From Hymenobacter jeollabukensis (GTDB lineage Bacteria; Bacteroidota; Bacteroidia; Cytophagales; Hymenobacteraceae), in NCBI RefSeq assembly GCF_005771675.1, contig NZ_VAJM01000009.1:124001-188000 (forward strand): 64,000 nt of DNA, read 5' to 3'. The translations under genes and the position numbers were made by a program. The notes under the pieces were generated by a model. It ran no database searches. It was given only the letters and a program-made list of their open reading frames with translations, and was not told the origin of the DNA. Numbering within the stretch: the stretch's first letter is position 1; every line of letters starts with the position of its first letter. Positions 1 through 64,000 of the stretch are shown piece after piece.

Positions 1-1
1 T

Positions 2-349
2 TCGCAGGTGCAGGTGGCGCGGCGCTTTCTGCTGGCCGTGCTGGCCGGGCACCGGGCGGCGGCATACCGCCTGCTGGCTCCCGAAACCCAGGCTCGTTTG
101 TCGCCCGACGGGTTTGCCGCCGCCGCGCAGCCGCTCTACGCCGAAGGCCAGCGCCGCGGAGCCACCATCGACCTCTACAAGTTCGGCGTGCGCATCGGCG
201 ACACCGACAGCCAGCCGTTCTGCGCCTTCATGTTTCGCAGCGACACGGCGGCGACGCGGCCCGAGGTACAGCTGGACGTGACCTTCGGCAGCGACGCGGC
301 CCGGCAGGTGCAGGGCTTCGGCCTGGTGCCATCACCGCCCGCCCGCTAG
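2..349 (+). CDS. Hypothetical protein, C-terminal part (5' end outside window)
   Basis: The frame is open from the first bases of the window, so the real start lies upstream; about 115 residues are visible. The beginning (motif FLLAVLAGHRAAAYRLL) resembles the helical start of small NTF2-like/DUF3887-type accumulation domains, but this is only a similarity in pattern. No catalytic motif is visible. It converges with anmK: the two stop codons interleave in the same CTAG at 346-349. Function unknown. Confidence 0.6.
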   Translation, partial: SQVQVARRFLLAVLAGHRAAAYRLLAPETQARLSPDGFAAAAQPLYAEGQRRGATIDLYKFGVRIGDTDSQPFCAFMFRSDTAATRPEVQLDVTFGSDAARQVQGFGLVPSPPAR

Positions 350-1551
350 CCCGGCAGGGAAATCTTGCCCATGGTGACGGCCGGCACGCGCTGCCGTCCC
401 TGCCCGATGGAGAGGGCCGAGCCGGCCAGCGTCTCGTTGGCCAGCACGGCGAAGAGCACGGCTTCCTTGGCATCGGGCGCGACGTCCAGGGCCTGGGTGT
501 CGGCGAAACGGCAGTGGGGGAGGCCCTGCCGGATGGCGCCCAGCAGCGCCGGATTGTGCATACCGCCGCCGCTGACGTACACGGCCGCGCGTGGACTGCT
601 GCCCAATGCCTGCTCGACGGCCAGCCGGATGCCCGCGGCGCTGAAGGCCGTGAGCGTAGCTAGCAGGTCGGCGGGGGAGAGGCTGGTGGAGGCGCTGCGC
701 TGCTGGGCGGCGCGCACGTAGGCGGGGCTGAACAGCTCGGGGCCGGTGGTCTTGGGCAGCGGCGCGGCGAAGAACGGGTGGTCGAGCAAGGCGGCGAGCA
801 GCGCGGCATCGGTGGTGCCGGCGGCGGCAAACTGCCCGTCGGGGTCGAAGCTGTGGCCGGGGTACAGCTCGCGCACGAAGGCATCGAGCAGGGTATTGCC
901 GGGGCCCACGTCGGTGCTGAACACGAGTGCCGCGTCGCGGGAGGCGGGCAGGTAGGTGAAGTTGGCAATGCCGCCGAGGTTGAGCAGCAGTCGGTCTTCG
1001 GCCGCGCTCGAAAACAGCAGGTAGTCGCCGTAGGCAGCCAGCGGGGCACCTTCGCCGCCGGCGGCTATGTGCTTCTGGCGGAAGTCGCTGAGCGTGATGA
1101 GGCCGCTGCGCACGGCCAGGTGGTCCCCGTCGCCGATCTGCAGCGTGGCGTTGAGCGGGTATTCGGCGCGCTGGTGCTGGTGCTGCGGGGCGTGGTACAC
1201 CGTCTGCCCGTGGCTGGCCACCGCGTCAACGTCGGCGGGGCGGATGCCCCAGCCTTGCAGGGCCTCGAGCACCAGCTGGCCGTGCAGCGTACCGATCCAG
1301 GCGTTGAGCAGGGTCAGCTCTTCCAGCGAGGCGGTTTCGAGGGCGAATACCCGCCGGATGCGCTGGCGCACGTCTTCCGCGTAGGGCAGGGTGATGAACT
1401 GCTCCAGGGTGAGGCGGGTGGCGGGGCCGTGGCCTTCGAAGCGGCACAGGGCCAGGTCGAGGCCATCGAGCGAGGTGCCGGACATCAGGCCGAGGATGCG
1501 GCGGGTGGGCTGCTGGGCCGCCTGACAGAGGCGGGCGAGGTGCGGGTTCAT
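346..1551 (-). CDS. anmK: Anhydro-N-acetylmuramic acid kinase
   Basis: AnmK phosphorylates 1,6-anhydro-MurNAc from peptidoglycan turnover, opening the anhydro ring to give MurNAc-6-P for cytosolic cell-wall recycling. The protein has 401 aa, near the family norm. The phosphate-binding loop GLMSGTSLDG is at about residues 21-30, followed by the SHGQTVYH motif, the DFRQKHIAAGGEGAPLA region with its catalytic Asp, and LNLGGIANFT. An in-frame ATG 30 nt further upstream (1581) would add ten residues (MPARGATFTA) that the family lacks, so the ATG at 1551 is preferred. It shares its stop CTAG with the convergent gene to the left. No other recycling gene is adjacent. Confidence 0.95.
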   Translation of the reverse strand: MNPHLARLCQAAQQPTRRILGLMSGTSLDGLDLALCRFEGHGPATRLTLEQFITLPYAEDVRQRIRRVFALETASLEELTLLNAWIGTLHGQLVLEALQGWGIRPADVDAVASHGQTVYHAPQHQHQRAEYPLNATLQIGDGDHLAVRSGLITLSDFRQKHIAAGGEGAPLAAYGDYLLFSSAAEDRLLLNLGGIANFTYLPASRDAALVFSTDVGPGNTLLDAFVRELYPGHSFDPDGQFAAAGTTDAALLAALLDHPFFAAPLPKTTGPELFSPAYVRAAQQRSASTSLSPADLLATLTAFSAAGIRLAVEQALGSSPRAAVYVSGGGMHNPALLGAIRQGLPHCRFADTQALDVAPDAKEAVLFAVLANETLAGSALSIGQGRQRVPAVTMGKISLPG

Positions 1552-1616
1552 GGCGGTGAAGGTAGCGCCCCGGGCCGGCACGCTGTATCTTCCGGCGTCA
1601 CCAATTACCCGCCGCT

Positions 1617-2237
1617 ATGCCACCCAAAACTACCCTTGCCGACCTGCCCCTGGTAACTGCCGCCACCCGCGCCGAGTGGCGGCAGTGGCTGCTGGAAAAT
1701 CACGAAACCGCCCCCGGCATCTGGCTGGTCTACCACAAGAAAGCCAGCGGGCAGCCCAGCATCAGCTGGTCCGAAGCCGTGGAAGAGGCACTGTGCTTCG
1801 GCTGGATCGACTCGAAGGCCGTGAGCCTCGACGCGCACCGCTACAAGCAGGTATTCACGCCGCGCAAGCCCCGCAGCGTGTGGTCGAAGATTAACAAGGC
1901 CACGCTGGAGCGGCTGCAAGCGGCTGGGCAGATGATGCCCGCTGGCCTGCGCGCCGTGGAGGTGGCCCGGCAGAACGGCTCCTGGACGGCCATCGACTCC
2001 TCGGAAAACCTGGAGGTGCCCGCCGACCTGGCCGAAGCGCTGGCCGCGAATGAAGAGGCCGGCCGCAACTTTGCTGCCCTTAGCCCTTCGCGCCGCAAGA
2101 TGCTGCTGTATCGTCTGCTGGCGGCCAAGCGCCCCGAAACCCGCGCCCGACGCGTTGCCGACGTCGTGGAGGAAGCCCGGCAGACGCCGCCGAAGCCGCG
2201 CAAGGCTGCCGCGGGCGAAGAGGGAGACGGTAAATAA
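1617..2237 (+). CDS. YdeI/OmpD-associated (OmdA) family protein
   Basis: This 206-aa soluble protein has the family hallmarks: WLLENHETAPGIWLVYHKK near the N-terminus, EALCFGWIDS, then YKQVFTPRKPRSVWSKINK. A C-terminal helical OmdA region ends LSPSRRKMLLYRLLAAKRPETRARR, followed by a basic, low-complexity tail. Family members are described as bacteriocin-protection or OmpD-associated proteins, but the biochemical role is not established. A -7-like TATCTTCC at 1586-1593 lies about 24 nt before the ATG. It is divergent from anmK, with about 65 nt between the starts. Family assignment is firm, function open. Confidence 0.88.
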   Translation: MPPKTTLADLPLVTAATRAEWRQWLLENHETAPGIWLVYHKKASGQPSISWSEAVEEALCFGWIDSKAVSLDAHRYKQVFTPRKPRSVWSKINKATLERLQAAGQMMPAGLRAVEVARQNGSWTAIDSSENLEVPADLAEALAANEEAGRNFAALSPSRRKMLLYRLLAAKRPETRARRVADVVEEARQTPPKPRKAAAGEEGDGK

Positions 2238-2240
2238 GTA

Positions 2241-2374
2241 GAACGTCATGTCGAGCATGTTGCGCATCAAGCAAGGATCGAGACATCTTGCTTGATAGTA
2301 ACTCCCTCGTTGAAAAGGATTTTACTATCGACCATCAGCACGCGAGATGTCTCGACAAGCTCGACATGACGTTC
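2241..2374. repeat. Palindromic intergenic repeat, family A copy 1
   Basis: Imperfect inverted repeat whose ends read GAACGTCATGTCGAGC and its complement. The inner arms pair CGAGACATCT with AGATGTCTCG, around a less conserved loop containing TAGTAA...TTTACTAT. Related copies lie at 3342-3460, 26453-26570 and (variant) 14085-14165. It sits directly behind the OmdA gene and before the aldo/keto reductase. Confidence 0.9.
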
Positions 2375-2459
2375 TGAAAACCTATTCGTAAGCTTTTTGG
2401 CGACTGGACGGTTATACCCTGCGGCATTTGCCGACCAGCATTTCCTCATCTTCCTCATC

Positions 2460-3320
2460 ATGGCCGACACGACCACCAACACCGTTGCCAAAACCTTCGC
2501 CCTCGGCGGCGACCTGACCATCAACCGCATGGGCTTCGGTGCCATGCGCATCACCGGGGAGGGCATCTGGGGGCCACCCAAGGACCACGACGAATCCATC
2601 CGCGTGCTCCGGCGGGCCGTGGAGCTGGGCATCAACTTCATCGATACGGCCGACAGCTACGGGCCCAACGTGTCGGAGGAGCTGATTGCCGAAGCGCTGC
2701 ACCCGTACCCCGCGGGCCTCGTCATCGGCACCAAGGGCGCACTGCTGCGCACCGGGCCCAACGAGTGGCCCATCGACGCCAGCCCCAAGCACCTGGAAGA
2801 AGCTCTGCACGGCAGCCTCAAGCGCCTCAAGCAGGAGCGCATCGACCTCTACCAGCTGCACCGCATCGACCCGAACGTGCCCGCCGAAGAAAGCTTCGCC
2901 TGGCTGCAGCGCAACCAGCAGAAGGGCCTGATCCGCCACATCGGCCTCTCGGAGGTGACCGTGGAGCAGATCAAACAGGCCCAGGAGTTTTTCCCGGTGG
3001 TGTCGGTGCAGAACATGTACAGCGTGGACAACCGCAAGTGGGAAGCCGAGCTGGACTACTGCCAGCAGCACAACATTGCCTTCATCCCGTGGTACCCGCT
3101 GGCCGGCGGCAACCAGGAGGCGCTCAACAAGCTCTCCGGCATCGGCCAGCGCCTCGGCGCCAGCCCGCAGCAGGTGGCCCTGGCCTGGCTGCTGCACCGC
3201 GCCCCCAACATCCTGCTGATTCCAGGCACTTCCAAGGTGAAGCACCTCGAAGAAAACGTGAAAGCCGCCGACCTGCAGCTCTCGGCCGAGGATATGGCCG
3301 CGCTGGATCAGCTGGGGTAG
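2460..3320 (+). CDS. Aldo/keto reductase
   Basis: Predicted cytosolic NADPH-dependent carbonyl reductase of 286 aa with a TIM-barrel layout. The AKR tetrad is readable: Asp62 and Tyr67 in IDTADSYG, Lys92 in GTKGA and His134 in YQLHRIDP. The C-terminal cofactor segment IPGTSKVKHLEEN is typical of oxidoreductases in the AKR12/13-like bacterial group. The ATG at 2460 is chosen because the reading frame upstream (21 codons) has no family-like sequence. The gene is framed by two copies of repeat family A, and its 3' end faces hscA across a bidirectional hairpin. Substrate not predictable. Confidence 0.93.
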   Translation: MADTTTNTVAKTFALGGDLTINRMGFGAMRITGEGIWGPPKDHDESIRVLRRAVELGINFIDTADSYGPNVSEELIAEALHPYPAGLVIGTKGALLRTGPNEWPIDASPKHLEEALHGSLKRLKQERIDLYQLHRIDPNVPAEESFAWLQRNQQKGLIRHIGLSEVTVEQIKQAQEFFPVVSVQNMYSVDNRKWEAELDYCQQHNIAFIPWYPLAGGNQEALNKLSGIGQRLGASPQQVALAWLLHRAPNILLIPGTSKVKHLEENVKAADLQLSAEDMAALDQLG

Positions 3321-3341
3321 GGGAAGAGGCGAAAGGAAAAA

Positions 3342-3460
3342 TGAACGTCATGTCGAGCGAAGTCGAGACATCTCGCTGGATAGTAATTCTCTCGTTGAAC
3401 AGGATTTACTATCAGACGTCAGCACGCGAGATGTCTCGGCTGTGCTCGACATGACGTTCA
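3342..3460. repeat. Palindromic intergenic repeat, family A copy 2
   Basis: Ends TGAACGTCATGTCGAGC and its complement. The inner pairs CGAGACATCTCG/CGAGATGTCTCG flank a loop with TAGTAATTCTCTCGTTGAA, closely matching the loop of copy 1. It starts about 20 nt behind the aldo/keto reductase stop, so that gene has one copy on each side. Confidence 0.9.
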
Positions 3461-3481
3461 GGTGGAACCTACATCAACAGA

Positions 3482-3517
3482 AACGGCCCGACGGTACACT
3501 ACCGCCGGGCCGTTTGG
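3482..3517. terminator. Bidirectional hairpin terminator between AKR and hscA
   Basis: AACGGCCCGACGGT pairs with ACCGCCGGGCCGTT (one mismatch) around ACACT, with a short T run on either strand. It lies between two convergent genes. Confidence 0.75.
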
Positions 3518-3536
3518 GCAGCCGGAAAGACCGGAC

Positions 3537-5399
3537 CTAGATAATCTTCTTGCCCGCCATGGCCTGCTTGATGCTGATCTGCATCACCCGCTCGGCAAAG
3601 GGGCTGGTCAGCGCCTCCAGGTCGTCGAGGGCGCGGTAGATGGTGTCTTTGTCGCCGGAGGTGAGGGTGCCGCGCAGCACCTCGGCCTGCTGGCGCGTCT
3701 GGCTGATTTCTTCCTCGGTCAGGTGCTGGCCGTTGGTGTGCACGAAGCGGTCCACCTGGTAGAGCATCTGCTCGGCGGCGGTGCGGGCTTCGATGACCAT
3801 GCGGGCGGCCACGTCGTCCTTGGCGTGGGTCAGCGAGTCCATCAGCATCTGCTCCACTTGCTCGTCGGTGAGGCCGTACTGGGGCTTGATTTCCACGCTC
3901 TGCTTAGTGCCGGAGCGCAGCTCGATGGCCTCGACTTTCAGAATGCCGTCGGCGTTGAGGATGAAGTTGACGTCGATTTTGGGCAGGCCGGCGGGCATGG
4001 CCGGGATGCCGCGCAGGTCGAATTCGGCCAGCTTGCGGTTTTCCTTCACCAGGTCCCGCTCGCCCTGAAACACCGAAATCTTCATGTTCACCTGCCCATC
4101 CACTGAGGTGGTGTACTGGCGCCCGGCTTTGGTCGGAATCTTGGAGTTGCGCGGAATGATCGGGTCCATCAGCCCGCCCATCGTTTCGATGCCCAGGGTG
4201 AGCGGCGTCACGTCGAGCAGCAGGATGTCGCGGCGGTTGCCGGCCAGGATGTCGGCCTGAATGGCGGCGCCGAGGGCCACCACTTCGTCGGGGTTGAGCG
4301 AGGCGTTGGCCGGCTGCCCGAAGAACTCGGACACCGAATCGTACACCAGCGGCACGCGCGTGGAGCCGCCCACCAGCAGCACCGCGTCGAGCTTGTCGGC
4401 CGTAAGCTTGGCGTCGCTCAGGGCCCGGCGGCAGCTGTCGATGGTGCGCGTCACCAGCGGGCGGATCAGCTCGTCGAATTCCTGGCGGTTCAGCGTGAGG
4501 TTGTTGGCCTGGTCGAGCTGGGCGCCGAACAGGTCGTGGTCGGAGAGGTAGCGCTTGGCCTGCTCGGCCAGCAGGCGCAGGCGCTGCTTGAGCTGCGGGC
4601 TGTCGGCCACGGCCTGCTGCAGCTCGTGGCGGTGCACCCAGTGGTTGACGATGGCGCGGTCGAAGTCGTCGCCGCCGAGGTAAGTGTCGCCGTTGGTGCT
4701 CAGCACCTCGAAAATGCCTTGGTGCAAGCTCAGGATGCTGATGTCGAAGGTGCCGCCCCCGAGGTCGTATACGGCCACGGTTTTCTCCTCGTCGGGGTTC
4801 AGGCCGATGCCGTAAGCCAGCGCGGCGGCCGTGGGCTCGTTCACGATGCGCAGCACTTCCAGCCCGGCGAGGCGGCCGGCGTCGCGGGTAGCTTGGCGCT
4901 GCGAGTCGTTGAAGTAGGCCGGTACGGTAATGACAGCCTTGTTGACGGGCGTCTTGAGCGCGTGCTCGGCGCGGGCGCGCAGTTCCTTCAGAATTTCGCT
5001 CGACAGCTCGATGGGGGAGTAGAAGCGGTCCTCCACCCGGATTTTCACCAGCCCCTCGGAGTCGTCGTCGATAACCTTGTAGCCCAGGTCGCCGGCGTGC
5101 TGGCCCAGGTCGCGGTACGACTTGCCGAGCAGGCGCTTCACCGAGTAGATGGTGCGCTCGGGGGTGGTTTCGAGGTAGTCCTTGGCGTCGTTGCCCACCA
5201 GCGGGGCCGCGCCGTCCTGCGGGAAGTGCACTACCGAGGGCACGATGGTGCCGCGGCCCTGGTCGTTGATGGCAATGGGCTGCCGCGACTCGGGGTGGAT
5301 GTAGGCGACGAGGCTATTGGTGGTACCCAGGTCGATGCCGACGATGATTTCCTCCTGCTGGAGGGCGCCGGTTGACAGGTTGATGGAAACTTTGGCCAT
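3537..5399 (-). CDS. hscA: HscA-type Hsp70 chaperone
   Basis: Hsp70-family ATPase of 620 aa. The nucleotide-binding domain carries the phosphate-1 motif GIDLGTTNS (about residues 21-29), [34 protein letters not shown] and [12 protein letters not shown]. The substrate domain and a short C-terminal helical lid follow. The total length and absence of the acidic EEVD-like DnaK tail fit HscA, the chaperone that helps transfer Fe-S clusters from IscU. No hscB, iscU or fdx is next to it, so the Fe-S role rests on similarity; a second DnaK is the alternative. A -7 box (TACTTTTG on the minus strand, 5447-5454) precedes the start by about 47 nt. Confidence 0.88.
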
Positions 5400-5446
5400 A
5401 TTAAGTGCTCAGAACGCAGCCCGGTTGGGACTGCCGCGCCGGGGCG

Positions 5447-5454
5447 CAAAAGTA
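5447..5454 (-). promoter_or_regulatory. -7 promoter element of hscA
   Basis: The minus strand reads TACTTTTG, an exact match to the Bacteroidota -7 consensus TAnnTTTG, about 47 nt upstream of the hscA ATG. No clear -33 TTG is visible. Confidence 0.6.
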
Positions 5455-5484
5455 CAACGGAAACCGCCGCCCGGTCGGGCCGCT

Positions 5485-5492
5485 TATCTTTG
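5485..5492 (+). promoter_or_regulatory. -7 promoter element of the L,D-transpeptidase-like gene
   Basis: TATCTTTG matches TAnnTTTG. It ends six nt before the ATG at 5499, so transcription would begin at about the start codon (leaderless mRNA, inferred). Confidence 0.6.
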
Positions 5493-5498
5493 CCGCGT

Positions 5499-6335
5499 AT
5501 GCGCAGCACAACAACCATCCTGGGCCTGGGGTTATGCCTGCTCGGCGCCTTGGGCGTGCTGCCCGCCTGCCAATCCTCCGATGCCGGGCAACCGGCCGGG
5601 CCCCCGAGCACCCGGATCAGCGCCCGGCCGCCCCTGGCTACTACGCAGCCGGCCCCCGCAAAGCTATTGCCGGGCTTGCCCGATTCTTTGCAGCCCGCCG
5701 TCCTGGCGCCGCTGCCCGGCCTGCCCGATTCGACGCGGGCGGAAGTGCAGCGCTTGCACGCTGCCCTGGGGCCGGAGGCGGCTACGCTGCGCCCGGCGGT
5801 GCTGGAGCGGGCCTACGCCGGCTACCAGCGCCTGCGCCGCGCCCGGCAGCTGCGCGGCCCCCGCGTGCTGGCCGTGGCCGACATGGAGCTGCCGTCCTCG
5901 GAGCCGCGCCTCTGGGTTATCGATGTGCGCAACAGCCGCCTGCTGCACCATAGCCACGTGACGCATGGGCGCGGCTCGGGCGGCCTGCGCGCCCGCCGCT
6001 TTTCCGACCGGCTGAAGTCGGCCTGCACGGCGCTGGGCTTTTACCGCACCGGCGACACCTACCGCGGAAAGCACGGCCTCTCGCGCCGCCTGCACGGCCT
6101 CGACCGGGGCCAGAACGGCCACGCCAGCAGCCGCTACGTGGTGCTGCACGCCGCCGATTACGCCAGCGCCGACTACCTGGCCCGCAACGGGCAGCTGGGC
6201 AACAGCCGGGGCTGCCCGGCCCTGCCGCCCGCGCAGTATCGGGCCATCATCAACAGCCTGGACGAGGGCAGCTGCCTGTTCATCTACGGGCCCGATGCGG
6301 CTTACGCCTCCGCGTGGCTGCCGGCAATGCCCTGA
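5499..6335 (+). CDS. Murein L,D-transpeptidase catalytic domain (YkuD_2) lipoprotein
   Basis: The 278-aa protein starts with a lipoprotein signal (hydrophobic GLGLCLLGALGV, lipobox LPAC, Cys24), followed by a Pro/Ala-rich linker to about residue 65. The C-terminal half holds the YkuD_2 domain: WVIDVRNSRLLHHS, a GFYRTG stretch, VVLHAADYAS and the active-site signature NSRGCPALP (Cys239). YkuD-type enzymes form or trim L,D-cross-links in peptidoglycan; activity of the YkuD_2 branch is largely inferred. The ATG at 5499 is preferred over an upstream TTG because a promoter -7 box ends at 5492. A paralogue sits at 17130-17978. Divergent from hscA. Confidence 0.88.
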   Translation: MRSTTTILGLGLCLLGALGVLPACQSSDAGQPAGPPSTRISARPPLATTQPAPAKLLPGLPDSLQPAVLAPLPGLPDSTRAEVQRLHAALGPEAATLRPAVLERAYAGYQRLRRARQLRGPRVLAVADMELPSSEPRLWVIDVRNSRLLHHSHVTHGRGSGGLRARRFSDRLKSACTALGFYRTGDTYRGKHGLSRRLHGLDRGQNGHASSRYVVLHAADYASADYLARNGQLGNSRGCPALPPAQYRAIINSLDEGSCLFIYGPDAAYASAWLPAMP

Positions 6336-6724
6336 TTAGCAATGCGGCCGGCTACGCTTAGGTAGTCCTGCGGGAGAACTACGGAGCCGCGTAAGGGCTT
6401 GTCGTAAATTAATACCAGTGTTTTTTTAAAATACTTCAATCTTTCTGCCGACGCGTTACGTATCTGACGCTGTAATCGAATACTAAGCCACGCTGGCTGC
6501 CGCACCGGCTGTCGTTCGACTTATTCTTCTTTTGCCTGGTGGCTACGAGTTGTAGTGCCAGCCGCGCCCATTCCTTCTTACCGCCCCACCGCCGGGGCAC
6601 CCTAGCGTCGAGTCGAGCCTGCCGGTTGCCGGTGGGCAGCGCGCTCATGTTTATCCTGGAATGTGTCGTCCGGCAATGTCGCCGGGTGCATGATTCATAT
6701 ATCCCAACCCAAACCCCCAATCCT
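6336..6724. other. Intergenic region upstream of the DUF4331 gene
   Basis: About 390 nt without a credible gene. It holds an AT-rich patch at about 6405-6450 with a run of seven T. The stretch just before the ATG at 6725 is C/A-rich (CCCAACCCAAACCCCCAAT). No exact TAnnTTTG box, tRNA or terminator hairpin was found. Confidence 0.5.
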
Positions 6725-8836
6725 ATGAAGAACGGTTTCCGCCCGTTATTCTTCCTGGGCTTGTCGGCAGCCGCGACGCTTGGCGTCGTGGCCTACAGCG
6801 GGCAGCAAGCCCCGCTGGAAGCCTCAAGCCACCGCGAAGCCCCGTTGATTGCCGACGACCCGCTGGCCGACAACACCGACCTCTACGCCTTCCGCTCGCC
6901 GGACGACGACTCGAAGATTACCATCATTGCCAACTACATTCCGCTGGAGCTGCCCCAGGGCGGGCCGAACTACAACACGTTCGGCGAAAACGTGCGGTAC
7001 GAAATCCACATCAAGAACAAGTCGACCAGCACGGGCGACGACATCACCTACCGCTTCACGTTCACGCGCGTCAATCAGGACCCGACCACGTTCTTCAACA
7101 TCCGGTTGGGGCAGCAGAACCTGAAGACCACCTACACGATGGAGCAGAGCCTCGGGGGTGGGGCCTTCACCACGCTGATTTCCAACGGCGTAGTGCCGCC
7201 GCCCAACGTGGGCCCGCGCTCCATCACGGCCGCCGCCGGTCTGAATACGACCTACAATACCCTCATGACCGGCGCCATCCAGACGTTGAGTAACGGCGGT
7301 AAGGTGTTCTGCGGCCCCGTCGACGACCCGTTCTTCGCCGATCTGGGCGGCATCTTTGATTTGGGCGGCATCCGCGCCCCCGGCCAGGCCCGCGACGGGT
7401 TGGCCCGGAAAAACACCCACGCCATTGCCCTGCAAATCCCGATTGCAGCCCTGCAGAAGGATGGCAAAACGGCCGCGCAGGCCGCTAACATCCTCGATCC
7501 GGACTTCGTTATCGGCGTGTGGGCCTCGGCCAGCCGCCCGGCCCTGCGCACCCTGAACGCCGACGGCACGCAGACGCACACCGGCTCGTACGTGCAGGTG
7601 TCGCGCATCGGCATGCCGCTGCTGAACGAGGTGGTGAACCCCATCGGTGCCAAAGACGCCTGGAACGCCAAGACGCCCTACGCCGAAGCCACCGTCACCG
7701 ACGACTACCTCTCCAACCCGGAGTTGGGCTTGTACATGGCTGAGGGCACTGCCAACGGCCAGACCTACTACGGCAGCTCGGTGCTCGGCTTAGCCGCATT
7801 GCGCATTCAGTCGGCTTCGCTAGCCGGTAGCCCTGGCCTGCCCGCCGCCGGCTTCGACTTCCGCAACGGCGCCGCCGGCCTCTCAGGTCTGGCCGGCAAC
7901 TCGGCCCTGGCTGGTACGGCGTTGGCAGCCAATGCCTACGGCCCCTACCTGCTGCGCGCCGGAAAGCCCCGCTCGGTGGATATTCTGCCCATCTTCCACA
8001 CCGGCGTGCCGAACGCCATTCCGTACCAGCTGGCTACCGGCAAAACGCCCCGCAACCCGCTCACGGCCGGCAAGCCTTTCATCAACAACTTCCTGCTGGC
8101 CAACGCCACGGCGGCTAACCCCGGCGGCGACATGCTGCGCTTGAACATGGCCGTGCCCGTAACGCCGCGCAACTCGGCTGACTTCAGCTCGGAGGGTCTG
8201 CTGCAGGCCGCCGTGCTCGGTCTGACGGACGCGCGCTATAACGCCAACGCCACGCTGCAAGCCATTCCGAACATGGACGGCTTCCCGAACGGCCGCCGCC
8301 TGGAAGACGACGTGACCCGCATCGAGCTGCAAGCCGTGGGTGGGGCCGTACTGGCCGCCATCGGCCTGTTCTACGACGACTACACCGCTACGTCGACCAA
8401 CCCGCTGACGCCGCGCCTGCTGGGCGTAGTCGGCTTCAACGCCGGCATCACGGCCAACGACACCACGCTGAAAGCGGCCTTCCCCTACGTACAGACGCCC
8501 TGGAGCGGCACCAAGGCCCAGCAGACGGCCCTCTCGCAGCGCAGCAGCAACCTGAACATGCAGCCCCAGTTGATGTCGGCGCAGGTGTACCCGAATCCCT
8601 TCGGCGCCAGCACCACCATCCGCTACGAAACGGCCGTGAAAATGCCCGTAACCATCGTTATCATGGACCTGATGGGCCGCGTGGTGGCCACGCCCATGCG
8701 CAACAAGACGGAAGCCCCCGGCGTGCATGAGTTCCGCTGGGATGCCGGCCGTCTGGCCGCAGGCGAATACATTGCCACCATCCGCACCGGCAATACCACG
8801 CTGCAGTCGGTACACATTCTGCACCGCGGCGAATAG
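6725..8836 (+). CDS. DUF4331 protein with type IX secretion sorting tail
   Basis: The 703-aa protein begins with a signal peptide (MKNGFRPLFFLGLSAAATLG). The DUF4331 signature follows directly: SSHREAPLIADDPLADNTD, then LYAFRSPDD. The family is exported and uncharacterised. The last ~80 residues form a Por/T9SS type A sorting domain (VYPNPFGASTTIRYE ... IVIMDLMGRVV ... GVHEFRWDAGRLAAGEYIATI), so the protein should cross the outer membrane and be attached or released at the surface. It heads a co-directional set with a TPR protein, a HupE/UreJ protein, a small protein and a TonB receptor. The ATG at 6725 is chosen because the signal peptide starts there. Confidence 0.9.
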   Translation: MKNGFRPLFFLGLSAAATLGVVAYSGQQAPLEASSHREAPLIADDPLADNTDLYAFRSPDDDSKITIIANYIPLELPQGGPNYNTFGENVRYEIHIKNKSTSTGDDITYRFTFTRVNQDPTTFFNIRLGQQNLKTTYTMEQSLGGGAFTTLISNGVVPPPNVGPRSITAAAGLNTTYNTLMTGAIQTLSNGGKVFCGPVDDPFFADLGGIFDLGGIRAPGQARDGLARKNTHAIALQIPIAALQKDGKTAAQAANILDPDFVIGVWASASRPALRTLNADGTQTHTGSYVQVSRIGMPLLNEVVNPIGAKDAWNAKTPYAEATVTDDYLSNPELGLYMAEGTANGQTYYGSSVLGLAALRIQSASLAGSPGLPAAGFDFRNGAAGLSGLAGNSALAGTALAANAYGPYLLRAGKPRSVDILPIFHTGVPNAIPYQLATGKTPRNPLTAGKPFINNFLLANATAANPGGDMLRLNMAVPVTPRNSADFSSEGLLQAAVLGLTDARYNANATLQAIPNMDGFPNGRRLEDDVTRIELQAVGGAVLAAIGLFYDDYTATSTNPLTPRLLGVVGFNAGITANDTTLKAAFPYVQTPWSGTKAQQTALSQRSSNLNMQPQLMSAQVYPNPFGASTTIRYETAVKMPVTIVIMDLMGRVVATPMRNKTEAPGVHEFRWDAGRLAAGEYIATIRTGNTTLQSVHILHRGE

Positions 8837-8851
8837 CCTAAGGTGAACTAC

Positions 8852-8878
8852 GGTGGGGCGGCCCGGCGCCGCCCCACC
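8852..8878. other. GC hairpin between DUF4331 and TPR genes
   Basis: GGTGGGGCGGC pairs perfectly with GCCGCCCCACC around a 5-nt loop. No T run follows, so it may stabilise or pause mRNA rather than terminate fully. A second hairpin (CGTCGTCAG/CTGACGACG) follows at about 8897-8920. Confidence 0.5.
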
Positions 8879-8979
8879 CGCGGCGGCCCCCGGCTGCGTC
8901 GTCAGTTGCCGCTGACGACGCGGCCGAGGGCACCAGCCGTAGCTGAATTGCCCCTCTCAACTCCCCGTTTCCCTCTTCT

Positions 8980-10317
8980 ATGTCTCTACCTCGACGCATA
9001 CTATACGCCTTGCTGCTGGTGGGTTTCGCCGTATCGGTGGCGGCGGTATTGCTGGCCCGTAAGGAGGCGCCCGTGCCGCAGCTCAAGGAGCGCCGCGGCG
9101 CCCTGGCCGTGGGCGGCGAGTGGCTGAACACCAAGCAGGCCGTAGCGGGCCTGCAGGAGAAGCTGCGCCGCAACCCCGATGATTACGAAGCGCGCCTGCA
9201 GCTGGCCCAGGCCTACGTGCAGGAAAGCCGCGTGACCGGCGACCATACCTACTACGACGCCGCCGCGCTCAAGCTGGTGGACGAGGTGCTGCTCAAGCGC
9301 CCCGACGATTTTGAGGCGCTGTGCACCAAGGCTGTCATTAGCCTCTCGCAGCACCACTTCGGGCAGGGGCTGACGCTGGCCGAGCGCGCCGCCGAGCTGA
9401 ATCCCTACAACGGCTTCGTGCAGGGCCTGCTCTGCGACGCGCACGTGGAGCTGGGGCATTACCCCGAAGCCATCAAGGCCGCCGACCGCATGAACGAGCT
9501 GCGCCCCGACCTGCGCGCCTACTCCCGCGTGTCGTACCTGCGCGAAATTCACGGCGACGTGAATGGCGCCAAAGAAGCCATGGACCTGGCCGTGCGCGCC
9601 GGCGTGACCGGGCTGGAACAAACCGAGTGGTGCCGGGTGATGCTCGGCCGCCTCTACGAAAACTCCGGGCAGCTGGCCCCGGCCGAAGCCGCTTACCGGC
9701 AGGCCCTGCAGACGCGCCCCGGCTACGCCTACGCCCAGGCCGGGCTGGCCCGCGTGGCCCGCACCCGCGGCGACTACCACACCGCCATCCGGCTGCTCAA
9801 GCAGGCCCGTGCCCAGGTGCGCGACTTCGCCTTCGACGACGAGCTGACCGACCTGTACCGCCTCAACAACCAGCCCACGCAGGCGGATGCTTCGGCGCAG
9901 AACGTCATCAAGCAGCTGCAGGCCCACGCCAACACCAACGACCAGGAAGACGGCCAGGGCCACTACACCGACCGGGAGCTGGCCTACGCCTACCTGAAAG
10001 CCGGCGACCTGGACCAGGCCCTTAAGCACGCCCAAACCGAGTACGAGCGGCGCCCGGCCAACATCGACGTGTGCGAAACCATGGCCTGGGTGCACTACAA
10101 GCGCAACGAGTACGCCGAAGCCCGCAAGTACATGACGCAGGCCCTGCGCACCAACTGCCGCAACCCCCAGCTGCTCTATCGCGCCGGCTGCATTGCCCTG
10201 CGCAACGGCGAAGTGGCCCAGGGCGAATCGTGGCTGCGGCAGGCCCGCGAGCAGAACCCCAATTTCAAGCCCGACCCGACCGACCCCACGCCGGCCCTGC
10301 TGGTGGCCCGCCGCTAG
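8980..10317 (+). CDS. Membrane-anchored tetratricopeptide repeat protein
   Basis: The 445-aa protein has one N-terminal membrane segment (about residues 7-25, LYALLLVGFAVSVAAVLLA), followed by an all-helical region of TPR motifs. Readable units include DYEARLQLAQAYVQES, YAYAQAGLARVARTRGDYHTAIRLLKQA and NIDVCETMAWVHYKRNEYAEARKYM. It is probably anchored in the inner membrane with the repeats in the periplasm, serving as a protein-binding scaffold. It lies between DUF4331 (143 nt upstream) and the HupE/UreJ gene (24 nt downstream), which suggests a shared operon. No enzymatic domain is visible. Confidence 0.85.
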   Translation: MSLPRRILYALLLVGFAVSVAAVLLARKEAPVPQLKERRGALAVGGEWLNTKQAVAGLQEKLRRNPDDYEARLQLAQAYVQESRVTGDHTYYDAAALKLVDEVLLKRPDDFEALCTKAVISLSQHHFGQGLTLAERAAELNPYNGFVQGLLCDAHVELGHYPEAIKAADRMNELRPDLRAYSRVSYLREIHGDVNGAKEAMDLAVRAGVTGLEQTEWCRVMLGRLYENSGQLAPAEAAYRQALQTRPGYAYAQAGLARVARTRGDYHTAIRLLKQARAQVRDFAFDDELTDLYRLNNQPTQADASAQNVIKQLQAHANTNDQEDGQGHYTDRELAYAYLKAGDLDQALKHAQTEYERRPANIDVCETMAWVHYKRNEYAEARKYMTQALRTNCRNPQLLYRAGCIALRNGEVAQGESWLRQAREQNPNFKPDPTDPTPALLVARR

Positions 10318-10341
10318 TCGGCTTCGCTTTTCCAGGCTGCG

Positions 10342-11031
10342 ATGAAACCGCTTTTTCCGCCCCGCGCCGGTGCGCTGCTGGTGCTGCTGCTCTTACCGCT
10401 GTGGGCCGGGGCGCACCCGTTCAGCAACGTCGACATCAGCAGCCTCTCGCGGCCCCAGGCCGTGTGGGGCTACCTGCAGCTGGGCTTTCAGCATATCATT
10501 CCCCTCTCGGCCGACATGACCTGGGGGCTCGACCACATCCTGTTCATCGTGAGCCTGTTCGTGCTCGAGCCGCGCCTGAAGCCGGTGCTGCTGCAGGCCA
10601 CGGCCTTCACGGTGGCCCACAGCATCACACTGGGTCTGGCCGCCGCCGGGCTGATTTCGGTGGCCCCGAGCGTGGTGGAGCCGCTCATTGCGCTGTCCAT
10701 CCTCTTCGTGGCCCTCGAAAACCTGATTACCGACCGACTGCGGCCCTGGCGGCTGGCGGTGGTGTTCGGCTTCGGACTGCTGCACGGGCTGGGCTTTGCC
10801 GGCATTCTGCGCGACATCGGCCTACCCCGCCACCTCTTCTACGAAGCCCTCGTGAGCTTCAACGTGGGTGTGGAGCTGGGCCAGGTCAGCATCATCCTGC
10901 TCTGCTGGCTGATTATCGGCTGGTGGACGGCCCCGAAACCCTGGTACAAGCAGCGCGTGCTCATGCCCATGTCGGTATGCATTGCGCTGGTAGCCGCCTG
11001 GTGGACGGTCGAGCGGGTGTTCTTTGTCTGA
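10342..11031 (+). CDS. HupE/UreJ-family membrane protein
   Basis: The 229-aa protein has an N-terminal signal-like segment ending WAGAHPF, then about six or seven hydrophobic helices. Conserved polar and His positions lie inside the membrane region: LQLGFQHII, DMTWGLDHILFIVSLF, FTVAHSITLGLA and FGLLHGLGFAGIL. HupE/UreJ proteins are thought to be metal permeases (nickel/cobalt) when linked to hydrogenase or urease. This branch (HupE_UreJ_2) is not linked to either, and its ligand is unknown. It is 24 nt behind the TPR gene. Position within a TonB-receptor cassette supports an uptake role (inference). Confidence 0.87.
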   Translation: MKPLFPPRAGALLVLLLLPLWAGAHPFSNVDISSLSRPQAVWGYLQLGFQHIIPLSADMTWGLDHILFIVSLFVLEPRLKPVLLQATAFTVAHSITLGLAAAGLISVAPSVVEPLIALSILFVALENLITDRLRPWRLAVVFGFGLLHGLGFAGILRDIGLPRHLFYEALVSFNVGVELGQVSIILLCWLIIGWWTAPKPWYKQRVLMPMSVCIALVAAWWTVERVFFV

Positions 11032-11139
11032 CACCGCGCGGGCCTGGTTCGATTGTTCCAGAGCCTCGTCTGCTTGATTTCCTGCGCCGGTTTTCCGGCC
11101 GCTTCTGCACCCCTGAATGGCTGCTGGCACCAGCGCAAC

Positions 11140-11175
11140 CAGCCATTTAGCCATTCAACAATTTAACAGTTCAAC
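11140..11175. repeat. Degenerate 8-nt tandem tract
   Basis: Reads as successive 8-nt variants: CATTTAGC, CATTCAAC, AATTTAAC, AGTTCAAC. It lies just before the ATG at 11182. Comparable octamer tracts occur at 20397-20510 and 58266-58353. Confidence 0.55.
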
Positions 11176-11181
11176 GACCTC

Positions 11182-11577
11182 ATGCGTCAGGCCTTCATCG
11201 TGCTGCTGCTGTGCAACTACCTGCTGGTAGTGGCTTGCGGCTGCGTGGGCCGGCGCACCGACGACTGGGAGCGGTACCGGCCCAAGCGGGCCTACGTGCA
11301 CAGCTCCACCTGCCAGCGCGACAACGCGCTGCGCCTCGACTGCTTCGACCGCTGCAACGGCGACCAGCACCGCTGGACGCCCCGGCAGCCCGGCGAAGAT
11401 ATCTGGCACCACATTGCGGCTCAAGTGAACGGCACGGACGTGCACTTGCTGGCGGAAACAGCACTGCTGCCGCCGCGCCCCGCCCTGCGCCAGCCCCGGC
11501 CCGCCTTCCCGAGGTGGACGCCCGCGCTGGCCCTGGGTTTGTTGGCTGAGCCCGACGCCCCGCCCCGACGCGCCTAA
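11182..11577 (+). CDS. Small exported Cys/His-containing protein of the HupE-TonB cassette
   Basis: The 131-aa protein has a hydrophobic N-terminus (QAFIVLLLCNYLLVVACGC) with a lipobox-like VVAC, so it may be a lipoprotein. The middle part holds paired cysteines (STCQRDN, LDCFDRCNGDQ) and a WHH motif; the C-terminus is Pro/Arg-rich. I do not recognise a family. Its place between HupE/UreJ and the TonB receptor, on the same strand, suggests a ligand-handling accessory. Codon use looks like its neighbours. Probably a real gene because the frame, start and signal peptide agree. Confidence 0.65.
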   Translation: MRQAFIVLLLCNYLLVVACGCVGRRTDDWERYRPKRAYVHSSTCQRDNALRLDCFDRCNGDQHRWTPRQPGEDIWHHIAAQVNGTDVHLLAETALLPPRPALRQPRPAFPRWTPALALGLLAEPDAPPRRA

Positions 11578-11745
11578 GACCACCTGACCACCGCTCGGCC
11601 GACGTGCCCGCCGTGGTCGGTTTCCGGCCTGAGCCCGCCGCGCATCTGTCGCGTCGACTTGGGCACCCGTCTTATTCTCGTCATCCGACGTCCTGCCGGC
11701 CGCCGCGCTTTCCGCGGGCCGGTTTGGCGTCACCGCTTTGCCGCT

Positions 11746-14058
11746 ATGCCCTTACTGCTACGCTCCGGCCGCTTGGCCCGGCAGCTAAGCCTGCTGTTGT
11801 CTTTCCTATCGGTTTTCCTGGTCTCGGCCACTACGGCGACGGCCCAATTGGTAGCTGCTCTGCGCGGCTCGGTGCTCGATTCGGCCTCGCACCGCCCGCT
11901 GCCGGGCGTGACGGTGCGCCTCGACGGCCGCCCTACCGACGGCGCCACCACCGACGCCCTGGGCCGCTTCCGCCTGGGCGGCCTGCCCGCCGGCACCTAC
12001 CAGGTGCACGTATCGGCGCTGGGCTACCGCAGTCAGCACACTGCGCTGACCGTGGGCAGTGCCGCGCCCGAGCCGCTGACGGTGGCCCTGGTGCCCACCG
12101 CCCTGCAGCTGGCCGAAGTAACCGTGGCCCAGCCCCGCGACCTGAACCAGAGCGTGGCGGCCATCAGCGGCATCGACCGGCAGCTGCGGCCCGTCAATTC
12201 GGCCCAGGACCTGCTGCGGCTGGTGCCGGGCCTCTTCATTGCCCAGCACGCGGGTGGGGGCAAGGCCGAGCAGATTTACCTGCGCGGCTTCGACTGTGAC
12301 CACGGCACCGACTTCAACGTGAGTATCGACGGGATGCCGGTGAACATGGTGTCGCACGCACACGGGCAGGGCTACGCTGATTTTCACTTCGTGATTCCCG
12401 AAGTAGTAGAGCAGCTGCGCGTATACAAGGGCCCGTACTCGGCCCGTTTCGGCGATTTTGCCACGGCCGGCGCGGGCGAATTCACCACCAAGACCAGCTT
12501 GGAGCAAAGCCAGGTGAAGCTGGAAGTCGGCCGCTTCGACACGCGCCGGGCGGTGCTGCTGCTGGATTTGCTGGGCAAAAACGGCCACCTGTTCAGCCAG
12601 CGCGGGCGCGAAAGCGCCTACCTGGCCGCCGAGTACAATTTCACCAACGCCTACTTCGAGCAGAAGCAGCACTTCAACCGTTTCAACGGTCTGCTGAAGT
12701 ACACCGGGCAGCTCTCGGAGCGCACCACGCTGGCGGTGAGCGGCTGGCACTTCAGCTCCCGCTGGGACGCTTCGGGCCAGGTGCCGGAGCGCGCCATCCG
12801 GGAGGGCCTGATTACCCGTTTCGGCTCCATCGACCCCACCGAGGGCGGCAACACGGCCCGCACCAACGCCAACGTGCAGCTCACGGTGGATTTGCCCCAC
12901 GACGCGGTGCTCACCCAGCAGGCGTACTACTCGCGCTACGGCTTCAACCTGTACTCCAACTTCACCTTCTTCCGCGACAACCCCGTGAACGGGGACCAGA
13001 TCCGGCAGAACGAAGCCCGCCACCTCGCCGGCTACCGCGGCACCTACGAGCGGGGCTTTGCCGTGGGCAGTCGTACCCTGCGCACCACGCTCGGCGTCGG
13101 CACCCGCTTCGACGACGTGGACCTGGCCCTGCGCCACGCCGTGCGCCGCGCCGTCACCGATACGCTGGTCAGCGGCCGGGTGCAGGAGCAGAGCTACTTC
13201 ACCTGGCTCGACGCCACGCTGCCGTTGTCGGACCGCCTCACGCTGAATGCCGCCGCCCGCCTCGACTACTTCCGGTTCCGCTTCCGCGAAGACCGGTTTG
13301 ATTCCCTCTCCGGCCGGGCCAGCAAGGCCCGCGTCAGCCCCAAGCTGAACCTGTACTACCAGCTCAGCCCGGCCGTGCAGCTGTTTGCCCGCTCCGGCTT
13401 CGGCTTCCACTCGAATGACGCCCGCTCGGTGGTGCTGAACCGCGCCGGCGCCCTGCCCCGCGCCATCGGCTATGAGGTTGGCTCCAACTTCAAGCCGGTG
13501 CCCGAGCTGGTGGTGAACCTGGCCGTGTGGGCCCTGCATCTGCAGGACGAGCTGATTTACGTGGGCGATGAGGCCGTGGTGGAAAGCGCCGGCCGCACCC
13601 GCCGCCTGGGCCTCGACCTGGCCGTGCGCTACCAGCTCACGCCCGCCCTCTTCGCCGACGTGGACTTCAACCTGAACCGCGGCCGCTCGGTGGACGACCC
13701 CCGGGGCCAGAACTACATTCCGCTGGCGCCCAGCCTCACCAGCATCGGCGGGCTGACGTGGAAGCGCCCCGGCGGCTTCAGCGCCAGCTTGCGCTACCGC
13801 CACGTCGACAGCCGCCCGGCCAACGAGGACAACTCGGTGCGCGCCCGCGGCTACACCATCGTCGATGCCCTGGCCAACTACACCCACCGGCGCTACCAAC
13901 TGGGCCTGACCATCGAAAACCTGCTGAACGTGGACTGGAACGAGGCCCAGTTCGACACCGAAAGCCAGCTGCGCGGCGAGGCGGCGCCCGTGTCGGAGCT
14001 GCACTTCACGCCCGGTACCCCGTTTTTCGCCAAGCTGACGGGCAGCTTCTTCTTCTAG
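11746..14058 (+). CDS. TonB-dependent outer-membrane receptor with His-rich plug motif
   Basis: The 770-aa protein runs in order: signal peptide (to about residue 34, ATTATAQ); a carboxypeptidase-regulatory-like domain (ALRGSVLDSASHRPLPGVTV ... GTYQVHVSALGYRSQ); a plug domain; then a 22-strand-type barrel ending in aromatic FFF. The plug contains YLRGFDCDHGTDF, then SIDGMPVNMVSHAHGQG and YADFHF, an unusually His/Asp-dense stretch for a receptor plug. It should import a ligand across the outer membrane with TonB energy. Association with HupE/UreJ points to a metal or metal complex (inference). The ATG at 11746 fits the signal peptide; longer starts do not. Confidence 0.92.
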   Translation: MPLLLRSGRLARQLSLLLSFLSVFLVSATTATAQLVAALRGSVLDSASHRPLPGVTVRLDGRPTDGATTDALGRFRLGGLPAGTYQVHVSALGYRSQHTALTVGSAAPEPLTVALVPTALQLAEVTVAQPRDLNQSVAAISGIDRQLRPVNSAQDLLRLVPGLFIAQHAGGGKAEQIYLRGFDCDHGTDFNVSIDGMPVNMVSHAHGQGYADFHFVIPEVVEQLRVYKGPYSARFGDFATAGAGEFTTKTSLEQSQVKLEVGRFDTRRAVLLLDLLGKNGHLFSQRGRESAYLAAEYNFTNAYFEQKQHFNRFNGLLKYTGQLSERTTLAVSGWHFSSRWDASGQVPERAIREGLITRFGSIDPTEGGNTARTNANVQLTVDLPHDAVLTQQAYYSRYGFNLYSNFTFFRDNPVNGDQIRQNEARHLAGYRGTYERGFAVGSRTLRTTLGVGTRFDDVDLALRHAVRRAVTDTLVSGRVQEQSYFTWLDATLPLSDRLTLNAAARLDYFRFRFREDRFDSLSGRASKARVSPKLNLYYQLSPAVQLFARSGFGFHSNDARSVVLNRAGALPRAIGYEVGSNFKPVPELVVNLAVWALHLQDELIYVGDEAVVESAGRTRRLGLDLAVRYQLTPALFADVDFNLNRGRSVDDPRGQNYIPLAPSLTSIGGLTWKRPGGFSASLRYRHVDSRPANEDNSVRARGYTIVDALANYTHRRYQLGLTIENLLNVDWNEAQFDTESQLRGEAAPVSELHFTPGTPFFAKLTGSFFF

Positions 14059-14062
14059 GGTG

Positions 14063-14207
14063 TGTGGACAGTAAGCAAAAAGAACGTCATGCTGAGCTTG
14101 TCGAAGCATCTCTACCGCTTCGTTGCATCGTGCGGTAGAGATGCTTCGACAAGCTCAGCATGACGACCTGGAAAGCATCAGAATACCTCTTTTAATTACT
14201 GTCCACA
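14063..14207. repeat. Nested palindromic repeat, family A variant (copy 4)
   Basis: The inner element has perfect 33-nt arms at 14085-14117 and 14133-14165 (outer ends CGTCATGCTGAGC, inner ends ATCTCTACCG). It is enclosed by a 12-nt outer inverted repeat TGTGGACAGTAA / TTACTGTCCACA (14063-14074 and 14196-14207). It lies just behind the TonB receptor stop. Confidence 0.9.
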
Positions 14208-14225
14208 GACTCTAGAACAGCAGCC

Positions 14226-14431
14226 CGTCATCCTGAGCGCAGCGAAGGAACTTCCTCGCACCCTGCACCGTCGCTGGCTACGAAGTACCAACGTTTTTTC
14301 AGTAACACCGAAGCGCAGCCACCGCGGCCCGGACGATTGGGCGTTGGTGGCTGCGCTTTTCGGTTGGTGCAGGGTTGGAGGAAGGTCCTTGACTACGTCG
14401 ACCTGCGGTTCGGCTGCGCCTCAGGATGACG
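14226..14431. repeat. Composite intergenic repeat, family B copy 1
   Basis: A ~206-nt unit. The outer inverted ends are CGTCATCCTGAG / CTCAGGATGACG, with inner arms CTTCCTCGCACCCTGCACC / GGTGCAGGGTTGGAGGAAG. The asymmetric linker contains CTACGAAGTAC. The central hairpin has AAGCGCAGCCACC / GGTGGCTGCGCTT arms and the conserved loop part GATTGGGCGTT. Copies lie at 44878-45085 and (inverted, incomplete) 53174-53337. Confidence 0.85.
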
Positions 14432-14457
14432 TTCTAATAATCGGGTGCCATTTAAGC

Positions 14458-14493
14458 AAAAAGCCGCTCCCGGATTCCGGAAGCGGCTTTTTT
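14458..14493. terminator. Terminator of the alpha-amylase gene (bidirectional)
   Basis: AAAAAGCCGCTCCCGGA pairs with TCCGGAAGCGGCTTTTTT. It lies 20 nt behind the amylase stop, and the T/A runs suit both strands. Confidence 0.8.
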
Positions 14494-14512
14494 GCCTTCA
14501 ATCAGTCTGCGG

Positions 14513-16888
14513 TTACTTCACCACCAGCTTGCGCGTGAGGTGCAGCTCGGGCACGCTCACCGTGTACACGCCGGCGGGCAGCTGCTTGTTCGGCTGCAGG
14601 CGCGTGGTCGTCGAGCCGGGGTAGAGCTTGATGACTTCCTCGTGCACGCGGCGGCCGGTCAGATCATGCAGCTGCAGGGTCACCGTCTGCTCCTCGGGCG
14701 CCACCAGCGTCAGCTCGATGCGGTCGGCGGCGGTGGGGTTGGGGTACAGCTGCAGGTCCGCCGCCACAGCCAGCTTGGCATCCGTGGCGGCCGTCACGGT
14801 GCTGTTGCGGCCAGCCGTGGCGGTGTTCACGACGGTCGGGGCCGTGTAGGTTACCTTCAGGAAGGCTTTCTGCGCGGGGTTGGCGGTGCTGTTCTGGCGG
14901 GCTTTCAGGGTAATCCAGCCGTCGGCTGTGGGCGTGTAGGAGCCCGTGAGCGTGCCGGTGCCGGTAGCGCTGCTTACCTGCGTGCCGCTGGCGTTAAACA
15001 GCGCCATTACCAACGAGCGGGTGCCATCCGAGGGAAACAGGTTATAGCTCACCGTCTTGTTGGCGCCCACGTAGATGCGGCCAGCCGTGCGCCAGGCCGT
15101 TGAGGCGGCTGGCAGCTGCCCGCCCTGGCCCAGGGAGCGGCTGTCCCGGTCGCCCAGGTCGTCGGCCAGTTCCCATTCCTGGGTGGTCGTCATGGCGGCG
15201 CGCACGTAGTTGGTGCCGATGTTCACCGGGGCCCACACCGAGTAGCCGCGGCGGCCGCCGGTGGCCGTGCCGTTGCAGGGCGGCGTGTTGATGCTCACCG
15301 TCTGCGAGCCGCTCACCGTGACGGTGGCCGTGCCGTTGGCGCCGGAGTAGTCCTTGAGCACCGTGCCCGGGGCAAAGTCGCACGACACGGTGTTGTTCTG
15401 CCAGGCGGAGAAGTTGTCGTTGATGCCGATGATGGCCTTGGTGCTGCGCTCGATGACGAGGTGGTCGGCGGCCTGGTAGCGCACTTTGTAAGCGCCGTCC
15501 TTGAAGCGCAGGTTTTGGTGGCACCAGATCAGGTTTTCCAGGTCCGAGCGCGTGGGCAGGTCGGTGGTGCTGGTGGGCTTGTGCGAGAACCGCTTGCCGG
15601 TGTTGCCCACGTTGAAGAGGTCCTCGAAGAAGATTTGCGGCGAACCGTCGAGGGCCAGCGCGGCGGCGTAGGTGGCCGACAGGCGCGGGTCGAACGGGTC
15701 GATGTGCGGGGCCAGCTCCGAGCCGGTGTTCCAGCCGGTGTAGTTGCCGGTGCTGCCAGTCTGGGGCCGGAAGGTGTCGTGGTTGTTCACGAAGGGCACC
15801 GTGCGGTGCACGTACTGCCCGTTGGTGAGCACCACCCGCGTGCCCTGCTGGTAGCTGGGCAAGGAGCCCAGGTCGAAGTTGCCGCCGCCGCTGACGATGC
15901 TGTAGAGGCCGTTGCGCAGCGAAAAGTCGAAGGTGCCCGCGCGGTTCTGCACGTTGGTGCACCACTGGTCGAGCTGGCTGCCGCCGCCTACCCATTCGCC
16001 CACGGCGTACATGCCCGCGCCGCCCGAGGCCCAGCCGGCGTTGCTCTGCAGGTTGTAAAGAAAATCCTCGGTGGCGAAGTCCGGGAAGTGCTTCACCGCG
16101 TCGAGGCGCACCCCGTCGAAACCCTCCTGCTTTTTGTACCAGATCAGCCAGTTGCGGGCCTGCGTCCGCATATAATCGGCCGTTTGGGCGGGGTTGTACG
16201 TGGCATTGGAGCTGCTGCCGTATGAGCCGGAATAATAGCTCACATCGGGCCCGAAATACACCGCGTTCCAGTCGCCGGAAGTAGAATTATTGCCGGGGTT
16301 GGGATTGAAATTCTGCCAGTTTTTGGGCCAGCGGCCCGAGCGCGCAAGGTAGTTGCCCGCGTCCTCCGCCGAGGCCGGCGTGTTGTAGGAAACGTAGCGG
16401 AAGTTTTTGTACTTACTCGTGCTGTAGTCTTCCCAAGCGGCCGGGTCCTGCCCGCCCGCGCCCGACTGCGAGCCGGCCCCGTCGACGTGGTTCAGCACCA
16501 CGTCCTGCACCACTTCGATGCCGTTGGCGTGGAGCACCGCCACCATGCGCAGCAGCTCATCCTTGGTGCCCAGGCGCGTGCCCACGAAACCTTTCTGGTA
16601 TTTGTCGCCGAGGTCGTAGTGGTCGAACGGGGAATAGCCGTTGCCCTGGTTGCCGTTTTTGATGCTCGGCGGAATCCAGACCGCGTCGACGCCCATAGCC
16701 TTAAGGCGGGGCGCCAGCTCGGCCAGGTAGTTAGCCCAGCCGTTGGGGTAGTTGGAGTTCCAGTAGTCCCACCAGAAGCCCTGGAGGACGACTTTGGATT
16801 GTGCCTGTGCGGCAGGGCCCATCAGAAGGGCCACGCCGACTGCGGCCAGCGCCCCCAAGCGGGACGCGGTGCGCCAGATTTTCAGCAT
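14513..16888 (-). CDS. Secreted GH13 alpha-amylase with T9SS sorting tail
   Basis: Endo-acting alpha-1,4-glucan hydrolase, 791 aa, exported. The signal peptide ends about residue 30 (GPAAQAQ). The GH13 (beta/alpha)8 barrel follows with VQDVVLNHV (region I, about 129), GVRLDAVKHF (nucleophile Asp263), GEWV (acid/base Glu298) and FVNNHDT (Asp371). A beta C-domain, a beta-sandwich of about 150 residues (KTVSYNLFPSDGTRS ...) and a Por/T9SS tail complete it (LQLYPNPTAADRIEL ... LHDLTGRRVHEEV ... PAGVYTVSV). Catalytic residues are complete. The ATG at 16888 opens the signal peptide; an upstream extension of 33 codons is not family-like. A single gene with its own terminator. Confidence 0.95.
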   Translation of the reverse strand: MLKIWRTASRLGALAAVGVALLMGPAAQAQSKVVLQGFWWDYWNSNYPNGWANYLAELAPRLKAMGVDAVWIPPSIKNGNQGNGYSPFDHYDLGDKYQKGFVGTRLGTKDELLRMVAVLHANGIEVVQDVVLNHVDGAGSQSGAGGQDPAAWEDYSTSKYKNFRYVSYNTPASAEDAGNYLARSGRWPKNWQNFNPNPGNNSTSGDWNAVYFGPDVSYYSGSYGSSSNATYNPAQTADYMRTQARNWLIWYKKQEGFDGVRLDAVKHFPDFATEDFLYNLQSNAGWASGGAGMYAVGEWVGGGSQLDQWCTNVQNRAGTFDFSLRNGLYSIVSGGGNFDLGSLPSYQQGTRVVLTNGQYVHRTVPFVNNHDTFRPQTGSTGNYTGWNTGSELAPHIDPFDPRLSATYAAALALDGSPQIFFEDLFNVGNTGKRFSHKPTSTTDLPTRSDLENLIWCHQNLRFKDGAYKVRYQAADHLVIERSTKAIIGINDNFSAWQNNTVSCDFAPGTVLKDYSGANGTATVTVSGSQTVSINTPPCNGTATGGRRGYSVWAPVNIGTNYVRAAMTTTQEWELADDLGDRDSRSLGQGGQLPAASTAWRTAGRIYVGANKTVSYNLFPSDGTRSLVMALFNASGTQVSSATGTGTLTGSYTPTADGWITLKARQNSTANPAQKAFLKVTYTAPTVVNTATAGRNSTVTAATDAKLAVAADLQLYPNPTAADRIELTLVAPEEQTVTLQLHDLTGRRVHEEVIKLYPGSTTTRLQPNKQLPAGVYTVSVPELHLTRKLVVK

Positions 16889-17129
16889 GAGTAAAGGTTG
16901 GGAATGCGGTAAGGGAAAAGGGACAGAACCGGGATGCGTGCACGCAAACCGGGGCGGTAAGTTGCGGAATATTTTTAGGTTCCCCAATCGTTTGCGCAGG
17001 TTTTTCCGCTCCGGGGAATCATCCGCCGCCCCGGTTCGTTGAGAATATCAATTGCAGCCTATATCGGGGCCGCATCGTATAGAGCCTAAGCGGGCCGCAA
17101 GGCCCTGTAGCCCAAACGAAACCACTCCG

Positions 17130-17978
17130 ATGGAAAAGCATAATAGCGTCGTTCACCGCCTCCGCCTGAAAGTCAAAGCGCGTCGTCTGGCCCGCCGGGC
17201 GCTGCCGTTCGTGGCTTCTCTGTTTCTGGCCACGCCACTGGCCGGGCCGGTGCGCACCACGCAGGCGCACGGGCACCAGCTGCCGGTGGCGCTCAGCCGC
17301 CCGGCTGCGCCCTCGCCCGTTACGCTGCTCACCCAAGGCACCCGCCAGCTCTACGACGAGATGAACCTGCAGGCTCAGGGGCTGAGCTTCGACGTGTTCG
17401 AGAAGGCCTACACGGGCTACTTGAACCTGCGCGCCGAAGACAAGCTCGACCCCAACCGCGAGCTGCTGGCCGTGGCCGATTTCGACCTGCCTTCCACCGA
17501 AAAGCGCCTGTGGGTGCTCGATCTGGGCAAGAAGGAAGTGCTGTTCCACACGCTGGTGGCCCACGGCCACAATTCCGGCGAGAACGTGGCCACCAACTTC
17601 TCAAACCAGAACGAGTCGAACATGAGCAGTCTGGGCTTCTACGTGACCGATGCCGAGTACGTGGGCAAGCACGGCCGCTCCCTGAAGCTTGACGGCCAGG
17701 ATTTGGGCTTCAACGACAACGCCCGCGAGCGGGCCGTGGTGATGCACGGCGCCGACTACGTGAGCGAGGATTTCATCAAGCAGAACGGCCGCCTGGGCCG
17801 CAGCCTCGGCTGCCCGGCCCTGCCCATGGACCAGTACGCCCAGATTATCGATACGCTGGGCAAGGGCGCCTGCCTGTTCCTGAACGGCAACGACCCCAAC
17901 TACCAGTCGCAGTACCTCGATACCGACGAAGCGGCCCGCGTGTACGCCACGGTGGCCAGCGGCGGCCAAACGGTGTAG
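17130..17978 (+). CDS. Murein L,D-transpeptidase catalytic domain (YkuD_2) protein
   Basis: The 282-aa protein has a basic N-terminus and one hydrophobic segment (ALPFVASLFLATPLAG), then the YkuD_2 domain. It has KRLWVLDLGKKEVLFHTLVAHG, GFYVTDAEYVGKHG, VVMHGADYVSEDF and the catalytic RSLGCPALP (Cys228). It is paralogous to 5499-6335 but lacks a lipobox, so the two are probably placed differently in the envelope. A perfect 25-bp hairpin terminator follows directly. Role in peptidoglycan L,D-cross-linking is inferred from the YkuD fold. Confidence 0.88.
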   Translation: MEKHNSVVHRLRLKVKARRLARRALPFVASLFLATPLAGPVRTTQAHGHQLPVALSRPAAPSPVTLLTQGTRQLYDEMNLQAQGLSFDVFEKAYTGYLNLRAEDKLDPNRELLAVADFDLPSTEKRLWVLDLGKKEVLFHTLVAHGHNSGENVATNFSNQNESNMSSLGFYVTDAEYVGKHGRSLKLDGQDLGFNDNARERAVVMHGADYVSEDFIKQNGRLGRSLGCPALPMDQYAQIIDTLGKGACLFLNGNDPNYQSQYLDTDEAARVYATVASGGQTV

Positions 17979-17992
17979 TAAATCAGTGCCCT

Positions 17993-18042
17993 CGAAAAAC
18001 GACGAAAGCCGGCGGATATCCGCCGGCTTTCGTCGTTTTTCG
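17993..18042. terminator. Perfect 25-bp bidirectional terminator palindrome
   Basis: The 25-nt arms are fully complementary with no loop bases: outer CGAAAAACGACG, centre GGCGGATATCCGCC. It lies between two convergent genes, and the A/T ends serve both strands. Confidence 0.88.
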
Positions 18043-18063
18043 GGTAAATCAGGGGCGGCGCAG

Positions 18064-19191
18064 CTACAGCGTCACGCCAAACTTCTGCCCGACGGTCTGC
18101 AGGTCGTCCACCACTTTCTGCAGCAGCGGAATGCCGTGGGTGAGGCGCTCCTCCGTCATGCGGCGCTCCGGGTCGCCGGGGATGAGCACCTGCTGCCCGG
18201 ACACGGCCTTAGCATGGCGGAAGGTTTCGATCCACTTGTCCATGTGGGCCTTGAACTCGGCGGCGGGGCGGAAGGCGTCCACGCGCATCACGCCGAAGAA
18301 GTGGCCTATGCCCTGGCCCACCGGGTCGGCGGGGGGCTGCAGGAAAGCCACGAACGGGGGCACCCAGGGGCCATAGTTGGCACCCGACAGCACGGCGGAG
18401 AGGATATCGACGGTGGCGCCGAGGCCGTAGCCCTTATGGCTGCCGGTTTCGCCGCCCAGCGGCACCAGCGCGCCGCCGTTGCGGGTTTCGGTGGGGTTGC
18501 TGCTGGGCTGGCCGTCTTTGTCCTGAATCCAGCCGGCGGGGGCGGGTAAGCCCTTGCGCTCCAGGATTTCCATCTTGCCCTGGGCGGCCGTGGTGGTGGC
18601 CATGTCGAGCACGAAGGGCGGCTGCTCCCCGGCCGGAATGGCGACGGAAATCGGGTTGGTGCCCAGCAGCCTTTCCAACGAATACGTGGGCGCCACCAGC
18701 GGCGAGGCATTGGTGAGGGCAATGCCAATCATGTCGTGGGGCAGGGCCAGCATGGCGTGGTAGCCGGCAATGCCGAAGTGGTTGGAGTTGCGCACGGCCA
18801 CCCAGCCCGTGCCCGCCACCCGCGCCTTTTCGATGGCCAGCCGCATGGCGTGCGGGGCCACCACCAGCCCCAGGCCGGCGTCGCCGTCGACCACGGCCGT
18901 GCTCGGCGTTTCGTGCACCACGCCGATGCGCGGGGCCGCGTTGATGCGCTGGGCTTCCCAGAGGCGCACGTAGCCGCTGAGCCGCGCCACGCCGTGCGAG
19001 TCGACGCCGCGCAAATCGGCGGACAGCAGGGTTTCGGTGGCCTGGCGGGCGTCCTCGGCGGGGCAGCCCATGGCGCGAAATACGCCCTCGGCAAAATCAA
19101 ACAGACGCTGGTACTCGAAAGTCAAGGGGGCAGCAGGTAAAGGTGGAAGGGTAGGAGGGCCGCGCCAGCCCGAACAGCCAGCGGCACTCAT
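18064..19191 (-). CDS. Malate/L-lactate (Ldh) family NAD(P)-dependent dehydrogenase
   Basis: 2-hydroxyacid oxidoreductase of the LDH2/MDG2 fold, distinct from Rossmann LDH. The family signature is clear: DLRGVDSHGVARLSGY, GTGWVAVRNSNHFGIAGYH, ALTNASPLVAPTYSLERLLGTNPIS, FVLDMATTTAAQGK and SHKGYGLGATVDILS. Substrate (malate, lactate, ureidoglycolate or a sugar acid) cannot be told. The start is uncertain: ATG at 19191 gives 375 aa with a Pro-rich, non-family N-terminus. A TTG at 19125 would give 353 aa beginning LTFEYQRLF, closer to family length. A 41-bp tandem repeat array lies directly upstream. Confidence 0.9.
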   Translation of the reverse strand: MSAAGCSGWRGPPTLPPLPAAPLTFEYQRLFDFAEGVFRAMGCPAEDARQATETLLSADLRGVDSHGVARLSGYVRLWEAQRINAAPRIGVVHETPSTAVVDGDAGLGLVVAPHAMRLAIEKARVAGTGWVAVRNSNHFGIAGYHAMLALPHDMIGIALTNASPLVAPTYSLERLLGTNPISVAIPAGEQPPFVLDMATTTAAQGKMEILERKGLPAPAGWIQDKDGQPSSNPTETRNGGALVPLGGETGSHKGYGLGATVDILSAVLSGANYGPWVPPFVAFLQPPADPVGQGIGHFFGVMRVDAFRPAAEFKAHMDKWIETFRHAKAVSGQQVLIPGDPERRMTEERLTHGIPLLQKVVDDLQTVGQKFGVTL

Positions 19192-19228
19192 GCCACAATT
19201 CGGAAAGCGCAAAAATGGTTGTCAGATG

Positions 19229-19424
19229 CCATTCCGCATTTCGGAACGGGCAAAAATGCCTGTCGGACCCCGTTCCGCATTCCGGAACGACCAAAAACGG
19301 TTGTCAGACCCCATTCCGCATTTCGGAATGACCAAGAATGGTTGTCAGACCCCATTCCGGAATGCGGAATGGCTAAAAACGCTTGTCAGACCCCGTTCCG
19401 CGTTTCGGAATGGGGTCTGACAAG
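19229..19424. repeat. Tandem array of 41-bp units ending in a long hairpin
   Basis: Four full 41-nt units begin at 19229, 19270, 19311 and 19352, with a decayed copy before and a half copy after. Each unit holds a small palindrome of the type CATTCCGCATTTCGGAATG followed by a TTGTCAGACC tail. The last half copy closes as a hairpin: CTTGTCAGACCCCGTTCCG (19382-19400) with CGGAATGGGGTCTGACAAG (19406-19424). There are no unique spacers, so this is not CRISPR. It lies between ppx and the Ldh-family gene, both on the minus strand. Confidence 0.92.
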
Positions 19425-19446
19425 CCGCCGGGGGCATTACTGACAG

Positions 19447-20388
19447 TTACTCGCCCAGCATTTCGGCCAGCAGGCCCTCTTTCAGCGCGTAGGCGGAGGC
19501 TTTGATGCGGGTGAGGCGGCAGGCGTTGAGCACGAAGTCGATGAGCACGCAGGCCACCACAATCATGTCGGCGCGCATGGGCGTCATGCCGGGCAGGGCC
19601 AAGCGCTGCTCGTGGGTGGTGTTCAGCAGCTCGTCGTAGCTGCGGTAAAAGCTGTCGAGCGACACCTCGCGGGCGGCGGGCTGCCGCGCCAGGTCCTGGC
19701 CCTGCCGGGCCGCTTCCAGGTCGCCCAAGGTATCGAACGAGCCGGAGGCGCCCACCAGCGTGCCGGGGCGGAAGTGCTCCACGGCCGAGAGCATGGGCAC
19801 CAGCGCGTGGCGCAGGAAATCCTGCTCGGCGCGCACGTCGTCCGGGGTGAGCGGGTCGTGGCGGAAAAACTGGTCGAGCAGGCGCTGTGCCCCGATTTCA
19901 AAGCTCTGCTTCCAGAAAATCTGCTGGTCGTTGGCAATGATAAACTCCACCGAGCCGCCGCCGATGTCCATGAGCAGATGCGGCTCGTCGCCCAGCGGCA
20001 CGGCCTGCCGGATGCCCTTGCAGATCAGCTCGGCCTCGCGCGCGCCGGCAATGATTTCCACCCGAATGCCGGTCTGCTCGAAAATGGCCTTCACCAGCTC
20101 CTCGCCGTTGCGGGCCACGCGCACCGCGCTGGTGGCCGTGGCGCGCACGTCCGTCACCTGGTGCAGCTCGATTTCCTCCTGAAACGCCTGCAGCGTGTGC
20201 AGGGCCCGGTCGAAGGCGGCTGGCGCAATTTCGCCGTTGCTGATGCCGCCTTCGCCCAGCTTCACGCCCACCTTGGTGCGCAGCAGCACCCGCGGCGCCT
20301 CGCCGCGCCGCTCGGGCAGCTCCACGATGAGCAGGTGAAACGTGTTGGTGCCCATGTCGATGAGGGCCAGGCGCTTTTTGTGTGACAT
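19447..20388 (-). CDS. ppx: Ppx/GppA phosphatase family protein
   Basis: Exopolyphosphatase/pppGpp phosphatase-type protein of 313 aa, the short form with only the ASKHA (actin-like) core. Nucleotide/phosphate loops are visible: ALIDMGTNTFHLLIVEL near the N-terminus, ATATSAVRVARNGEE, LLMDIGGGSVEFII around residue 140, and GASGSFDTL. It would hydrolyse terminal phosphates of polyphosphate and/or pppGpp; sequence alone does not separate the two. The ATG at 20388 is chosen because ten extra upstream residues are not family-like. Its 3' end runs into the 41-bp tandem array. Confidence 0.92.
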   Translation of the reverse strand: MSHKKRLALIDMGTNTFHLLIVELPERRGEAPRVLLRTKVGVKLGEGGISNGEIAPAAFDRALHTLQAFQEEIELHQVTDVRATATSAVRVARNGEELVKAIFEQTGIRVEIIAGAREAELICKGIRQAVPLGDEPHLLMDIGGGSVEFIIANDQQIFWKQSFEIGAQRLLDQFFRHDPLTPDDVRAEQDFLRHALVPMLSAVEHFRPGTLVGASGSFDTLGDLEAARQGQDLARQPAAREVSLDSFYRSYDELLNTTHEQRLALPGMTPMRADMIVVACVLIDFVLNACRLTRIKASAYALKEGLLAEMLGE

Positions 20389-20396
20389 AGCTTTGA

Positions 20397-20510
20397 GGTG
20401 ACACGTAACACGTGACAAGTAACAGGGAAGTAGTGAGGAGCGAAACAGGACACGTAGGCGGGAGTCCGCAACAAGTTACTTGCTCAACCTGTCACGTGTC
20501 ACCTGTCACC
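20397..20510. repeat. GTGAC-rich inverted repeat with degenerate octamers
   Basis: The left arm GGTGACACGTAACACGTGAC and the right arm ending CACGTGTCACCTGTCACC are imperfect inverted copies made of 7-8 nt units (TGTCACC, CACGTGAC). They fill the gap between ppx and the methyltransferase gene. Similar logic to the repeat at 58266-58353. Confidence 0.7.
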
Positions 20511-20513
20511 TTT

Positions 20514-21407
20514 TCAATTCGCGAACCGGCAGAAGGTACCCAGCGGCAGCTTGCGCTGGCCCTTGTCGTGCAGGTAGATTTCCCCGATTTCGCGCTGCTG
20601 GCCGTAGGGCGCGTAAATCGTGTCGATGAGGTTGTCCAGAATCAGCGCGGAGTAGCCGATGGAGTAGAGGTTGATGACGTAGAAGTGGTCCTGCGGGTCG
20701 AGCAGCTCCCGGCACATCTTCAGCATCTCGTTGAGCTGGTCTTCGAGCTGCCACTTTTCGCCGGTGGGGCCGCGGCCGTAGGCGGGCGGGTCGAGGATGA
20801 GGCCCTGGTACTTGTTGCCCCGCTTCACTTCGCGCTGCACGTACTTGAAGGCGTCTTCCACCAGCCAGCGCACCCCGTCGAGGCCGGAAGCTTCCATGTT
20901 GTCGCGGGCCCAGAAGTTGACCTGCTTCACCGAATCGAGGTGAGTGACATCGGCGCCGGCGGCGCGGGCGGCCAGGGTGGCCCCGCCGGTGTAGGCAAAC
21001 AGGTTGAGCACCCGGGGCTTCTCGGCGCGGCGCTTCTTCGTTTGCTCGTAGATGAACTGCCAATTCGGGTCCTGCTCCGGAAACAGCCCGACGTGCTTAA
21101 ACGACGAGAGGCCCAGGCGGAAACGCAGCTTCAGCCCGTCGGGCCGCTCGTAGTCGATGTACCACTGCTCGGCCATGCCCGGCTTGAGCTTCCACTGGCC
21201 TTTTTCGGTGGCCGCGTTGGCGCCTTTTTCGCGGGTGAAAGTGGCGTGGGCCCGGTCCCATTCGCTCTTGGGCAGGTGCGGGTCCCACACGGCCTGGGGC
21301 TCGGGACGGCTGAGCACGTAGCGCCCAAAGCGCTCCAGCTTTTGAAAGTTGCCGCTGTCGAGCAGCTCGTAGTCGGGCCAGGGACTGGTGGTGAGGAAGG
21401 AGTACAT
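20514..21407 (-). CDS. Class I SAM-dependent methyltransferase (RlmI/RlmK-like)
   Basis: The 297-aa protein belongs to the Methyltrans_SAM (23S rRNA m5C/m2G methyltransferase RlmI/RlmK C-terminal) group. SAM-binding motif I is VLNLFAYTGGATLAA, the acidic residue after it is in THLDSVKQVNFWAR, and the catalytic-type motif IV is LILDPPAYGRG. The N-terminal PUA domain of RlmI is absent, so the RNA target is uncertain. The ATG at 21407 is supported by a -7 box on the minus strand at 21450-21443 (leader about 30 nt). Confidence 0.88.
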   Translation of the reverse strand: MYSFLTTSPWPDYELLDSGNFQKLERFGRYVLSRPEPQAVWDPHLPKSEWDRAHATFTREKGANAATEKGQWKLKPGMAEQWYIDYERPDGLKLRFRLGLSSFKHVGLFPEQDPNWQFIYEQTKKRRAEKPRVLNLFAYTGGATLAARAAGADVTHLDSVKQVNFWARDNMEASGLDGVRWLVEDAFKYVQREVKRGNKYQGLILDPPAYGRGPTGEKWQLEDQLNEMLKMCRELLDPQDHFYVINLYSIGYSALILDNLIDTIYAPYGQQREIGEIYLHDKGQRKLPLGTFCRFAN

Positions 21408-21442
21408 GCGCTACCTTTGGTGAGCCCCGCGGGGCGGGCCGG

Positions 21443-21450
21443 CAAAGGTA
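21443..21450 (-). promoter_or_regulatory. -7 promoter element of the methyltransferase gene
   Basis: The minus strand reads TACCTTTG, an exact TAnnTTTG match, about 36 nt upstream of the ATG at 21407. Confidence 0.6.
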
Positions 21451-21513
21451 CGGCCGGGCGGCGGATGACGTTTGGGCGGGTAGGAGAGAAGAAGATTTTA
21501 CTGAGCTTACCAC

Positions 21514-21930
21514 ATGCACGCGCCGTTGTCACCCTCGTTCAGCCTTGCGTCGCCGCGCGGCCACTCGTTGGATCCGCCGGAAGTGCTGGCGTTGTTCCTG
21601 GAGCTGCATCGCCGGAGTCAGCACCGCATCTACCTGCTCTATGTCATGCGTGAAAGCGGGATTCTCGCGGACGGCGCCGGCGCTGAAATCTATCTCGTCG
21701 ATGACAAGAAGTTCGAGGTGGTAGAACAGCTAGCCCACGATGAATGCCGCTGCACGTTCATCTTGAAAGACAAAATGAATTGGCCTTACCGGATGGAGCT
21801 ACTAAAAAAGGGCAGTTGGCGTGTCGAATCGTTCCAAGAGCAGTGCGTGGGCTGCTTTGGCGAAGGAACTGACGGTGGGCACGACTGGGGCTGCGGCGTG
21901 TGCGGTGGTAGCGGTTGGGGCGTGCTCTAG
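21514..21930 (+). CDS. Small protein with DnaJ-type CxxCxG zinc motif
   Basis: The 138-aa protein has an N-terminal ~100 residues forming an unrecognised alpha/beta region (HRIYLLYVMRESGILADG ... EIYLVDDKKFEVVEQL). The C-terminus holds two DnaJ central-domain-like halves, CVGCFGEG and CGVCGGSG, spaced 11 residues apart, which could bind one Zn ion. The protein ends directly after. No signal peptide. Not recognised as a named family. It is 13 nt before the DinB gene, but that gene has its own promoter box. Confidence 0.65.
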   Translation: MHAPLSPSFSLASPRGHSLDPPEVLALFLELHRRSQHRIYLLYVMRESGILADGAGAEIYLVDDKKFEVVEQLAHDECRCTFILKDKMNWPYRMELLKKGSWRVESFQEQCVGCFGEGTDGGHDWGCGVCGGSGWGVL

Positions 21931-21932
21931 CG

Positions 21933-21940
21933 TATCTTGG
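21933..21940 (+). promoter_or_regulatory. -33/-7 promoter of the DinB-like gene
   Basis: TATCTTGG (-7-like) ends 3 nt before the ATG at 21944. A TTG at 21914-21916 sits 16 nt upstream of it, a usual -33 spacing. This implies a leaderless start. Confidence 0.5.
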
Positions 21941-21943
21941 CAC

Positions 21944-22432
21944 ATGCCTCACACCGAACTCCCCCGCCTGCTCGACCAGCTCGAACGCGCCTTCCACAGC
22001 GACGCCTGGTCCGGCCCATCCTTGCTGGCTACGCTGATTGGTTTGTCGGCCGAGCAAGCGGCGGCGCGGCCGATTCCGCCGGCGCACAGCATCTGGGAGC
22101 TGGTGCTGCACCTGCGCACCTGGGCCGCCACGGCCAGCGCCCGCATCGAGCAGCGCTACCACGTGCTCATCGAGGGCGAGGACTGGCCCGCCGTGCCGCT
22201 GGTGGCCGATGAAGTGGCCTGGCAAACCGCGCTGGCCGAACTCTCCAAAGCCCACGAGCGGCTGCTGACGGCCGTGCAGGCGCTGCACGACAAGGACTTG
22301 AACGAAGTACTCGGCGCCGAGCGCAACCGCCCGGACGGTTCGGGTGTTTCCATTTACGTATTGTTGCACGGCACGGCGCAGCACTACCTCTACCACGCCG
22401 GCCAGGTGGCACTGCTGCGCAAGCTGGTCTGA
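21944..22432 (+). CDS. DinB-superfamily protein
   Basis: Four-helix-bundle DinB/YfiT-type protein of 162 aa. The metal-binding histidines are visible in AHSIWELVLHLRTWA and in the C-terminal HGTAQHYLYHAGQ, as in family members that use a His triad. Members act as thiol-dependent transferases or hydrolases; the substrate is unknown. The start is fixed by the -7 box ending at 21940. It is 21 nt upstream of dapF on the same strand. Confidence 0.85.
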   Translation: MPHTELPRLLDQLERAFHSDAWSGPSLLATLIGLSAEQAAARPIPPAHSIWELVLHLRTWAATASARIEQRYHVLIEGEDWPAVPLVADEVAWQTALAELSKAHERLLTAVQALHDKDLNEVLGAERNRPDGSGVSIYVLLHGTAQHYLYHAGQVALLRKLV

Positions 22433-22453
22433 CCGTTTTTTCTCTGCTTTTCC

Positions 22454-23242
22454 ATGCGTTTTCATAAGTACCAGGGCACCGGCAACGACTTCGTGATGAT
22501 TGACGACCGGAGCCGCAGCTTCCCGGCCGACGACTACGCCCTGGTGCGCCGCCTCTGCGAGCGGCGCCGCGGCATCGGCGCCGACGGGCTCATCCTGCTG
22601 CGCACCCTGCCCGGCTACGACTTCGAGATGGTGTACTACAACGCCGACGGCTACCTGGGCTCGATGTGCGGCAACGGCGGCCGCTGCACCGTGGCCTTTG
22701 CCCAGCAGCTCGGCGTGATTCAGGACAAAGCCCACTTCCTCGCCGCCGACGGCCCGCACGAGGCCACCGTGGATGCCGACGGTACCGTGCGCCTGCGCAT
22801 GATGGACGTGGCCGGCCAGCAGGAGGTGCCCGACGGTATTTTTCTCAACACCGGCAGCCCGCACATCGTCCGGTTTCTGCCCGCCAGCTCCCTGGCCGAG
22901 CACAACGTGTACGCCGAGGGCCGCGCCATCCGCTTCGGCGAGTTTTTCAATGCCCGGGGCGGCACCAACGTCAACTTCGTGGAGGAGCCGCAGGTGAGCG
23001 GGCAGCCCTGGCAGGTGCGCACCTACGAGCGCGGCGTGGAAGACGAAACGCACTCCTGTGGCACCGGCGTAACGGCCGTGGCCCTGGCCGCCGCCCGCCG
23101 CGGCGCCCTCAGCCCGGTGCCCCTGCGCACCATCGGCGGCGACCTGTCGGTGTCGTTCCGGCAGCAGCCCGACGGCTCGTTCACCGAGGTGTACCTGAAT
23201 GGCCCGGCGGAATTCGTCTTCGCGGGCGACATCCAGCTCTAG
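22454..23242 (+). CDS. dapF: Diaminopimelate epimerase
   Basis: Converts LL- to meso-diaminopimelate, for lysine and for the peptidoglycan stem peptide; cytosolic. 262 aa. Both catalytic cysteines are present: Cys72 in MCGNGGRC and Cys202 in HSCGTGVTAVALAA. The start motif KYQGTGNDFVMID and the NTGSPHIV segment are typical. It sits 3 nt upstream of a GNAT gene (likely co-transcribed) and 21 nt behind the DinB gene. Confidence 0.97.
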   Translation: MRFHKYQGTGNDFVMIDDRSRSFPADDYALVRRLCERRRGIGADGLILLRTLPGYDFEMVYYNADGYLGSMCGNGGRCTVAFAQQLGVIQDKAHFLAADGPHEATVDADGTVRLRMMDVAGQQEVPDGIFLNTGSPHIVRFLPASSLAEHNVYAEGRAIRFGEFFNARGGTNVNFVEEPQVSGQPWQVRTYERGVEDETHSCGTGVTAVALAAARRGALSPVPLRTIGGDLSVSFRQQPDGSFTEVYLNGPAEFVFAGDIQL

Positions 23243-23245
23243 CCC

Positions 23246-23773
23246 ATGCTGCGCGGCGACACCGTGTACCTGCGGGCCCTCGAAGCCGACGACCTCGCCT
23301 TCCTCTACGAAATTGAAAACGACGGGAGCGTGTGGGGCCTGGCCTCCGACACGCTCACGCCCATTTCGCACTACTCCCTGGAGCGCTACCTCGACGCGGC
23401 CGCGGCCGATTTCTACGAGGTGCGGCAGCTGCGCCTGGTCATCTGCGCGGCGGCGGATGGAGCCGCCGTGGGCACCGTGGACCTGTTCAACTTCGAGCCA
23501 CACCACCGGCGCGCGGCCGTGGGCATCATGGTGCTGCAGAACCGCCGCCGCGCCGGCTACGCCGCCGAAGCCCTGCTACTGACGCAGCGTTACGCCCGCC
23601 GCACCCTGCACCTGCACCAGCTGTATTGCACCATCGCGGGAAATAATCAGGCCAGTCTGCGCCTGTTCCGCGGGGCCGGGTTTCGGCGCGTGGGCGTGCG
23701 GCGGCAGTGGCTCAGCACCGATGTGGGCTGGGAAGACGCCGTGGAAATGCAATGCGTGTTAACGGGCCAATAG
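23246..23773 (+). CDS. GNAT-family N-acetyltransferase (RimJ/RimL-like)
   Basis: The 175-aa protein begins LRGDTVYLRALEADDLAFLY, as in Acetyltransf_3 members, and has the acetyl-CoA loop VGIMVLQNRRRAGYAAEALLL (about residues 92-112). The C-terminal NNQASLRLFRGAGFRRVGVRR is typical of ribosomal-protein or polyamine-type acetyltransferases. Acceptor unknown. It follows dapF by 3 nt. Its last codons form the left arm of the terminator hairpin. Confidence 0.9.
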   Translation: MLRGDTVYLRALEADDLAFLYEIENDGSVWGLASDTLTPISHYSLERYLDAAAADFYEVRQLRLVICAAADGAAVGTVDLFNFEPHHRRAAVGIMVLQNRRRAGYAAEALLLTQRYARRTLHLHQLYCTIAGNNQASLRLFRGAGFRRVGVRRQWLSTDVGWEDAVEMQCVLTGQ

Positions 23774-23787
23774 GCCCGTTTTTTTGT
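23761..23787 (+). terminator. Terminator overlapping the GNAT stop codon
   Basis: AACGGGCC pairs with GGCCCGTT around AATA, followed by seven T. The stop TAG is inside the hairpin loop region. Confidence 0.85.
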
Positions 23788-23947
23788 GGGATATCATTCC
23801 ATTTTATGGTTGAGTTAGCCGGGAAGTATCCTTTTGCCGGGGGCCTGCGTATGCCTATCTGCCGCGCTTGGTTGAGAAGGGTTGTGTAACCGGGCCGACC
23901 AATTCTTACTGCCACACCTGTCGCCAAATTTTTTGACGCTCTTACGC

Positions 23948-25171
23948 ATGTCCTTACTCGACGTCCCATCCTACGCGCCGGCACCTGCCAACAACACTCC
24001 CTCGGATGCTTCCACCGAGGCCACTACCGAAGTTACCACCGACCAGCAGCTGCCCGACCTGGTGTGCTTCGCGCACCTGCACTGGGATTTTGTGTGGCAG
24101 CGCCCGCAACACCTGCTCTCCCGCTTTGCCCGGCACACCCGCGTATTCTATGTGGAGGAGCCCTGCACGCACTGGGGCGACAAAACGATGGAGCCCTGGC
24201 TGGAAATCAAGGACCGCGAGGAAGGTAAACTGAAAATCGTGGTGGTGCACCTGCCCGAAGGCCTGGCCGAAGAAGCCGCCGATAAGGTGCAGGCCGACAT
24301 CCTGGGCGAGTACTTCAAGCAGGAAAAAATCCAGGACTTCGTGGCCTGGTATTACTCGCCCATGTTCCTGGCCAAGTCGCGGCAATTCAAGCCCGCTTTG
24401 ACCATCTACGACTGCATGGACGAGCTGGCCAACTTCAAGGGCGCCCACCCCGAGCTGCGCAGCCGCGAGCAGGAGCTGTTTCGCAAAGCCCAGCTCGTTT
24501 TTACCGGCGGCCAGACCCTCTACGAAGCCAAAACCAAACAGCACCACAGCGCCCACGCCTTCCCGAGCAGCATCGACAAAGCCCACTTCGGCCAAGCCCG
24601 CAAGGCCGCTGCAGATCCGGCCGATCAGGCCCACATTCCGCATCCGCGCGTGGGCTTCTTCGGGGTGGTTGATGAGCGCCTCGACATCGAGCTGCTGGGC
24701 CAGCTGGCCGCAGCGCGGCCCGAGTGGCAGTTGGTCATCATCGGACCGGTGGTGAAAATCGACCCGGCCACGCTGCCTAAGTCGAGCAACATCCACTACC
24801 TCGGTGGCAAGGACTATAAGGAGCTGCCCGACTACCTGCGCGGCTGGGACGTAGCCACCCTGCTCTTCGCCGACAACGAAAGCACCAAGTTCATTTCGCC
24901 CACCAAGACGCCCGAGTACCTGGCCGCCGGCCGCCCCGTGGTCAGCACGCCCATCCGCGACGTGGTGCGCCCCTACGGCGAGCTGGGCCTCGTGCACATT
25001 GCTGCTCGGGCGCCCGAGTTCGAGCAGGCCATCGAAAAAGCCCTGGCTGACAGCGCCGACCCGGCCTGGCTGCAGCGCGTCGACGCCTACCTCGGCACCA
25101 TCTCCTGGGACCAGACCTGGCAGGGCATGGTCGACCTGATGCAGGCCGAACTGAAAAAAGCCAACGCTTAG
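23948..25171 (+). CDS. Glycosyltransferase (GT4/GT1-like)
   Basis: The 407-aa protein begins with a disordered Thr/Ala-rich stretch (to about residue 32), then CFAHLHWDFVWQRPQHLLSRFA, a start typical of TuaH-like glycosyltransferases. The C-terminal Rossmann half has PRVGFFGVVDERLDIELL, WQLVIIGPV and the nucleotide-sugar motif FISPTKTPEYLAAGRPVVST. It probably adds a sugar in exopolysaccharide or surface glycan synthesis. It is 66 nt upstream of glf, so galactofuranose is a plausible donor sugar or neighbouring step (inference). Confidence 0.88.
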   Translation: MSLLDVPSYAPAPANNTPSDASTEATTEVTTDQQLPDLVCFAHLHWDFVWQRPQHLLSRFARHTRVFYVEEPCTHWGDKTMEPWLEIKDREEGKLKIVVVHLPEGLAEEAADKVQADILGEYFKQEKIQDFVAWYYSPMFLAKSRQFKPALTIYDCMDELANFKGAHPELRSREQELFRKAQLVFTGGQTLYEAKTKQHHSAHAFPSSIDKAHFGQARKAAADPADQAHIPHPRVGFFGVVDERLDIELLGQLAAARPEWQLVIIGPVVKIDPATLPKSSNIHYLGGKDYKELPDYLRGWDVATLLFADNESTKFISPTKTPEYLAAGRPVVSTPIRDVVRPYGELGLVHIAARAPEFEQAIEKALADSADPAWLQRVDAYLGTISWDQTWQGMVDLMQAELKKANA

Positions 25172-25237
25172 GATTCACGCCGCCGCTTGCCACACCAATT
25201 CGTCTTACCCAACCAACCCTAAACTGCCCCCGGAGCT

Positions 25238-26413
25238 ATGTTTGATTACCTCATCGTCGGAGCCGGCTTCGCTGGCAGCGTGCTGGCCGAGCGCCTTGCC
25301 ACGCGCTCCAATAAGAAAGTGCTGATTATCGACAAGCGTAACCACATCGGTGGCAACGCTTACGACCATTACAACGAGGACGGCATCCTGGTCCACAAGT
25401 ACGGCCCGCACATCTTCCACACCAATTCCCGGGACGTATTCGAATACCTCTCCGACTTCACCGACTGGCGCCCTTACGAGCACTGGGTGCTGGCCTCGGT
25501 CGACGGGCAGCACGTACCGATTCCGATCAACCTGGACACTATCAACAAGCTCTACGGCACCAACATGACCAGCTTCGAAGTCGAAGCTTTCCTGGAGTCG
25601 CAGGCCGAGCACATTCCGGTCATTAAGACCTCGGAGGACGTGGTGGTGAACAAGGTGGGCCGCGAGCTGTATGAGAAGTTTTTCCGCAACTACACCCGCA
25701 AGCAGTGGGGCCTCGACCCCTCGGAGCTGGATAAGTCGGTGACTTCGCGCGTGCCCACCCGCACCAACCGGGACCGGCGCTACTTCACGGACACCTACCA
25801 GGCCATGCCCCTGCACGGCTACACCAAGATGTTCGAGAAGATGCTCGACCACCCGAACATCAAGATCATGCTGAACGTGGACTACCACGAAATCATGAAC
25901 GTCATTCCCTTCAAGGAAATGATTTTCACCGGCCCGGTAGACGAGTACTTCGACTTCAAATTCGGCAAGCTGCCCTACCGCTCCCTGGAGTTCAAGCACG
26001 AGACGCTGAACAAGGAGCAGCACCTCGAAGCGCCGGTGGTGAACTACCCCAACGAGCACCTCTACACGCGCATCACCGAGTTCAAGGCCCTCACCGGCCA
26101 GCAGCACCCCAAAACCAGCATCGTGTACGAGTACCCCAAGGCCGAGGGCGACCCGTATTACCCCATCCCGCGCCTCGAAAACGCCGAGCTGTACAACAAG
26201 TACAAGAAGCTGGCCGACGAGACGCCCAATGTGCACTTCGTAGGCCGCCTGGCTACTTACAAGTACTATAACATGGACCAGGTGGTAGCCCAGGCGCTAA
26301 CGCTTTATAAGAAGCTCACCGAGAAATCGGAGGAAGCGCAGCCGAAGAAACCCGCCATTACCGGCTCGGCTACGCTGATGGAAAAGCTGCTCCCCCGCGA
26401 CCCGGACAAGTAG
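25238..26413 (+). CDS. glf: UDP-galactopyranose mutase
   Basis: FAD-dependent cytosolic enzyme interconverting UDP-Galp and UDP-Galf, the donor for galactofuranose-containing surface glycans. 391 aa. FAD-binding IVGAGFAGSVLAERLA is at the N-terminus, followed by RNHIGGNAYDHYNEDGILVHKYGPHIFHTN. Conserved Arg/Tyr segments NYTRKQWGLDP and EYPKAEGDPYYPIP line the substrate site, and the C-terminus has FVGRLATYKYYNMDQVVAQAL. Preceded by a glycosyltransferase and followed by repeat A copy 3. Confidence 0.96.
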   Translation: MFDYLIVGAGFAGSVLAERLATRSNKKVLIIDKRNHIGGNAYDHYNEDGILVHKYGPHIFHTNSRDVFEYLSDFTDWRPYEHWVLASVDGQHVPIPINLDTINKLYGTNMTSFEVEAFLESQAEHIPVIKTSEDVVVNKVGRELYEKFFRNYTRKQWGLDPSELDKSVTSRVPTRTNRDRRYFTDTYQAMPLHGYTKMFEKMLDHPNIKIMLNVDYHEIMNVIPFKEMIFTGPVDEYFDFKFGKLPYRSLEFKHETLNKEQHLEAPVVNYPNEHLYTRITEFKALTGQQHPKTSIVYEYPKAEGDPYYPIPRLENAELYNKYKKLADETPNVHFVGRLATYKYYNMDQVVAQALTLYKKLTEKSEEAQPKKPAITGSATLMEKLLPRDPDK

Positions 26414-26452
26414 CAGGCGTAAGTTGATCGGGCCGGCAGAACGCTCCCATTA

Positions 26453-26570
26453 GAACGTCATGTCGAGCGAAGTCGAGACATCTCGCGTGTGTATTCAGAT
26501 AGCATTCTTCTCGTTCAACGAGGAAATTACTATCGAGCGAGATGTCTCGACTTCGCTCGACATGACGTTC
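26453..26570. repeat. Palindromic intergenic repeat, family A copy 3
   Basis: Perfect 34-nt arms at 26453-26486 and 26537-26570 (ends GAACGTCATGTCGAGC, inner ends GAGACATCTCGC), separated by a 50-nt AT-richer loop. A further AATGACGTTCT remnant follows at about 26604-26614. Confidence 0.93.
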
Positions 26571-26743
26571 TTTTTAGCGCACAGGCATCATGGCTCCGCC
26601 CGCAATGACGTTCTGGTAGCGGCATCCGGCGGAAACCTGACAACTTAGCTTACTGACCCAACCCTGCACTCTTTTTGAAGAGGCGGGGTTGTTCATTTCT
26701 GGGGCATCTGATAACGCGTCTGGGGCTTTTCCCTTAGAAAACG

Positions 26744-26751
26744 TATTTTTG
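26744..26751 (+). promoter_or_regulatory. -7 promoter element of secA
   Basis: TATTTTTG, an exact TAnnTTTG match, 40 nt upstream of the secA ATG. Confidence 0.55.
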
Positions 26752-26791
26752 AGGTGCGCCCCAGCGCATTCAGTACATTTTCCTCTACAGC

Positions 26792-30193
<3,402 letters not shown>

Positions 30194-30216
30194 CGCTCGA
30201 ATTCGGTGAAAGATTG

Positions 30217-30250
30217 AAAACCGCCCCGGCTACCAAGCTGGGGCGGTTTT
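30217..30250 (+). terminator. secA terminator
   Basis: AAAACCGCCCCGGCT... pairs with ...GCTGGGGCGGTTTT around a short loop, 24 nt after the secA stop. Confidence 0.85.
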
Positions 30251-30255
30251 GCGTT

Positions 30256-30433
30256 GCTGGCGCCGGTTTAGCGAGTGAAACGAGCGTAACCGGTGCCTAA
30301 AATCAGTCAGGCTTTCAGCCTGCGTCCGGCGTCTGATGCTCCGACGATACATGGCAGCGTTTCACGCCGGCTGAAAGCCTGCTTTATGGTGGGCACCGGT
30401 TACGCTCGTTTCACTCGCTAAACCGGCGCCAGC
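30256..30433. repeat. 178-bp element with perfect 42-bp inverted ends (family C)
   Basis: Arms 30256-30297 and 30392-30433 are exact reverse complements over 42 nt (outer GCTGGCGCCGG, inner ACCGGTGCC). The 94-nt centre contains a second imperfect inverted pair (CAGGCTTTCAGCC / GGCTGAAAGCCTG). It lies between the secA terminator and the deoC -7 box. Confidence 0.95.
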
Positions 30434-30442
30434 CGCAATCCT

Positions 30443-30450
30443 TACCTTTG
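30443..30450 (+). promoter_or_regulatory. -7 promoter element of deoC
   Basis: TACCTTTG, an exact TAnnTTTG match, ends 4 nt before the deoC ATG. The -33 position would fall inside the right arm of the 178-bp repeat. Confidence 0.6.
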
Positions 30451-30454
30451 CCCC

Positions 30455-31159
30455 ATGCTCTCCACCGATAACCTGGCCGCGCGCATCGACCACACGCTGC
30501 TCAAGCCCGAGGCCACCCGTGACCAGATCGTGCAGCTGTGCGCCGAGGCGCGGGCGGCGCAGTTTGCCAGCGCCTGCGTGCCGCCGTGCTACGTGAGCGT
30601 GGCCGCCAACGAGCTGTACGACTCGGGCGTGGCCGTGTGCACGGTGGTGGGCTTTCCGCTGGGCTATCAGCTCACCAAGGTGAAGTTTTTCGAGGCGCAC
30701 CAGGCCCTGAGCGAAGGTGCCACCGAAATCGACGTGGTGATGAACGTGGCCGCGTTTAAGTCGGGGCGCGACGCGGAGGTGGAGGACGAGCTGGGGCAGC
30801 TGGCCGAGCTGTGCCATTTCCGCGGCGGCATCCTCAAAGTCATTATCGAAACGGCGCTGCTCAGCGAGGCCGAAATCCGCCGGGCCTGCGACCTGTGCGC
30901 CGCCGCCGGAGCCGATTTCGTGAAAACCTCCACTGGCTTCAGCAGCCGCGGCGCCTCGGTCGAGGATATTCGCATCATGCGCGACCAGCTGCCGGCCCAC
31001 ATCCGTATCAAGGCGTCGGGCGGCATCCGCACCCACGCCCAGGCCGTGGCGCTGGTGCAGGCCGGGGCCGACCGCCTCGGGGCCTCCGCCGGCCTGGCCC
31101 TGCTCACGCCCCCCGATTCCGCCGAAGCTGCCTCCACCCATGAACCGACTGCCTACTAA
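30455..31159 (+). CDS. deoC: Deoxyribose-phosphate aldolase
   Basis: Class I aldolase that splits 2-deoxyribose-5-phosphate to glyceraldehyde-3-phosphate and acetaldehyde in deoxynucleoside catabolism; cytosolic. 234 aa. The Schiff-base Lys157 is in FVKTSTGF, the second active-site Lys186 in IKASGGIRT, and Asp lies in TEIDVVMNVAAF. GADRLGASAGLALL ends the barrel. The start is fixed by the -7 box ending 4 nt upstream. Its last 20 nt overlap the next gene in another frame, implying coupled translation. Confidence 0.96.
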   Translation: MLSTDNLAARIDHTLLKPEATRDQIVQLCAEARAAQFASACVPPCYVSVAANELYDSGVAVCTVVGFPLGYQLTKVKFFEAHQALSEGATEIDVVMNVAAFKSGRDAEVEDELGQLAELCHFRGGILKVIIETALLSEAEIRRACDLCAAAGADFVKTSTGFSSRGASVEDIRIMRDQLPAHIRIKASGGIRTHAQAVALVQAGADRLGASAGLALLTPPDSAEAASTHEPTAY

Positions 31160-31700
31160 CGTGCCCGTGCTCCTCGCTACGCTCGCCCTGGCCGGCTGCG
31201 CTGCCTCGGGCCCGGCCGCGCCCGGCGCCACCACCGCCGCCCCCGATACCACCAAACCCGCTACTACCACGGCGGGCCGCGCCAGTCAGCCGGCCGAAGA
31301 CCTGAGCAAGTACCGGCCGAAGTTCAGCCCGCCGCCCGCGCCCAAGCCGCTGACGGGCAAAGCCTTCGTCACGCCCACGGCCAGCGTGAACACGCTGATT
31401 GACCAGCGCCTGCGCGACCAGGCTTACACCAATCAGAACGTCAAGTACACCTCGGGCTACCGCATTCAGGCCTACGTGGGGCTGGAGCGCGACGAGGCCA
31501 TGGCCATCCGCCGGGCCGTCATCAGCCGCTACCCGGAGGAAACCGACTACGTGGTGTTCAAGCAGCCGATTTACCGCCTCTTCATCGGCGACTACGCTAC
31601 CCGCCTCGACGCCGAGCGGGCCATGCTGCGCATCAAGCCGCTGGCGCCCAAGGCGGATTTGCAGCCGGCGCAGGTGCTCATCAACAAAACCCGCTTCTAG
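31140..31700 (+). CDS. Lipoprotein with SPOR-like domain
   Basis: The 186-aa protein has a signal sequence ending in lipobox LAGC (Cys20) and a Thr/Ala/Pro-rich linker to about residue 75. A C-terminal SPOR-like fold follows (GYRIQAYVGLERDEAMAIRRAV ... VFKQPIYRLFIGDYATRLDAERAML). SPOR domains bind denuded peptidoglycan at division or remodelling sites. It overlaps the deoC 3' end by 20 nt and precedes a small unknown gene by 3 nt. Domain call is by pattern and could be confirmed only by profile search. Confidence 0.82.
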   Translation: MNRLPTNVPVLLATLALAGCAASGPAAPGATTAAPDTTKPATTTAGRASQPAEDLSKYRPKFSPPPAPKPLTGKAFVTPTASVNTLIDQRLRDQAYTNQNVKYTSGYRIQAYVGLERDEAMAIRRAVISRYPEETDYVVFKQPIYRLFIGDYATRLDAERAMLRIKPLAPKADLQPAQVLINKTRF

Positions 31701-31703
31701 CCT

Positions 31704-32099
31704 ATGCCGCTCATTCGTCAGCTGCAGTGGGAGGAGCTGGATTTGTTGCAGGGCCTGGAGGCCATTCCGACCCAGGACGACAACGGCGGTATGCACTACC
31801 GCGTGCGCCACGACGGCCTAGTGCTGCTCGTGTCCTTGTGGCCCGATCTGGGTTTGGTCGACGTGACGCTGGTGCAGACGGGCACCGAGGCCATTCTGCT
31901 GGACCTCACCGTGGCCGTGCGCGGGCGCATCCGCTACAACAACGACAAGCGCGGCGAATACCTCGAGTTTGCCGACTGCGTGCTGGTCAGCCGCGTGACG
32001 CTGGCCGAGGAGCAGATGGAAGCCGCCTTCAGCCCCAACCTGCTGGGCCGCACCATGCTGCTGGCCGTCAAGCCCCACGTGAGCGTGCTGTTTGAGTAG
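31704..32099 (+). CDS. Conserved-looking hypothetical protein
   Basis: A 131-aa cytosolic-looking protein without signal or membrane segment. It seems alpha/beta with many hydrophobic strands (LVLLVSLWPDLGLVDVTLV, EAILLDLTVAVRGRI, EFADCVLVSRVTLA). No recognised motif. It begins 3 nt behind the SPOR lipoprotein, so deoC, the lipoprotein and this gene probably share an mRNA. Confidence 0.7.
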   Translation: MPLIRQLQWEELDLLQGLEAIPTQDDNGGMHYRVRHDGLVLLVSLWPDLGLVDVTLVQTGTEAILLDLTVAVRGRIRYNNDKRGEYLEFADCVLVSRVTLAEEQMEAAFSPNLLGRTMLLAVKPHVSVLFE

Positions 32100-32134
32100 G
32101 GGCGGGACCAGCTGACCAGCAAGCCGCGCGGTTG

Positions 32135-32142
32135 TACCTTGC
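32135..32142 (+). promoter_or_regulatory. -7-like element of the M20 amidohydrolase gene
   Basis: TACCTTGC (seven of eight positions fit TAnnTTTG loosely) ends 5 nt before the ATG at 32148. Confidence 0.45.
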
Positions 32143-32147
32143 GGCTT

Positions 32148-33344
32148 ATGCAGCATTTGCTTACCCGCATTCAGGAACTGGCCGCCGCGCAGGCCGCCGA
32201 CGTGGTGGCGCAGCGCCACCACTTGCACGCCCACCCCGAGCTGTCGTTCAAGGAGTTCGAAACCGCGAAGTACGTAGCCGCCGAGCTGCGCAAGCTCGGC
32301 CTCGACCCGCAGCCCATTGCCACCACCGGCCTCGTGGCCCACATCGAGGGCCGCAACCCCGGCCGCCGCACCGTGGCCCTGCGCGCCGACCTGGACGCGC
32401 TGCCCATTCAGGAGCAGAACGAGGTGCCCTACCGCTCGCAGAACCCCGGCGTGATGCACGCCTGTGGCCACGACGTGCACACCTCGTCCCTGCTCGGCGT
32501 GGCGCGCATCCTCTCGCAGCTGCGCGACGAGTTCGAGGGTACCGTCAAGCTGATGTTTCAGCCCGGCGAGGAGCTGGTGCCCGGCGGCGCGTCCATCATG
32601 ATCAAGGAAGGCGTGCTGGACAACCCCGCGCCGCAGTCGGTACTCGGGCAGCACGTGTTTCCGCAGCTGCCGGCCGGCCAGGTGGGCATCCACGCGGGCC
32701 GCTACATGGCCTCGGCCGACGAGCTGTACCTGACCGTGCGCGGCAAGGGCGGGCACGGCGCCATGCCCGAGCAGAACATCGACACGGTGCTGGTGGCGGC
32801 CAACCTGATTGTGGCCGCCCAGCAGCTGGTGAGCCGCCGCGCCAACCCCAAAATTCCCTCGGTGCTGTCCTTCGGCAAAGTTATTGCCAACGGCGCCACC
32901 AACGTGATTCCCAACGAGGTCTACATCGAAGGCACCTTCCGCACCATGGATGAAGCCTGGCGCGAGCAGGCCCACGTGCACCTGCGCCAGCTCTGCGAGG
33001 GCCTGGCCACGGCCATGGGCGCGACGTGCGAGCTGGAAATCCGCCGCGGCTACCCCTGCCTCGACAACGACGTGACCGTAACCAGCCGCGTGCGCGCCGC
33101 TATGGTCGACTACCTCGGCCCCGACAACGTCATCGACATCGACCAGTGGATGGCCTCTGAGGACTTCGCTTTCTACTCGCAGCAGGCGCCGAGCTGCTTT
33201 TACCGCCTCGGCACCCGCGCCCTCGACGGCCGCTTCGCCTCCTCCGTCCACACGCCCACCTTCGACGTAGAAGCCCAGGCCCTCACCGTCGGCCCGGGCC
33301 TGATGGCCTGGCTGGCTTTGCGCGAGCTGGCCGTGGAAGCGTAA
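32148..33344 (+). CDS. M20 family amidohydrolase (N-acyl-amino acid/hippurate hydrolase-like)
   Basis: Metal-dependent hydrolase of 398 aa. Metal-site motifs of the M20D subfamily are present: HAHPELSFKEFETA, ALRADLDALPIQE, MHACGHDVHT (Cys106, His108), FQPGEELVPGGASIMI with the Glu pair, and HTPTFDVE near the C-terminus. The central dimerisation lid has GKGGHGAMPEQNID. It probably removes acyl groups from amino acids in the cytosol. The ATG at 32148 is preferred over an upstream TTG because of the -7-like box. Gene alone; 33 nt before a beta-barrel-type gene. Confidence 0.93.
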   Translation: MQHLLTRIQELAAAQAADVVAQRHHLHAHPELSFKEFETAKYVAAELRKLGLDPQPIATTGLVAHIEGRNPGRRTVALRADLDALPIQEQNEVPYRSQNPGVMHACGHDVHTSSLLGVARILSQLRDEFEGTVKLMFQPGEELVPGGASIMIKEGVLDNPAPQSVLGQHVFPQLPAGQVGIHAGRYMASADELYLTVRGKGGHGAMPEQNIDTVLVAANLIVAAQQLVSRRANPKIPSVLSFGKVIANGATNVIPNEVYIEGTFRTMDEAWREQAHVHLRQLCEGLATAMGATCELEIRRGYPCLDNDVTVTSRVRAAMVDYLGPDNVIDIDQWMASEDFAFYSQQAPSCFYRLGTRALDGRFASSVHTPTFDVEAQALTVGPGLMAWLALRELAVEA

Positions 33345-33377
33345 GCCGCAGTCACCGCTAATCATCCGTATCCGCTT

Positions 33378-34193
33378 ATGAAGTCAATCCTGATGCGCGT
33401 GGCGCTGGCCGGTGGCCTGCTGGGGCTGCTCACGCCCACGGCCACCCAGGCCCAGCGCAAGCTCCGCAACCCGCTCAACGGCAGCACCGAGTTGCAGCTG
33501 GAGCTGGCCCGCCAGAACGGCGACTTTTTCTGGGGCAGCCTGCAGGCCCGACACAGCTTCGGTAAGTACGGCGAGTCGTTTGTCAACAACTGGGGGCAGG
33601 TCGGCTACGAGCATTTCTGGTCGGAGCACTGGAGCGGCGGCGGCAACGCCCGGCTGTACCTGCTGGAAGAGCTGGGCGGCGACGTGAGCAGTCTGCAGCT
33701 TTACTTCCGTCCGGAAGTGCTGCTGCGCCACCGCGGCGACGTGTTCGGGCTGACTTTCGGGCAGCGCCTGAGCCTGGATTACCTGTTCCAGCCCGCCGAC
33801 CAGCGCAACCTCAGCCAGGCCCGCCTGCGCCTCGACCTGGAGCGCTTCTACAACGTGGGCGAGCGGGTGAAGCTACGTCCGCGCATTGCCTACGAAGCCG
33901 CCGCCAACATCCGCCTGCAGCCCCCCGACGACGCGCCCGATCAGCGCACGCTCGAACAGGGCATCTGGCGGGCCGAGGTTGGCATCCGCCTTTCCGACCA
34001 CTTCGACCTGACGCCCTACGTTGCGCGCCAGACCGATTTTGCAATCTACCTGCCCCAGTTCGACGCCGACGGCAACCTCGTCTCCGGCGGCCGTACCAAC
34101 GTGCGCACACCCGTCGTTGGCATCGACCTGCGCTATACCTTATTCCAAGGCAAATCGACCTTCAACCGGGTGCAGCTGCCGACGCAACATTGA
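33378..34193 (+). CDS. DUF2490-like outer-membrane beta-barrel protein
   Basis: The 271-aa protein has a signal peptide (ending PTATQAQR). The rest alternates aromatic and polar residues typical of outer-membrane strands (GSTELQLELARQNGDFFWGSLQARHSF ... VVGIDLRYTLFQ). Resembles DUF2490 proteins, whose function is unknown. The name is tentative; another small barrel family would look alike. Confidence 0.75.
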   Translation: MKSILMRVALAGGLLGLLTPTATQAQRKLRNPLNGSTELQLELARQNGDFFWGSLQARHSFGKYGESFVNNWGQVGYEHFWSEHWSGGGNARLYLLEELGGDVSSLQLYFRPEVLLRHRGDVFGLTFGQRLSLDYLFQPADQRNLSQARLRLDLERFYNVGERVKLRPRIAYEAAANIRLQPPDDAPDQRTLEQGIWRAEVGIRLSDHFDLTPYVARQTDFAIYLPQFDADGNLVSGGRTNVRTPVVGIDLRYTLFQGKSTFNRVQLPTQH

Positions 34194-34415
34194 TGATGAT
34201 GTCATTTTGTCGGTGCTGGCTGGCGCGGGAAATGGCGCTTTGCAGGCTTTGACCCTATAATAAGCTTTGTTTTCTTCGAACGTAGTTTGGGTTGTGATGA
34301 TAAAATAAGACTTTTTGTCTGAATTATTTGATTGGTACGAAATTGATAAGTAGGAGAGCGTCCGCGCCACTTTCGACGCGGTTCACCTTCTGAACTCAAC
34401 CCAATCAAATACTCT
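34194..34415. other. AT-rich leader/promoter region of hsp20
   Basis: 222 nt, clearly richer in A/T than the surroundings (for example GATGATAAAATAAGACTTTT around 34295-34314). No exact TAnnTTTG box was found. TTATTTG at about 34325 and a TTG-rich stretch are the best promoter guesses. Confidence 0.45.
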
Positions 34416-34856
34416 ATGGCAACCATGTTCAACACCCAGCCCGCCCGTCGCGCCGTGCGTCCCTTCGACGCTGTTCTGAGCCAGTTGTTCAACGATACCC
34501 TGCCCGGCTACACCACCGGCACCGGCTTCCTGCCCGCCGCCGACGTGCTGGAAACCGCCACCGGCTTTGAGCTGCTGCTCACCCTGCCCGGCGTGCCCAA
34601 AGATGCGCTGACCATCGACGTGCAGGAAGGCACCCTGACGGTGAGCGGCGAGCGGAAAGCCCCGGTCACCGAAGGCGAAAACGCGGTGAAAGTGCGCCGC
34701 ACCGAGTCGAGCTACGGCACGTTCTCGCGCAAGTTCCGCCTGCCCGAAACCGTCAACGCCAACGCCATCGAGGCCGAAATGACCGACGGCGTGCTGCGCC
34801 TCGTGCTGCCTTTCGACACCGACAAAACAACCAAGCGTCAGATCGAAGTGCGCTAA
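34416..34856 (+). CDS. Hsp20/alpha-crystallin small heat-shock protein
   Basis: ATP-independent holdase of 146 aa. The N-terminal arm (to about 45) is followed by the alpha-crystallin domain with DVLETATGFELLLTLPGVPKDALTIDVQEGTLTVSGE, YGTFSRKFRLPETVN and the A-x-x-x-n-GVLRL signature (MTDGVLRLVLP). A long AT-rich leader suggests conditional expression. A clear hairpin terminator follows. Monocistronic. Confidence 0.96.
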   Translation: MATMFNTQPARRAVRPFDAVLSQLFNDTLPGYTTGTGFLPAADVLETATGFELLLTLPGVPKDALTIDVQEGTLTVSGERKAPVTEGENAVKVRRTESSYGTFSRKFRLPETVNANAIEAEMTDGVLRLVLPFDTDKTTKRQIEVR

Positions 34857-34872
34857 CCGGCTACCAGACTGC

Positions 34873-34903
34873 AAAAAAGGCACCTTTCGTTGGTGCCTTT
34901 TTT
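34873..34903 (+). terminator. hsp20 terminator
   Basis: AAAAAAGGCACC pairs with GGTGCCTTTTTT around TTTCGTT. Confidence 0.9.
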
Positions 34904-34988
34904 GTTGGTACGCGTGTTGCTGCCTTAGCAAACTGATGCAACCCTGTACGAGCCGGCGGGTATCTAGCGTTAAAGCGCCGCTGGCTCA

Positions 34989-35019
34989 TTGGAGCTTCAC
35001 GAAGCGTTTCGTACTTTAA
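34989..35019 (+). promoter_or_regulatory. Promoter of the HtrA gene
   Basis: A -33 TTG at 34989-34991 and a -7-like TACTTTAA at 35012-35019, spaced 20 nt, about 35 nt ahead of the ATG. Confidence 0.5.
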
Positions 35020-35054
35020 GCCCGGACTCACTTTTTTCCCTTCTTAGCTTACCC

Positions 35055-36560
35055 ATGCAAGCCAAACAAATGATGCTCGGCCTCCTGGGCTCCGCCATTC
35101 TCGGCGGGAGCGTGGCCGTGGGCGGGTACAAGCTGCTGGAACCCGCGCGCCCCGATGCGCCGCAGGCCGTAGCTGCCGACCCCAACGTGCGCTACACCAG
35201 CGCGCTGCGTAGCTCCACCTACAACGTGCCCGAAGGCCTGAACTTCGTGGCGGCCGCCTCGGCCGTGACGCCCGCCGTGGTGCACGTGATGACGGAATAC
35301 GCCCCTAAAATGGCGCAGAACGACCAGATTCGCATGGATCCGTTCCTGCGCCAGTTTTTTGGTGACGACTTCGACGGCGGAATGCGCCGACAGCCGCAGG
35401 GCGCGCAGGTCGGGTCGGGTTCGGGCGTGATTATCGCCGCCAACGGCTACATCGTGACCAACAACCACGTCATCGATAAGGCCGACAAGATTGAGGTGGT
35501 GCTCGACGACAAGCGCAAGTACTCCGCCAAGCTCATCGGCGCCGACCCCACCACCGACCTGGCCCTGCTGAAAGTGGAGGCCGACAACCTGCCCTACGTG
35601 CGCTACGGCTCGTCCGACAACGTGAAAGTAGGGGAGTGGGTCTTGGCCGTGGGCAACCCCTTCAACCTGAACTCGACCGTGACAGCCGGCATCATTTCGG
35701 CTAAAGGGCGCAACATCAACATCCTCAACCGCGAGGACCGCATGGGCATCGAGTCGTTCCTGCAGACCGACGCGGTAGTAAACCCCGGCAACTCGGGCGG
35801 CGCCCTGGTCAACCTGAACGGTGACCTGATCGGCATCAACTCGGCCATTGCCTCGCACACCGGCTCGTTTGAGGGCTACTCCTTCGCCGTACCCAGCTCC
35901 ATCGTGAGCAAGGTGGTCGACGACCTGCTGAAGTACAAAGTGGTGCAGCGCGCCCTGCTCGGGGTGAACATCCGCGAGGTCGACGCCACGCTGGCTTCGG
36001 AGAAAAAGCTGAAGTCGCTCGACGGGGTGTACGTGGTGGGCCTGAGCTCGAACAGCGCCGCCGCCGACGCGGGCCTGAAGGAAGGCGACATCATCACCGA
36101 AATCAACGGCGCGAAGGTGAATACCTCCTCGCAGCTGCAGGAGCAGGTGGCCCGCTACCGCCCCGGCGACAAGATCAAGGTGAGCTACCTGCGCGGGGAA
36201 GACCGCCGTAGCGCTACGGCCACCCTGCGTAACTCGTCGGGTACCACCGACATCGTGCGCGAGGAAACCACCGCCTCTATCGAGTACGAAGGCGCCAAAT
36301 TCTCGCCGCTGAGCCGGCAGGAAATGAACAAGCTGGACCTGGAAGGCGGCGCCAAAATCAGCGGCGTGCGCGGCTCCAACTTCCGCGAAACCGGCATTGC
36401 CGACGGCTTCATCATCACCCGCATCGACAAGAACAAGGTGAGCAAGCCCCAGGACGTGAAGCGCTACCTCGAAGCCGCCAAGCAAAGCCAGGGCGCGCTG
36501 GTTGAGGGCATCTACCCCGACGGCCGCAAGTCCTACTATCCCATCGGGCAGGTCGACTAA
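35055..36560 (+). CDS. DegP/HtrA-type serine protease
   Basis: Envelope protease/chaperone of 501 aa for misfolded exported proteins. It has an N-terminal signal anchor (MMLGLLGSAILGGSVAVGG). The trypsin-like domain has the complete triad His138 (TNNHVI), Asp168 (TTDLALLK) and Ser247 (NPGNSGGAL), and an LA-loop with DDFDGGMRRQ. One clear PDZ domain follows (about 305-395, LLGVNIREVD ... GLKEGDIITEINGAKV), then a second degenerate PDZ (about 405-500). The ATG at 35055 starts the signal anchor. It follows hsp20, so two proteostasis genes are adjacent with separate promoters. Confidence 0.95.
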   Translation: MQAKQMMLGLLGSAILGGSVAVGGYKLLEPARPDAPQAVAADPNVRYTSALRSSTYNVPEGLNFVAAASAVTPAVVHVMTEYAPKMAQNDQIRMDPFLRQFFGDDFDGGMRRQPQGAQVGSGSGVIIAANGYIVTNNHVIDKADKIEVVLDDKRKYSAKLIGADPTTDLALLKVEADNLPYVRYGSSDNVKVGEWVLAVGNPFNLNSTVTAGIISAKGRNINILNREDRMGIESFLQTDAVVNPGNSGGALVNLNGDLIGINSAIASHTGSFEGYSFAVPSSIVSKVVDDLLKYKVVQRALLGVNIREVDATLASEKKLKSLDGVYVVGLSSNSAAADAGLKEGDIITEINGAKVNTSSQLQEQVARYRPGDKIKVSYLRGEDRRSATATLRNSSGTTDIVREETTASIEYEGAKFSPLSRQEMNKLDLEGGAKISGVRGSNFRETGIADGFIITRIDKNKVSKPQDVKRYLEAAKQSQGALVEGIYPDGRKSYYPIGQVD

Positions 36561-36590
36561 GCGGACTGGCTGCTACTGCGGCACTTACTG

Positions 36591-36625
36591 AAAAAGCCCT
36601 GCCACGGATACGGCGGGGCTTTTTT
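36591..36625 (+). terminator. HtrA gene terminator
   Basis: AAAAAGCCCTGCC pairs imperfectly with GGCGGGGCTTTTT around ACGGATAC. Confidence 0.8.
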
Positions 36626-36727
36626 GTGCCAGTATGTGCGCAAAAGCCCCGTTTATAGGCTTATTTCGAATACCGGCTATCGGTCCCGCAGCCGCCCCGG
36701 GTTAGTAGCAATAGTACTGTACCGAAA

Positions 36728-37111
36728 GTGAGCGAAGAAGCTAACGACGACCAATTCCAGGCCAGAACCCGCGCCAACATCCAGCAAGCCGTCCAGGTAT
36801 TGCAGCAGACGCTGCAGCCCTACCTGCGCACCTTCAGCGCCGAAGAGCTGACCATGCTGCGGAAGGTGGCCACTACGCCCGGCCCCCGCGCCTTGCCCTT
36901 GCCCGCTGCCAATACCGACCTGGGCCGCCTGCACGGACGGCTAACTCAGCTGCGCGGGCAGATGGCGCCGTTTGCGTGGCTGGACGACCTGCGCGCCGAG
37001 CTGGAGGACCTGCTGGTGCTGCTGGAAGGTACGCTTATCTGGTACGGCGCTGAGCGGCACGACCTGACGCCCGACCTGCAGCAGGCCCTGCGCCTGATAA
37101 TGGCCAACTGA
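36728..37111 (+). CDS. Small acidic helical hypothetical protein
   Basis: A 127-aa cytosolic, mostly helical protein (IQQAVQVLQQTLQPYLRTF, AELEDLLVLLEGTLIWYG). Start is a GTG; no closer ATG fits. No recognised domain. It stands alone between HtrA and an aldehyde dehydrogenase. The frame and codon use look genuine, but support is modest. Confidence 0.6.
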   Translation: MSEEANDDQFQARTRANIQQAVQVLQQTLQPYLRTFSAEELTMLRKVATTPGPRALPLPAANTDLGRLHGRLTQLRGQMAPFAWLDDLRAELEDLLVLLEGTLIWYGAERHDLTPDLQQALRLIMAN

Positions 37112-37150
37112 CGGCTGGCGAGGCGCTGGCAGCGTGCCACGGGTATTTGC

Positions 37151-37158
37151 TAGCTTTG
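37151..37158 (+). promoter_or_regulatory. -7 promoter element of the ALDH7 gene
   Basis: TAGCTTTG, an exact TAnnTTTG match, 54 nt upstream of the ATG at 37213. Confidence 0.55.
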
Positions 37159-37212
37159 CTGACCGGGCGCGCCCCTGCCCCGGCTGCAACTCCCACCCCG
37201 CACCATTTCCTT

Positions 37213-38811
37213 ATGAAACAGGCCATCGAAGAAGCCACCGCCACCGGCACCGACGTAATTGACCACGACCACCACGGCATTCGGCAAGTACTGCGCGAAC
37301 TGGGCGTAGAGGCTACCAACCCGGCCTACAGCACCGGCCTGCAGTGGGGTGGTAACGGCAACGAGCGAATCCTGAGCATTTCGTCGCCTACCGACGGCAA
37401 GCTGATTGCCAAGGTGCGCGTGGCCACCGCCCAGGACTACGAGCAGGTCGTTACGACGGCCCAGGAAGCCTTTAAATCCTGGCGCCTGGTGCCCGCGCCC
37501 AAGCGCGGCGAAATCGTGCGGCAGATCGGCAACAAGCTGCGCGAGTACAAGGAGCCGCTGGGCAAGCTGGTGAGCTACGAAATGGGCAAAATCCTGCAGG
37601 AAGGCCTGGGCGAAGTGCAGGAAATGATTGACATCTGCGACTTCGCCGTGGGCCTCTCGCGGCAGCTGCACGGCTACACCATGCACTCAGAGCGCCCCGC
37701 TCACCGCATGTACGAGCAGTACCACCCGCTGGGCATCGTGGGCATCATCTCGGCCTTCAACTTCCCGGTGGCCGTGTGGAGCTGGAACGCCATGCTGGCC
37801 GCCGTGTGCGGCGACGTGAGCATCTGGAAGCCCTCGGAGAAAACTCCGCTGGTGGCCGTAGCCGTGCAGCACATCATCAAGGACGTGCTGCGCGAAAACG
37901 AGCTGCCCGAGGGCATCTTCAGCGTCATCGTAGGCGACGCCGAAATCGGTAGCCTCATGTCGGCCGATGAGCGCGTACCGCTGGTGTCGGCCACCGGTTC
38001 GACGCGCATGGGCAAGAAGGTGGGGGCCGTGGTGGGTGCCCGCCTCGGCAAGGCCCTGCTGGAGCTGGGCGGCAACAACGCCATCATCATCACCCCCCAC
38101 GCCGACCTCGACATGGCCATCCGCGCCGTGCTGTTCGGGGCGGTGGGCACCGCCGGCCAGCGCTGCACCACCACGCGCCGCCTCATCGTGCACGCCGACG
38201 TGTACGACGACGTGAAGCAGCGCCTGCTCTCGGCTTACCCCAAGCTGCCCATCGGCCACCCGCTGCAGGAGGGCAACCTCGTGGGCCCGCTCATTGACAC
38301 CGACGCGGTGCAGGCCTTTACCAAGGCCCTGGAAGCCGTGCAGCAGGAAGGCGGTACGCTGCTCACCGGCGGCGAGGTGCTCAGCGGCAAGGGCTACGAA
38401 ACCGGTACCTACGTGCAGCCGGCGCTGGTGGAAGCCAAGAACGAGTACCACACCGTGCAGGAAGAAACCTTCGCCCCGATTCTGTACCTGATCAAGTACG
38501 AAGGCGCGGTGGAGAACGGTATTGAGCTGCAGAACGGCGTGCGGCAAGGCCTGTCCTCGTCCATTTTCTCGCTGAACATGCGCGAGACGGAAGCCTTCCT
38601 GGCTCACACCGGCTCCGACTGCGGCATTGCCAACGTGAACATCGGCACCTCGGGCGCCGAAATCGGCGGGGCTTTCGGCGGCGAGAAGGAAACCGGTGGC
38701 GGCCGCGAATCCGGCTCCGATGCCTGGCGCGTGTACATGCGCCGCCAGACCAACACCATCAACTATAGCACCCAGCTGCCGTTGGCCCAGGGTATCAAGT
38801 TCGATATCTAG
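37213..38811 (+). CDS. Aldehyde dehydrogenase, ALDH7 (antiquitin)-like
   Basis: NAD-dependent oxidation of an aldehyde, by family best matched to alpha-aminoadipate semialdehyde in lysine breakdown. 532 aa; cytosolic. The catalytic nucleophile Cys318 is in TAGQRCTTTRR and the general-base Glu in LELGGNNAI. The cofactor motif SATGSTRMGKKV and the ALDH7-type IISAFNFPVAVWSWN are present. The C-terminus GAFGGEKETGGGRESGSDAWRVYMRRQ is characteristic of ALDH7. The ATG at 37213 is preferred because the 22 upstream codons are Pro/Ala-rich filler. No other lysine-catabolic gene is adjacent. Confidence 0.93.
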   Translation: MKQAIEEATATGTDVIDHDHHGIRQVLRELGVEATNPAYSTGLQWGGNGNERILSISSPTDGKLIAKVRVATAQDYEQVVTTAQEAFKSWRLVPAPKRGEIVRQIGNKLREYKEPLGKLVSYEMGKILQEGLGEVQEMIDICDFAVGLSRQLHGYTMHSERPAHRMYEQYHPLGIVGIISAFNFPVAVWSWNAMLAAVCGDVSIWKPSEKTPLVAVAVQHIIKDVLRENELPEGIFSVIVGDAEIGSLMSADERVPLVSATGSTRMGKKVGAVVGARLGKALLELGGNNAIIITPHADLDMAIRAVLFGAVGTAGQRCTTTRRLIVHADVYDDVKQRLLSAYPKLPIGHPLQEGNLVGPLIDTDAVQAFTKALEAVQQEGGTLLTGGEVLSGKGYETGTYVQPALVEAKNEYHTVQEETFAPILYLIKYEGAVENGIELQNGVRQGLSSSIFSLNMRETEAFLAHTGSDCGIANVNIGTSGAEIGGAFGGEKETGGGRESGSDAWRVYMRRQTNTINYSTQLPLAQGIKFDI

Positions 38812-38821
38812 GCCGTTTTCG

Positions 38822-38874
38822 GCCAACGTAAAAAAGCCCCGCTGCCATTGGCAGCGGGGCTTTTTTACGTTGGC
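38822..38874. terminator. Perfect 25-bp bidirectional terminator
   Basis: Two exact 25-nt arms (GCCAACGTAAAAAAGCCCCG..., 3-nt loop ATT). It ends on the last base of the convergent GH16 stop codon and serves both genes. Confidence 0.9.
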
Positions 38875-39974
38875 TAGCGGGCTTGCTCCTTCGCAGGGGC
38901 GGGCAGTCGTCTGGGCTGCCGGGGGCGGTCTACCAACGGCCATGTGCCATCGGAGTTCAGGGCAACGGGGCGATACACGCGCACGTAATCAACCAGAAAC
39001 GGGTCGTTGGGCTGCGGGCACTGCTGGTCGTTGCGAGTCACGCTATCAGGCAGTACGGGGCAGTGGTAGTTATTTTTGCAGTCCCACTGATAATGCGTGC
39101 TCAAGAGCAGCCCCATTTCCTGATCCGGAATGCCTACTTGGTTGCGGTCTGAGTTGCGCGGATTGCGCAGGCGCTTATAAAGCTTCCCATCGAGGTACCA
39201 TGCCAGCGTGCGAGGCGTCCAGACCAATGTGTAAGTATGAAAACGAACTGCGGGCTCGTCGGCTGAGCGGAAGTAGTAATTGCCGACGCGGCGGCGGTGG
39301 CCGCCAAGCGCATTGGCTTGCAGTGTGCTAAAAAAATCCCGCCGGCCGTTAGTGTTGATGGTCTCAAAACCATCAATTTCCCAGGAGTCGCCCGCGGTCC
39401 AGCCGGCCGGCAGCGGCCCACAGGCCCCATTGCCGCTCCACAGCCAAAAAGCCGCCTGCAAGCCTGAAATGTTGGGCACCCGGCAGCGGATTTCAAAGAT
39501 GCCGTAGCGGAAGCCTTCTTCGGTGCAGAGCGAGTCGCCGCGAAACAGGGCACGCAGCATACCGCTGGTCTTATAAAACTCGCCGGTCGTCACTTTGCCG
39601 GTGCGCGCCGACGTTACTTGACGCAGCGGCTCGGCGTGGTAATTAAAGTCCAGCGCGACGCACTGATCCCGCGGGTCATCCGGATTGGGCACCAGGCGGA
39701 TATCCTCGCGGCGATACGCCACGTTGTCGGTACCGATGTTGCCGCACGGCGTCGAGGCTATCCAGTTGGCGTTGCCCCAAGTGTGCTCCGGCGCCCACTT
39801 GCGCAAATGTGGGCTCAGCAAAGAATCGACGGAAGAATAGCGAAAATCCTCCGCAAAAACGATGCGGTATTGACTAGCTAGCGTGGGCAGAATAGTAGGC
39901 TGGGCGCCCACAGGTGCACTGGTCGCACAAAGCAGCCCCGCTACGATATAGAGAAATCTGTTGTTTGGCGGCAT
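38874..39974 (-). CDS. Secreted GH16 family glycoside hydrolase
   Basis: Endo-beta-glucanase/laminarinase-fold hydrolase of 366 aa. The signal peptide MPPNNRFLYIVAGLLCATSAPVGAQ starts at the ATG at 39974. The GH16 catalytic signature is SWEIDGFE (nucleophile Glu199, Asp201, acid/base Glu204). Concanavalin-fold features follow: FHTYTLVWTPRTLAWYLDGKL and DYVRVYRP near the C-terminus. Extra Cys pairs suggest disulphides. Substrate (laminarin, agar-type or other beta-glucan) not predictable. It lies at the edge of a less GC-rich, rearranged patch with a broken FkbM stub just upstream. Confidence 0.9.
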   Translation of the reverse strand: MPPNNRFLYIVAGLLCATSAPVGAQPTILPTLASQYRIVFAEDFRYSSVDSLLSPHLRKWAPEHTWGNANWIASTPCGNIGTDNVAYRREDIRLVPNPDDPRDQCVALDFNYHAEPLRQVTSARTGKVTTGEFYKTSGMLRALFRGDSLCTEEGFRYGIFEIRCRVPNISGLQAAFWLWSGNGACGPLPAGWTAGDSWEIDGFETINTNGRRDFFSTLQANALGGHRRRVGNYYFRSADEPAVRFHTYTLVWTPRTLAWYLDGKLYKRLRNPRNSDRNQVGIPDQEMGLLLSTHYQWDCKNNYHCPVLPDSVTRNDQQCPQPNDPFLVDYVRVYRPVALNSDGTWPLVDRPRQPRRLPAPAKEQAR

Positions 39975-40065
39975 AAATGATTCGCAAGGCATATGCGCTG
40001 CAGATAAACGCATTTGATCTGACCGCGGTATGTACGTCTCTTCGGACTAACGGGCCGGGTAGAGA

Positions 40066-40146
40066 CAATAAAGTAATAGTTCTTGCCCTGCTCAAACTGC
40101 TGCACGAACTCCTGGCGCGTAAACGACGCCTCGCTGCGCGGCCAGC
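40066..40146 (-). pseudogene. 3' stub of an FkbM-type methyltransferase gene
   Basis: On the minus strand the stub reads TRWPRSEASFTRQEF, then VQQFEQGKNYYFIV. It almost repeats the C-terminus of the intact FkbM gene at 41109-41834 (KRWLRSEAPFTRAEF, VQQFEQGKNYYFIA). About 48 nt (AATAAAGTAATAGTTC...) are identical at the DNA level. Identity stops abruptly upstream near 40146. No methyltransferase core precedes it, so it is a remnant. Confidence 0.8.
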
Positions 40147-40160
40147 GAGTGAGCGTGGTA

Positions 40161-40502
40161 CGTAAGGAGGGCGCCGTGGACGGCATCTACGTGCCCACCC
40201 TCGCCCGCCGGGCCAAGGTAGCCGAGGCCGTCATGCCGTTTTCCAGCCACGCCACCGAGCGTATTCAGGTGCTCTACTAATGCGGGCAACCGGCCACGCT
40301 GGAAGCGCCGAATGTGGCCGGCTGCGTAGTGCGGCCCTTCGCTCACCTTCGATGCCTTGACCACCTGCTGTTACGCGCTGATGAGCTGCGCCCCGTCACC
40401 TATATGTACCGCCTGAGCGGCCTGGCCGGCATCGTGGGCCGGCGAAAGTTTGTGGTAGAGCCGACAAAGCTTATGCTCCGCACCAAGCCTCGCAGCCACT
40501 GA
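40161..40502 (+). pseudogene. Unidentified open frame split by one in-frame stop
   Basis: A plus-strand frame reads GAVDGIYVPTLARRAKVAEAV, continues to ERIQVLY, meets a TAA at 40278-40280, and goes on in the same frame (CGQPATLEAPNVAGCVV ... VTYMYRLSGLAGIVGRRKF) to a TGA at 40500. Both halves look protein-like and share codon style, so this may be a decayed gene fragment. No family recognised. The left boundary coincides with the break in the FkbM stub. Confidence 0.45.
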
Positions 40503-40555
40503 CAGCGGGACTTAGTGCTGGAAAAGAGCACCAAGAAAAGGACCTGAGCAGGTGC

Positions 40556-41101
40556 TTATTCCACCAATTTGATGTCGCCGTGGCCCTTATAGAGAAGTTG
40601 GTTGTCAGGCTCGTATAGCACGTAATACAAGCGGTAGTATTCGCCGCTTTTATATTCGCCGGCCGGCAGCGCTAGTGTAGTCAGTAGCTGCCCGTTGCCG
40701 TATAGCGAAGGCTCAGAGCGATGTTTGACCTTGTACTTCTTGTCCACAATCACAATGGCCAATCGTCGGAGCACCGAGGACGTTGAAGCCCGCAAGATCA
40801 ATGAGCTGATACTGCCCACTTTGTTTGGGTTTGGGTACAGGCTGATGGAGCGCACGGCATCTATCTTCTGTGCGCCATTCAGGTCCATTGCAAGGTCCTT
40901 GAACAGATCTTTCTCCTTCGCGTTCCAGGTGGCGTCAGAAGTCCAGTCGGTATCGTCCTGGGCGCCGACGGGGTTATTGCTGCTGTCGCGGTAGCTGATG
41001 CCGTCGCCAGTGCCTGGATCAATCTTGCTTTTGCCGCAGCCCGTAAACAGAGTTAAGCTGAGCAGCGTGAGGAACGTTGTAACGTGGACAGGAGTACGCA
41101 T
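40556..41101 (-). CDS. Putative lipoprotein of unknown function
   Basis: The 181-aa protein begins MRTPVHVTTFLTLLSLTLFTGCGKS, with lipobox FTGC (Cys22). After an acidic/Gly-Ser linker (to ~55) comes a ~110-residue domain with beta character and a C-terminal YRLYYVLYEPDNQLLYKGHGDIKLVE. SISLYPNP recalls the start of T9SS-type beta-sandwiches, but the rest does not fit a sorting tail well. Lower GC than the flanks. It sits 7 nt behind the FkbM gene on the same strand. Confidence 0.7.
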   Translation of the reverse strand: MRTPVHVTTFLTLLSLTLFTGCGKSKIDPGTGDGISYRDSSNNPVGAQDDTDWTSDATWNAKEKDLFKDLAMDLNGAQKIDAVRSISLYPNPNKVGSISSLILRASTSSVLRRLAIVIVDKKYKVKHRSEPSLYGNGQLLTTLALPAGEYKSGEYYRLYYVLYEPDNQLLYKGHGDIKLVE

Positions 41102-41108
41102 GTGAATG

Positions 41109-41834
41109 TTACGATGAGTAGGCAATAAAGTAATAGTTCTTGCCCTGCTCAAACTGCTGCACGAACTCGGCCCGGGTAAATGGCGCCTCGCTGCGCAGCC
41201 AGCGCTTCATCAGCGACACCTGCAGGCCCGCTTTTTCCGTCAGCAGGTCGTACACCTGCTCGGGGCGGGTGCCGTAGCAGTCGGCCGCGCCCAGGCCGTG
41301 CTCGAAGATGACCACCGGCCGGGTGCGGCGCAGCGTTTCCACCGCGCCCTGTAGCACCTGCAACTCGGCGCCTTCCACGTCGATTTTGATCAGGTCGACG
41401 CGCTGATCCTGGGGGATGACGTGGTCCATCAAATCGGTCTGCACCTCGATGGTGGTGTCCTGCTCGTCGGGCTTGTCGTAGTTGCGCTTCTGCAGGCCGC
41501 TGTAGGCGGGGTTGCTGATAACGTAATTGAAAGTAGCCGTGCCTTTGCTGTTGCTCAGGGCCACATTGAGGATGCGGGCCAGGCCGGGCGCGTCGTAGCG
41601 ACGCTGCAGGTCGGCGTAGAGGTCGGGGAGGGGTTCGAAGCCGAAGTGCTTGCCCTGCGGGGCGGCGGCCAGCATCAGGTCCAGTACTTCGCCCTTGTGG
41701 CAGCCGATATCAATACAAGTCGACTGCGGGCGGCACACGCGCTTAATCACGGCGCGGGTCTGCTCATCGTACTGCTGATTCTTGGTAAAGGCAATCGGCA
41801 GGCGTTTCAGGATGGATTTGAGCACTTCTTTCAT
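41109..41834 (-). CDS. FkbM family methyltransferase
   Basis: SAM-dependent O-methyltransferase of 241 aa. SAM-binding motif I is CIDIGCHKGEVLDLM (about residues 39-53), followed by FGFEPLPDLYADLQRRY. The FkbM signature is VDLIKIDVEGAELQVLQGA. FkbM proteins often methylate surface glycans or secondary metabolites; the acceptor is unknown. Its 3' end is duplicated as a stub at 40066-40146. Start at the ATG at 41834. Divergent from the ECF sigma gene. Confidence 0.92.
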   Translation of the reverse strand: MKEVLKSILKRLPIAFTKNQQYDEQTRAVIKRVCRPQSTCIDIGCHKGEVLDLMLAAAPQGKHFGFEPLPDLYADLQRRYDAPGLARILNVALSNSKGTATFNYVISNPAYSGLQKRNYDKPDEQDTTIEVQTDLMDHVIPQDQRVDLIKIDVEGAELQVLQGAVETLRRTRPVVIFEHGLGAADCYGTRPEQVYDLLTEKAGLQVSLMKRWLRSEAPFTRAEFVQQFEQGKNYYFIAYSS

Positions 41835-41981
41835 GGCCGGCGGGGGCTAGGCAAGGGAAAATCGGCTTTAAAGTTGGGAAAAAACGGCCGGTTTCGCCCG
41901 GTTTGCGGCCGGTGCAACCTTCCTAAATCGGCCGGGGTCTTTGAGGCGCTAATGGTCAGAGGAGTAGAAAATCTGCCGCCG

Positions 41982-42614
41982 ATGTCTGAACTTTACCCAC
42001 CCCCTGCCGCCGTTAGTGATTCGCTGACCCCTCCTTCGCCTGCTGCGCCTATGGAAGCCGTTGCCTACGTTGACATTAATGCTCCGCTGGTGGAGCGCTG
42101 CCGCCTCGGCGACCGGCGCGCCCAGGCCGAGATATACAAGCGCTACGCCAAAGCCATGTTCAACGCCTCGCTGCGCATCACCGGCGACTACGCCGAGGCC
42201 GAAGATGTGCTGCAGGAGTCGTTTCTGAGCGCTTTCCGCGAGCTGCACACCTACAAGGGCGACTCCTCGTTCGGCAGCTGGCTGAAGCGCATCGTCATCA
42301 ACAAGAGCATCAACTGCCTGCGCAACCGCCGCCTGCAGCTGGTGCCTCTGGCCGAGCAGCACGACGGCGCCGCTTCCGAAGAAGCCCTCACCCCGGGCGA
42401 GCAGGACGACGTGCAGTGGCGGGCCGATGTGCTGCGCCGCTGCATTCAGGAGCTGCCCGACGGCTACCGCCTCGTGCTGACCCTGTACCTGCTGGAAGGC
42501 TACGACCACGGCGAAATTGCCAGCATCATGGGCATCACCGAATCCACGTCCAAGTCGCAGTACAGCCGCGCCCGTAAGAAGCTGCTGGACCTGGCCCGCG
42601 AACAAGGACTGTAA
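41982..42614 (+). CDS. ECF-type RNA polymerase sigma factor
   Basis: The 210-aa protein has a ~30-residue N-terminal extension. Region 2 follows (AQAEIYKRYAKAMFNASLRITGDYAEAEDVLQESFLSAFREL ... FGSWLKRIVINKSIN), then region 4 (ELPDGYRLVLTLYLLEGYDHGEIASIMGITESTSKSQYSRARKKLL). The start is uncertain: ATG at 41982 or 42051 fits; one at 41952 is also in frame. It is followed by a single-span protein with anti-sigma layout and a surface protein, a common Bacteroidota stress-operon arrangement. Such operons are usually autoregulated by the sigma factor. Confidence 0.93.
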   Translation: MSELYPPPAAVSDSLTPPSPAAPMEAVAYVDINAPLVERCRLGDRRAQAEIYKRYAKAMFNASLRITGDYAEAEDVLQESFLSAFRELHTYKGDSSFGSWLKRIVINKSINCLRNRRLQLVPLAEQHDGAASEEALTPGEQDDVQWRADVLRRCIQELPDGYRLVLTLYLLEGYDHGEIASIMGITESTSKSQYSRARKKLLDLAREQGL

Positions 42615-42698
42615 TCATCGTTTCATAAGATCAGCGGCCACCAAGGGCGTCCCACCCAATCAGCGCCCCGGCCGCGGGGAGCCCCGTGCGAAAGAACC

Positions 42699-43463
42699 AT
42701 GACTGTCATGAAACCCAACTCCGGACTTGAGGCCTTCGTCGAGCGCAACCGCGCCGACTTCGACGCCTTCGAGCCGCGCCCCGACCTCTGGGACGCCCTC
42801 GAAGCCCGCCTCGACCAGCCGGCCGACGCTGACGAAGCCTCCGGCGCGACGCCCACCCCCGTCGTGCCCCTGCACCCCTTCCCGGCGGCCCCGGCGCCCA
42901 CCCAGCCCCAGGTTACCGCTCCCGCCGCTAGCTTTGGCTGGCAGCGCTACGCCGCCGCCGCGGCCGTGGCCCTGCTGCTGGTAGCCGGCGGCTACGGCCT
43001 GCGCCGCGCCGACGAAACGCCCGGCGCCGTGGCCGCCACCGACACGGCCGCCATGACCACGCTGGGCGGCCCGTCGACCTCTGTAAGCGTCATGGACGAG
43101 CCCGAGGCCCTGGCCGTATCGAGCAATGCCGCGGCCCGCCGCCTGGAAAAGGCTGTGAAGCGCATGGAAACCTACTACGCGGCCCAGATCAGCGAGAAAA
43201 AGCACGAGCTGGATTTGCTCGACGCCGCCGCGCCCGGCACCATGCCCAAGGACGCCGACTGGCAGCAGGAAATGGCCGCGCAGGATTCCACTTACCGGCA
43301 GCTGCGCGCCGACCTGTTTCAGAACCCCGACCCGAACGCCGTGCTGGACGCGATGAACCAGAACCTGCAGATCCGGTTGGACATCCTGAACCAGCAGCTG
43401 CGCACCCGGGAGCAGATTCGCCAGTACCACGACGACGCGTACACCCTCGCCGCCGACAAGTAA
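42699..43463 (+). CDS. Putative anti-sigma factor (single-span membrane protein)
   Basis: The 254-aa protein has an N-terminal cytosolic part (VERNRADFDAFEPRPDLWDALEARL), a Pro-rich linker, one membrane helix (YAAAAAVALLLVAGGYGL, about residues 85-104) and a helical periplasmic region with coiled-coil character (about 145-250). Order and topology fit an anti-sigma factor for the ECF sigma encoded 84 nt upstream. No ZAS zinc motif is seen. Start could also be the ATG at 42708, 9 nt later. Confidence 0.75.
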   Translation: MTVMKPNSGLEAFVERNRADFDAFEPRPDLWDALEARLDQPADADEASGATPTPVVPLHPFPAAPAPTQPQVTAPAASFGWQRYAAAAAVALLLVAGGYGLRRADETPGAVAATDTAAMTTLGGPSTSVSVMDEPEALAVSSNAAARRLEKAVKRMETYYAAQISEKKHELDLLDAAAPGTMPKDADWQQEMAAQDSTYRQLRADLFQNPDPNAVLDAMNQNLQIRLDILNQQLRTREQIRQYHDDAYTLAADK

Positions 43464-43485
43464 CCCCCGCTTTTCCTTCCACCCC

Positions 43486-44763
43486 ATGCATTCCCCGATT
43501 CGACCTTTTCGGCAGGGCATTCTGGCGCTGACGGCCCTGCTGGCTGTGGCCGCCGGCCCTCGCGGCGCCGCGGCGCAGTCCGCCGCGGCCCGGCCGGCCG
43601 GCGGGTACGTGCAGCCCTGCCCCGCCGACCGGTTCTGGGACGAAACCCTGGACGCCCGCTTTCAGCAGCTGCAGCAGCCGGCTGACGGGCAGACGACTCC
43701 GGCGCAGACCAGCCCCGCGCAGCCGCAGCCCGAGCCCGGCAACAACGGCGGCCTGACGGCCGAGAAAACCCGCAAAATCACCCGTTCCTTCGCCGCCGTG
43801 GCGGGCCGCCCGCTGACGGTGGAGACGCGCTACGGCCGTGTGCAGGTGAATACCTGGACGCGCAACGAAATCAAGGCCGAAGTCGACATCGTGGCCCGCG
43901 CCGACGAGGACGATAAGGCCCAGCGCCTGCTCGACATGATTCAGGTGCTGATGCAGGAAAACGCCAACCCCGAGGTCGGGCTGCTGCTCAAAACCCAGCT
44001 GGGCGAAATGCCCAAGGAGTGCTGGAGTCGGCAGCGCATCTACGAAATCAACTACACCATCTGGATGCCCAAGAGCACGCCGCTGAAGGTGAAGAACAGC
44101 TTCGGCGACGTGAGCCTGACCGGCGACCTGACCGGCCCCACCGACCTGGCCGTGTGCTACGGCAGCCTGCGCACCGGCCGCCTCGAAGGCCCGCGCAACT
44201 CGGTGCGCCTCAACAACGGCGCCGCCGTGCTGCCCTACGCCCGGCAGGCTACCATCGAGGCCAACCACTCGCGCCTGCGGCTGGAAGAAGGACTGCGGGT
44301 GGATCTGCGCAACAACGGCTCCGACATCGACATGGGCACGGTGCAGAGCCTGGCCGTGCTCAGCAAGTACGGCGACGTGAACCTGGGCACGGTGTACAAC
44401 CTGCAGGGCTCGACCGGCTACTCGCGCTTCAGCATCGACAAAGTGGCCGAGCAGATGGACATGAAGGTGCAGTATTGCCCCTCCTTCGAGGTACGCACCA
44501 CCGGCCCCAACTTCCGCCGCATCAGCGTCGACGGGGGCTACAGCACCATCCTGCTGAACTTCCCCGACAACGCCGGCTTCAACTTCGACGTAAACTCGGA
44601 GAACGGCAAGGTGCTGATGGACAAGCGACTGGTGAAGGTGCATAGCGAGGAAAACAGCTCGTCGAGCACCGAAATGCAGGGCCAGTACGGCGGCGTGCAG
44701 GTGAAGCCCGCGGCCAACGTAAACATCAAAGCCCGCTACAGCAGCGTGAGCTTCAACCGCTAA
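43486..44763 (+). CDS. Exported DUF4097-like beta-strand repeat protein
   Basis: The 425-aa protein has a signal peptide (ending GPRGAAAQ), a Gln/Pro linker, then a region of short repeating beta strands (VETRYGRVQVNTWTRNEIKAEVDIV ... VKNSFGDVSLTGDLTG ... LSKYGDVNLGTVYNL). Such DUF4097/DUF2807-like beta-solenoids are found beside ECF/anti-sigma pairs and may sense or protect the envelope (inference). It lies 22 nt behind the anti-sigma gene and is followed by a terminator, so the three genes form one operon. Confidence 0.8.
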   Translation: MHSPIRPFRQGILALTALLAVAAGPRGAAAQSAAARPAGGYVQPCPADRFWDETLDARFQQLQQPADGQTTPAQTSPAQPQPEPGNNGGLTAEKTRKITRSFAAVAGRPLTVETRYGRVQVNTWTRNEIKAEVDIVARADEDDKAQRLLDMIQVLMQENANPEVGLLLKTQLGEMPKECWSRQRIYEINYTIWMPKSTPLKVKNSFGDVSLTGDLTGPTDLAVCYGSLRTGRLEGPRNSVRLNNGAAVLPYARQATIEANHSRLRLEEGLRVDLRNNGSDIDMGTVQSLAVLSKYGDVNLGTVYNLQGSTGYSRFSIDKVAEQMDMKVQYCPSFEVRTTGPNFRRISVDGGYSTILLNFPDNAGFNFDVNSENGKVLMDKRLVKVHSEENSSSSTEMQGQYGGVQVKPAANVNIKARYSSVSFNR

Positions 44764-44818
44764 ACAGAACTTACCGCATACCCTGTTTCGGAAAAGGCAG
44801 GATGAGCGGAGTGAAGAG

Positions 44819-44851
44819 AAAAAGCCGGCTGCAACCGGCTTTTTCTTTTTT
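44819..44851 (+). terminator. Terminator of the ECF operon
   Basis: AAAAGCCGG pairs with CCGGCTTTT around CTGCAA, followed by a T-rich run (TTCTTTTTT). Confidence 0.85.
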
Positions 44852-44877
44852 CGGGGGTAGGGAGGACAAAAAAAGCA

Positions 44878-45085
44878 CGGTCATTCTTCATCTGGCGTAC
44901 GGCGTAGCCGAAGGACCTTGCTCGAACCTTGCACCGCCGCTGCCTACGAAGTGCAGACGCTTTTTCGGCAACTGCATTAACTGACAAGCGCGGCCATCAA
45001 GCCCGGACGACAGGGCGTTGGTGGCTGCGCTTGTCAGTCCGCGCAAGGCTTGAGGAAGGTCCTTCGGCTACGCCTCAGGATGACG
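44878..45085. repeat. Composite intergenic repeat, family B copy 2
   Basis: Same order as copy 1. The left end is decayed; the linker has CTACGAAGTGCAGACGC; the central hairpin pairs CTGACAAGCGC with GCGCTTGTCAG and has the loop part GGGCGTTGGTGGCTGCGCTT. The right arm is GAGGAAGGTCCTTCGGC...CTCAGGATGACG. The PPC gene promoter starts right behind it. Confidence 0.85.
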
Positions 45086-45097
45086 GGGAGCCGGCCT

Positions 45098-45105
45098 TAC
45101 CTTTA
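45098..45105 (+). promoter_or_regulatory. -7-like element of the PPC-domain gene
   Basis: TACCTTTA ends 4 nt before the ATG at 45110, again implying little or no mRNA leader. Confidence 0.5.
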
Positions 45106-45109
45106 CCCG

Positions 45110-45673
45110 ATGCGTTTCCTGTTATTGGCCAGCGCCGCGTTGCTGCTCAACGCGCCGGTCTTTGCCCAAACACCCGCCGCCATGCCCACGCCGCCCGCTG
45201 CTCCGGAAGTCACTGCCCACGCCTCGCGCATGCACACGCTCACGCTGCGGCTGCGCCCCGGCCAGGACCTGCGCCAGCAGCTCACCGCGCTGACGCAACA
45301 GCAGCACCTGCGCGCCGCCGCCGTGCTGACCTGCGTGGGCAGCCTGACCCAGGTGACCCTGCGCCTGGCCAACCAGGAAGGCCCGACGGTGTACCGCGGC
45401 CACTTCGAAATCGTGTCGCTGGTGGGCACGCTGGCCGAGAGCGGCAGCCACCTGCACCTCTCCGTGGCCGACTCGACCGGGCGCACCATCGGCGGGCACC
45501 TGCTCGATGGCAACGTGGTGTATACCACCGCCGAGCTGGTGCTGGGCGTGCTGGAAGACGTGGAGTTCGGGCGCGAGGCGGATCCGACGTTTGGCTACCG
45601 CGAACTGGCCGTGAAGCCGGCCGCTGCGGCGTCGGCAAAGGCGGGCCGCAAGCCGCCGAAAGGGAAAAAATAA
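45110..45673 (+). CDS. Exported PPC/DUF296-domain protein
   Basis: The 187-aa protein starts MRFLLLASAALLLNAPVFAQ, a clear signal peptide. The PPC (DUF296) domain fills residues about 40-160 and has its conserved His motif GSHLHLSVADSTGRTIGGHL and the GNVVYTTAELVLGVL end. The C-terminal tail is Ala/Lys-rich (SAKAGRKPPKGKK). PPC domains are usually cytosolic and linked to AT-hook DNA-binding or enzyme trimerisation, so export here is odd. The ATG at 45110 is fixed by the -7-like box. Function unknown. Confidence 0.85.
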   Translation: MRFLLLASAALLLNAPVFAQTPAAMPTPPAAPEVTAHASRMHTLTLRLRPGQDLRQQLTALTQQQHLRAAAVLTCVGSLTQVTLRLANQEGPTVYRGHFEIVSLVGTLAESGSHLHLSVADSTGRTIGGHLLDGNVVYTTAELVLGVLEDVEFGREADPTFGYRELAVKPAAAASAKAGRKPPKGKK

Positions 45674-45784
45674 GTCGGGCGGCGGCGCGCAATCTGCCGT
45701 CGTTTCCTTAGTATTATTGTAGTAATATCCGAATAGCGCCTAGCGTTATGCCCGGATGAGTGCTCGTGTTTTTACCCCGTTTCT

Positions 45785-48700
45785 ATGCCCCACCGCTACG
45801 CTGGTTCCACGCTGCTGCTGAGCCTGCTGGCCGCTGCCGCCACGGCGCAGCCCTCCGCCCCCGCCGACGCTCCGTCGCGGGCCGCCCGGACTACCGCTGC
45901 CCCCACGCCCACCCAGATGCCGCTGCTCGGCCGCGAGGCCCTGCGCCAGGGCGTCGCGCTGCACGATAAGAACGACTTCGCCGCCGCCATTGCCACCTAC
46001 CTGCGCGTGCCCGCCAGCGACTCGGCCTACACCGACGTGCAGGGCGAGCTGGCCCTTTCGTACTGGGCCAACGACCAGTACGCCGAAGCGGCCGCCGCCG
46101 CCCAGCGCGCCATCGACCTGGGGCAGCGCAGCCCCATGCCCTATGCCACGCTCGGCAACTCACAGGAGGAGCTGAAACAAGTCGATAAGGCGCTGGCCAC
46201 CTTCAAGACCGGGCTGAAGCAGTACCCGTACTCCGGGCCGCTGTGGTTCAACCAGGCCGTGACCCTGGCCGGGCAAACGGGCCAGACGGCCGCCGCCGTG
46301 GCCTCGTACCAGCGCAGCCTGGAGCTACGGCCCATGCACCCGGCCAGCCACCTGCAGCTGGCCCGCGTGGAGCTGCAGCAGGGCCATTCGGCCCACGCCC
46401 TGCTCGGCTACCTGACTTACCTGATGCTGCAGCCCGACGCCGACGGCAGCCAGAGCGTGCTGATCCTGGCCGAGCAGCTGTCCTCGGGCAGCCTGGAAGT
46501 GGAGGCCAAGGACAAGCGGCCCGCCACCACGCCCAACGAGGCTTTTGCGGAGCTCGACGAGCTGCTGGCCTCGCGCGTGGCCCTGCGCAAGGACTACCAG
46601 AGCCCGGTGAACTTCCAGGCCGCCGTGGTGAAGCAGACCAAGCTGCTGGTGGAGAAATTCCCGCTGGCCAAGGACGCCGCCTCCGCTGACTTCTGGCAGC
46701 GCGCCTACGGGCCGCTGGTGGAGGCGCTGCGCCAGGGCGACAACCTCACGACCTTCACCTATCTCATCCTCTGCTCGGCCGACGACAAAAAGGCCCTGAA
46801 GTGGGTGAAGGGCAACATGAGCAAGGTCAACAAGCTCTACGACGCGGCCCGGCCCCAGCTGAACCTGCTGCGCGACTTTACCACCGTGGAGCGCGGCGGC
46901 AAGCCCACCAAGGTAGAAGCCTGGTACTACGACGAAGGTGCCCTCAGCGGCCTCGGCGACGCCAAGCGCGACGCGGCCGGCAAAGTCATTCCCGAAGGCC
47001 CCTGGCAGTTCTTCGACAATCAGGGCAACCTGGAAGGCGAGGGCAGCTACACCAGCGGCGAAAAAACCGGCGCCTGGCGCTACTACTTTGCCGACGGCAA
47101 GCTGCAGCGCGAGTGCACCTACGACGCGCAGGGCAAGCTCACGGGCGCCTTCAAGCAGTATTACGACACCGGCAAGCTGGAAATCGAGGGCAACTACCGC
47201 GCCGGGGAGCCGGTGGGGCCCGCCAAGATTTTCCATCCCTGCGGGGCCCTGCGCGAGGAGCGGCGCTACAACGACGCCGGCCAGCAGGACGGGCCCTTCG
47301 TGAAGTACTTCGCCAGCGGACAGGTGGAGGAGCGCGGCACCTACCGCCAGGACCAGACCGACGGTCCGCTGCTGGATTTCTACGCCGACGGCACGCCCGA
47401 GTACGAGGTGACCATGGCCGCCGGCAAGCAGCAGGGCCCAATAACCTCCTACTACCCCGGCCCCGGCAAGCGCGTGGAATACCGCGGCACGATGGAGCAG
47501 GGCGAGATGAATGGCGCCTACACCGGCTACCACCCCAACGGGCAGGTGCGCGAGCAGGGCAGCTACACCAAGGGCAAGCGCACCGGCCTCTGGAAAACCT
47601 TCTACGCCGATGGCAAGCCCTCCACCGAGCTGAGCTACGACGCCCAGGGCAAGCTGCACGGCGTGCTGCGCGACTACGACGTGGACGGCCAGCTCTACAG
47701 CGAAATCACCTACGACCACGACCGGGCCCGCAAGTCGGTGTACCTGGACCGGCAGGGCAAGCCGCTGCAGCAAAACAACCTCAGCGGCAACGGCGAAGTG
47801 GCCGTGCGCGGCCTGCGCCCCGACGGCACGCCCGCCTACAGCGGCACCTACCGCCAGGGCCTGCAGCAGGGCGAATGGACCTACGTGTACCGCCACGGCA
47901 CGCCCTCGGTGCGCCAGCGCTACCGCGACGACCAGCTCGACGGCGTGGTGGAAGCCTTCCACCCCAACGGCCGCGTGCGCACCCGCACCACCTACGAAGC
48001 GGGCAGCAAGCACGGCCGCTTCGAGGAGTACGCCGCCGACGGGGTGCTGCGCCAGGAAGGCTGGTACGTGAACGGGCAGCGGCAGGGCACCTGGCGCGAC
48101 TACTACGCCGACGGCACGCTCAGCGAGGAATACGGCTTTTACCAGGGCGACGAAAACGGCCAGCGCCGCAGCTACACGCCCACCGGCAAGCTGTGGGGCG
48201 AGCAGTGGTTTAAGGCCAGCCTGCCCACCCGCGTCGTGGCCTACGACTCCACCGGCCGCGTGCTCGACGACCGGAAGCTGGCCGTCGACGCGCCGAACTA
48301 CGAGCTGACCTACCCCTCGGGCAAGCTCCGCACCCGCACCGGCCTGAGCTGCGGCCTCTACGCCAGCAAGGAGTGGTATTTCGCCTCGGGCCAGGTCGAG
48401 AGCAGCGTGGGCATGCGCCAGGGCCGCCGCGAAGGAGTGTTCCGCGCCTTTTATCCCAGCGGCAAGACCTCCGTGGAGGGCAGCTACCAGAGCGGTGAGC
48501 CCAGCGGCGAGTGGAAGTATTACTCGGCCGAGGGCAAGCTGCGCAGCCAGGGCCGCTACGTGGGCGGCGAGAAGGACGGCGAGTGGACCACTTACTACGA
48601 AAGCGGGCAGGTGGCCTCGGTGGAAACCTACCGCAGCGGCGAGCTGCACGGCCTGAGCCGCACCTTCGACCCCGCCGGGCAGCTCATCTACGAGAAGCGC

Positions 48701-49156
48701 TACCAGCAGGACGACATCATGGCCTGGCGCAGCGCGCAGGCCGACGGCAAGCCCGGCGCCTGGCAGGACCTGAGCAGCCAGAACGGCACCGTGAAAAGCT
48801 ACTACGCCAACGGCAAGCTGGCCGCCGAGGAAACCTACCGCAACGGGCAGTTCGACGGTACCTGCAAGCTCTACCACAGCAACGGCCAGCTCATGCGCGA
48901 AAACACCCTGCGCGACGGCCTGAACGTGGGTCCGCAGCGCGAGTACGGCGCCGACGGCAAGCTGCTGGCCGACGAAGCCTACGCCCACGGCGAAAAGCAC
49001 GGCCGCAGCCGCTACTACCGCCCCGACGGCACCCTGCTGCGCGAGGAAAGCTGGCGCAGCGGTGAGCAGAGCGGCCCCACCGTGTACTACACCGCCCAGG
49101 GCAAGCCCGAGCGCACCGACTCGTACTGGAACAACTACGTCTATGGCAGCAAATAA
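45785..49156 (+). CDS. Giant exported TPR-MORN/YwqK repeat protein
   Basis: The 1123-aa protein runs in order: signal peptide (LLLSLLAAAATAQ); TPR region (about 55-240, ATYLRVPASDSAYTDVQGELALSYW ... LAVALTxQ-type units); a linker; then from about residue 375 to the end roughly thirty ~23-residue MORN_2/YwqK units of the pattern G-x-W-x-x-Y-Y-x-x-G-x-L-x-x-x-x-x-Y. Such repeats make long twisted beta ribbons that bind partners; they are also found in YwqK-type antitoxin-like proteins. No toxin gene is adjacent. Its last 14 nt overlap the next gene, implying a shared mRNA with the two DUF3857 proteins. Confidence 0.88.
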   Translation: MPHRYAGSTLLLSLLAAAATAQPSAPADAPSRAARTTAAPTPTQMPLLGREALRQGVALHDKNDFAAAIATYLRVPASDSAYTDVQGELALSYWANDQYAEAAAAAQRAIDLGQRSPMPYATLGNSQEELKQVDKALATFKTGLKQYPYSGPLWFNQAVTLAGQTGQTAAAVASYQRSLELRPMHPASHLQLARVELQQGHSAHALLGYLTYLMLQPDADGSQSVLILAEQLSSGSLEVEAKDKRPATTPNEAFAELDELLASRVALRKDYQSPVNFQAAVVKQTKLLVEKFPLAKDAASADFWQRAYGPLVEALRQGDNLTTFTYLILCSADDKKALKWVKGNMSKVNKLYDAARPQLNLLRDFTTVERGGKPTKVEAWYYDEGALSGLGDAKRDAAGKVIPEGPWQFFDNQGNLEGEGSYTSGEKTGAWRYYFADGKLQRECTYDAQGKLTGAFKQYYDTGKLEIEGNYRAGEPVGPAKIFHPCGALREERRYNDAGQQDGPFVKYFASGQVEERGTYRQDQTDGPLLDFYADGTPEYEVTMAAGKQQGPITSYYPGPGKRVEYRGTMEQGEMNGAYTGYHPNGQVREQGSYTKGKRTGLWKTFYADGKPSTELSYDAQGKLHGVLRDYDVDGQLYSEITYDHDRARKSVYLDRQGKPLQQNNLSGNGEVAVRGLRPDGTPAYSGTYRQGLQQGEWTYVYRHGTPSVRQRYRDDQLDGVVEAFHPNGRVRTRTTYEAGSKHGRFEEYAADGVLRQEGWYVNGQRQGTWRDYYADGTLSEEYGFYQGDENGQRRSYTPTGKLWGEQWFKASLPTRVVAYDSTGRVLDDRKLAVDAPNYELTYPSGKLRTRTGLSCGLYASKEWYFASGQVESSVGMRQGRREGVFRAFYPSGKTSVEGSYQSGEPSGEWKYYSAEGKLRSQGRYVGGEKDGEWTTYYESGQVASVETYRSGELHGLSRTFDPAGQLIYEKRYQQDDIMAWRSAQADGKPGAWQDLSSQNGTVKSYYANGKLAAEETYRNGQFDGTCKLYHSNGQLMRENTLRDGLNVGPQREYGADGKLLADEAYAHGEKHGRSRYYRPDGTLLREESWRSGEQSGPTVYYTAQGKPERTDSYWNNYVYGSK

Positions 49157-51104
49157 CTGGCAGCGCGCGGCTCTGGTGGCCGCGCTGGGGCTGAGCGTAT
49201 TCGGCGCCCGCACGGCCCGGGCCCAGCAGCCCGCGCAGGTGCTGGCCGAGGCCCGGCAGCAGTTTCCGGGCCAGCCCGCCGTCTTCCTCGACTACCGGCA
49301 GGATGTGCTGCTGGAGCTGCGCGGCGACTCGCTGGTCGTGTCGGCGCGGCACCACCGCGACCTGCTGCACGTGGCCGAGGGCACCGGCGCCTACGCCGCA
49401 GACCGGGTGTTCAGCTCGCATTTTTCTAAGCTGCAGAAGATTGAGGCCCGCACCATGGTGCCCAATGGCACGAGCTACCGCGCCCAGAAGGTGCAGCAGT
49501 TTCACGAGCAGTTCGAAATTCGGCCGGGCATCTTCTTCGACGACGTGCGGGCCACCAACTTCACCTACCCTAACGTCAGCCCCGGCGCCCGCACCATCAG
49601 CGACTACACGCTGAAATTCCGCGACGCGCGCTTTCTGCAGCCGTTTTACTTCGCCACCGGGGTGCCCGTGCGCCACGCCGAGCTGACGGTGACGGCCCCG
49701 CGCGCGGTGAAGCTAAACTACAAGCTCTTCGGCACCGAGGGCGCCAACGTGCAGTTCTCGAAGGAAGAGAAAGGCAGCACCGTGGTCTACCGCTGGGTGG
49801 CCGACAATTTGCCCGCCCCGCCCACCGACGCCGACGCCCCCGAGGATGCCTGGTACCTGCCGCACGTGGTCTACTTCGTGGAAGAAGCCCCGCTGGCCGG
49901 CAAGCCGCAGCGCATGCTTTCGGGCGTGCCCGAGCTGTACACCATGTACCGCAGCTTCGTGAAGGACCTCGACCAGCCCGCGCCCGCGCCGGTGCTCCAG
50001 CACCTCGTCGACTCGCTCACGGCCAAGGCCGCCACGCCCGACGACAAGGCCCGCAACATCTACCACTGGGTGCAGGACCACGTGCGCTACATTGCCTTCG
50101 AGCAGGGCATGCGCGGCTTTGTGCCCCACGCGCCCGCGGCCGTGTATACCCGCCGCTACGGCGACTGTAAGGACATGGCCAGCCTCACCCACGGCATGCT
50201 GCAGCTGGCCGGACTGAAGTCGCACATGGCCTGGATTGGCACCCGCGACCTGCCCTACCGCTACTCCGAGCTGGCCACGCCCGGCGTCGACAACCACATG
50301 ATTGCGGTGTACGAGCGGCCCGGCGGCGAGCTGGTGTTCCTCGACGCCACCGACCCCTACAACCCCTTCGGCCTGCCCACGGCCATGATTCAGGGCAAGG
50401 AAGCGCTGATTGGCCTCGATAAGGAGCACAGCCGCGTGGCCGAAGTGCCGGTGGTGGCCCGCGAGCAGAACGCCCGCACCGACGCCACCAAGCTCACCCT
50501 CGACGGCACCAGCCTGCGCGGCAGCGGGCAATTGGCCCTGGCTGGCTACGCCCGCGGCCGCGCCACCGCCGCCCTGCGCAGCGCCGACCAGCTCACCCAA
50601 CAACGCACCGTGCGCAGCGTGCTGGAGCGCGGCTCCAACAAGTTTTTCGTCGACAAATACACGGTGAGCGGCCTCGCGGAAGCCGAAAAGCCGCTGACCG
50701 TGGACTACCAGTTTCACCTCGACGACTACGTGCAGCGCGCCGGCGACGAGCTGTACGTGAACCTGAACCTGGAACGGGAGCTGACCAACGACCAGATCGA
50801 CCTGGCGCGGCGCCGCCTGCCCCGCGCCAACGAGTACTGCCGCCGCTCCAGCCAGCAGACCGAGTTTGAAATACCCGCCGGCTACGACCTGAGCCACCTG
50901 CCCGCCAACGTGCAGGCCGACGACGCGGTGGCCGGCTTCCGCATCAGCTACCGCCGCGAGGGCAACAAGGTGGTGCAGGACAAGGAAGTGTACGTGAACT
51001 ACCTGCTGCTCGAACCCAAGCAATTCGCCGCCTACAACAAAGTCGTCGGCCAACTCAGCGAAGCCTACCGCGACGCTTTGATTTTGAAACGCAAGCCGCT
51101 GTAG
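49143..51104 (+). CDS. DUF3857/transglutaminase-like protein with complete triad
   Basis: The 653-aa protein has an N-terminal signal peptide (AALVAALGLSVFGARTARA), a DUF3857 domain (about 60-240) and a papain-like transglutaminase domain. That domain has Cys342 in RRYGDCKDMASL, His385 in GVDNHMIAVY and Asp401 in VFLDATDP. A beta-rich C-terminal DUF3858-type region follows. It is likely a periplasmic or surface enzyme acting on peptide/amide bonds; the substrate is unknown. The ATG at 49143 lies inside the 3' end of the upstream gene (14-nt overlap) and begins the signal peptide. Confidence 0.88.
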   Translation: MAANNWQRAALVAALGLSVFGARTARAQQPAQVLAEARQQFPGQPAVFLDYRQDVLLELRGDSLVVSARHHRDLLHVAEGTGAYAADRVFSSHFSKLQKIEARTMVPNGTSYRAQKVQQFHEQFEIRPGIFFDDVRATNFTYPNVSPGARTISDYTLKFRDARFLQPFYFATGVPVRHAELTVTAPRAVKLNYKLFGTEGANVQFSKEEKGSTVVYRWVADNLPAPPTDADAPEDAWYLPHVVYFVEEAPLAGKPQRMLSGVPELYTMYRSFVKDLDQPAPAPVLQHLVDSLTAKAATPDDKARNIYHWVQDHVRYIAFEQGMRGFVPHAPAAVYTRRYGDCKDMASLTHGMLQLAGLKSHMAWIGTRDLPYRYSELATPGVDNHMIAVYERPGGELVFLDATDPYNPFGLPTAMIQGKEALIGLDKEHSRVAEVPVVAREQNARTDATKLTLDGTSLRGSGQLALAGYARGRATAALRSADQLTQQRTVRSVLERGSNKFFVDKYTVSGLAEAEKPLTVDYQFHLDDYVQRAGDELYVNLNLERELTNDQIDLARRRLPRANEYCRRSSQQTEFEIPAGYDLSHLPANVQADDAVAGFRISYRREGNKVVQDKEVYVNYLLLEPKQFAAYNKVVGQLSEAYRDALILKRKPL

Positions 51105-51134
51105 CACGGGCTTTATCTGCTTTATTATCCGCTT

Positions 51135-53138
51135 ATGCGCTCTGCATTCACCTTCCACCGGCCGCTGCTGGCCCTGCTGCTCACCGGTGCCGCCCTGCCC
51201 GCGCTGGCCCAGAAAACCGCCAAAGTCGAGCTGCCCGATGGGCTGACCTACGCCGACTACAAGTGGCAGGACCGCCACGCCCGCCTGCCCGTGTCGGCCG
51301 CTGATGAAGGCCAGCCGGCCGTCATCCTGCGCGACTTCACGGCCCGCGAGTACGCTTTCGACGCCCGCCACCGGCCGCTGATGTATACCGTGGAGCACCG
51401 CATCGTGCGCGTGAACACCGACGAGGGCATCGAGCAGTACAACAAAATCTACCTGCCCGTCGACGGCAGCGGGCAGGTGCTGCAGCTGCGGGCGCGCACC
51501 GTGAGCCCGCGCGGGCAGGTAGTGGAAGTGGCCGAAAAGGATATGAAGGAGCTGAAGGACGGCGAAGGCAGCCGCCGCAACTTCCGCATCATTGCCGTGG
51601 AGGGCGTGGAGAAGGGCAGCGAGGTGGAATACATCTACGCCCACCTTTCCGACGCCGACTACTTCGGCCGCGAGTGGCTGCAGAACGCCGTGCCCGCCCA
51701 CGACGTGGACTTCGAGCTGATTGCCCCGGCTAGCGTGACCTACGAGGCGCGCACCTACCATGGCCCCGAGGCCAAAATCGACACGCTCAGCAGCACCAAA
51801 AAACGTCGCCTGCGCGTGCAGCTCGCCGACGTGCCCGCCCTGCGCGACGAAGCCTTTGCCCACAGCTCGGCCCAGCGCATGCGCGTCGAGTTCAAGATTG
51901 CCTACACCGCCCAGCGCGGCCGCAGCCGCCTCTTCACCTGGAACGACGCCAGCCAGCTGGTGTACGGGCAGGTGTGGGAGCTGGACAAGGACGAGAAAAA
52001 GGCCGTGGAGAAGTTCGACAAGCAGCTCAATGTGTCGACTTCCCTGCCGGTGGAAGAGCAGATCCGGGCCCTGGAACAGGGCGTCAAGACCAGCATCAAC
52101 GTGGGCCCCGGCGTGTACCGGGTGGGGCAGGTGGTGGCCACGCGCACGGCCTCGGAGCTGGGCATGGCCCGCCTGCTGGCCGGCCTGCTGCGCGCCCACG
52201 ACATCACCCACGAGGTGGTGGTGGTGGCCGACCGCAGTGAAATTCCCTTCGACGGCGACTTCGACACCTGGAACCAGCTCGACCATTACGCCTTCTACTT
52301 TCCCGCCACCAAGCAGTACCTCGCCCCCGGCCGCCCCGAATACCGCTACGGCATGATTCCGGCCGAGTGGACGGCCGGTAAGGCCTTGTCGGTGAAGCTG
52401 GTGCAGCTGGGCACGGCCGAGTCGGCCGTGGGCGTGCTGCGCGACATTCCGGCCCTGCCCGCCGAGCTGAGCCCCAACGACCTCGACATCAAGGTGGACT
52501 TCGCCCCGGCGCTGGACAAGGCCACCGTGGCCATCCGGCAGATTTTCGGCGGCTACCAGGCCCAGCCCATTCAGCCCTACTTCCCGCTGATGCCGACCGA
52601 CAAGCGCACCGAAGTGCTGCAGACGCTGGTGAAAAGCTCGGTGCCCGATGCTACGTTTAAGTCGCTGGAGGTGAAAAACGCCGAGCCCAACCGCAACGCC
52701 CTGCAGCACCCGCTCACCATCGACGCCACCGTGGAATCGGCCGCCGTGCTCGACCGGGCCGGGCCCAAGTACCTCTTCAAAGTCGGGGAGCTGATCGGGC
52801 CGCAGTCGTCCCTGTACCAGCAGGAAGAACGGCAGCTCGACGTGGAAAACGTGTACAACCACCGCTTCAACCGTACCATTACCTTCGACATTCCGACCGG
52901 CTACCGCATCCGCAATCTTACGGACCTCAACATCAAAGCCGACGCCGGCCCCGCCGACAAGCCGGTGTATTTCTTTCACTCCGGCTTTCAGCAGCAGGGC
53001 CAGAAGGTGACCGTGCAGATCGAGGAAAGCTACAACCAGATCTACTGGCCGAAAAAAGACTTCGAGGCCTTCCGCAACGTCATTAACGCCTCCGCCAACT
53101 TCAATAAAGTGGTGTTGGTGCTGGAAAAAGGCTCGTAA
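51135..53138 (+). CDS. DUF3857/transglutaminase-like protein with broken triad
   Basis: The 667-aa protein has the same architecture as the preceding gene: signal peptide (LLALLLTGAALPALAQ), DUF3857 (EHRIVRVNTDEGIEQYNKIYLPVD ...), transglutaminase-like domain and beta C-terminus. Aligning RTASELGMARLLAGLLRAH with the paralogue's DCKDMASL segment places Glu341 at the Cys position. His384 is kept (LDHYAFYF) with the same 43-residue spacing, and the Asp site reads YLAPG. It is therefore probably non-catalytic, a binding partner or regulator (inference). It lies 30 nt downstream of the intact paralogue. Confidence 0.85.
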   Translation: MRSAFTFHRPLLALLLTGAALPALAQKTAKVELPDGLTYADYKWQDRHARLPVSAADEGQPAVILRDFTAREYAFDARHRPLMYTVEHRIVRVNTDEGIEQYNKIYLPVDGSGQVLQLRARTVSPRGQVVEVAEKDMKELKDGEGSRRNFRIIAVEGVEKGSEVEYIYAHLSDADYFGREWLQNAVPAHDVDFELIAPASVTYEARTYHGPEAKIDTLSSTKKRRLRVQLADVPALRDEAFAHSSAQRMRVEFKIAYTAQRGRSRLFTWNDASQLVYGQVWELDKDEKKAVEKFDKQLNVSTSLPVEEQIRALEQGVKTSINVGPGVYRVGQVVATRTASELGMARLLAGLLRAHDITHEVVVVADRSEIPFDGDFDTWNQLDHYAFYFPATKQYLAPGRPEYRYGMIPAEWTAGKALSVKLVQLGTAESAVGVLRDIPALPAELSPNDLDIKVDFAPALDKATVAIRQIFGGYQAQPIQPYFPLMPTDKRTEVLQTLVKSSVPDATFKSLEVKNAEPNRNALQHPLTIDATVESAAVLDRAGPKYLFKVGELIGPQSSLYQQEERQLDVENVYNHRFNRTITFDIPTGYRIRNLTDLNIKADAGPADKPVYFFHSGFQQQGQKVTVQIEESYNQIYWPKKDFEAFRNVINASANFNKVVLVLEKGS

Positions 53139-53173
53139 CCGCCCCAGCCCGTGAGCCGGCGCATGTCGCGCAT

Positions 53174-53337
53174 CAAGAAGCGCAGCCATCATGCCCTTAC
53201 GATTGGGCGTTGATGGCTGCGCTTCTGCTTGTTGATGCTGAAAAGACGTCTGTACTTCGTCAGCCGCGGCGGGGCAGGGTGCGCGGAAGGTTCTGGACTA
53301 CGTCGACCTTCGGTGCGGCCATGCCTCCGGATGACGG
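53174..53337. repeat. Composite intergenic repeat, family B copy 3 (inverted, incomplete)
   Basis: The hairpin AGAAGCGCAGCCATCA / TGATGGCTGCGCTTCT (53176-53226) has the conserved GATTGGGCGTT loop part. It is followed by the linker in reverse orientation (GACGTCTGTACTTCGTCAG) and one outer arm ending CTCCGGATGACG. The other outer arm is missing. Confidence 0.8.
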
Positions 53338-53361
53338 TCTTTTTCCGTTGGCAACACCAGG

Positions 53362-53874
53362 CTACTCGCGCAGCCAGCGCGTCATGCGCGGAAATGCGTC
53401 GGCGGTGGTCAGGCCCATCCAGACCAGTAAGGGGAGGCCGGGGTACTGCCCGCGCTGGTAATTGCTGGTGAACCACTCGCTGTGGCCGTGGTAGCCGTCG
53501 GCGTGAAAGACGACGGCCGGGGAAAGGCCGAGGGCTACGGCGGCGGCGTAGCTCCAGAGCTGGGCCACGATTTCGTCGCCCTGGGCCTCGTCGGGCGTGC
53601 GGTAGTCGGCAATGTTGGCGCCGAGCGTGGCGCGCACGGCGGCGGGCACCACGGCCAGATGCCCCGCCTCGTGCAGAATGTCGCCGGGGTAGAGCAGGCG
53701 CCTGCGGTCCACCACCAGCCCGCCGTTGTCGATGCGCAGGCCGGGCAGAAAGGAGTCGGCCAGCACCGGGGCCTCGCGTACCGGCAGGCCGGTGCGGCGC
53801 ACAAAATCAAGGAGCTGATCAACCAGCGCGGTGTCGGGAGCGGCTGGCGAGGCGGTAGGAGAGGCAGCGGGCAT
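53362..53874 (-). CDS. Hypothetical protein with HEAGH zinc-peptidase-like motif
   Basis: The 170-aa protein has an Ala/Pro/Thr-rich N-terminus, then VDQLLDFVRRTGLPV and an HExxH-type motif in GDILHEAGHLAVVP (about residues 68-72). A later YHGHSEWF and Glu-bearing DEAQGDEIVAQLW could supply a third ligand. It may be a small gluzincin-like metalloprotein; no family recognised. No signal peptide. It is convergent with the DUF3857 operon across repeat B copy 3. Confidence 0.72.
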   Translation of the reverse strand: MPAASPTASPAAPDTALVDQLLDFVRRTGLPVREAPVLADSFLPGLRIDNGGLVVDRRRLLYPGDILHEAGHLAVVPAAVRATLGANIADYRTPDEAQGDEIVAQLWSYAAAVALGLSPAVVFHADGYHGHSEWFTSNYQRGQYPGLPLLVWMGLTTADAFPRMTRWLRE

Positions 53875-53979
53875 GGCGGAATAAAAAGGAAAGATAGGCA
53901 GTACCGCGAGCCGGTGCGTAAATAGTCGGCATGCCGAGTATTTCTGCTACCTTACCAGCCATCCATTCCCACCGAAGCC

Positions 53980-54501
53980 ATGCTGCCCCAGCCCGCCCCG
54001 AATACCCTTGTCGACACGCCCGCGCTGGCCGCCTTCCGCCGCCAGCTACTCAACCCGCTCAAGCAGCGCCTGTTTTTGTTCAGCCGACTACCCGCGGCGG
54101 GCATTGCCGGGGTGCGCGTGCAGCAGCTCACGCTGGAGGCCGCCACCGTCACGGTGCCCTTCAAATTTCTCACCCAGAACCCCTTTCGTAGCATCTACTT
54201 CGCCTGCCTGAGCATGGCCGCCGAAATGGCCTCGGGCGTGCTGGCCATGATGCACACCAGCACCGGCGCCCCGGTGTCGATGCTGGTGGTGGGGCTGGAG
54301 GCCGACTTCACTAAAAAGGCCGTCACGCGCATTGCCTTCGAGTGCGCGGATGGGGCCGCCATTGCCCGGGCCGTGGCCGAAAGCCGGGCCACCGGCGAGG
54401 GCCGCACCGTGCAGGCCACCAGCACCGGCCGCGACGAAAGCGGCGACGTGGTGGCCGTGTTTCGTATCACCTGGTCGTTTCGGGCAAAAAAGCGGGCGTA
54501 A
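53980..54501 (+). CDS. DUF4442 hotdog-fold thioesterase-like protein
   Basis: A 173-aa cytosolic protein with an N-terminal helical segment. The hotdog core is VTVPFKFLTQNPFRSIYFACLSMAAEMASGVLAM, matching DUF4442 proteins (acyl-CoA thioesterase superfamily). Ends ...FRITWSFRAKKRA. The acyl substrate is not predictable. A -7-like TACCTTAC is at 53948-53955, 24 nt before the ATG. Divergent from the HEAGH gene. Confidence 0.85.
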   Translation: MLPQPAPNTLVDTPALAAFRRQLLNPLKQRLFLFSRLPAAGIAGVRVQQLTLEAATVTVPFKFLTQNPFRSIYFACLSMAAEMASGVLAMMHTSTGAPVSMLVVGLEADFTKKAVTRIAFECADGAAIARAVAESRATGEGRTVQATSTGRDESGDVVAVFRITWSFRAKKRA

Positions 54502-54707
54502 GAGCTGGGCAAGAAAACGGCTTCGGAAGCGTGCAGAGCAACCGCCCACGCACAAGCAAGGCGGTAGCACGGTTGTCGTGCGGCGGTAGTCAGCCCCGCT
54601 TACATGACGGCTGGCGAAAGGCGAGCAGGCAGTCAAAGTATTTTGCCGGGCCGTGCGTCTTGCTCCATACCCCGGCGGCCCTTTGCCAGCCGGCTATTCG
54701 TTTCGCT

Positions 54708-55706
54708 ATGCCTTTTCTGCAGCGCGCCCGTCGTCAGGGCGCTGAGTTTCTGAATCCCGTGCCCACTGCCAAAGGCGTGGAAAACGGCATGTTGCCCATC
54801 ATCTGGAAGATGCTGCGCGGGCCCGAGGAACGCGTGCCTAATCCCGCGCTGGCCCCGTTTCGCACCGAAGCCGCGGCCTGTGCCGGCCCGGCCGCCGACC
54901 TGCGCGTGACCTGGCTGGGCCACTCCACGGTGCTGCTGGAGCTGGACGGCCGCCGCATCCTGACCGACCCAATGTGGGCATCGTACGCCTCGCCGGTGCC
55001 GCTGGGTTTCGGCAAGCGCTTCTTCCCGGTGCCGCTGGCCCTGCAGGATCTGCCGCCGCTCGACCTCATCGTGCAGTCGCACGACCACTACGACCACCTC
55101 GACCCGGCTACCCTGCGCCAGCTGGCCCGGCTGCAGCCCACCGTGCCGGTGCTGTGCCCGCTGCGGGTGGGCCGTTACTACGCCGAAGCCGGCTGGGCGC
55201 CGCAGCTGATTCACGAGCTGGACTGGACCGACTCCTTCCAGGTGGCCGACCTGACCGTGACGGCCGTGCCCGCCCGGCACTTCTCGGGCCGCGGTATCAC
55301 CGGCCAGAACCAGACGCTGTGGGCCTCCTACGTGCTGCAGGGCCCGCGGCACCGCGTATTCTTCGGCGGCGACACCGGCCCGTTTCTGGCCGGCCACACC
55401 GAAATTGGTGCCGCCTACGGGCCGTTCGATCTGACCATGCTGGAAGTAGGCGCCTACGGGGAGGGCTGGCCCGACATTCACCTCGGGCCCGAAAACGCCA
55501 TTCAGGCCCACCAGGCCTTAGGTGGAAAGGTGCTGCTGCCGATTCATTGGGGCACTTTCAACCTGGCTTTTCACAGCTGGCGCGAGCCGGTGGAGCAGGT
55601 GCAGGAACTGGCCGCCGCGGCTGGTATTCCGCTGCTGTTGCCCAAGCCCGGCGTTCCAACGGAGGTCGAGCCCGCGGGCTTCATCTCGCGCTGGTGGGAG
55701 CGGTAG
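54708..55706 (+). CDS. MBL-fold metallo-hydrolase (NAPE-PLD/UlaG-like)
   Basis: The 332-aa protein begins MPFLQRARRQGAEFLNP, then WLGHSTVLLELDGRRILTDP. The metal motif is QSHDHYDHLD; further ligands are in PARHFSGRG, FGGDTGPF and LPIHWGTFNLAFH. The segment order matches N-acyl-phosphatidylethanolamine phospholipase D-like proteins. Possibly a phosphodiesterase for lipids; the substrate is unproven. The ATG at 54708 starts the family-like part; the long open frame upstream is Arg/Pro junk. Confidence 0.9.
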   Translation: MPFLQRARRQGAEFLNPVPTAKGVENGMLPIIWKMLRGPEERVPNPALAPFRTEAAACAGPAADLRVTWLGHSTVLLELDGRRILTDPMWASYASPVPLGFGKRFFPVPLALQDLPPLDLIVQSHDHYDHLDPATLRQLARLQPTVPVLCPLRVGRYYAEAGWAPQLIHELDWTDSFQVADLTVTAVPARHFSGRGITGQNQTLWASYVLQGPRHRVFFGGDTGPFLAGHTEIGAAYGPFDLTMLEVGAYGEGWPDIHLGPENAIQAHQALGGKVLLPIHWGTFNLAFHSWREPVEQVQELAAAAGIPLLLPKPGVPTEVEPAGFISRWWER

Positions 55707-55761
55707 GGCGTGGAAAAGGCTGCGCGCAAGCCGGCCAGCGGCTTCCGTGGCGGATTACTTC

Positions 55762-55809
55762 AAAACCAACGAAGGCCGCGCGTCCCGGACGCGTGGCCTT
55801 CGTTGTTTG
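55762..55809. terminator. Bidirectional terminator between MBL and DAC genes
   Basis: AACCAACGAAGGCC...GTCC pairs with GGAC...GGCCTTCGTTGTT around a single C. It lies between two convergent genes. Confidence 0.85.
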
Positions 55810-55828
55810 AGCCCAATGAGCGGGCTGC

Positions 55829-57373
55829 CTATTCGTGCCGGTTCGGCAGCGTGTCCTTGGTCAGAATATCGACCAGGCCGTCTTCGCTCACCACGATGGC
55901 CATGCACGGATAGGGCGAGCTTTCCACGTAGCGCAGGGCCGAGTTGTATCGCGCCCCCCGGGTGCTGGAGCCCCGGCCCGAGGCCTTGCCGTCCAGAATC
56001 ACGCCGATGGAGTAGCAGTAGGCCTCCGGGTCGATGAGCACGGCCCCGTCGATGGCGGTGACGAGGCGGGTGATAAGCGGGGTGAGCGGTACCGGCTCGA
56101 TGAGGGTGCACTGCAGCTTCAGGCGGTCGGCCTCGGCCAGGGCCTCGGTGGTGATGACGACCAGCGTACCGTGCTTCTGGCGGCTGGCTTCGAGCAGCAC
56201 GTCCCAGAGGCGCTCCACTTTTTCGGGTTCCGTCACGCCGAAGGTGTCGCGCAGGCCGCGGCGGAACTCCGAACGGCTCAGGCGCGACTGGGGCAGGTTG
56301 GGTTGCCCGTAGGCGGCGCGCACCAGTACCTGCCCGTCGTGGCGCAGCTCCCACACGTAATGGTGCAGGAAGCTGATGACGAACATATCCTCGCGGGTGG
56401 CGTCGTACTGGCCCAGGGTGCGGCCCAGGGCGTACACGTTTTCGCCGTCGGAGAGCAGGCTCACGTCGCTGGTCGACATCTGCAGCAGCTTGCGCACGGC
56501 GCGGTAGTCGCTGAGCGGGGTGGGGCAGGTGAGGGCGAAGATTTCCTGCACGTTGGGGTGGCCGCGCCGGGCCAGCACCAGCTGCCCCACGCCGGCCGTG
56601 CCCTCGTAGCGCAACGACGACACCGTGTTCAGCACGTTGAAGAGCTTGGCGCCGGCCGGGTCGAGGCCCAGGGCCTGGGCGGGCGTGTCCATCAGGAACT
56701 TGCCGGCGGCCCGCACGATTTCGTCGGTGTCGCGGGGGCGGGTGAGCAGGCCGGAGCCGGGCTCGGGCTCGGTGAGGGCCTTCACGCACTCCTCGCTGAA
56801 GCGCGCAATGGCCGCTTCGATCAGCGACGACGCCAGGGGGCGGCCGTCGGTATAGTAGCGGTAGGGCTTCAGGGCCGGGTGGTGGCGCAGGGCCTTGCGG
56901 CGCAGCTGCAGCACCGTCACCACGAAAAACTCGCCGATGAGCACCGGCCAGCCGGCGAAGGAGCGGCGGGCGCCGTTGCGGGGCGTGAGCTCGTCGAGCA
57001 CTTCCTGTACGGCCAGCTTAATGCCCTTGAACTCGTGGCGCTTCCGCCGGATTTCGGCGGTGTCGCCCTCGCGCCCCGGCCAGCCCTCCGACTCGGTGCG
57101 GCGCAGATACTGCCCGCGGGCCACCACGCCGTAGAAGGCTTCGGAGGGCAGGCCGCAGGTTTCGGGCTCCAGGCACACGGCCGCGCCGCCTTCCATCGGA
57201 ATACCGATGAGCATCACGATGGGTTGCAGCTCGGCGTCAAGGTCGTCGAAAATGCCCTCGGCCATGTGCTGCGCGGCCTGCTGAAAGCGGTGCTGGTAGG
57301 GCCAGATGGTAAACTCGGCCGCTGCCGGAACGATAATGGCATTGGGCGAGACGACGGGCAGCGGACTGAACAT
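55829..57373 (-). CDS. DAC (diadenylate-cyclase-like) domain protein with DACNV-type sensor part
   Basis: The 514-aa soluble protein has a ~400-residue N-terminal region that matches the large putative sensor (DACNV-type) proteins of Bacteroidota. The C-terminal DAC domain has the ATP-site DGA motif (Asp442-Gly-Ala in TAIDGAVLID) and, where DisA/CdaA have RHR, the sequence SSTRGARYNSALRY. DAC enzymes make c-di-AMP from two ATP; the changed motif leaves activity or product open. No membrane segment. It is 84 nt downstream of the double-TonB_C gene on the same strand. Confidence 0.85.
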   Translation of the reverse strand: MFSPLPVVSPNAIIVPAAAEFTIWPYQHRFQQAAQHMAEGIFDDLDAELQPIVMLIGIPMEGGAAVCLEPETCGLPSEAFYGVVARGQYLRRTESEGWPGREGDTAEIRRKRHEFKGIKLAVQEVLDELTPRNGARRSFAGWPVLIGEFFVVTVLQLRRKALRHHPALKPYRYYTDGRPLASSLIEAAIARFSEECVKALTEPEPGSGLLTRPRDTDEIVRAAGKFLMDTPAQALGLDPAGAKLFNVLNTVSSLRYEGTAGVGQLVLARRGHPNVQEIFALTCPTPLSDYRAVRKLLQMSTSDVSLLSDGENVYALGRTLGQYDATREDMFVISFLHHYVWELRHDGQVLVRAAYGQPNLPQSRLSRSEFRRGLRDTFGVTEPEKVERLWDVLLEASRQKHGTLVVITTEALAEADRLKLQCTLIEPVPLTPLITRLVTAIDGAVLIDPEAYCYSIGVILDGKASGRGSSTRGARYNSALRYVESSPYPCMAIVVSEDGLVDILTKDTLPNRHE

Positions 57374-57457
57374 GGGGCGGCGTTGGGGGAGAAAGGGTGC
57401 TACAAGTACCCGCCGCGCCCCGAAATGTTTCGGCGAATACAGCGGCGCGGGCCGGGC

Positions 57458-58261
57458 CTACAACGAGAAGAGGATCGGTAGTACCATCTTCTGACGGATG
57501 GGGGCCCCCTTATACTTTGCCGGCTCCCATTTGGGGCTGGCTTTTACGATGCGGATGGCTTCTTCGTCGAGGCCGGAGCCCAGGCGCTTCACCGGTTTGA
57601 TGTTCGAGAGCGAGCCGTCTTTCTCGATGACAAACTCCATCATCACCTTGCCCGATACCTTGCGCTGCCGGGCCAGGGCGGGGTATTTCTGCACCTGCTG
57701 CACCCACTCAAACCAGGCCTCGGTACCGCCCACCGGCCGGGCCGGTTCGTCGGGCGCCACGGTCTGCAGGCCGTCGGCCGTGGTGGCCGGGGTGGTGCTG
57801 GCCGGAGCAGCGGCGGTGCCCGCGTTGTCGCTGCCGGCCGGAATCTGGAAGGTGATGGGCATGGTCACGCGCTGGCGCACCACGCCGCCCTTGTGCTGGG
57901 CGGGCGTCCAGCGCGGGCCAGCCTTGATCAGGCGCAGGGCTTCGGCGTCGCACTCCGGCGAGAGGCTCTTGGTGACTTCCCAGTTGGAGGTGGCGCCGGT
58001 TTTCTCCACCACGAAGGTCACTTCCACCGTGCCCTGCACGCCGGCCTGTAGCGCGGCGGTGGGGTAGTTCAGCCGGTCGCCGATGTAGTTGCCGTAGGCC
58101 TCCACGCCGTCCACGGGCACGGCGGGCTTCTCCACCGCGTCGTACACGTCGGGCGCGGCGGTCTGCTTGGGGTACTTCAGCTTGGTTTTCTGGGCCAGGG
58201 CTGCGGGCGCGGCGGCGGTGAGGGCGGCCAAGATGAGGGCCAGGCAAACGGGACGGAGCAT
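57458..58261 (-). CDS. Exported protein with two TonB C-terminal domains
   Basis: The 267-aa protein has a cleavable-looking signal peptide (ALILAALTAAAPAALAQ). Two TonB_C-like domains lie in tandem: about residues 50-137 (YGNYIGDRLNYPTAALQAGVQGTVEV ... RWTPAQHKGGVVRQRVTMPI) and 177-267 (WVQQVQKYPALARQRKVSGKVMMEF ... KWEPAKYKGAPIRQKMVLPI). There is no Pro-rich spanning stalk and no N-terminal anchor, so it is unlikely to be a classical TonB motor partner. It may be a periplasmic adaptor (inference). Confidence 0.88.
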   Translation of the reverse strand: MLRPVCLALILAALTAAAPAALAQKTKLKYPKQTAAPDVYDAVEKPAVPVDGVEAYGNYIGDRLNYPTAALQAGVQGTVEVTFVVEKTGATSNWEVTKSLSPECDAEALRLIKAGPRWTPAQHKGGVVRQRVTMPITFQIPAGSDNAGTAAAPASTTPATTADGLQTVAPDEPARPVGGTEAWFEWVQQVQKYPALARQRKVSGKVMMEFVIEKDGSLSNIKPVKRLGSGLDEEAIRIVKASPKWEPAKYKGAPIRQKMVLPILFSL

Positions 58262-58265
58262 AGGC

Positions 58266-58353
58266 GGTGAGATGGTGAAGTCGTGAAGTGGTGAGTTTGA
58301 TGTTGGAGCAAGTTGAACGTCAACTCACCATTTCACGATTTCACCATCTCACC
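58266..58353. repeat. GGTGA/TCACC inverted repeat made of octamers
   Basis: The 30-nt arms 58266-58295 and 58324-58353 are complementary apart from two positions. Each arm is a run of 8-nt variants of ATTTCACC. The inner loop has its own small palindrome GTTGAACGTCAAC. It lies between the divergent TonB_C and RidA genes. Confidence 0.85.
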
Positions 58354-58382
58354 AGATTCACCTCAAGCTAGGAAAAAGCGGC

Positions 58383-58390
58383 TATTTTCG
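58383..58390 (+). promoter_or_regulatory. -7-like element of the RidA-family gene
   Basis: TATTTTCG ends 4 nt before the ATG at 58395. Confidence 0.45.
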
Positions 58391-58394
58391 GCCC

Positions 58395-58847
58395 ATGACC
58401 ACCCCCGACGCCACCCCCGCCCCCGATTCCTCGGCCCGTAACTCGGCCCGCGCCCCCGAGCCGGTGGGCCTGTACCCGCACGCCCGCCGCGTGGGCAACC
58501 TGCTGTTCCTGTCCGGCGTGGGCCCGCGCCAGCGCGGGCAGAAGCACGTGCCCGGCGTGGAGCTGGACGAAGACGGCAACATCCTGCGCTACGACTTCGA
58601 GAGCCAGTGCCACGCCGTGTTTCAGAACGTGCGCTACATCGTGGAGGAAGCCGGGGCCCGCTGGGAAGACCTGGTCGACGTGACCGTGTTCCTGACCAAC
58701 ATGCAGGACGACTTTCAGACCTACAACCGCCTCTACGCGGAGTACTTTGCCACCAACCAGCCCTGCCGCACCACCGTCGAAATCAACTGTCTGCCCACGC
58801 CCATTGCCATCGAGCTGAAGTGCGTGGCCTGGGTGGGCGAGCGGTAG
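58395..58847 (+). CDS. RidA family (YjgF/YER057c/UK114) protein
   Basis: Cytosolic trimeric deaminase-type protein of 150 aa that hydrolyses reactive enamine/imine intermediates, or a relative. The N-terminal 25 residues are an extra disordered stretch. The core has NLLFLSGVGPRQRGQK, NVRYIVEEAGARWEDLVDVTVFLTNMQDDFQTYN and the ligand-binding Arg in PCRTTVEINCLPTPIAIELKCVA. A charged insertion (HVPGVELDEDGNILRYD) is unlike the shortest RidA proteins and recalls the 2-aminomuconate-deaminase-like branch. Confidence 0.9.
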   Translation: MTTPDATPAPDSSARNSARAPEPVGLYPHARRVGNLLFLSGVGPRQRGQKHVPGVELDEDGNILRYDFESQCHAVFQNVRYIVEEAGARWEDLVDVTVFLTNMQDDFQTYNRLYAEYFATNQPCRTTVEINCLPTPIAIELKCVAWVGER

Positions 58848-58983
58848 GCCGCGGCGTGTGCCGGCCAGCCTGACGGGGCCGTCGGAGCAACCGGCTCCGG
58901 CGGCCCCGCTGCGTTGATAGCATCGGGCGGGGCGCACCTGCGTATGTACAGCTGCCGCGTAACCCCGCTACCCGACAGAAAAG

Positions 58984-59880
58984 ATGGCCAAAAGCAAAAA
59001 GTCTACGCCGCAGCATTCCGCTTCCGCCAGTTGTCCGCGCCCCAAAGGCACGCTGATTATCATTGGCGGGCACGAGCAGAAAGACCCGCAAACCGTGGGC
59101 GACGAGGTGGGCAGCTCCGCCGATGAGCTGGCGCCGGAAAGCATTCTGAAGCGCTTCGTGGCGGAGCTGCACGGCGACGGGCCGGTGCTCATCGTGCCCA
59201 CGGCCTCCGCCGAGCCCGAAGACACCGCCCGCGACTACGTGCGCCTGTTCCACGACCTGGGCGTGAAGCGGGTGGAAGTGCTCAACATCCGGACCCGCGA
59301 CGAGGCCAACGACGCGGACCGCCTGCGCCAGCTCGACGACGCGGCCGGCCTGATGTTTACCGGCGGCGACCAGCTGCGCCTCACGGCCACGCTGGGCGGC
59401 ACCGAGATGATCCGGCGCCTGAAGGAACGCTACGCCCACTCGCGCATCGTCATTGCGGGCACCTCGGCCGGGGCCACGGCCATGAGCACGCCCATGATCT
59501 ACCAGGGCCGCAACGACGCGGGCTTCCTCAAGGACGAAATCCACATCACCACCGGCCTGCAGCTTATGCACGACGTGGCCATCGATACCCACTTCGTGGC
59601 CCGCGGGCGCATCGTGCGCGTGGCCCAGATCATTGCCACCAACCCCGGCTGCATCGGGCTGGGGCTGGAGGAAGACACGGCGGTAGTGGTGACCGACGGG
59701 CAGGAAATGGAAGTTATCGGCAATGGCATGGTAGTCGTCGTCGACGGACGCCAGTGCCAGGGCAATACCATTCACGAAATCCAGCCCGGGGAGGTGTTCA
59801 GCATCCGCGAGCTGCGGGTGCACCTGCTAGCCCGCGGGCAGCGCTATACCCTGCCGGTGCAGGATCAACTGCACGTGTAA
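58984..59880 (+). CDS. cphB: Cyanophycinase
   Basis: Serine exopeptidase of family S51 (298 aa) that cuts cyanophycin (multi-L-arginyl-poly-L-aspartate) into beta-Asp-Arg dipeptides; cytosolic. The nucleophile Ser161 is in AGTSAGATAMS. Other conserved stretches are GTLIIIGGHEQKDP, LIVPTASAEPEDTARDY, LMFTGGDQLRL and IDTHFVARGR. No cyanophycin synthetase (cphA) is in the window. A perfect palindromic terminator follows. Confidence 0.94.
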   Translation: MAKSKKSTPQHSASASCPRPKGTLIIIGGHEQKDPQTVGDEVGSSADELAPESILKRFVAELHGDGPVLIVPTASAEPEDTARDYVRLFHDLGVKRVEVLNIRTRDEANDADRLRQLDDAAGLMFTGGDQLRLTATLGGTEMIRRLKERYAHSRIVIAGTSAGATAMSTPMIYQGRNDAGFLKDEIHITTGLQLMHDVAIDTHFVARGRIVRVAQIIATNPGCIGLGLEEDTAVVVTDGQEMEVIGNGMVVVVDGRQCQGNTIHEIQPGEVFSIRELRVHLLARGQRYTLPVQDQLHV

Positions 59881-59893
59881 AACACCGCCGGCT

Positions 59894-59937
59894 CGCAAAA
59901 AAGCCCCCGTACCGCGCGGTACGGGGGCTTTTTTGCG
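59894..59937. terminator. Perfect 22-bp bidirectional terminator
   Basis: Exact 22-nt arms without loop (CGCAAAAAAGCCCCC ... GGGGGCTTTTTTGCG) between the convergent cphB and KGG genes. Confidence 0.9.
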
Positions 59938-59983
59938 GGCCGGGGCTGGCGGAGCGGCGGCCATCGGTCCGACTTAATTCAGC

Positions 59984-60244
59984 TTAGGCCGTCTTGGCGG
60001 TGCTGCGGCGGGTGCTGCTCTGCCCGCCCTTGCGGCCGGCTTCGCGGGCTTCCTGGGAGGTCCATTCGTGGCCGCGGCCGCTGGCGTGCGAGGCCTTGCC
60101 GCCCTCGGAGGCAATGCGGCGCTGCTGCTCGGGGTCCATCGAGGCAAAGCCGCGCCGGCTGGTGTTGCTCTGAGGGCGGCTGCCGCCGGCTTTGGCGGCA
60201 GCGGCGCCGGAAGTAGTGCGTTGCGTCACATGATTGGTTGCCAT
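59984..60244 (-). CDS. KGG-repeat stress-induced small protein (YciG/con-10-like)
   Basis: An 86-aa, very hydrophilic, Ser/Arg/Lys-rich protein. It carries KGG-family motifs: RRGFASMDPEQQRRIASEGGKASH and EAREAGRKGGQSS. Family members accumulate in stress or stationary phase and are largely disordered. Role not defined. Convergent with cphB. Confidence 0.88.
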   Translation of the reverse strand: MATNHVTQRTTSGAAAAKAGGSRPQSNTSRRGFASMDPEQQRRIASEGGKASHASGRGHEWTSQEAREAGRKGGQSSTRRSTAKTA

Positions 60245-60849
60245 AACAGTAGGGGTTGGTTGAGGAAAAAAGAGCGGGGAGTGGGGACCTTGCTACTAAC
60301 GCAAGCCCGGCGGCAACAGTCGATGATTGGGCCTGAAAAAACAGGTAACGCGGTGCATTTTACCGCTTTGTACGGATGGTTTGACCCCCGTCGGGCCGGG
60401 CTACTGCGTACAAATAGCGCGGCCCGTTACGCTGCCTCGGCCCGGACTGCTGCCGTCAGCCGAACTGCGGGGTGAGCCGAACCACGCAGGGCGGTGCTCA
60501 GGCGGTGCTCAGGCGGATGACGGGTGCTGCCGGAGAGGTGGGGGTGAATAAGGGTGCCGGAGCAAAAAGCCCGGTGCCACGGACGCGATAGAGCGGGGTG
60601 GATGACGGGTAAATGCCTGAAATACTGTTATTTATTGATGGTTTGTGGCGTCATTGCCAAAGTTAACCGCCTGGCCGCTCATAGCTCCCGGGGTTAGTTA
60701 CTATTTTGATTATCCGTATTTATAACTACCTGTTGCGGCGGGTGGCTTCCGCTTCCGTGCAAGTGCTGAAAATGCCGCTTCCGGCCGGCCAACCGGCGGC
60801 TTTCCCCGTTATTGTCGAAACCCGGTTCTGCCCCCACCACGCCACGCCC
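60245..60849. other. Intergenic region upstream of the response regulator
   Basis: About 600 nt without a convincing gene. It contains an 11-nt direct repeat (GGCGGTGCTCA twice, about 60490-60515) and A/T-richer patches at 60620-60650 and 60695-60725 that may hold the promoter. An in-frame TTG at 60706 could extend the regulator by 48 residues, but the extension looks unlike receiver domains. No tRNA seen. Confidence 0.5.
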
Positions 60850-61491
60850 ATGATACGCCTCCTTCTGGTCGACGACCACACCATTATCCGCGACGGTATT
60901 CAGGCCCTGCTGGCCGACGTGCCCGATTTCCAGGTGGTGGGGCAGGCGCGCAACGGCCGCGAGCTGCTCGACATGCTGCCCGCTACCCCGGCCGACGTGG
61001 TGCTGATGGACCTGAACATGCCCGGCGTGTCGGGCTTCGAGGCCGTGCCGCTGTTGCGCGAGCAGTTTCCGCAGGTGCGGGTGCTCATCCTGAGCATGCT
61101 CGACCACGAGAAGTACGTGCAGCAGGTGCTGGAAGCCGGCGCTCTGGGCTACGTGCTGAAGAATGCCAGCAAGGAGGAAATCGTGCACGCCATTCGCACG
61201 GTGGCGGCCGGCAAGCCTTTCCTCTGCACCGAAATCGGGCTGAACCTGCTCAGCAAGCTGGTGCAGGGCCACGCCGCGCCGGCCGCCAAAAAGCCCTCTG
61301 ACCTCTCCAACCGCGAAACGGAGGTGCTCAAGCTCATTGCCGAAGGCCTGACCAACGCTGAAATTGCCGACAAGCTCTTCACCAGCAAGCGCACCATCGA
61401 AACGCACCGGCAGAACATCATCGAGAAAACCCAGGCCAAGAACACGGCCGCCCTCATCAAATTTGCTATGGAAAACGGCCTGCTGGTCTGA
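60850..61491 (+). CDS. NarL/FixJ-type response regulator
   Basis: The 213-aa protein has a receiver domain with acidic pair Asp8/Asp9 (LLLVDDHTIIRDG), phospho-acceptor Asp54 (VVLMDLNMPG), and the Thr/Ser and Lys switch positions (ILSMLD, YVLKNAS). A LuxR-type DNA-binding HTH follows (LSNRETEVLKLIAEGLTNAEIADKLFTSKRTIETHRQNI). It should control transcription when phosphorylated. The multi-PAS protein 168 nt downstream is a plausible but unproven partner, since its kinase part is outside the window. Confidence 0.94.
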   Translation: MIRLLLVDDHTIIRDGIQALLADVPDFQVVGQARNGRELLDMLPATPADVVLMDLNMPGVSGFEAVPLLREQFPQVRVLILSMLDHEKYVQQVLEAGALGYVLKNASKEEIVHAIRTVAAGKPFLCTEIGLNLLSKLVQGHAAPAAKKPSDLSNRETEVLKLIAEGLTNAEIADKLFTSKRTIETHRQNIIEKTQAKNTAALIKFAMENGLLV

Positions 61492-61592
61492 GGTGGCCCG
61501 GCCGGCGCTGCCGTGGCGTTGTGTAAAAGGCTCGGCCCATCCCGGGGGCAGGGTAGTATGGCCGGCGGCGGCGGTTTCGCGGGGGCTTAGCT

Positions 61593-61600
61593 TATATTTA
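61593..61600 (+). promoter_or_regulatory. -7-like element of the multi-PAS gene
   Basis: TATATTTA, one base off TAnnTTTG, 58 nt before the ATG at 61659. Confidence 0.45.
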
Positions 61601-61658
61601 GCCGGCCGCCGCGGTTGCCGCCCGCGTTTTGGTTCCCATTCCCGACGACCCTTTCCTT

Positions 61659-64000
61659 ATGGAGCAAACTCCCGACGAACAGGATGCGGCGCGGCACCGC
61701 ATGCAGGAGTTGCACCGCCCGGTCGATGGCCACGACCCGAGCCCGACCACTGCTACCCCCCCGCCCGCCGACGCGGGCCGGCTGGTGCGGGAGCTGCAGC
61801 TCGAGCTGAAACGGCAGCAGGAAGCGCTGCGCACGGCTCAGGCCGAGCGCGACGCTCTGCGCGAGCAGTACGCCGACCTCTACGATTTCGGGCCCGTGGG
61901 CTATTGTACCCTCGATGCGCAGGGGCTGCTGCGGCAATTGAGCCTGCGCGCCGCCCAGCTGCTGGGCCTCAGCGGCAGCACGGCGCCGGGCCCGCCCTTC
62001 GCGCAGTGCGTGGCCCCCGAAGGGCGGGCGTCCTTCCACGCGTTTCTGCAGCGGGTGCTGGCCACCGATGAGCGCCAAAGCTGCGAGCTGGAGCTGCGGC
62101 GCCCCGATGGCAGCGCCTGCTACGTGCTGCTCGAAGGCCTGCGCCTGCCGCCCGAGGCGGGTGAGCCGCGCTGCCGCCTGGCCCTCACCGACGATACCGC
62201 CCGCCGCCAGGCCGCTGAAAGTCAGGTCGTGAGCGAGCAGAAATTCCGGGCCCTGTTCGAGGACTCGGCCGACGCGGCCGTGCTCGTGCGCGACGAGGTC
62301 TTCCTCGACTGCAACCCTGCCGCCCTGGCCATGCTCGGGGCGACCCGGCGCGAGCAGCTGGTGGGCCAGTCGGTGCTGCTGCTCACCCCCGAGTTTCAGC
62401 CCGACGGCGTGCCCTCGGCCCAGGGCCTGCGGCAGCACGTGGCCACTGCCCGGCACGAGGGCTCTTTCCGCTTCGAGTGGCTGCGGCACCGCTTCACGGG
62501 CGAGGAAATCTGGCAGGAAATCGTGCTGACGCCCGTGCGGGTGCAGGGCGAAGGGCTGCTGCACGCCGTCTGGCGCGACATTACCGCGCGACGCCGCGCC
62601 GCGCGGCAGCTGCAGGAAAGCGAAACCCGTCTCAGCACGGCCCTGGATGCGGCCGAGCTGGGCGTGGCGCAGTGGAATTTCACGACTGATGAGGTGTTTT
62701 TCGATGCCCGGGCGCGGCAGATGTTCGGCCTGCCCGCCGAGGGGCCGCCGCTGACTTTCCCCGATATCCGGCAGGTGCTGCACCCCGACGACCGGGAGCG
62801 GGTGGAAGCCGCCCTGCAGCGCGCCATCGAGGAGCACCAGCCGGTGGAAATGGACCAGCGCGTGGTGTGGCCCGATGGCACGGTGCGCTACGTGGTATCG
62901 AGTGGGCAGGTGGGCTATGATGCCGCCGGACAGGCCCTGCACATGACCGGCGTGGTGCAGGACGTGACCGACAAAAAGCTGGCTGCCCAGCGGCTGCAGG
63001 AAAGCGAGATGCGCCTGAAAACGGCCGTGCGGGCCGCCGACATGGGCATTGGCATCTGGAATTTCACCTCCCAGCTCTTCTACGTCGACGAGCGGGCCCG
63101 CCGCATGTTCGGCCTGCCGCCCGAAGGCCCCGAGCTGACTTTCGCGGAGCTGATGGCCATGGTGCACCCCGCCGATGCCGAGCTGGCTGCAAGTTCCCTG
63201 CAGCGCGCCGCCAGCGGCGAAGCACCCCTCGACGTGGAAGTGCGCGTGGTGTGGCCGGATGGCACGGTGCGCTACGTGTACGCTAACGGTCAGGTGATGG
63301 TGGGAGAGGCCGGCGCACCCGTGCGCATGAGCGGAGTGCTGCGCGACGTGACCGAGAGCCGCCTGGCCGAGCAGCGCCTGCGCGAAAGCGAAGAGCAGCT
63401 GCGCACGGCTCTGAACGCGGCCAACATGGGCGTGGGCCTCTGGGAGCCGCACCGGGAAGAGGTGGTGCTCGACGCCCGAACCGCCGAAATCTTTGGCTTC
63501 GCGGCCGGCGCCGGCCGCTTTCCCGCCGCCGCCTTGAGCCAGCTGGTGCACCCCGACGACCTGCCCGGCGTGGTCGGGCAGGTCGAGCGCGGCCTGCGCA
63601 GCCACCAGGCCTTTTCGCTGCACGTGCGCGTGCAGCCCCCGGCGCCGACGCCGCTGCGCTACGTACGCATCAGTGGGCAGGCCCTCTACGACGACCACGG
63701 CCAGCCCAGTCGCGTGGTCGGCGTGGTGCGCGACATCACCGAGTTCCGGCGCGCCAATCTGCGCCTGCGGGAAAGTGAGCAGCGCCTGCGCCTGGCCCTG
63801 GAAGCGTCGCAGACCGGAGTGTTCGAGTGGCTTTTCGAGAGCGACGAGCTGTTTTGGGACGCGCGCACCCAGGCCATTTTCGGGCGCTCCTACGACGAGC
63901 GCCGCCAGAGCTTCGACGTCATTCGCCGCGCCGTGCACCCGGCCGACGCCGACGCCGTCACCGCCGCCCTGACCACCACCATCCGCGACGGGGTGCCCTT
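61659..64000 (+). CDS. Multi-PAS sensor protein, probable histidine kinase (3' end outside window)
   Basis: The frame is open to the last base; 780 residues are visible. After a short coiled N-terminus (RELQLELKRQQEALRTAQAERDAL) come at least six PAS/PAC units: about 75-190, 200-310, 325-450, 455-575, 580-700 and one cut by the end. Units 3 and 4 are strikingly alike (MFGLPAEGPPLTF / MFGLPPEGPELTF; RVVWPDGTVRYV in both), pointing to internal duplication. No membrane segment is seen, so sensing is likely cytosolic. A C-terminal kinase is expected but not visible. Confidence 0.88.
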   Translation, partial: MEQTPDEQDAARHRMQELHRPVDGHDPSPTTATPPPADAGRLVRELQLELKRQQEALRTAQAERDALREQYADLYDFGPVGYCTLDAQGLLRQLSLRAAQLLGLSGSTAPGPPFAQCVAPEGRASFHAFLQRVLATDERQSCELELRRPDGSACYVLLEGLRLPPEAGEPRCRLALTDDTARRQAAESQVVSEQKFRALFEDSADAAVLVRDEVFLDCNPAALAMLGATRREQLVGQSVLLLTPEFQPDGVPSAQGLRQHVATARHEGSFRFEWLRHRFTGEEIWQEIVLTPVRVQGEGLLHAVWRDITARRRAARQLQESETRLSTALDAAELGVAQWNFTTDEVFFDARARQMFGLPAEGPPLTFPDIRQVLHPDDRERVEAALQRAIEEHQPVEMDQRVVWPDGTVRYVVSSGQVGYDAAGQALHMTGVVQDVTDKKLAAQRLQESEMRLKTAVRAADMGIGIWNFTSQLFYVDERARRMFGLPPEGPELTFAELMAMVHPADAELAASSLQRAASGEAPLDVEVRVVWPDGTVRYVYANGQVMVGEAGAPVRMSGVLRDVTESRLAEQRLRESEEQLRTALNAANMGVGLWEPHREEVVLDARTAEIFGFAAGAGRFPAAALSQLVHPDDLPGVVGQVERGLRSHQAFSLHVRVQPPAPTPLRYVRISGQALYDDHGQPSRVVGVVRDITEFRRANLRLRESEQRLRLALEASQTGVFEWLFESDELFWDARTQAIFGRSYDERRQSFDVIRRAVHPADADAVTAALTTTIRDGVP

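Follow-up and report, generated by a model that had tools for sequence, protein, structure and literature searches.

A block of five genes in the DNA of Hymenobacter jeollabukensis probably encodes a module for acquiring a transition metal, with Cu(II) and/or Ni(II) as the likeliest candidates; it would include control of its receptor by a leader peptide. The block lies in an analysed stretch of 64,000 nucleotides (the window) and combines a secreted DUF4331 protein, a TPR protein, a HupE-type permease, a small exported Cys/His protein and a TonB-dependent receptor (TBDR). We infer the identity of the metal, the direction of transport and the translational arrest.

Organisation and conservation of the cassette

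All five ORFs are neighbours on the + strand and point in the same direction. We checked their placement in the ORF calls and found it correct, and together with the profile matches this confirms the block of five co-directional genes that an earlier note on this DNA had described. The co-occurrence elsewhere that the note had set as a test was also found. Of the 78 nearest DUF4331 loci that we fetched, 50 keep the order DUF4331-TPR-HupE-small gene-TBDR; the small protein is the same in 41 of these and an unrelated His-rich one in the other nine. Since the 6.18 Mb Hymenobacter genome holds few members of these families (one DUF4331 match, three HupE_UreJ_2 matches), this recurrence exceeds chance.

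Nevertheless, the five genes do not always travel together, and the block is built of modules. The recurring order bears out the idea of one block, but its core is DUF4331-TPR and other parts can duplicate or drop out. The layers are the core, then a HupE or NicO permease, then the small gene with the receptor. A second tandem pair of small gene and receptor is present in locus L126 (the same as L178), while L174, L176 and L177 have the small gene and receptor without HupE. L175 was not counted among the cassettes, as its small protein lacks the terminal Pro-Pro and the next gene encodes a carbohydrate-binding protein.

Among 37 phylum-wide Bacteroidota loci (set A), a profile search placed TPR near DUF4331 in 36, and DUF4331-TPR is the deeper core of the module. 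A search for HupE alone among the permeases found it nearby in eight of the 37. A related receptor accompanies DUF4331 in 18 of them (18 and not 20, because the two weak hits in L045 and L069, with 42 and 34 bits, were dropped).

Outside Bacteroidota the survey covered plasmid records alone, of which 19 were fetched out of 32 found. Eleven of the 19 have DUF4331 together with a middle gene and a HupE or NicO permease, and the middle gene is a TPR gene by Pfam or a custom profile in ten of these 11. These 11 records come from proteobacteria, actinobacteria and one cyanobacterium. In five other plasmid loci DUF4331 neighbours type II secretion genes and neither TPR nor a permease is present, and in three the TPR gene is present and the permease absent in the stretch. 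NicO takes the place of HupE in Streptomycetaceae, Nonomuraea and Nostoc. Since the actinobacterial loci fetched are DUF4331-TPR-NicO without a receptor, outer-membrane import appears to be an add-on. The receptor hit in L156 was rejected as a composition artefact (46% Arg/Pro/Ala), and a search of phage records for the DUF4331 protein of L153 found none.

The DUF4331 protein and its predicted N-terminus

The first gene (6725..8836, + strand) encodes a protein of 703 amino acids with a signal peptide and a C-terminal sorting tail of T9SS type A. It matches PF14224 over the full length (422 bits, E 3.7e-126, profile positions 1-421 of 421). DUF4331 is the central family of the cassette and has no known function; neither DUF4331 nor PF14224 is mentioned in the literature searched. 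The sorting domain (residues 621-693; 8585..8803, + strand) lies above the cut-offs of both PF18962 (29.6 bits, cut-off 27) and TIGR04183 (31.6 bits, cut-off 23), which supports the surface export through T9SS that had been proposed for this protein.

When the signal peptide is removed, DUF4331 proteins are predicted to start with the ATCUN pattern X-X-His, which binds Cu(II) and Ni(II), and this predicted start is described here as new. In the window the codons at 6824..6832 (+ strand) would give the mature N-terminus Ser-Ser-His. Cleavage was judged solely by the (-3,-1) rule for signal peptidase. Among 110 distinct sequence contexts in the family, 108 satisfy this rule at the offset of X-X-His, the conserved block opens with Ala at -1 in 95% of 130, and the His is present in all 17 DUF4331 proteins aligned across phyla. 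The figure of 100% His among pattern-matched proteins holds by construction, since the regular expression itself demands His; the real tests are the offset, the alignment of 17 and the one-by-one inspection of non-matching proteins. The pattern was missing in 18 of 174 profile hits. Three of these are full proteins that carry X-X-His beyond the searched stretch, four are fragments without an N-terminus, three of which lie at the edge of a contig, and the other 11 are weak hits of at most 57 bits. In Hymenobacter the predicted cut leaves a rather long c-region.

Albumin is an ATCUN (amino-terminal Cu/Ni) protein. The likeness of DUF4331 to albumin, histatin and hepcidin would lie in X-X-His at a free N-terminus, in our case a predicted one. 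Unlike in these proteins, in DUF4331 it would be a conserved trait of secreted bacterial proteins whose genes have permease genes as neighbours. The cross-phylum alignment also contains many invariant residues besides the N-terminal His, including Asp, Asn and Arg. An AlphaFold2 model built from 47 sequences was mediocre (pLDDT 68.9, pTM 0.72) and Foldseek found no PDB match for it at E <=0.001, which does not prove a new fold. A sequence search of the PDB at E up to 1 gave no matching chain.

The TPR protein and the HupE permease

The TPR protein (8980..10317, + strand, 445 amino acids, Pfam TPR families) has a hydrophobic N-terminal stretch, probably a membrane anchor, and a conserved His-x-Phe (H125, F127). 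H125 is present in 100 of 100 pooled homologues and the whole motif in all 13 proteins of a cross-phylum alignment.

It is followed by the HupE_UreJ_2 inner-membrane permease (10342..11031, + strand, 229 amino acids), which matches PF13795 with 153.3 bits (cut-off 24.5, E 5.4e-45) and for which a sequence search of the PDB found no relative at E up to 1. H51, H65, H93 and H148 are kept in all 71 aligned sequences, and D64, E113, E126, E178 and Q181 are at least 93% conserved in the same 71 rows. The predicted mature protein starts at His25. In 67 of 71 Bacteroidota rows a His follows the hydrophobic stretch, the remaining four being gaps, and a His stands at the predicted N-terminus of all nine plasmid HupE/NicO sequences looked at, out of 11. 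The HupE/NicO partners of DUF4331 are thus also predicted to begin with His, which is likewise new here.

N-terminal-His domains found in HupE/UreJ-2 proteins have been shown in vitro to bind Cu(II), and one of them Ni(II) as well (PMC12537917). The window permease resembles the proteins with these "anglerase" domains (Ang-1, Ang-2) in its HupE_UreJ_2 membrane domain and its predicted His start. However, its permease domain begins at residue 44, and the roughly 19 residues from His25 leave no separate N-terminal metal-binding domain of the anglerase kind. The word DUF4331 does not occur in the main text of the anglerase paper (PMC12537917).

Leader-peptide-like architecture of the small Cys/His protein

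The small gene (11182..11577, + strand) encodes 131 amino acids, a candidate CutF/CruR-like nascent-chain metal sensor for the receptor downstream. Its CxxxC motif (Cys54-Cys58; 11341..11355, + strand) is invariant in an alignment of 35 sequences (A2), together with H40, C44 and H88, and CxxxC occurs in 47 of 47 homologues. Pro127-Pro128 (11560..11565, + strand) is followed by three codons and the stop, and Pro-Pro falls within the last six residues in 47 of 47 homologues. By comparison, it does so in only 12 of 583 background ORFs, but in 9 of 9 members of the unrelated His-rich small family (c24). The distance from CxxxC to Pro-Pro is near-constant in all 47, though most linker columns vary; the spacing of 65-69 is a count that starts at the residue next to the second Cys and stops at the last Pro-Pro, and one has to be added to obtain the residues that follow this Cys. 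The N-terminus is hydrophobic and modelled as a helix (residues 2-22; mean pLDDT 95 for 1-10 and 90 for 11-20). It is the only confident part of the model (pTM 0.29), which, with a shallow alignment, is weak evidence.

A Pfam search at E up to 0.1 assigned the small protein to no family, DUF2946 was absent from the matches of 35 members of its family at E up to 1, and the same genome held no significant paralogue (next E 0.147). NCBIfam gave only chance-level hits for the His-rich family (best E 0.05), and homology between the two small families is unsupported (hhalign probability 2.3%).

These features make up the leader-peptide architecture of CutF and CruR, namely an export signal, CxxxC, a near-constant linker and Pro-Pro beside the stop codon, which is new here. 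The length below 150 amino acids, the putative N-terminal signal peptide and the Cys/His motif agree with the published search rules for CutF-like proteins; set against these rules, Pro-Pro lies at residues 127-128 of 131 and the TBDR 168 nt downstream. The earlier note had taken the protein for a ligand-handling part. We consider this a misreading, since a CutF/CruR-type regulatory leader peptide fits an architecture kept in 47 of 47 better, and a nascent-chain metal sensor for the TBDR appears more likely than a ligand carrier.

CutF, with CxxxC and a C-terminal PEPEGPPPRL, and CruR control the genes behind them. Metal-responsive leader peptides have been worked out in proteobacteria and are only predicted in Bacteroidota (CutF paper). 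The closest published case of a TBDT behind such a peptide is the Cu-regulated CruR-BfrG operon of Bordetella pertussis, where a DUF2946 uORF precedes a TonB-dependent transporter. Both systems place a small exported Cys protein with C-terminal Pro-Pro ahead of the transporter, and both have a long intergenic leader (162 bp in CruR-BfrG, 168 bp in the window). However, CruR carries CXXC and RAPP with 45 residues between them, whereas in the window protein a linker longer than 60 residues separates CxxxC from xPPR, and RAPP was not found in the small proteins. CruR belongs to DUF2946, unlike the window protein, and heads its operon, whereas the window gene sits inside a longer block behind DUF4331-TPR-HupE. 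CutF-like proteins with His motifs only adjoin HupE/UreJ genes and resemble the c24 family; the c24 loci differ from CutF in having HupE before the small gene and a receptor behind it.

The receptor and its leader

The TBDR (11746..14058, + strand) matches PF07715, PF00593 and PF13620 above cut-off. Its ORF was listed from TTG 11659, which is probably wrong; we prefer ATG 11746, which would start the protein with a normal signal peptide, 168 nt behind the small gene. This leader (11578..11745, + strand) is no more folded than its shuffles (z 0.03), while CutF of Rhodobacter capsulatus controls a multicopper oxidase via a stem-loop. Over 53 leaders, which are related and not independent, the mean z was -1.82 (30 shuffles per leader). 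Leaders are on average more structured than shuffles but the window leader is not, and a general stem-loop before the receptor does not count among the evidence here. C exceeds G in 37 of the 53 leaders, without a control.

The plug contains a conserved His cluster, new here, at 12247..12387 (+ strand; motif DCDHGTD...SHAHGQGYADFHF). Counted from TTG 11659, it consists of H197 (conserved in 74 of 75 homologues), H215 (75), H233 (71), H235 (74) and H243 (73), with M230 (70). In the barrel, H584 is kept in 74 and H782 in 65 of the 75. None of the 18 NCBIfam siderophore, heme, B12 and copper receptor models listed scored above cut-off, and PDB matches by sequence cluster around the plug without indicating a single ligand. 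Measured from ORF starts, the median gap before the receptor is 9.5 nt when it lies directly behind TPR (14 set A cases, <=30 nt in ten), and 117.5 nt (46 cases) or 163 nt (nine cases) when it lies behind a small gene.

Proposed function and alternatives

In the proposed module, DUF4331 would be exported by the type IX system and, once cleaved as predicted, capture the metal at the surface with its N-terminal X-X-His tail. The receptor with its His-rich plug would move the metal or metal complex across the outer membrane, and the membrane-anchored TPR protein with its His-x-Phe may organise the transfer. HupE, with its predicted His start and conserved membrane His/Asp/Glu, would take the metal across the inner membrane, as its family suggests. 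The small gene would act as a CutF/CruR-like leader peptide whose CxxxC/His site senses metal during translation and export, and its Pro-Pro would slow the ribosome and so tune receptor expression. Surface capture and import of one ligand, possibly a metal, had been suggested before. The metal and the outer- and inner-membrane steps are retained, but the small protein probably has another role and the receptor is not universal. The predicted N-terminal His sites of DUF4331 and HupE and the plug His cluster support a metal as the ligand at the level of sequence.

Two independent systems that happen to be syntenic, with the small gene and receptor regulated apart from DUF4331-TPR-HupE/NicO, would explain the tandem pair in L126, the three loci without HupE, the receptor-free actinobacterial loci and the long gaps on both sides of the small gene. 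This is unlikely, given that the receptor is tightly coupled to TPR when directly behind it and accompanies DUF4331 in 18 set A loci. We regard it as quite unlikely that the system is unrelated to metals, with DUF4331 and the receptor handling an organic ligand and the His residues being structural. DUF4331 does have its many other invariant residues, and HupE alone among the five belongs to a metal-named family. However, the HupE/NicO partners across phyla, the predicted N-terminal His sites, the plug cluster and the CutF-like architecture all point to a transition metal.

NicO-type permeases include exporters, and the replacement of HupE by NicO fits a detoxification or surface sequestration system in which DUF4331 binds excess Cu/Ni outside, HupE/NicO exports it and the small peptide senses the excess. 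CutF acts in Cu detoxification, and RND efflux genes, with only a general annotation, stand beside DUF4331 in Pseudoalteromonas L153 and Sulfitobacter L155. Against this, TonB receptors work as importers, and the system under CruR control is presumed to acquire Cu; we take detoxification to be quite improbable. It is improbable, too, that the small protein is a periplasmic metal chaperone to the receptor or HupE. Its five invariant His and Cys could form a metal site, and CutF itself was first viewed as a Cu chaperone or as having a role in CutO maturation. Against a chaperone stand the linker of near-constant length despite diverged sequence and the Pro-Pro at the stop codon; the model has no confident fold past the helix, and a family without detectable homology but of the same architecture fills the same place in nine loci.

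Beyond the acquisition module, DUF4331 could be the founding family of ATCUN-tailed secreted metal scavengers, a bacterial counterpart of the N-terminal Cu/Ni site of albumin. Taken with its whole four-phylum picture, this reading is plausible but short of probable. Delivery would be by T9SS in Bacteroidota, probably T2SS in Rhodobacterales and perhaps sortase in streptomycetes, with a dedicated TPR partner and HupE or NicO across at least four phyla; Bacteroidota would have added a TonB receptor and, to serve it, a nascent-chain metal sensor. If true, a widespread family without a function gains a testable role in surface Cu/Ni capture, HupE/NicO permeases away from urease and hydrogenase gain a partner, and metal-responsive leader peptides gain two concrete Bacteroidota families directly before receptors.

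The absence of hydrogenase and urease, remarked on earlier, holds for the block, but the genome has a urease elsewhere; a search of the genome for NiFe hydrogenase gave no match. A 207-aa ORF with a HAFEPDH motif adjoins the urease, and by eye it looks NicO/UreH-like. Nickel for urease is unlikely as the main purpose of the module, since the urease seems to have its own permease alongside. The genome also encodes a B12-dependent MetH, so cobalt is a conceivable metal as well.

Cassette organisation and conservation in Bacteroidota

The earlier note had described five co-directional genes at 6725-14058, and we found its positions correct and all five genes on the + strand. The first gene (6725-8836, +) has a PF14224 (DUF4331) match spanning its full length, and its product carries a C-terminal T9SS sorting domain. 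Domain matches likewise bore out the TPR protein (putatively membrane-anchored), the HupE_UreJ_2 protein (HupE, 10342-11031) and the TonB receptor, which has a plug, a barrel and a carboxypeptidase-regulatory domain. No Pfam family matched the 131-aa small Cys/His protein (11182-11577). The 6.18-Mb genome contains one DUF4331 match and three HupE_UreJ_2 matches. We consider it somewhat probable that the cassette is a module for acquiring Cu/Ni that includes a nascent-chain metal sensor: Cu/Ni would be taken up, and the nascent chain of the small gene would sense the metal.

To describe conservation we used two sets, which share at least one locus (L047, L077). Set B holds 78 distinct loci, obtained from the best 80 of at least 559 confirmed relatives in a scan of named genomes; the nearest named relative among these 80 was Hymenobacter edaphi, whose DUF4331 is 95% identical to that of the window. 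The order DUF4331, TPR, HupE, small Cys/His gene and receptor was observed as in the window in 41 of the 78 loci. Nine more have the identical order with a His-rich small protein (cluster c24) instead, giving 50/78; 16 of the 78 have less than 6.5 kb of sequence past the last DUF4331. Several further loci are of a second type, with long DUF4331 copies without partners. In Hymenobacter (L113, L124, L127, L134, L135, L145, L146, L147) these consist of a copy of ~600-690 aa followed by one of ~1,270-1,340 aa, and their maps show no TPR, HupE or small gene.

Set A is a phylum-wide draw of 37 loci, DUF4331 being present in 38 of 296 genomes including that of the window. A TPR gene lies near DUF4331 in 36/37 loci and shares its strand in 33; a related receptor is nearby in 18/37 (20 by profile, two weak ones left out) and HupE in 8/37. 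Since TPR is nearly universal and the other two are partial, the core is DUF4331-TPR, with HupE and the receptor as frequent partners. In 19 set A loci (L052-L070) DUF4331 is split into two adjoining short genes matching the front and then the rear of the profile; the family may therefore have two separable domains. ECF-sigma-like genes occur in 15/37 and anti-sigma-like genes in 13/37 set A loci. Such a pair adjoins DUF4331 in two phyla (also in L166 and in the Pseudoalteromonas locus L153, there with RskA_C), and it is probably a transcriptional regulator of DUF4331.

The terms 'DUF4331' and 'PF14224' were absent from the main texts, as distinct from the supplements, of a library of 5.39 million papers. 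In the same library HupE was combined with Bacteroid, TPR or TonB terms; among the matches listed, none of the titles and abstract openings described the cassette.

DUF4331 in other phyla

By tblastn we found DUF4331 in 32 plasmid records, 19 of which were fetched for gene context. DUF4331, a middle gene and then HupE were found in six (Pseudoalteromonas, Marinobacter, a Comamonadaceae bacterium, Variovorax and two Lichenicola plasmids), and the same arrangement with NicO in five (three Streptomycetaceae, Nonomuraea and Nostoc). The middle gene was TPR by Pfam or by our own profile in 10 of these 11; in the remaining Lichenicola record the TPR match was visible only in a 13-sequence comparison. 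Three records (Adhaeribacter, Miltoncostaea and one Pseudoalteromonas) have TPR without a permease in the fetched stretch. A His-x-Phe motif of the TPR protein was kept in all 13 proteins of the cross-phylum alignment, and its His in 100/100 pooled Bacteroidota homologues.

In the last five records, all Rhodobacterales, DUF4331 adjoins type II secretion genes without TPR or permease. The set lies by DUF4331 in L155, L161, L165, L167 and L168, with a prepilin-peptidase gene on the opposite side in 4/5, which suggests a dedicated secretion system. Sortase genes adjoin DUF4331 in two streptomycete-type plasmid records.

Predicted N-termini of DUF4331 and HupE

The common DUF4331 start is SSHREAP. 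Its counterpart is SDH in Nostoc, ASH in Marinovum and ADHxDAP or a like sequence in the split-gene loci of set A. Cleavage of the signal peptide immediately ahead of these residues would give a mature protein starting with X-X-His, an ATCUN pattern. The (-3,-1) rule describes sites of signal-peptide cleavage. Among seven offsets compared, the X-X-His offset agreed with this rule in 108/110 distinct contexts. The runner-up, with His first, agreed in 94/110, never has Ala at -1 and is impossible for the ADH and SDH forms. Ala occupies position -1 in 95% of the 130 distinct contexts, and this position opens the conserved block. X-X-His was present in 156 of 174 profile-matched ORFs; the other 18 are four fragments, 11 weak matches and three complete proteins in which the pattern lies deeper in the sequence. 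The N-terminal His, D49, D52, F56 and a C-terminal GRR-x2-DD motif are invariant across 17 proteins from several phyla. In the AlphaFold2 model the N-terminal 11 residues have pLDDT <50, which fits a flexible tail and proves nothing. ATCUN X-X-His is described as chelating Cu(II) and Ni(II) (PMC12929937, PMC8277166, PMC7596191).

HupE has a His at the expected cleavage point in 67/71 rows, the other four being gaps, as do all nine HupE/NicO proteins checked among the 11 of the plasmid records. A 2025 paper reports Cu(II) binding (Kd ~74 and 62 nM) by N-terminal-His domains that are fused to HupE/UreJ-2, with one of them also binding Ni(II); its main text makes no mention of DUF4331 (PMC12537917). 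Unlike those proteins, the window's HupE has no such fused domain. Between His51, which is invariant, and the Asp64-His65 pair it carries an insertion of 6 residues that adjoins the presumed metal site; the insertion is shared by the window's clade (also L074, L075).

The small gene and the receptor

Judged by its sequence, the small gene has the architecture of CutF and CruR. CutF is described with CxxxC, a C-terminal PEPEGPPPRL and translational control of the next gene (PMC9973294, PMC8456105). CruR has CXXC and RAPP with 45 residues between, and a 162-bp leader followed by a TonB transporter; its arrest, when relieved by Cu, leads to Rho-dependent termination (PMC9426467) and was demonstrated in vitro (PMC12992588). 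The window's small protein agrees with the published rules for CutF-like proteins. It differs from CruR in that it is not DUF2946 and lacks RAPP.

The pooled loci gave 47 homologues (46 distinct). All have CxxxC and Pro-Pro within the last six residues, 65-69 apart by our script's count, most linker columns being poorly conserved. Of 583 further ORFs of 70-200 aa in these loci, 12 had Pro-Pro so placed (2/187 among recurring clusters). All 35 aligned members share H40, C44, C54, C58, D86 and H88. AlphaFold2 was confident for the N-terminal helix only (pTM 0.29). Of 60 genomes sampled from the bacterial family, 20 encode the window-type protein, and these cover 4/6 genera. Distant members in the family's other genomes (L174, L176, L177) have CxxxC, a near-terminal PPP (7-9 residues before the C-terminus in L174) and a receptor behind, without HupE. 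In one locus (L126 = L178) the small gene and receptor occur as two tandem pairs.

The nine c24 proteins, in the equivalent position in other Bacteroidota, have no detectable homology to the window's small protein. They have invariant H37, H44, H49, H56 and H58 plus Pro-Pro, which lies 61-67 residues past HxHxE. According to the CutF paper, CutF-like proteins with His motifs only adjoin HupE/UreJ genes, and Bacteroidota account for 19% of the CutF-like proteins in its own set (40% normalised). By analogy, the c24 family fits this description.

A receptor directly behind TPR follows at a median gap of 9.5 nt (14 set A cases); behind the small gene the median gap to the receptor ORF is 117.5 nt (46 cases) or 163 nt (9 cases). 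In the window, 168 nt separate the small gene from the probable receptor ATG (11746). This spacing agrees with the CutF/CruR architecture. Leader RNA structure was suggestive on average across loci and absent from the window's leader. We infer arrest from this likeness to CutF and CruR.

The receptor attains the cut-off of no NCBIfam model. Numbered from the listed TTG start (11659), its plug residues H197, H215, H233, H235, H243 and M230 are each kept in at least 70 of 75 homologues, as is H584 of the barrel and, less strictly, H782. Such a His cluster would suit a transition metal.

Direction of transport and metal

Uptake has to be weighed against efflux. NicO families include exporters, and two plasmid DUF4331 loci (L153 and the Sulfitobacter locus L155) have RND efflux genes nearby; both points count against the uptake direction, which we infer for the Cu/Ni acquisition module. 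Binding and the metal itself are likewise put forward as predictions, from the His patterns. In the Adhaeribacter plasmid (L152, locus 15550-19593), the annotation shows a DUF305 gene and a copper chaperone gene a few kb past DUF4331-TPR. The chaperone gene, ~8 kb from DUF4331, points weakly to copper. Nickel for urease was counted against as the purpose: the genome's urease has its own permease-like neighbour.

Flanking region

A perfect 24-bp inverted repeat (14085-14165; arms 14085-14108 and 14142-14165) lies directly past the receptor stop codon and resembles either a terminator hairpin or a repeated extragenic palindrome; allowing up to 3 mismatches, the window holds no copies besides its two arms. 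Upstream, an Hsp70 gene on the opposite strand (3537-5399, -) is a frequent neighbour of the cassette in Hymenobacter (cluster c4, 45 loci). L,D-transpeptidase (YkuD_2) paralogues lie on each side of the region (5490-6335 and 17052-17978), and similar genes recur by the cassette in relatives (c6, 37 loci). The convergent alpha-amylase gene (14513-16987, -) keeps its synteny in relatives (c11, 28 loci), and the C-terminal stretch of its product resembles a T9SS tail at 24.8 bits, slightly below the cut-off of 27.
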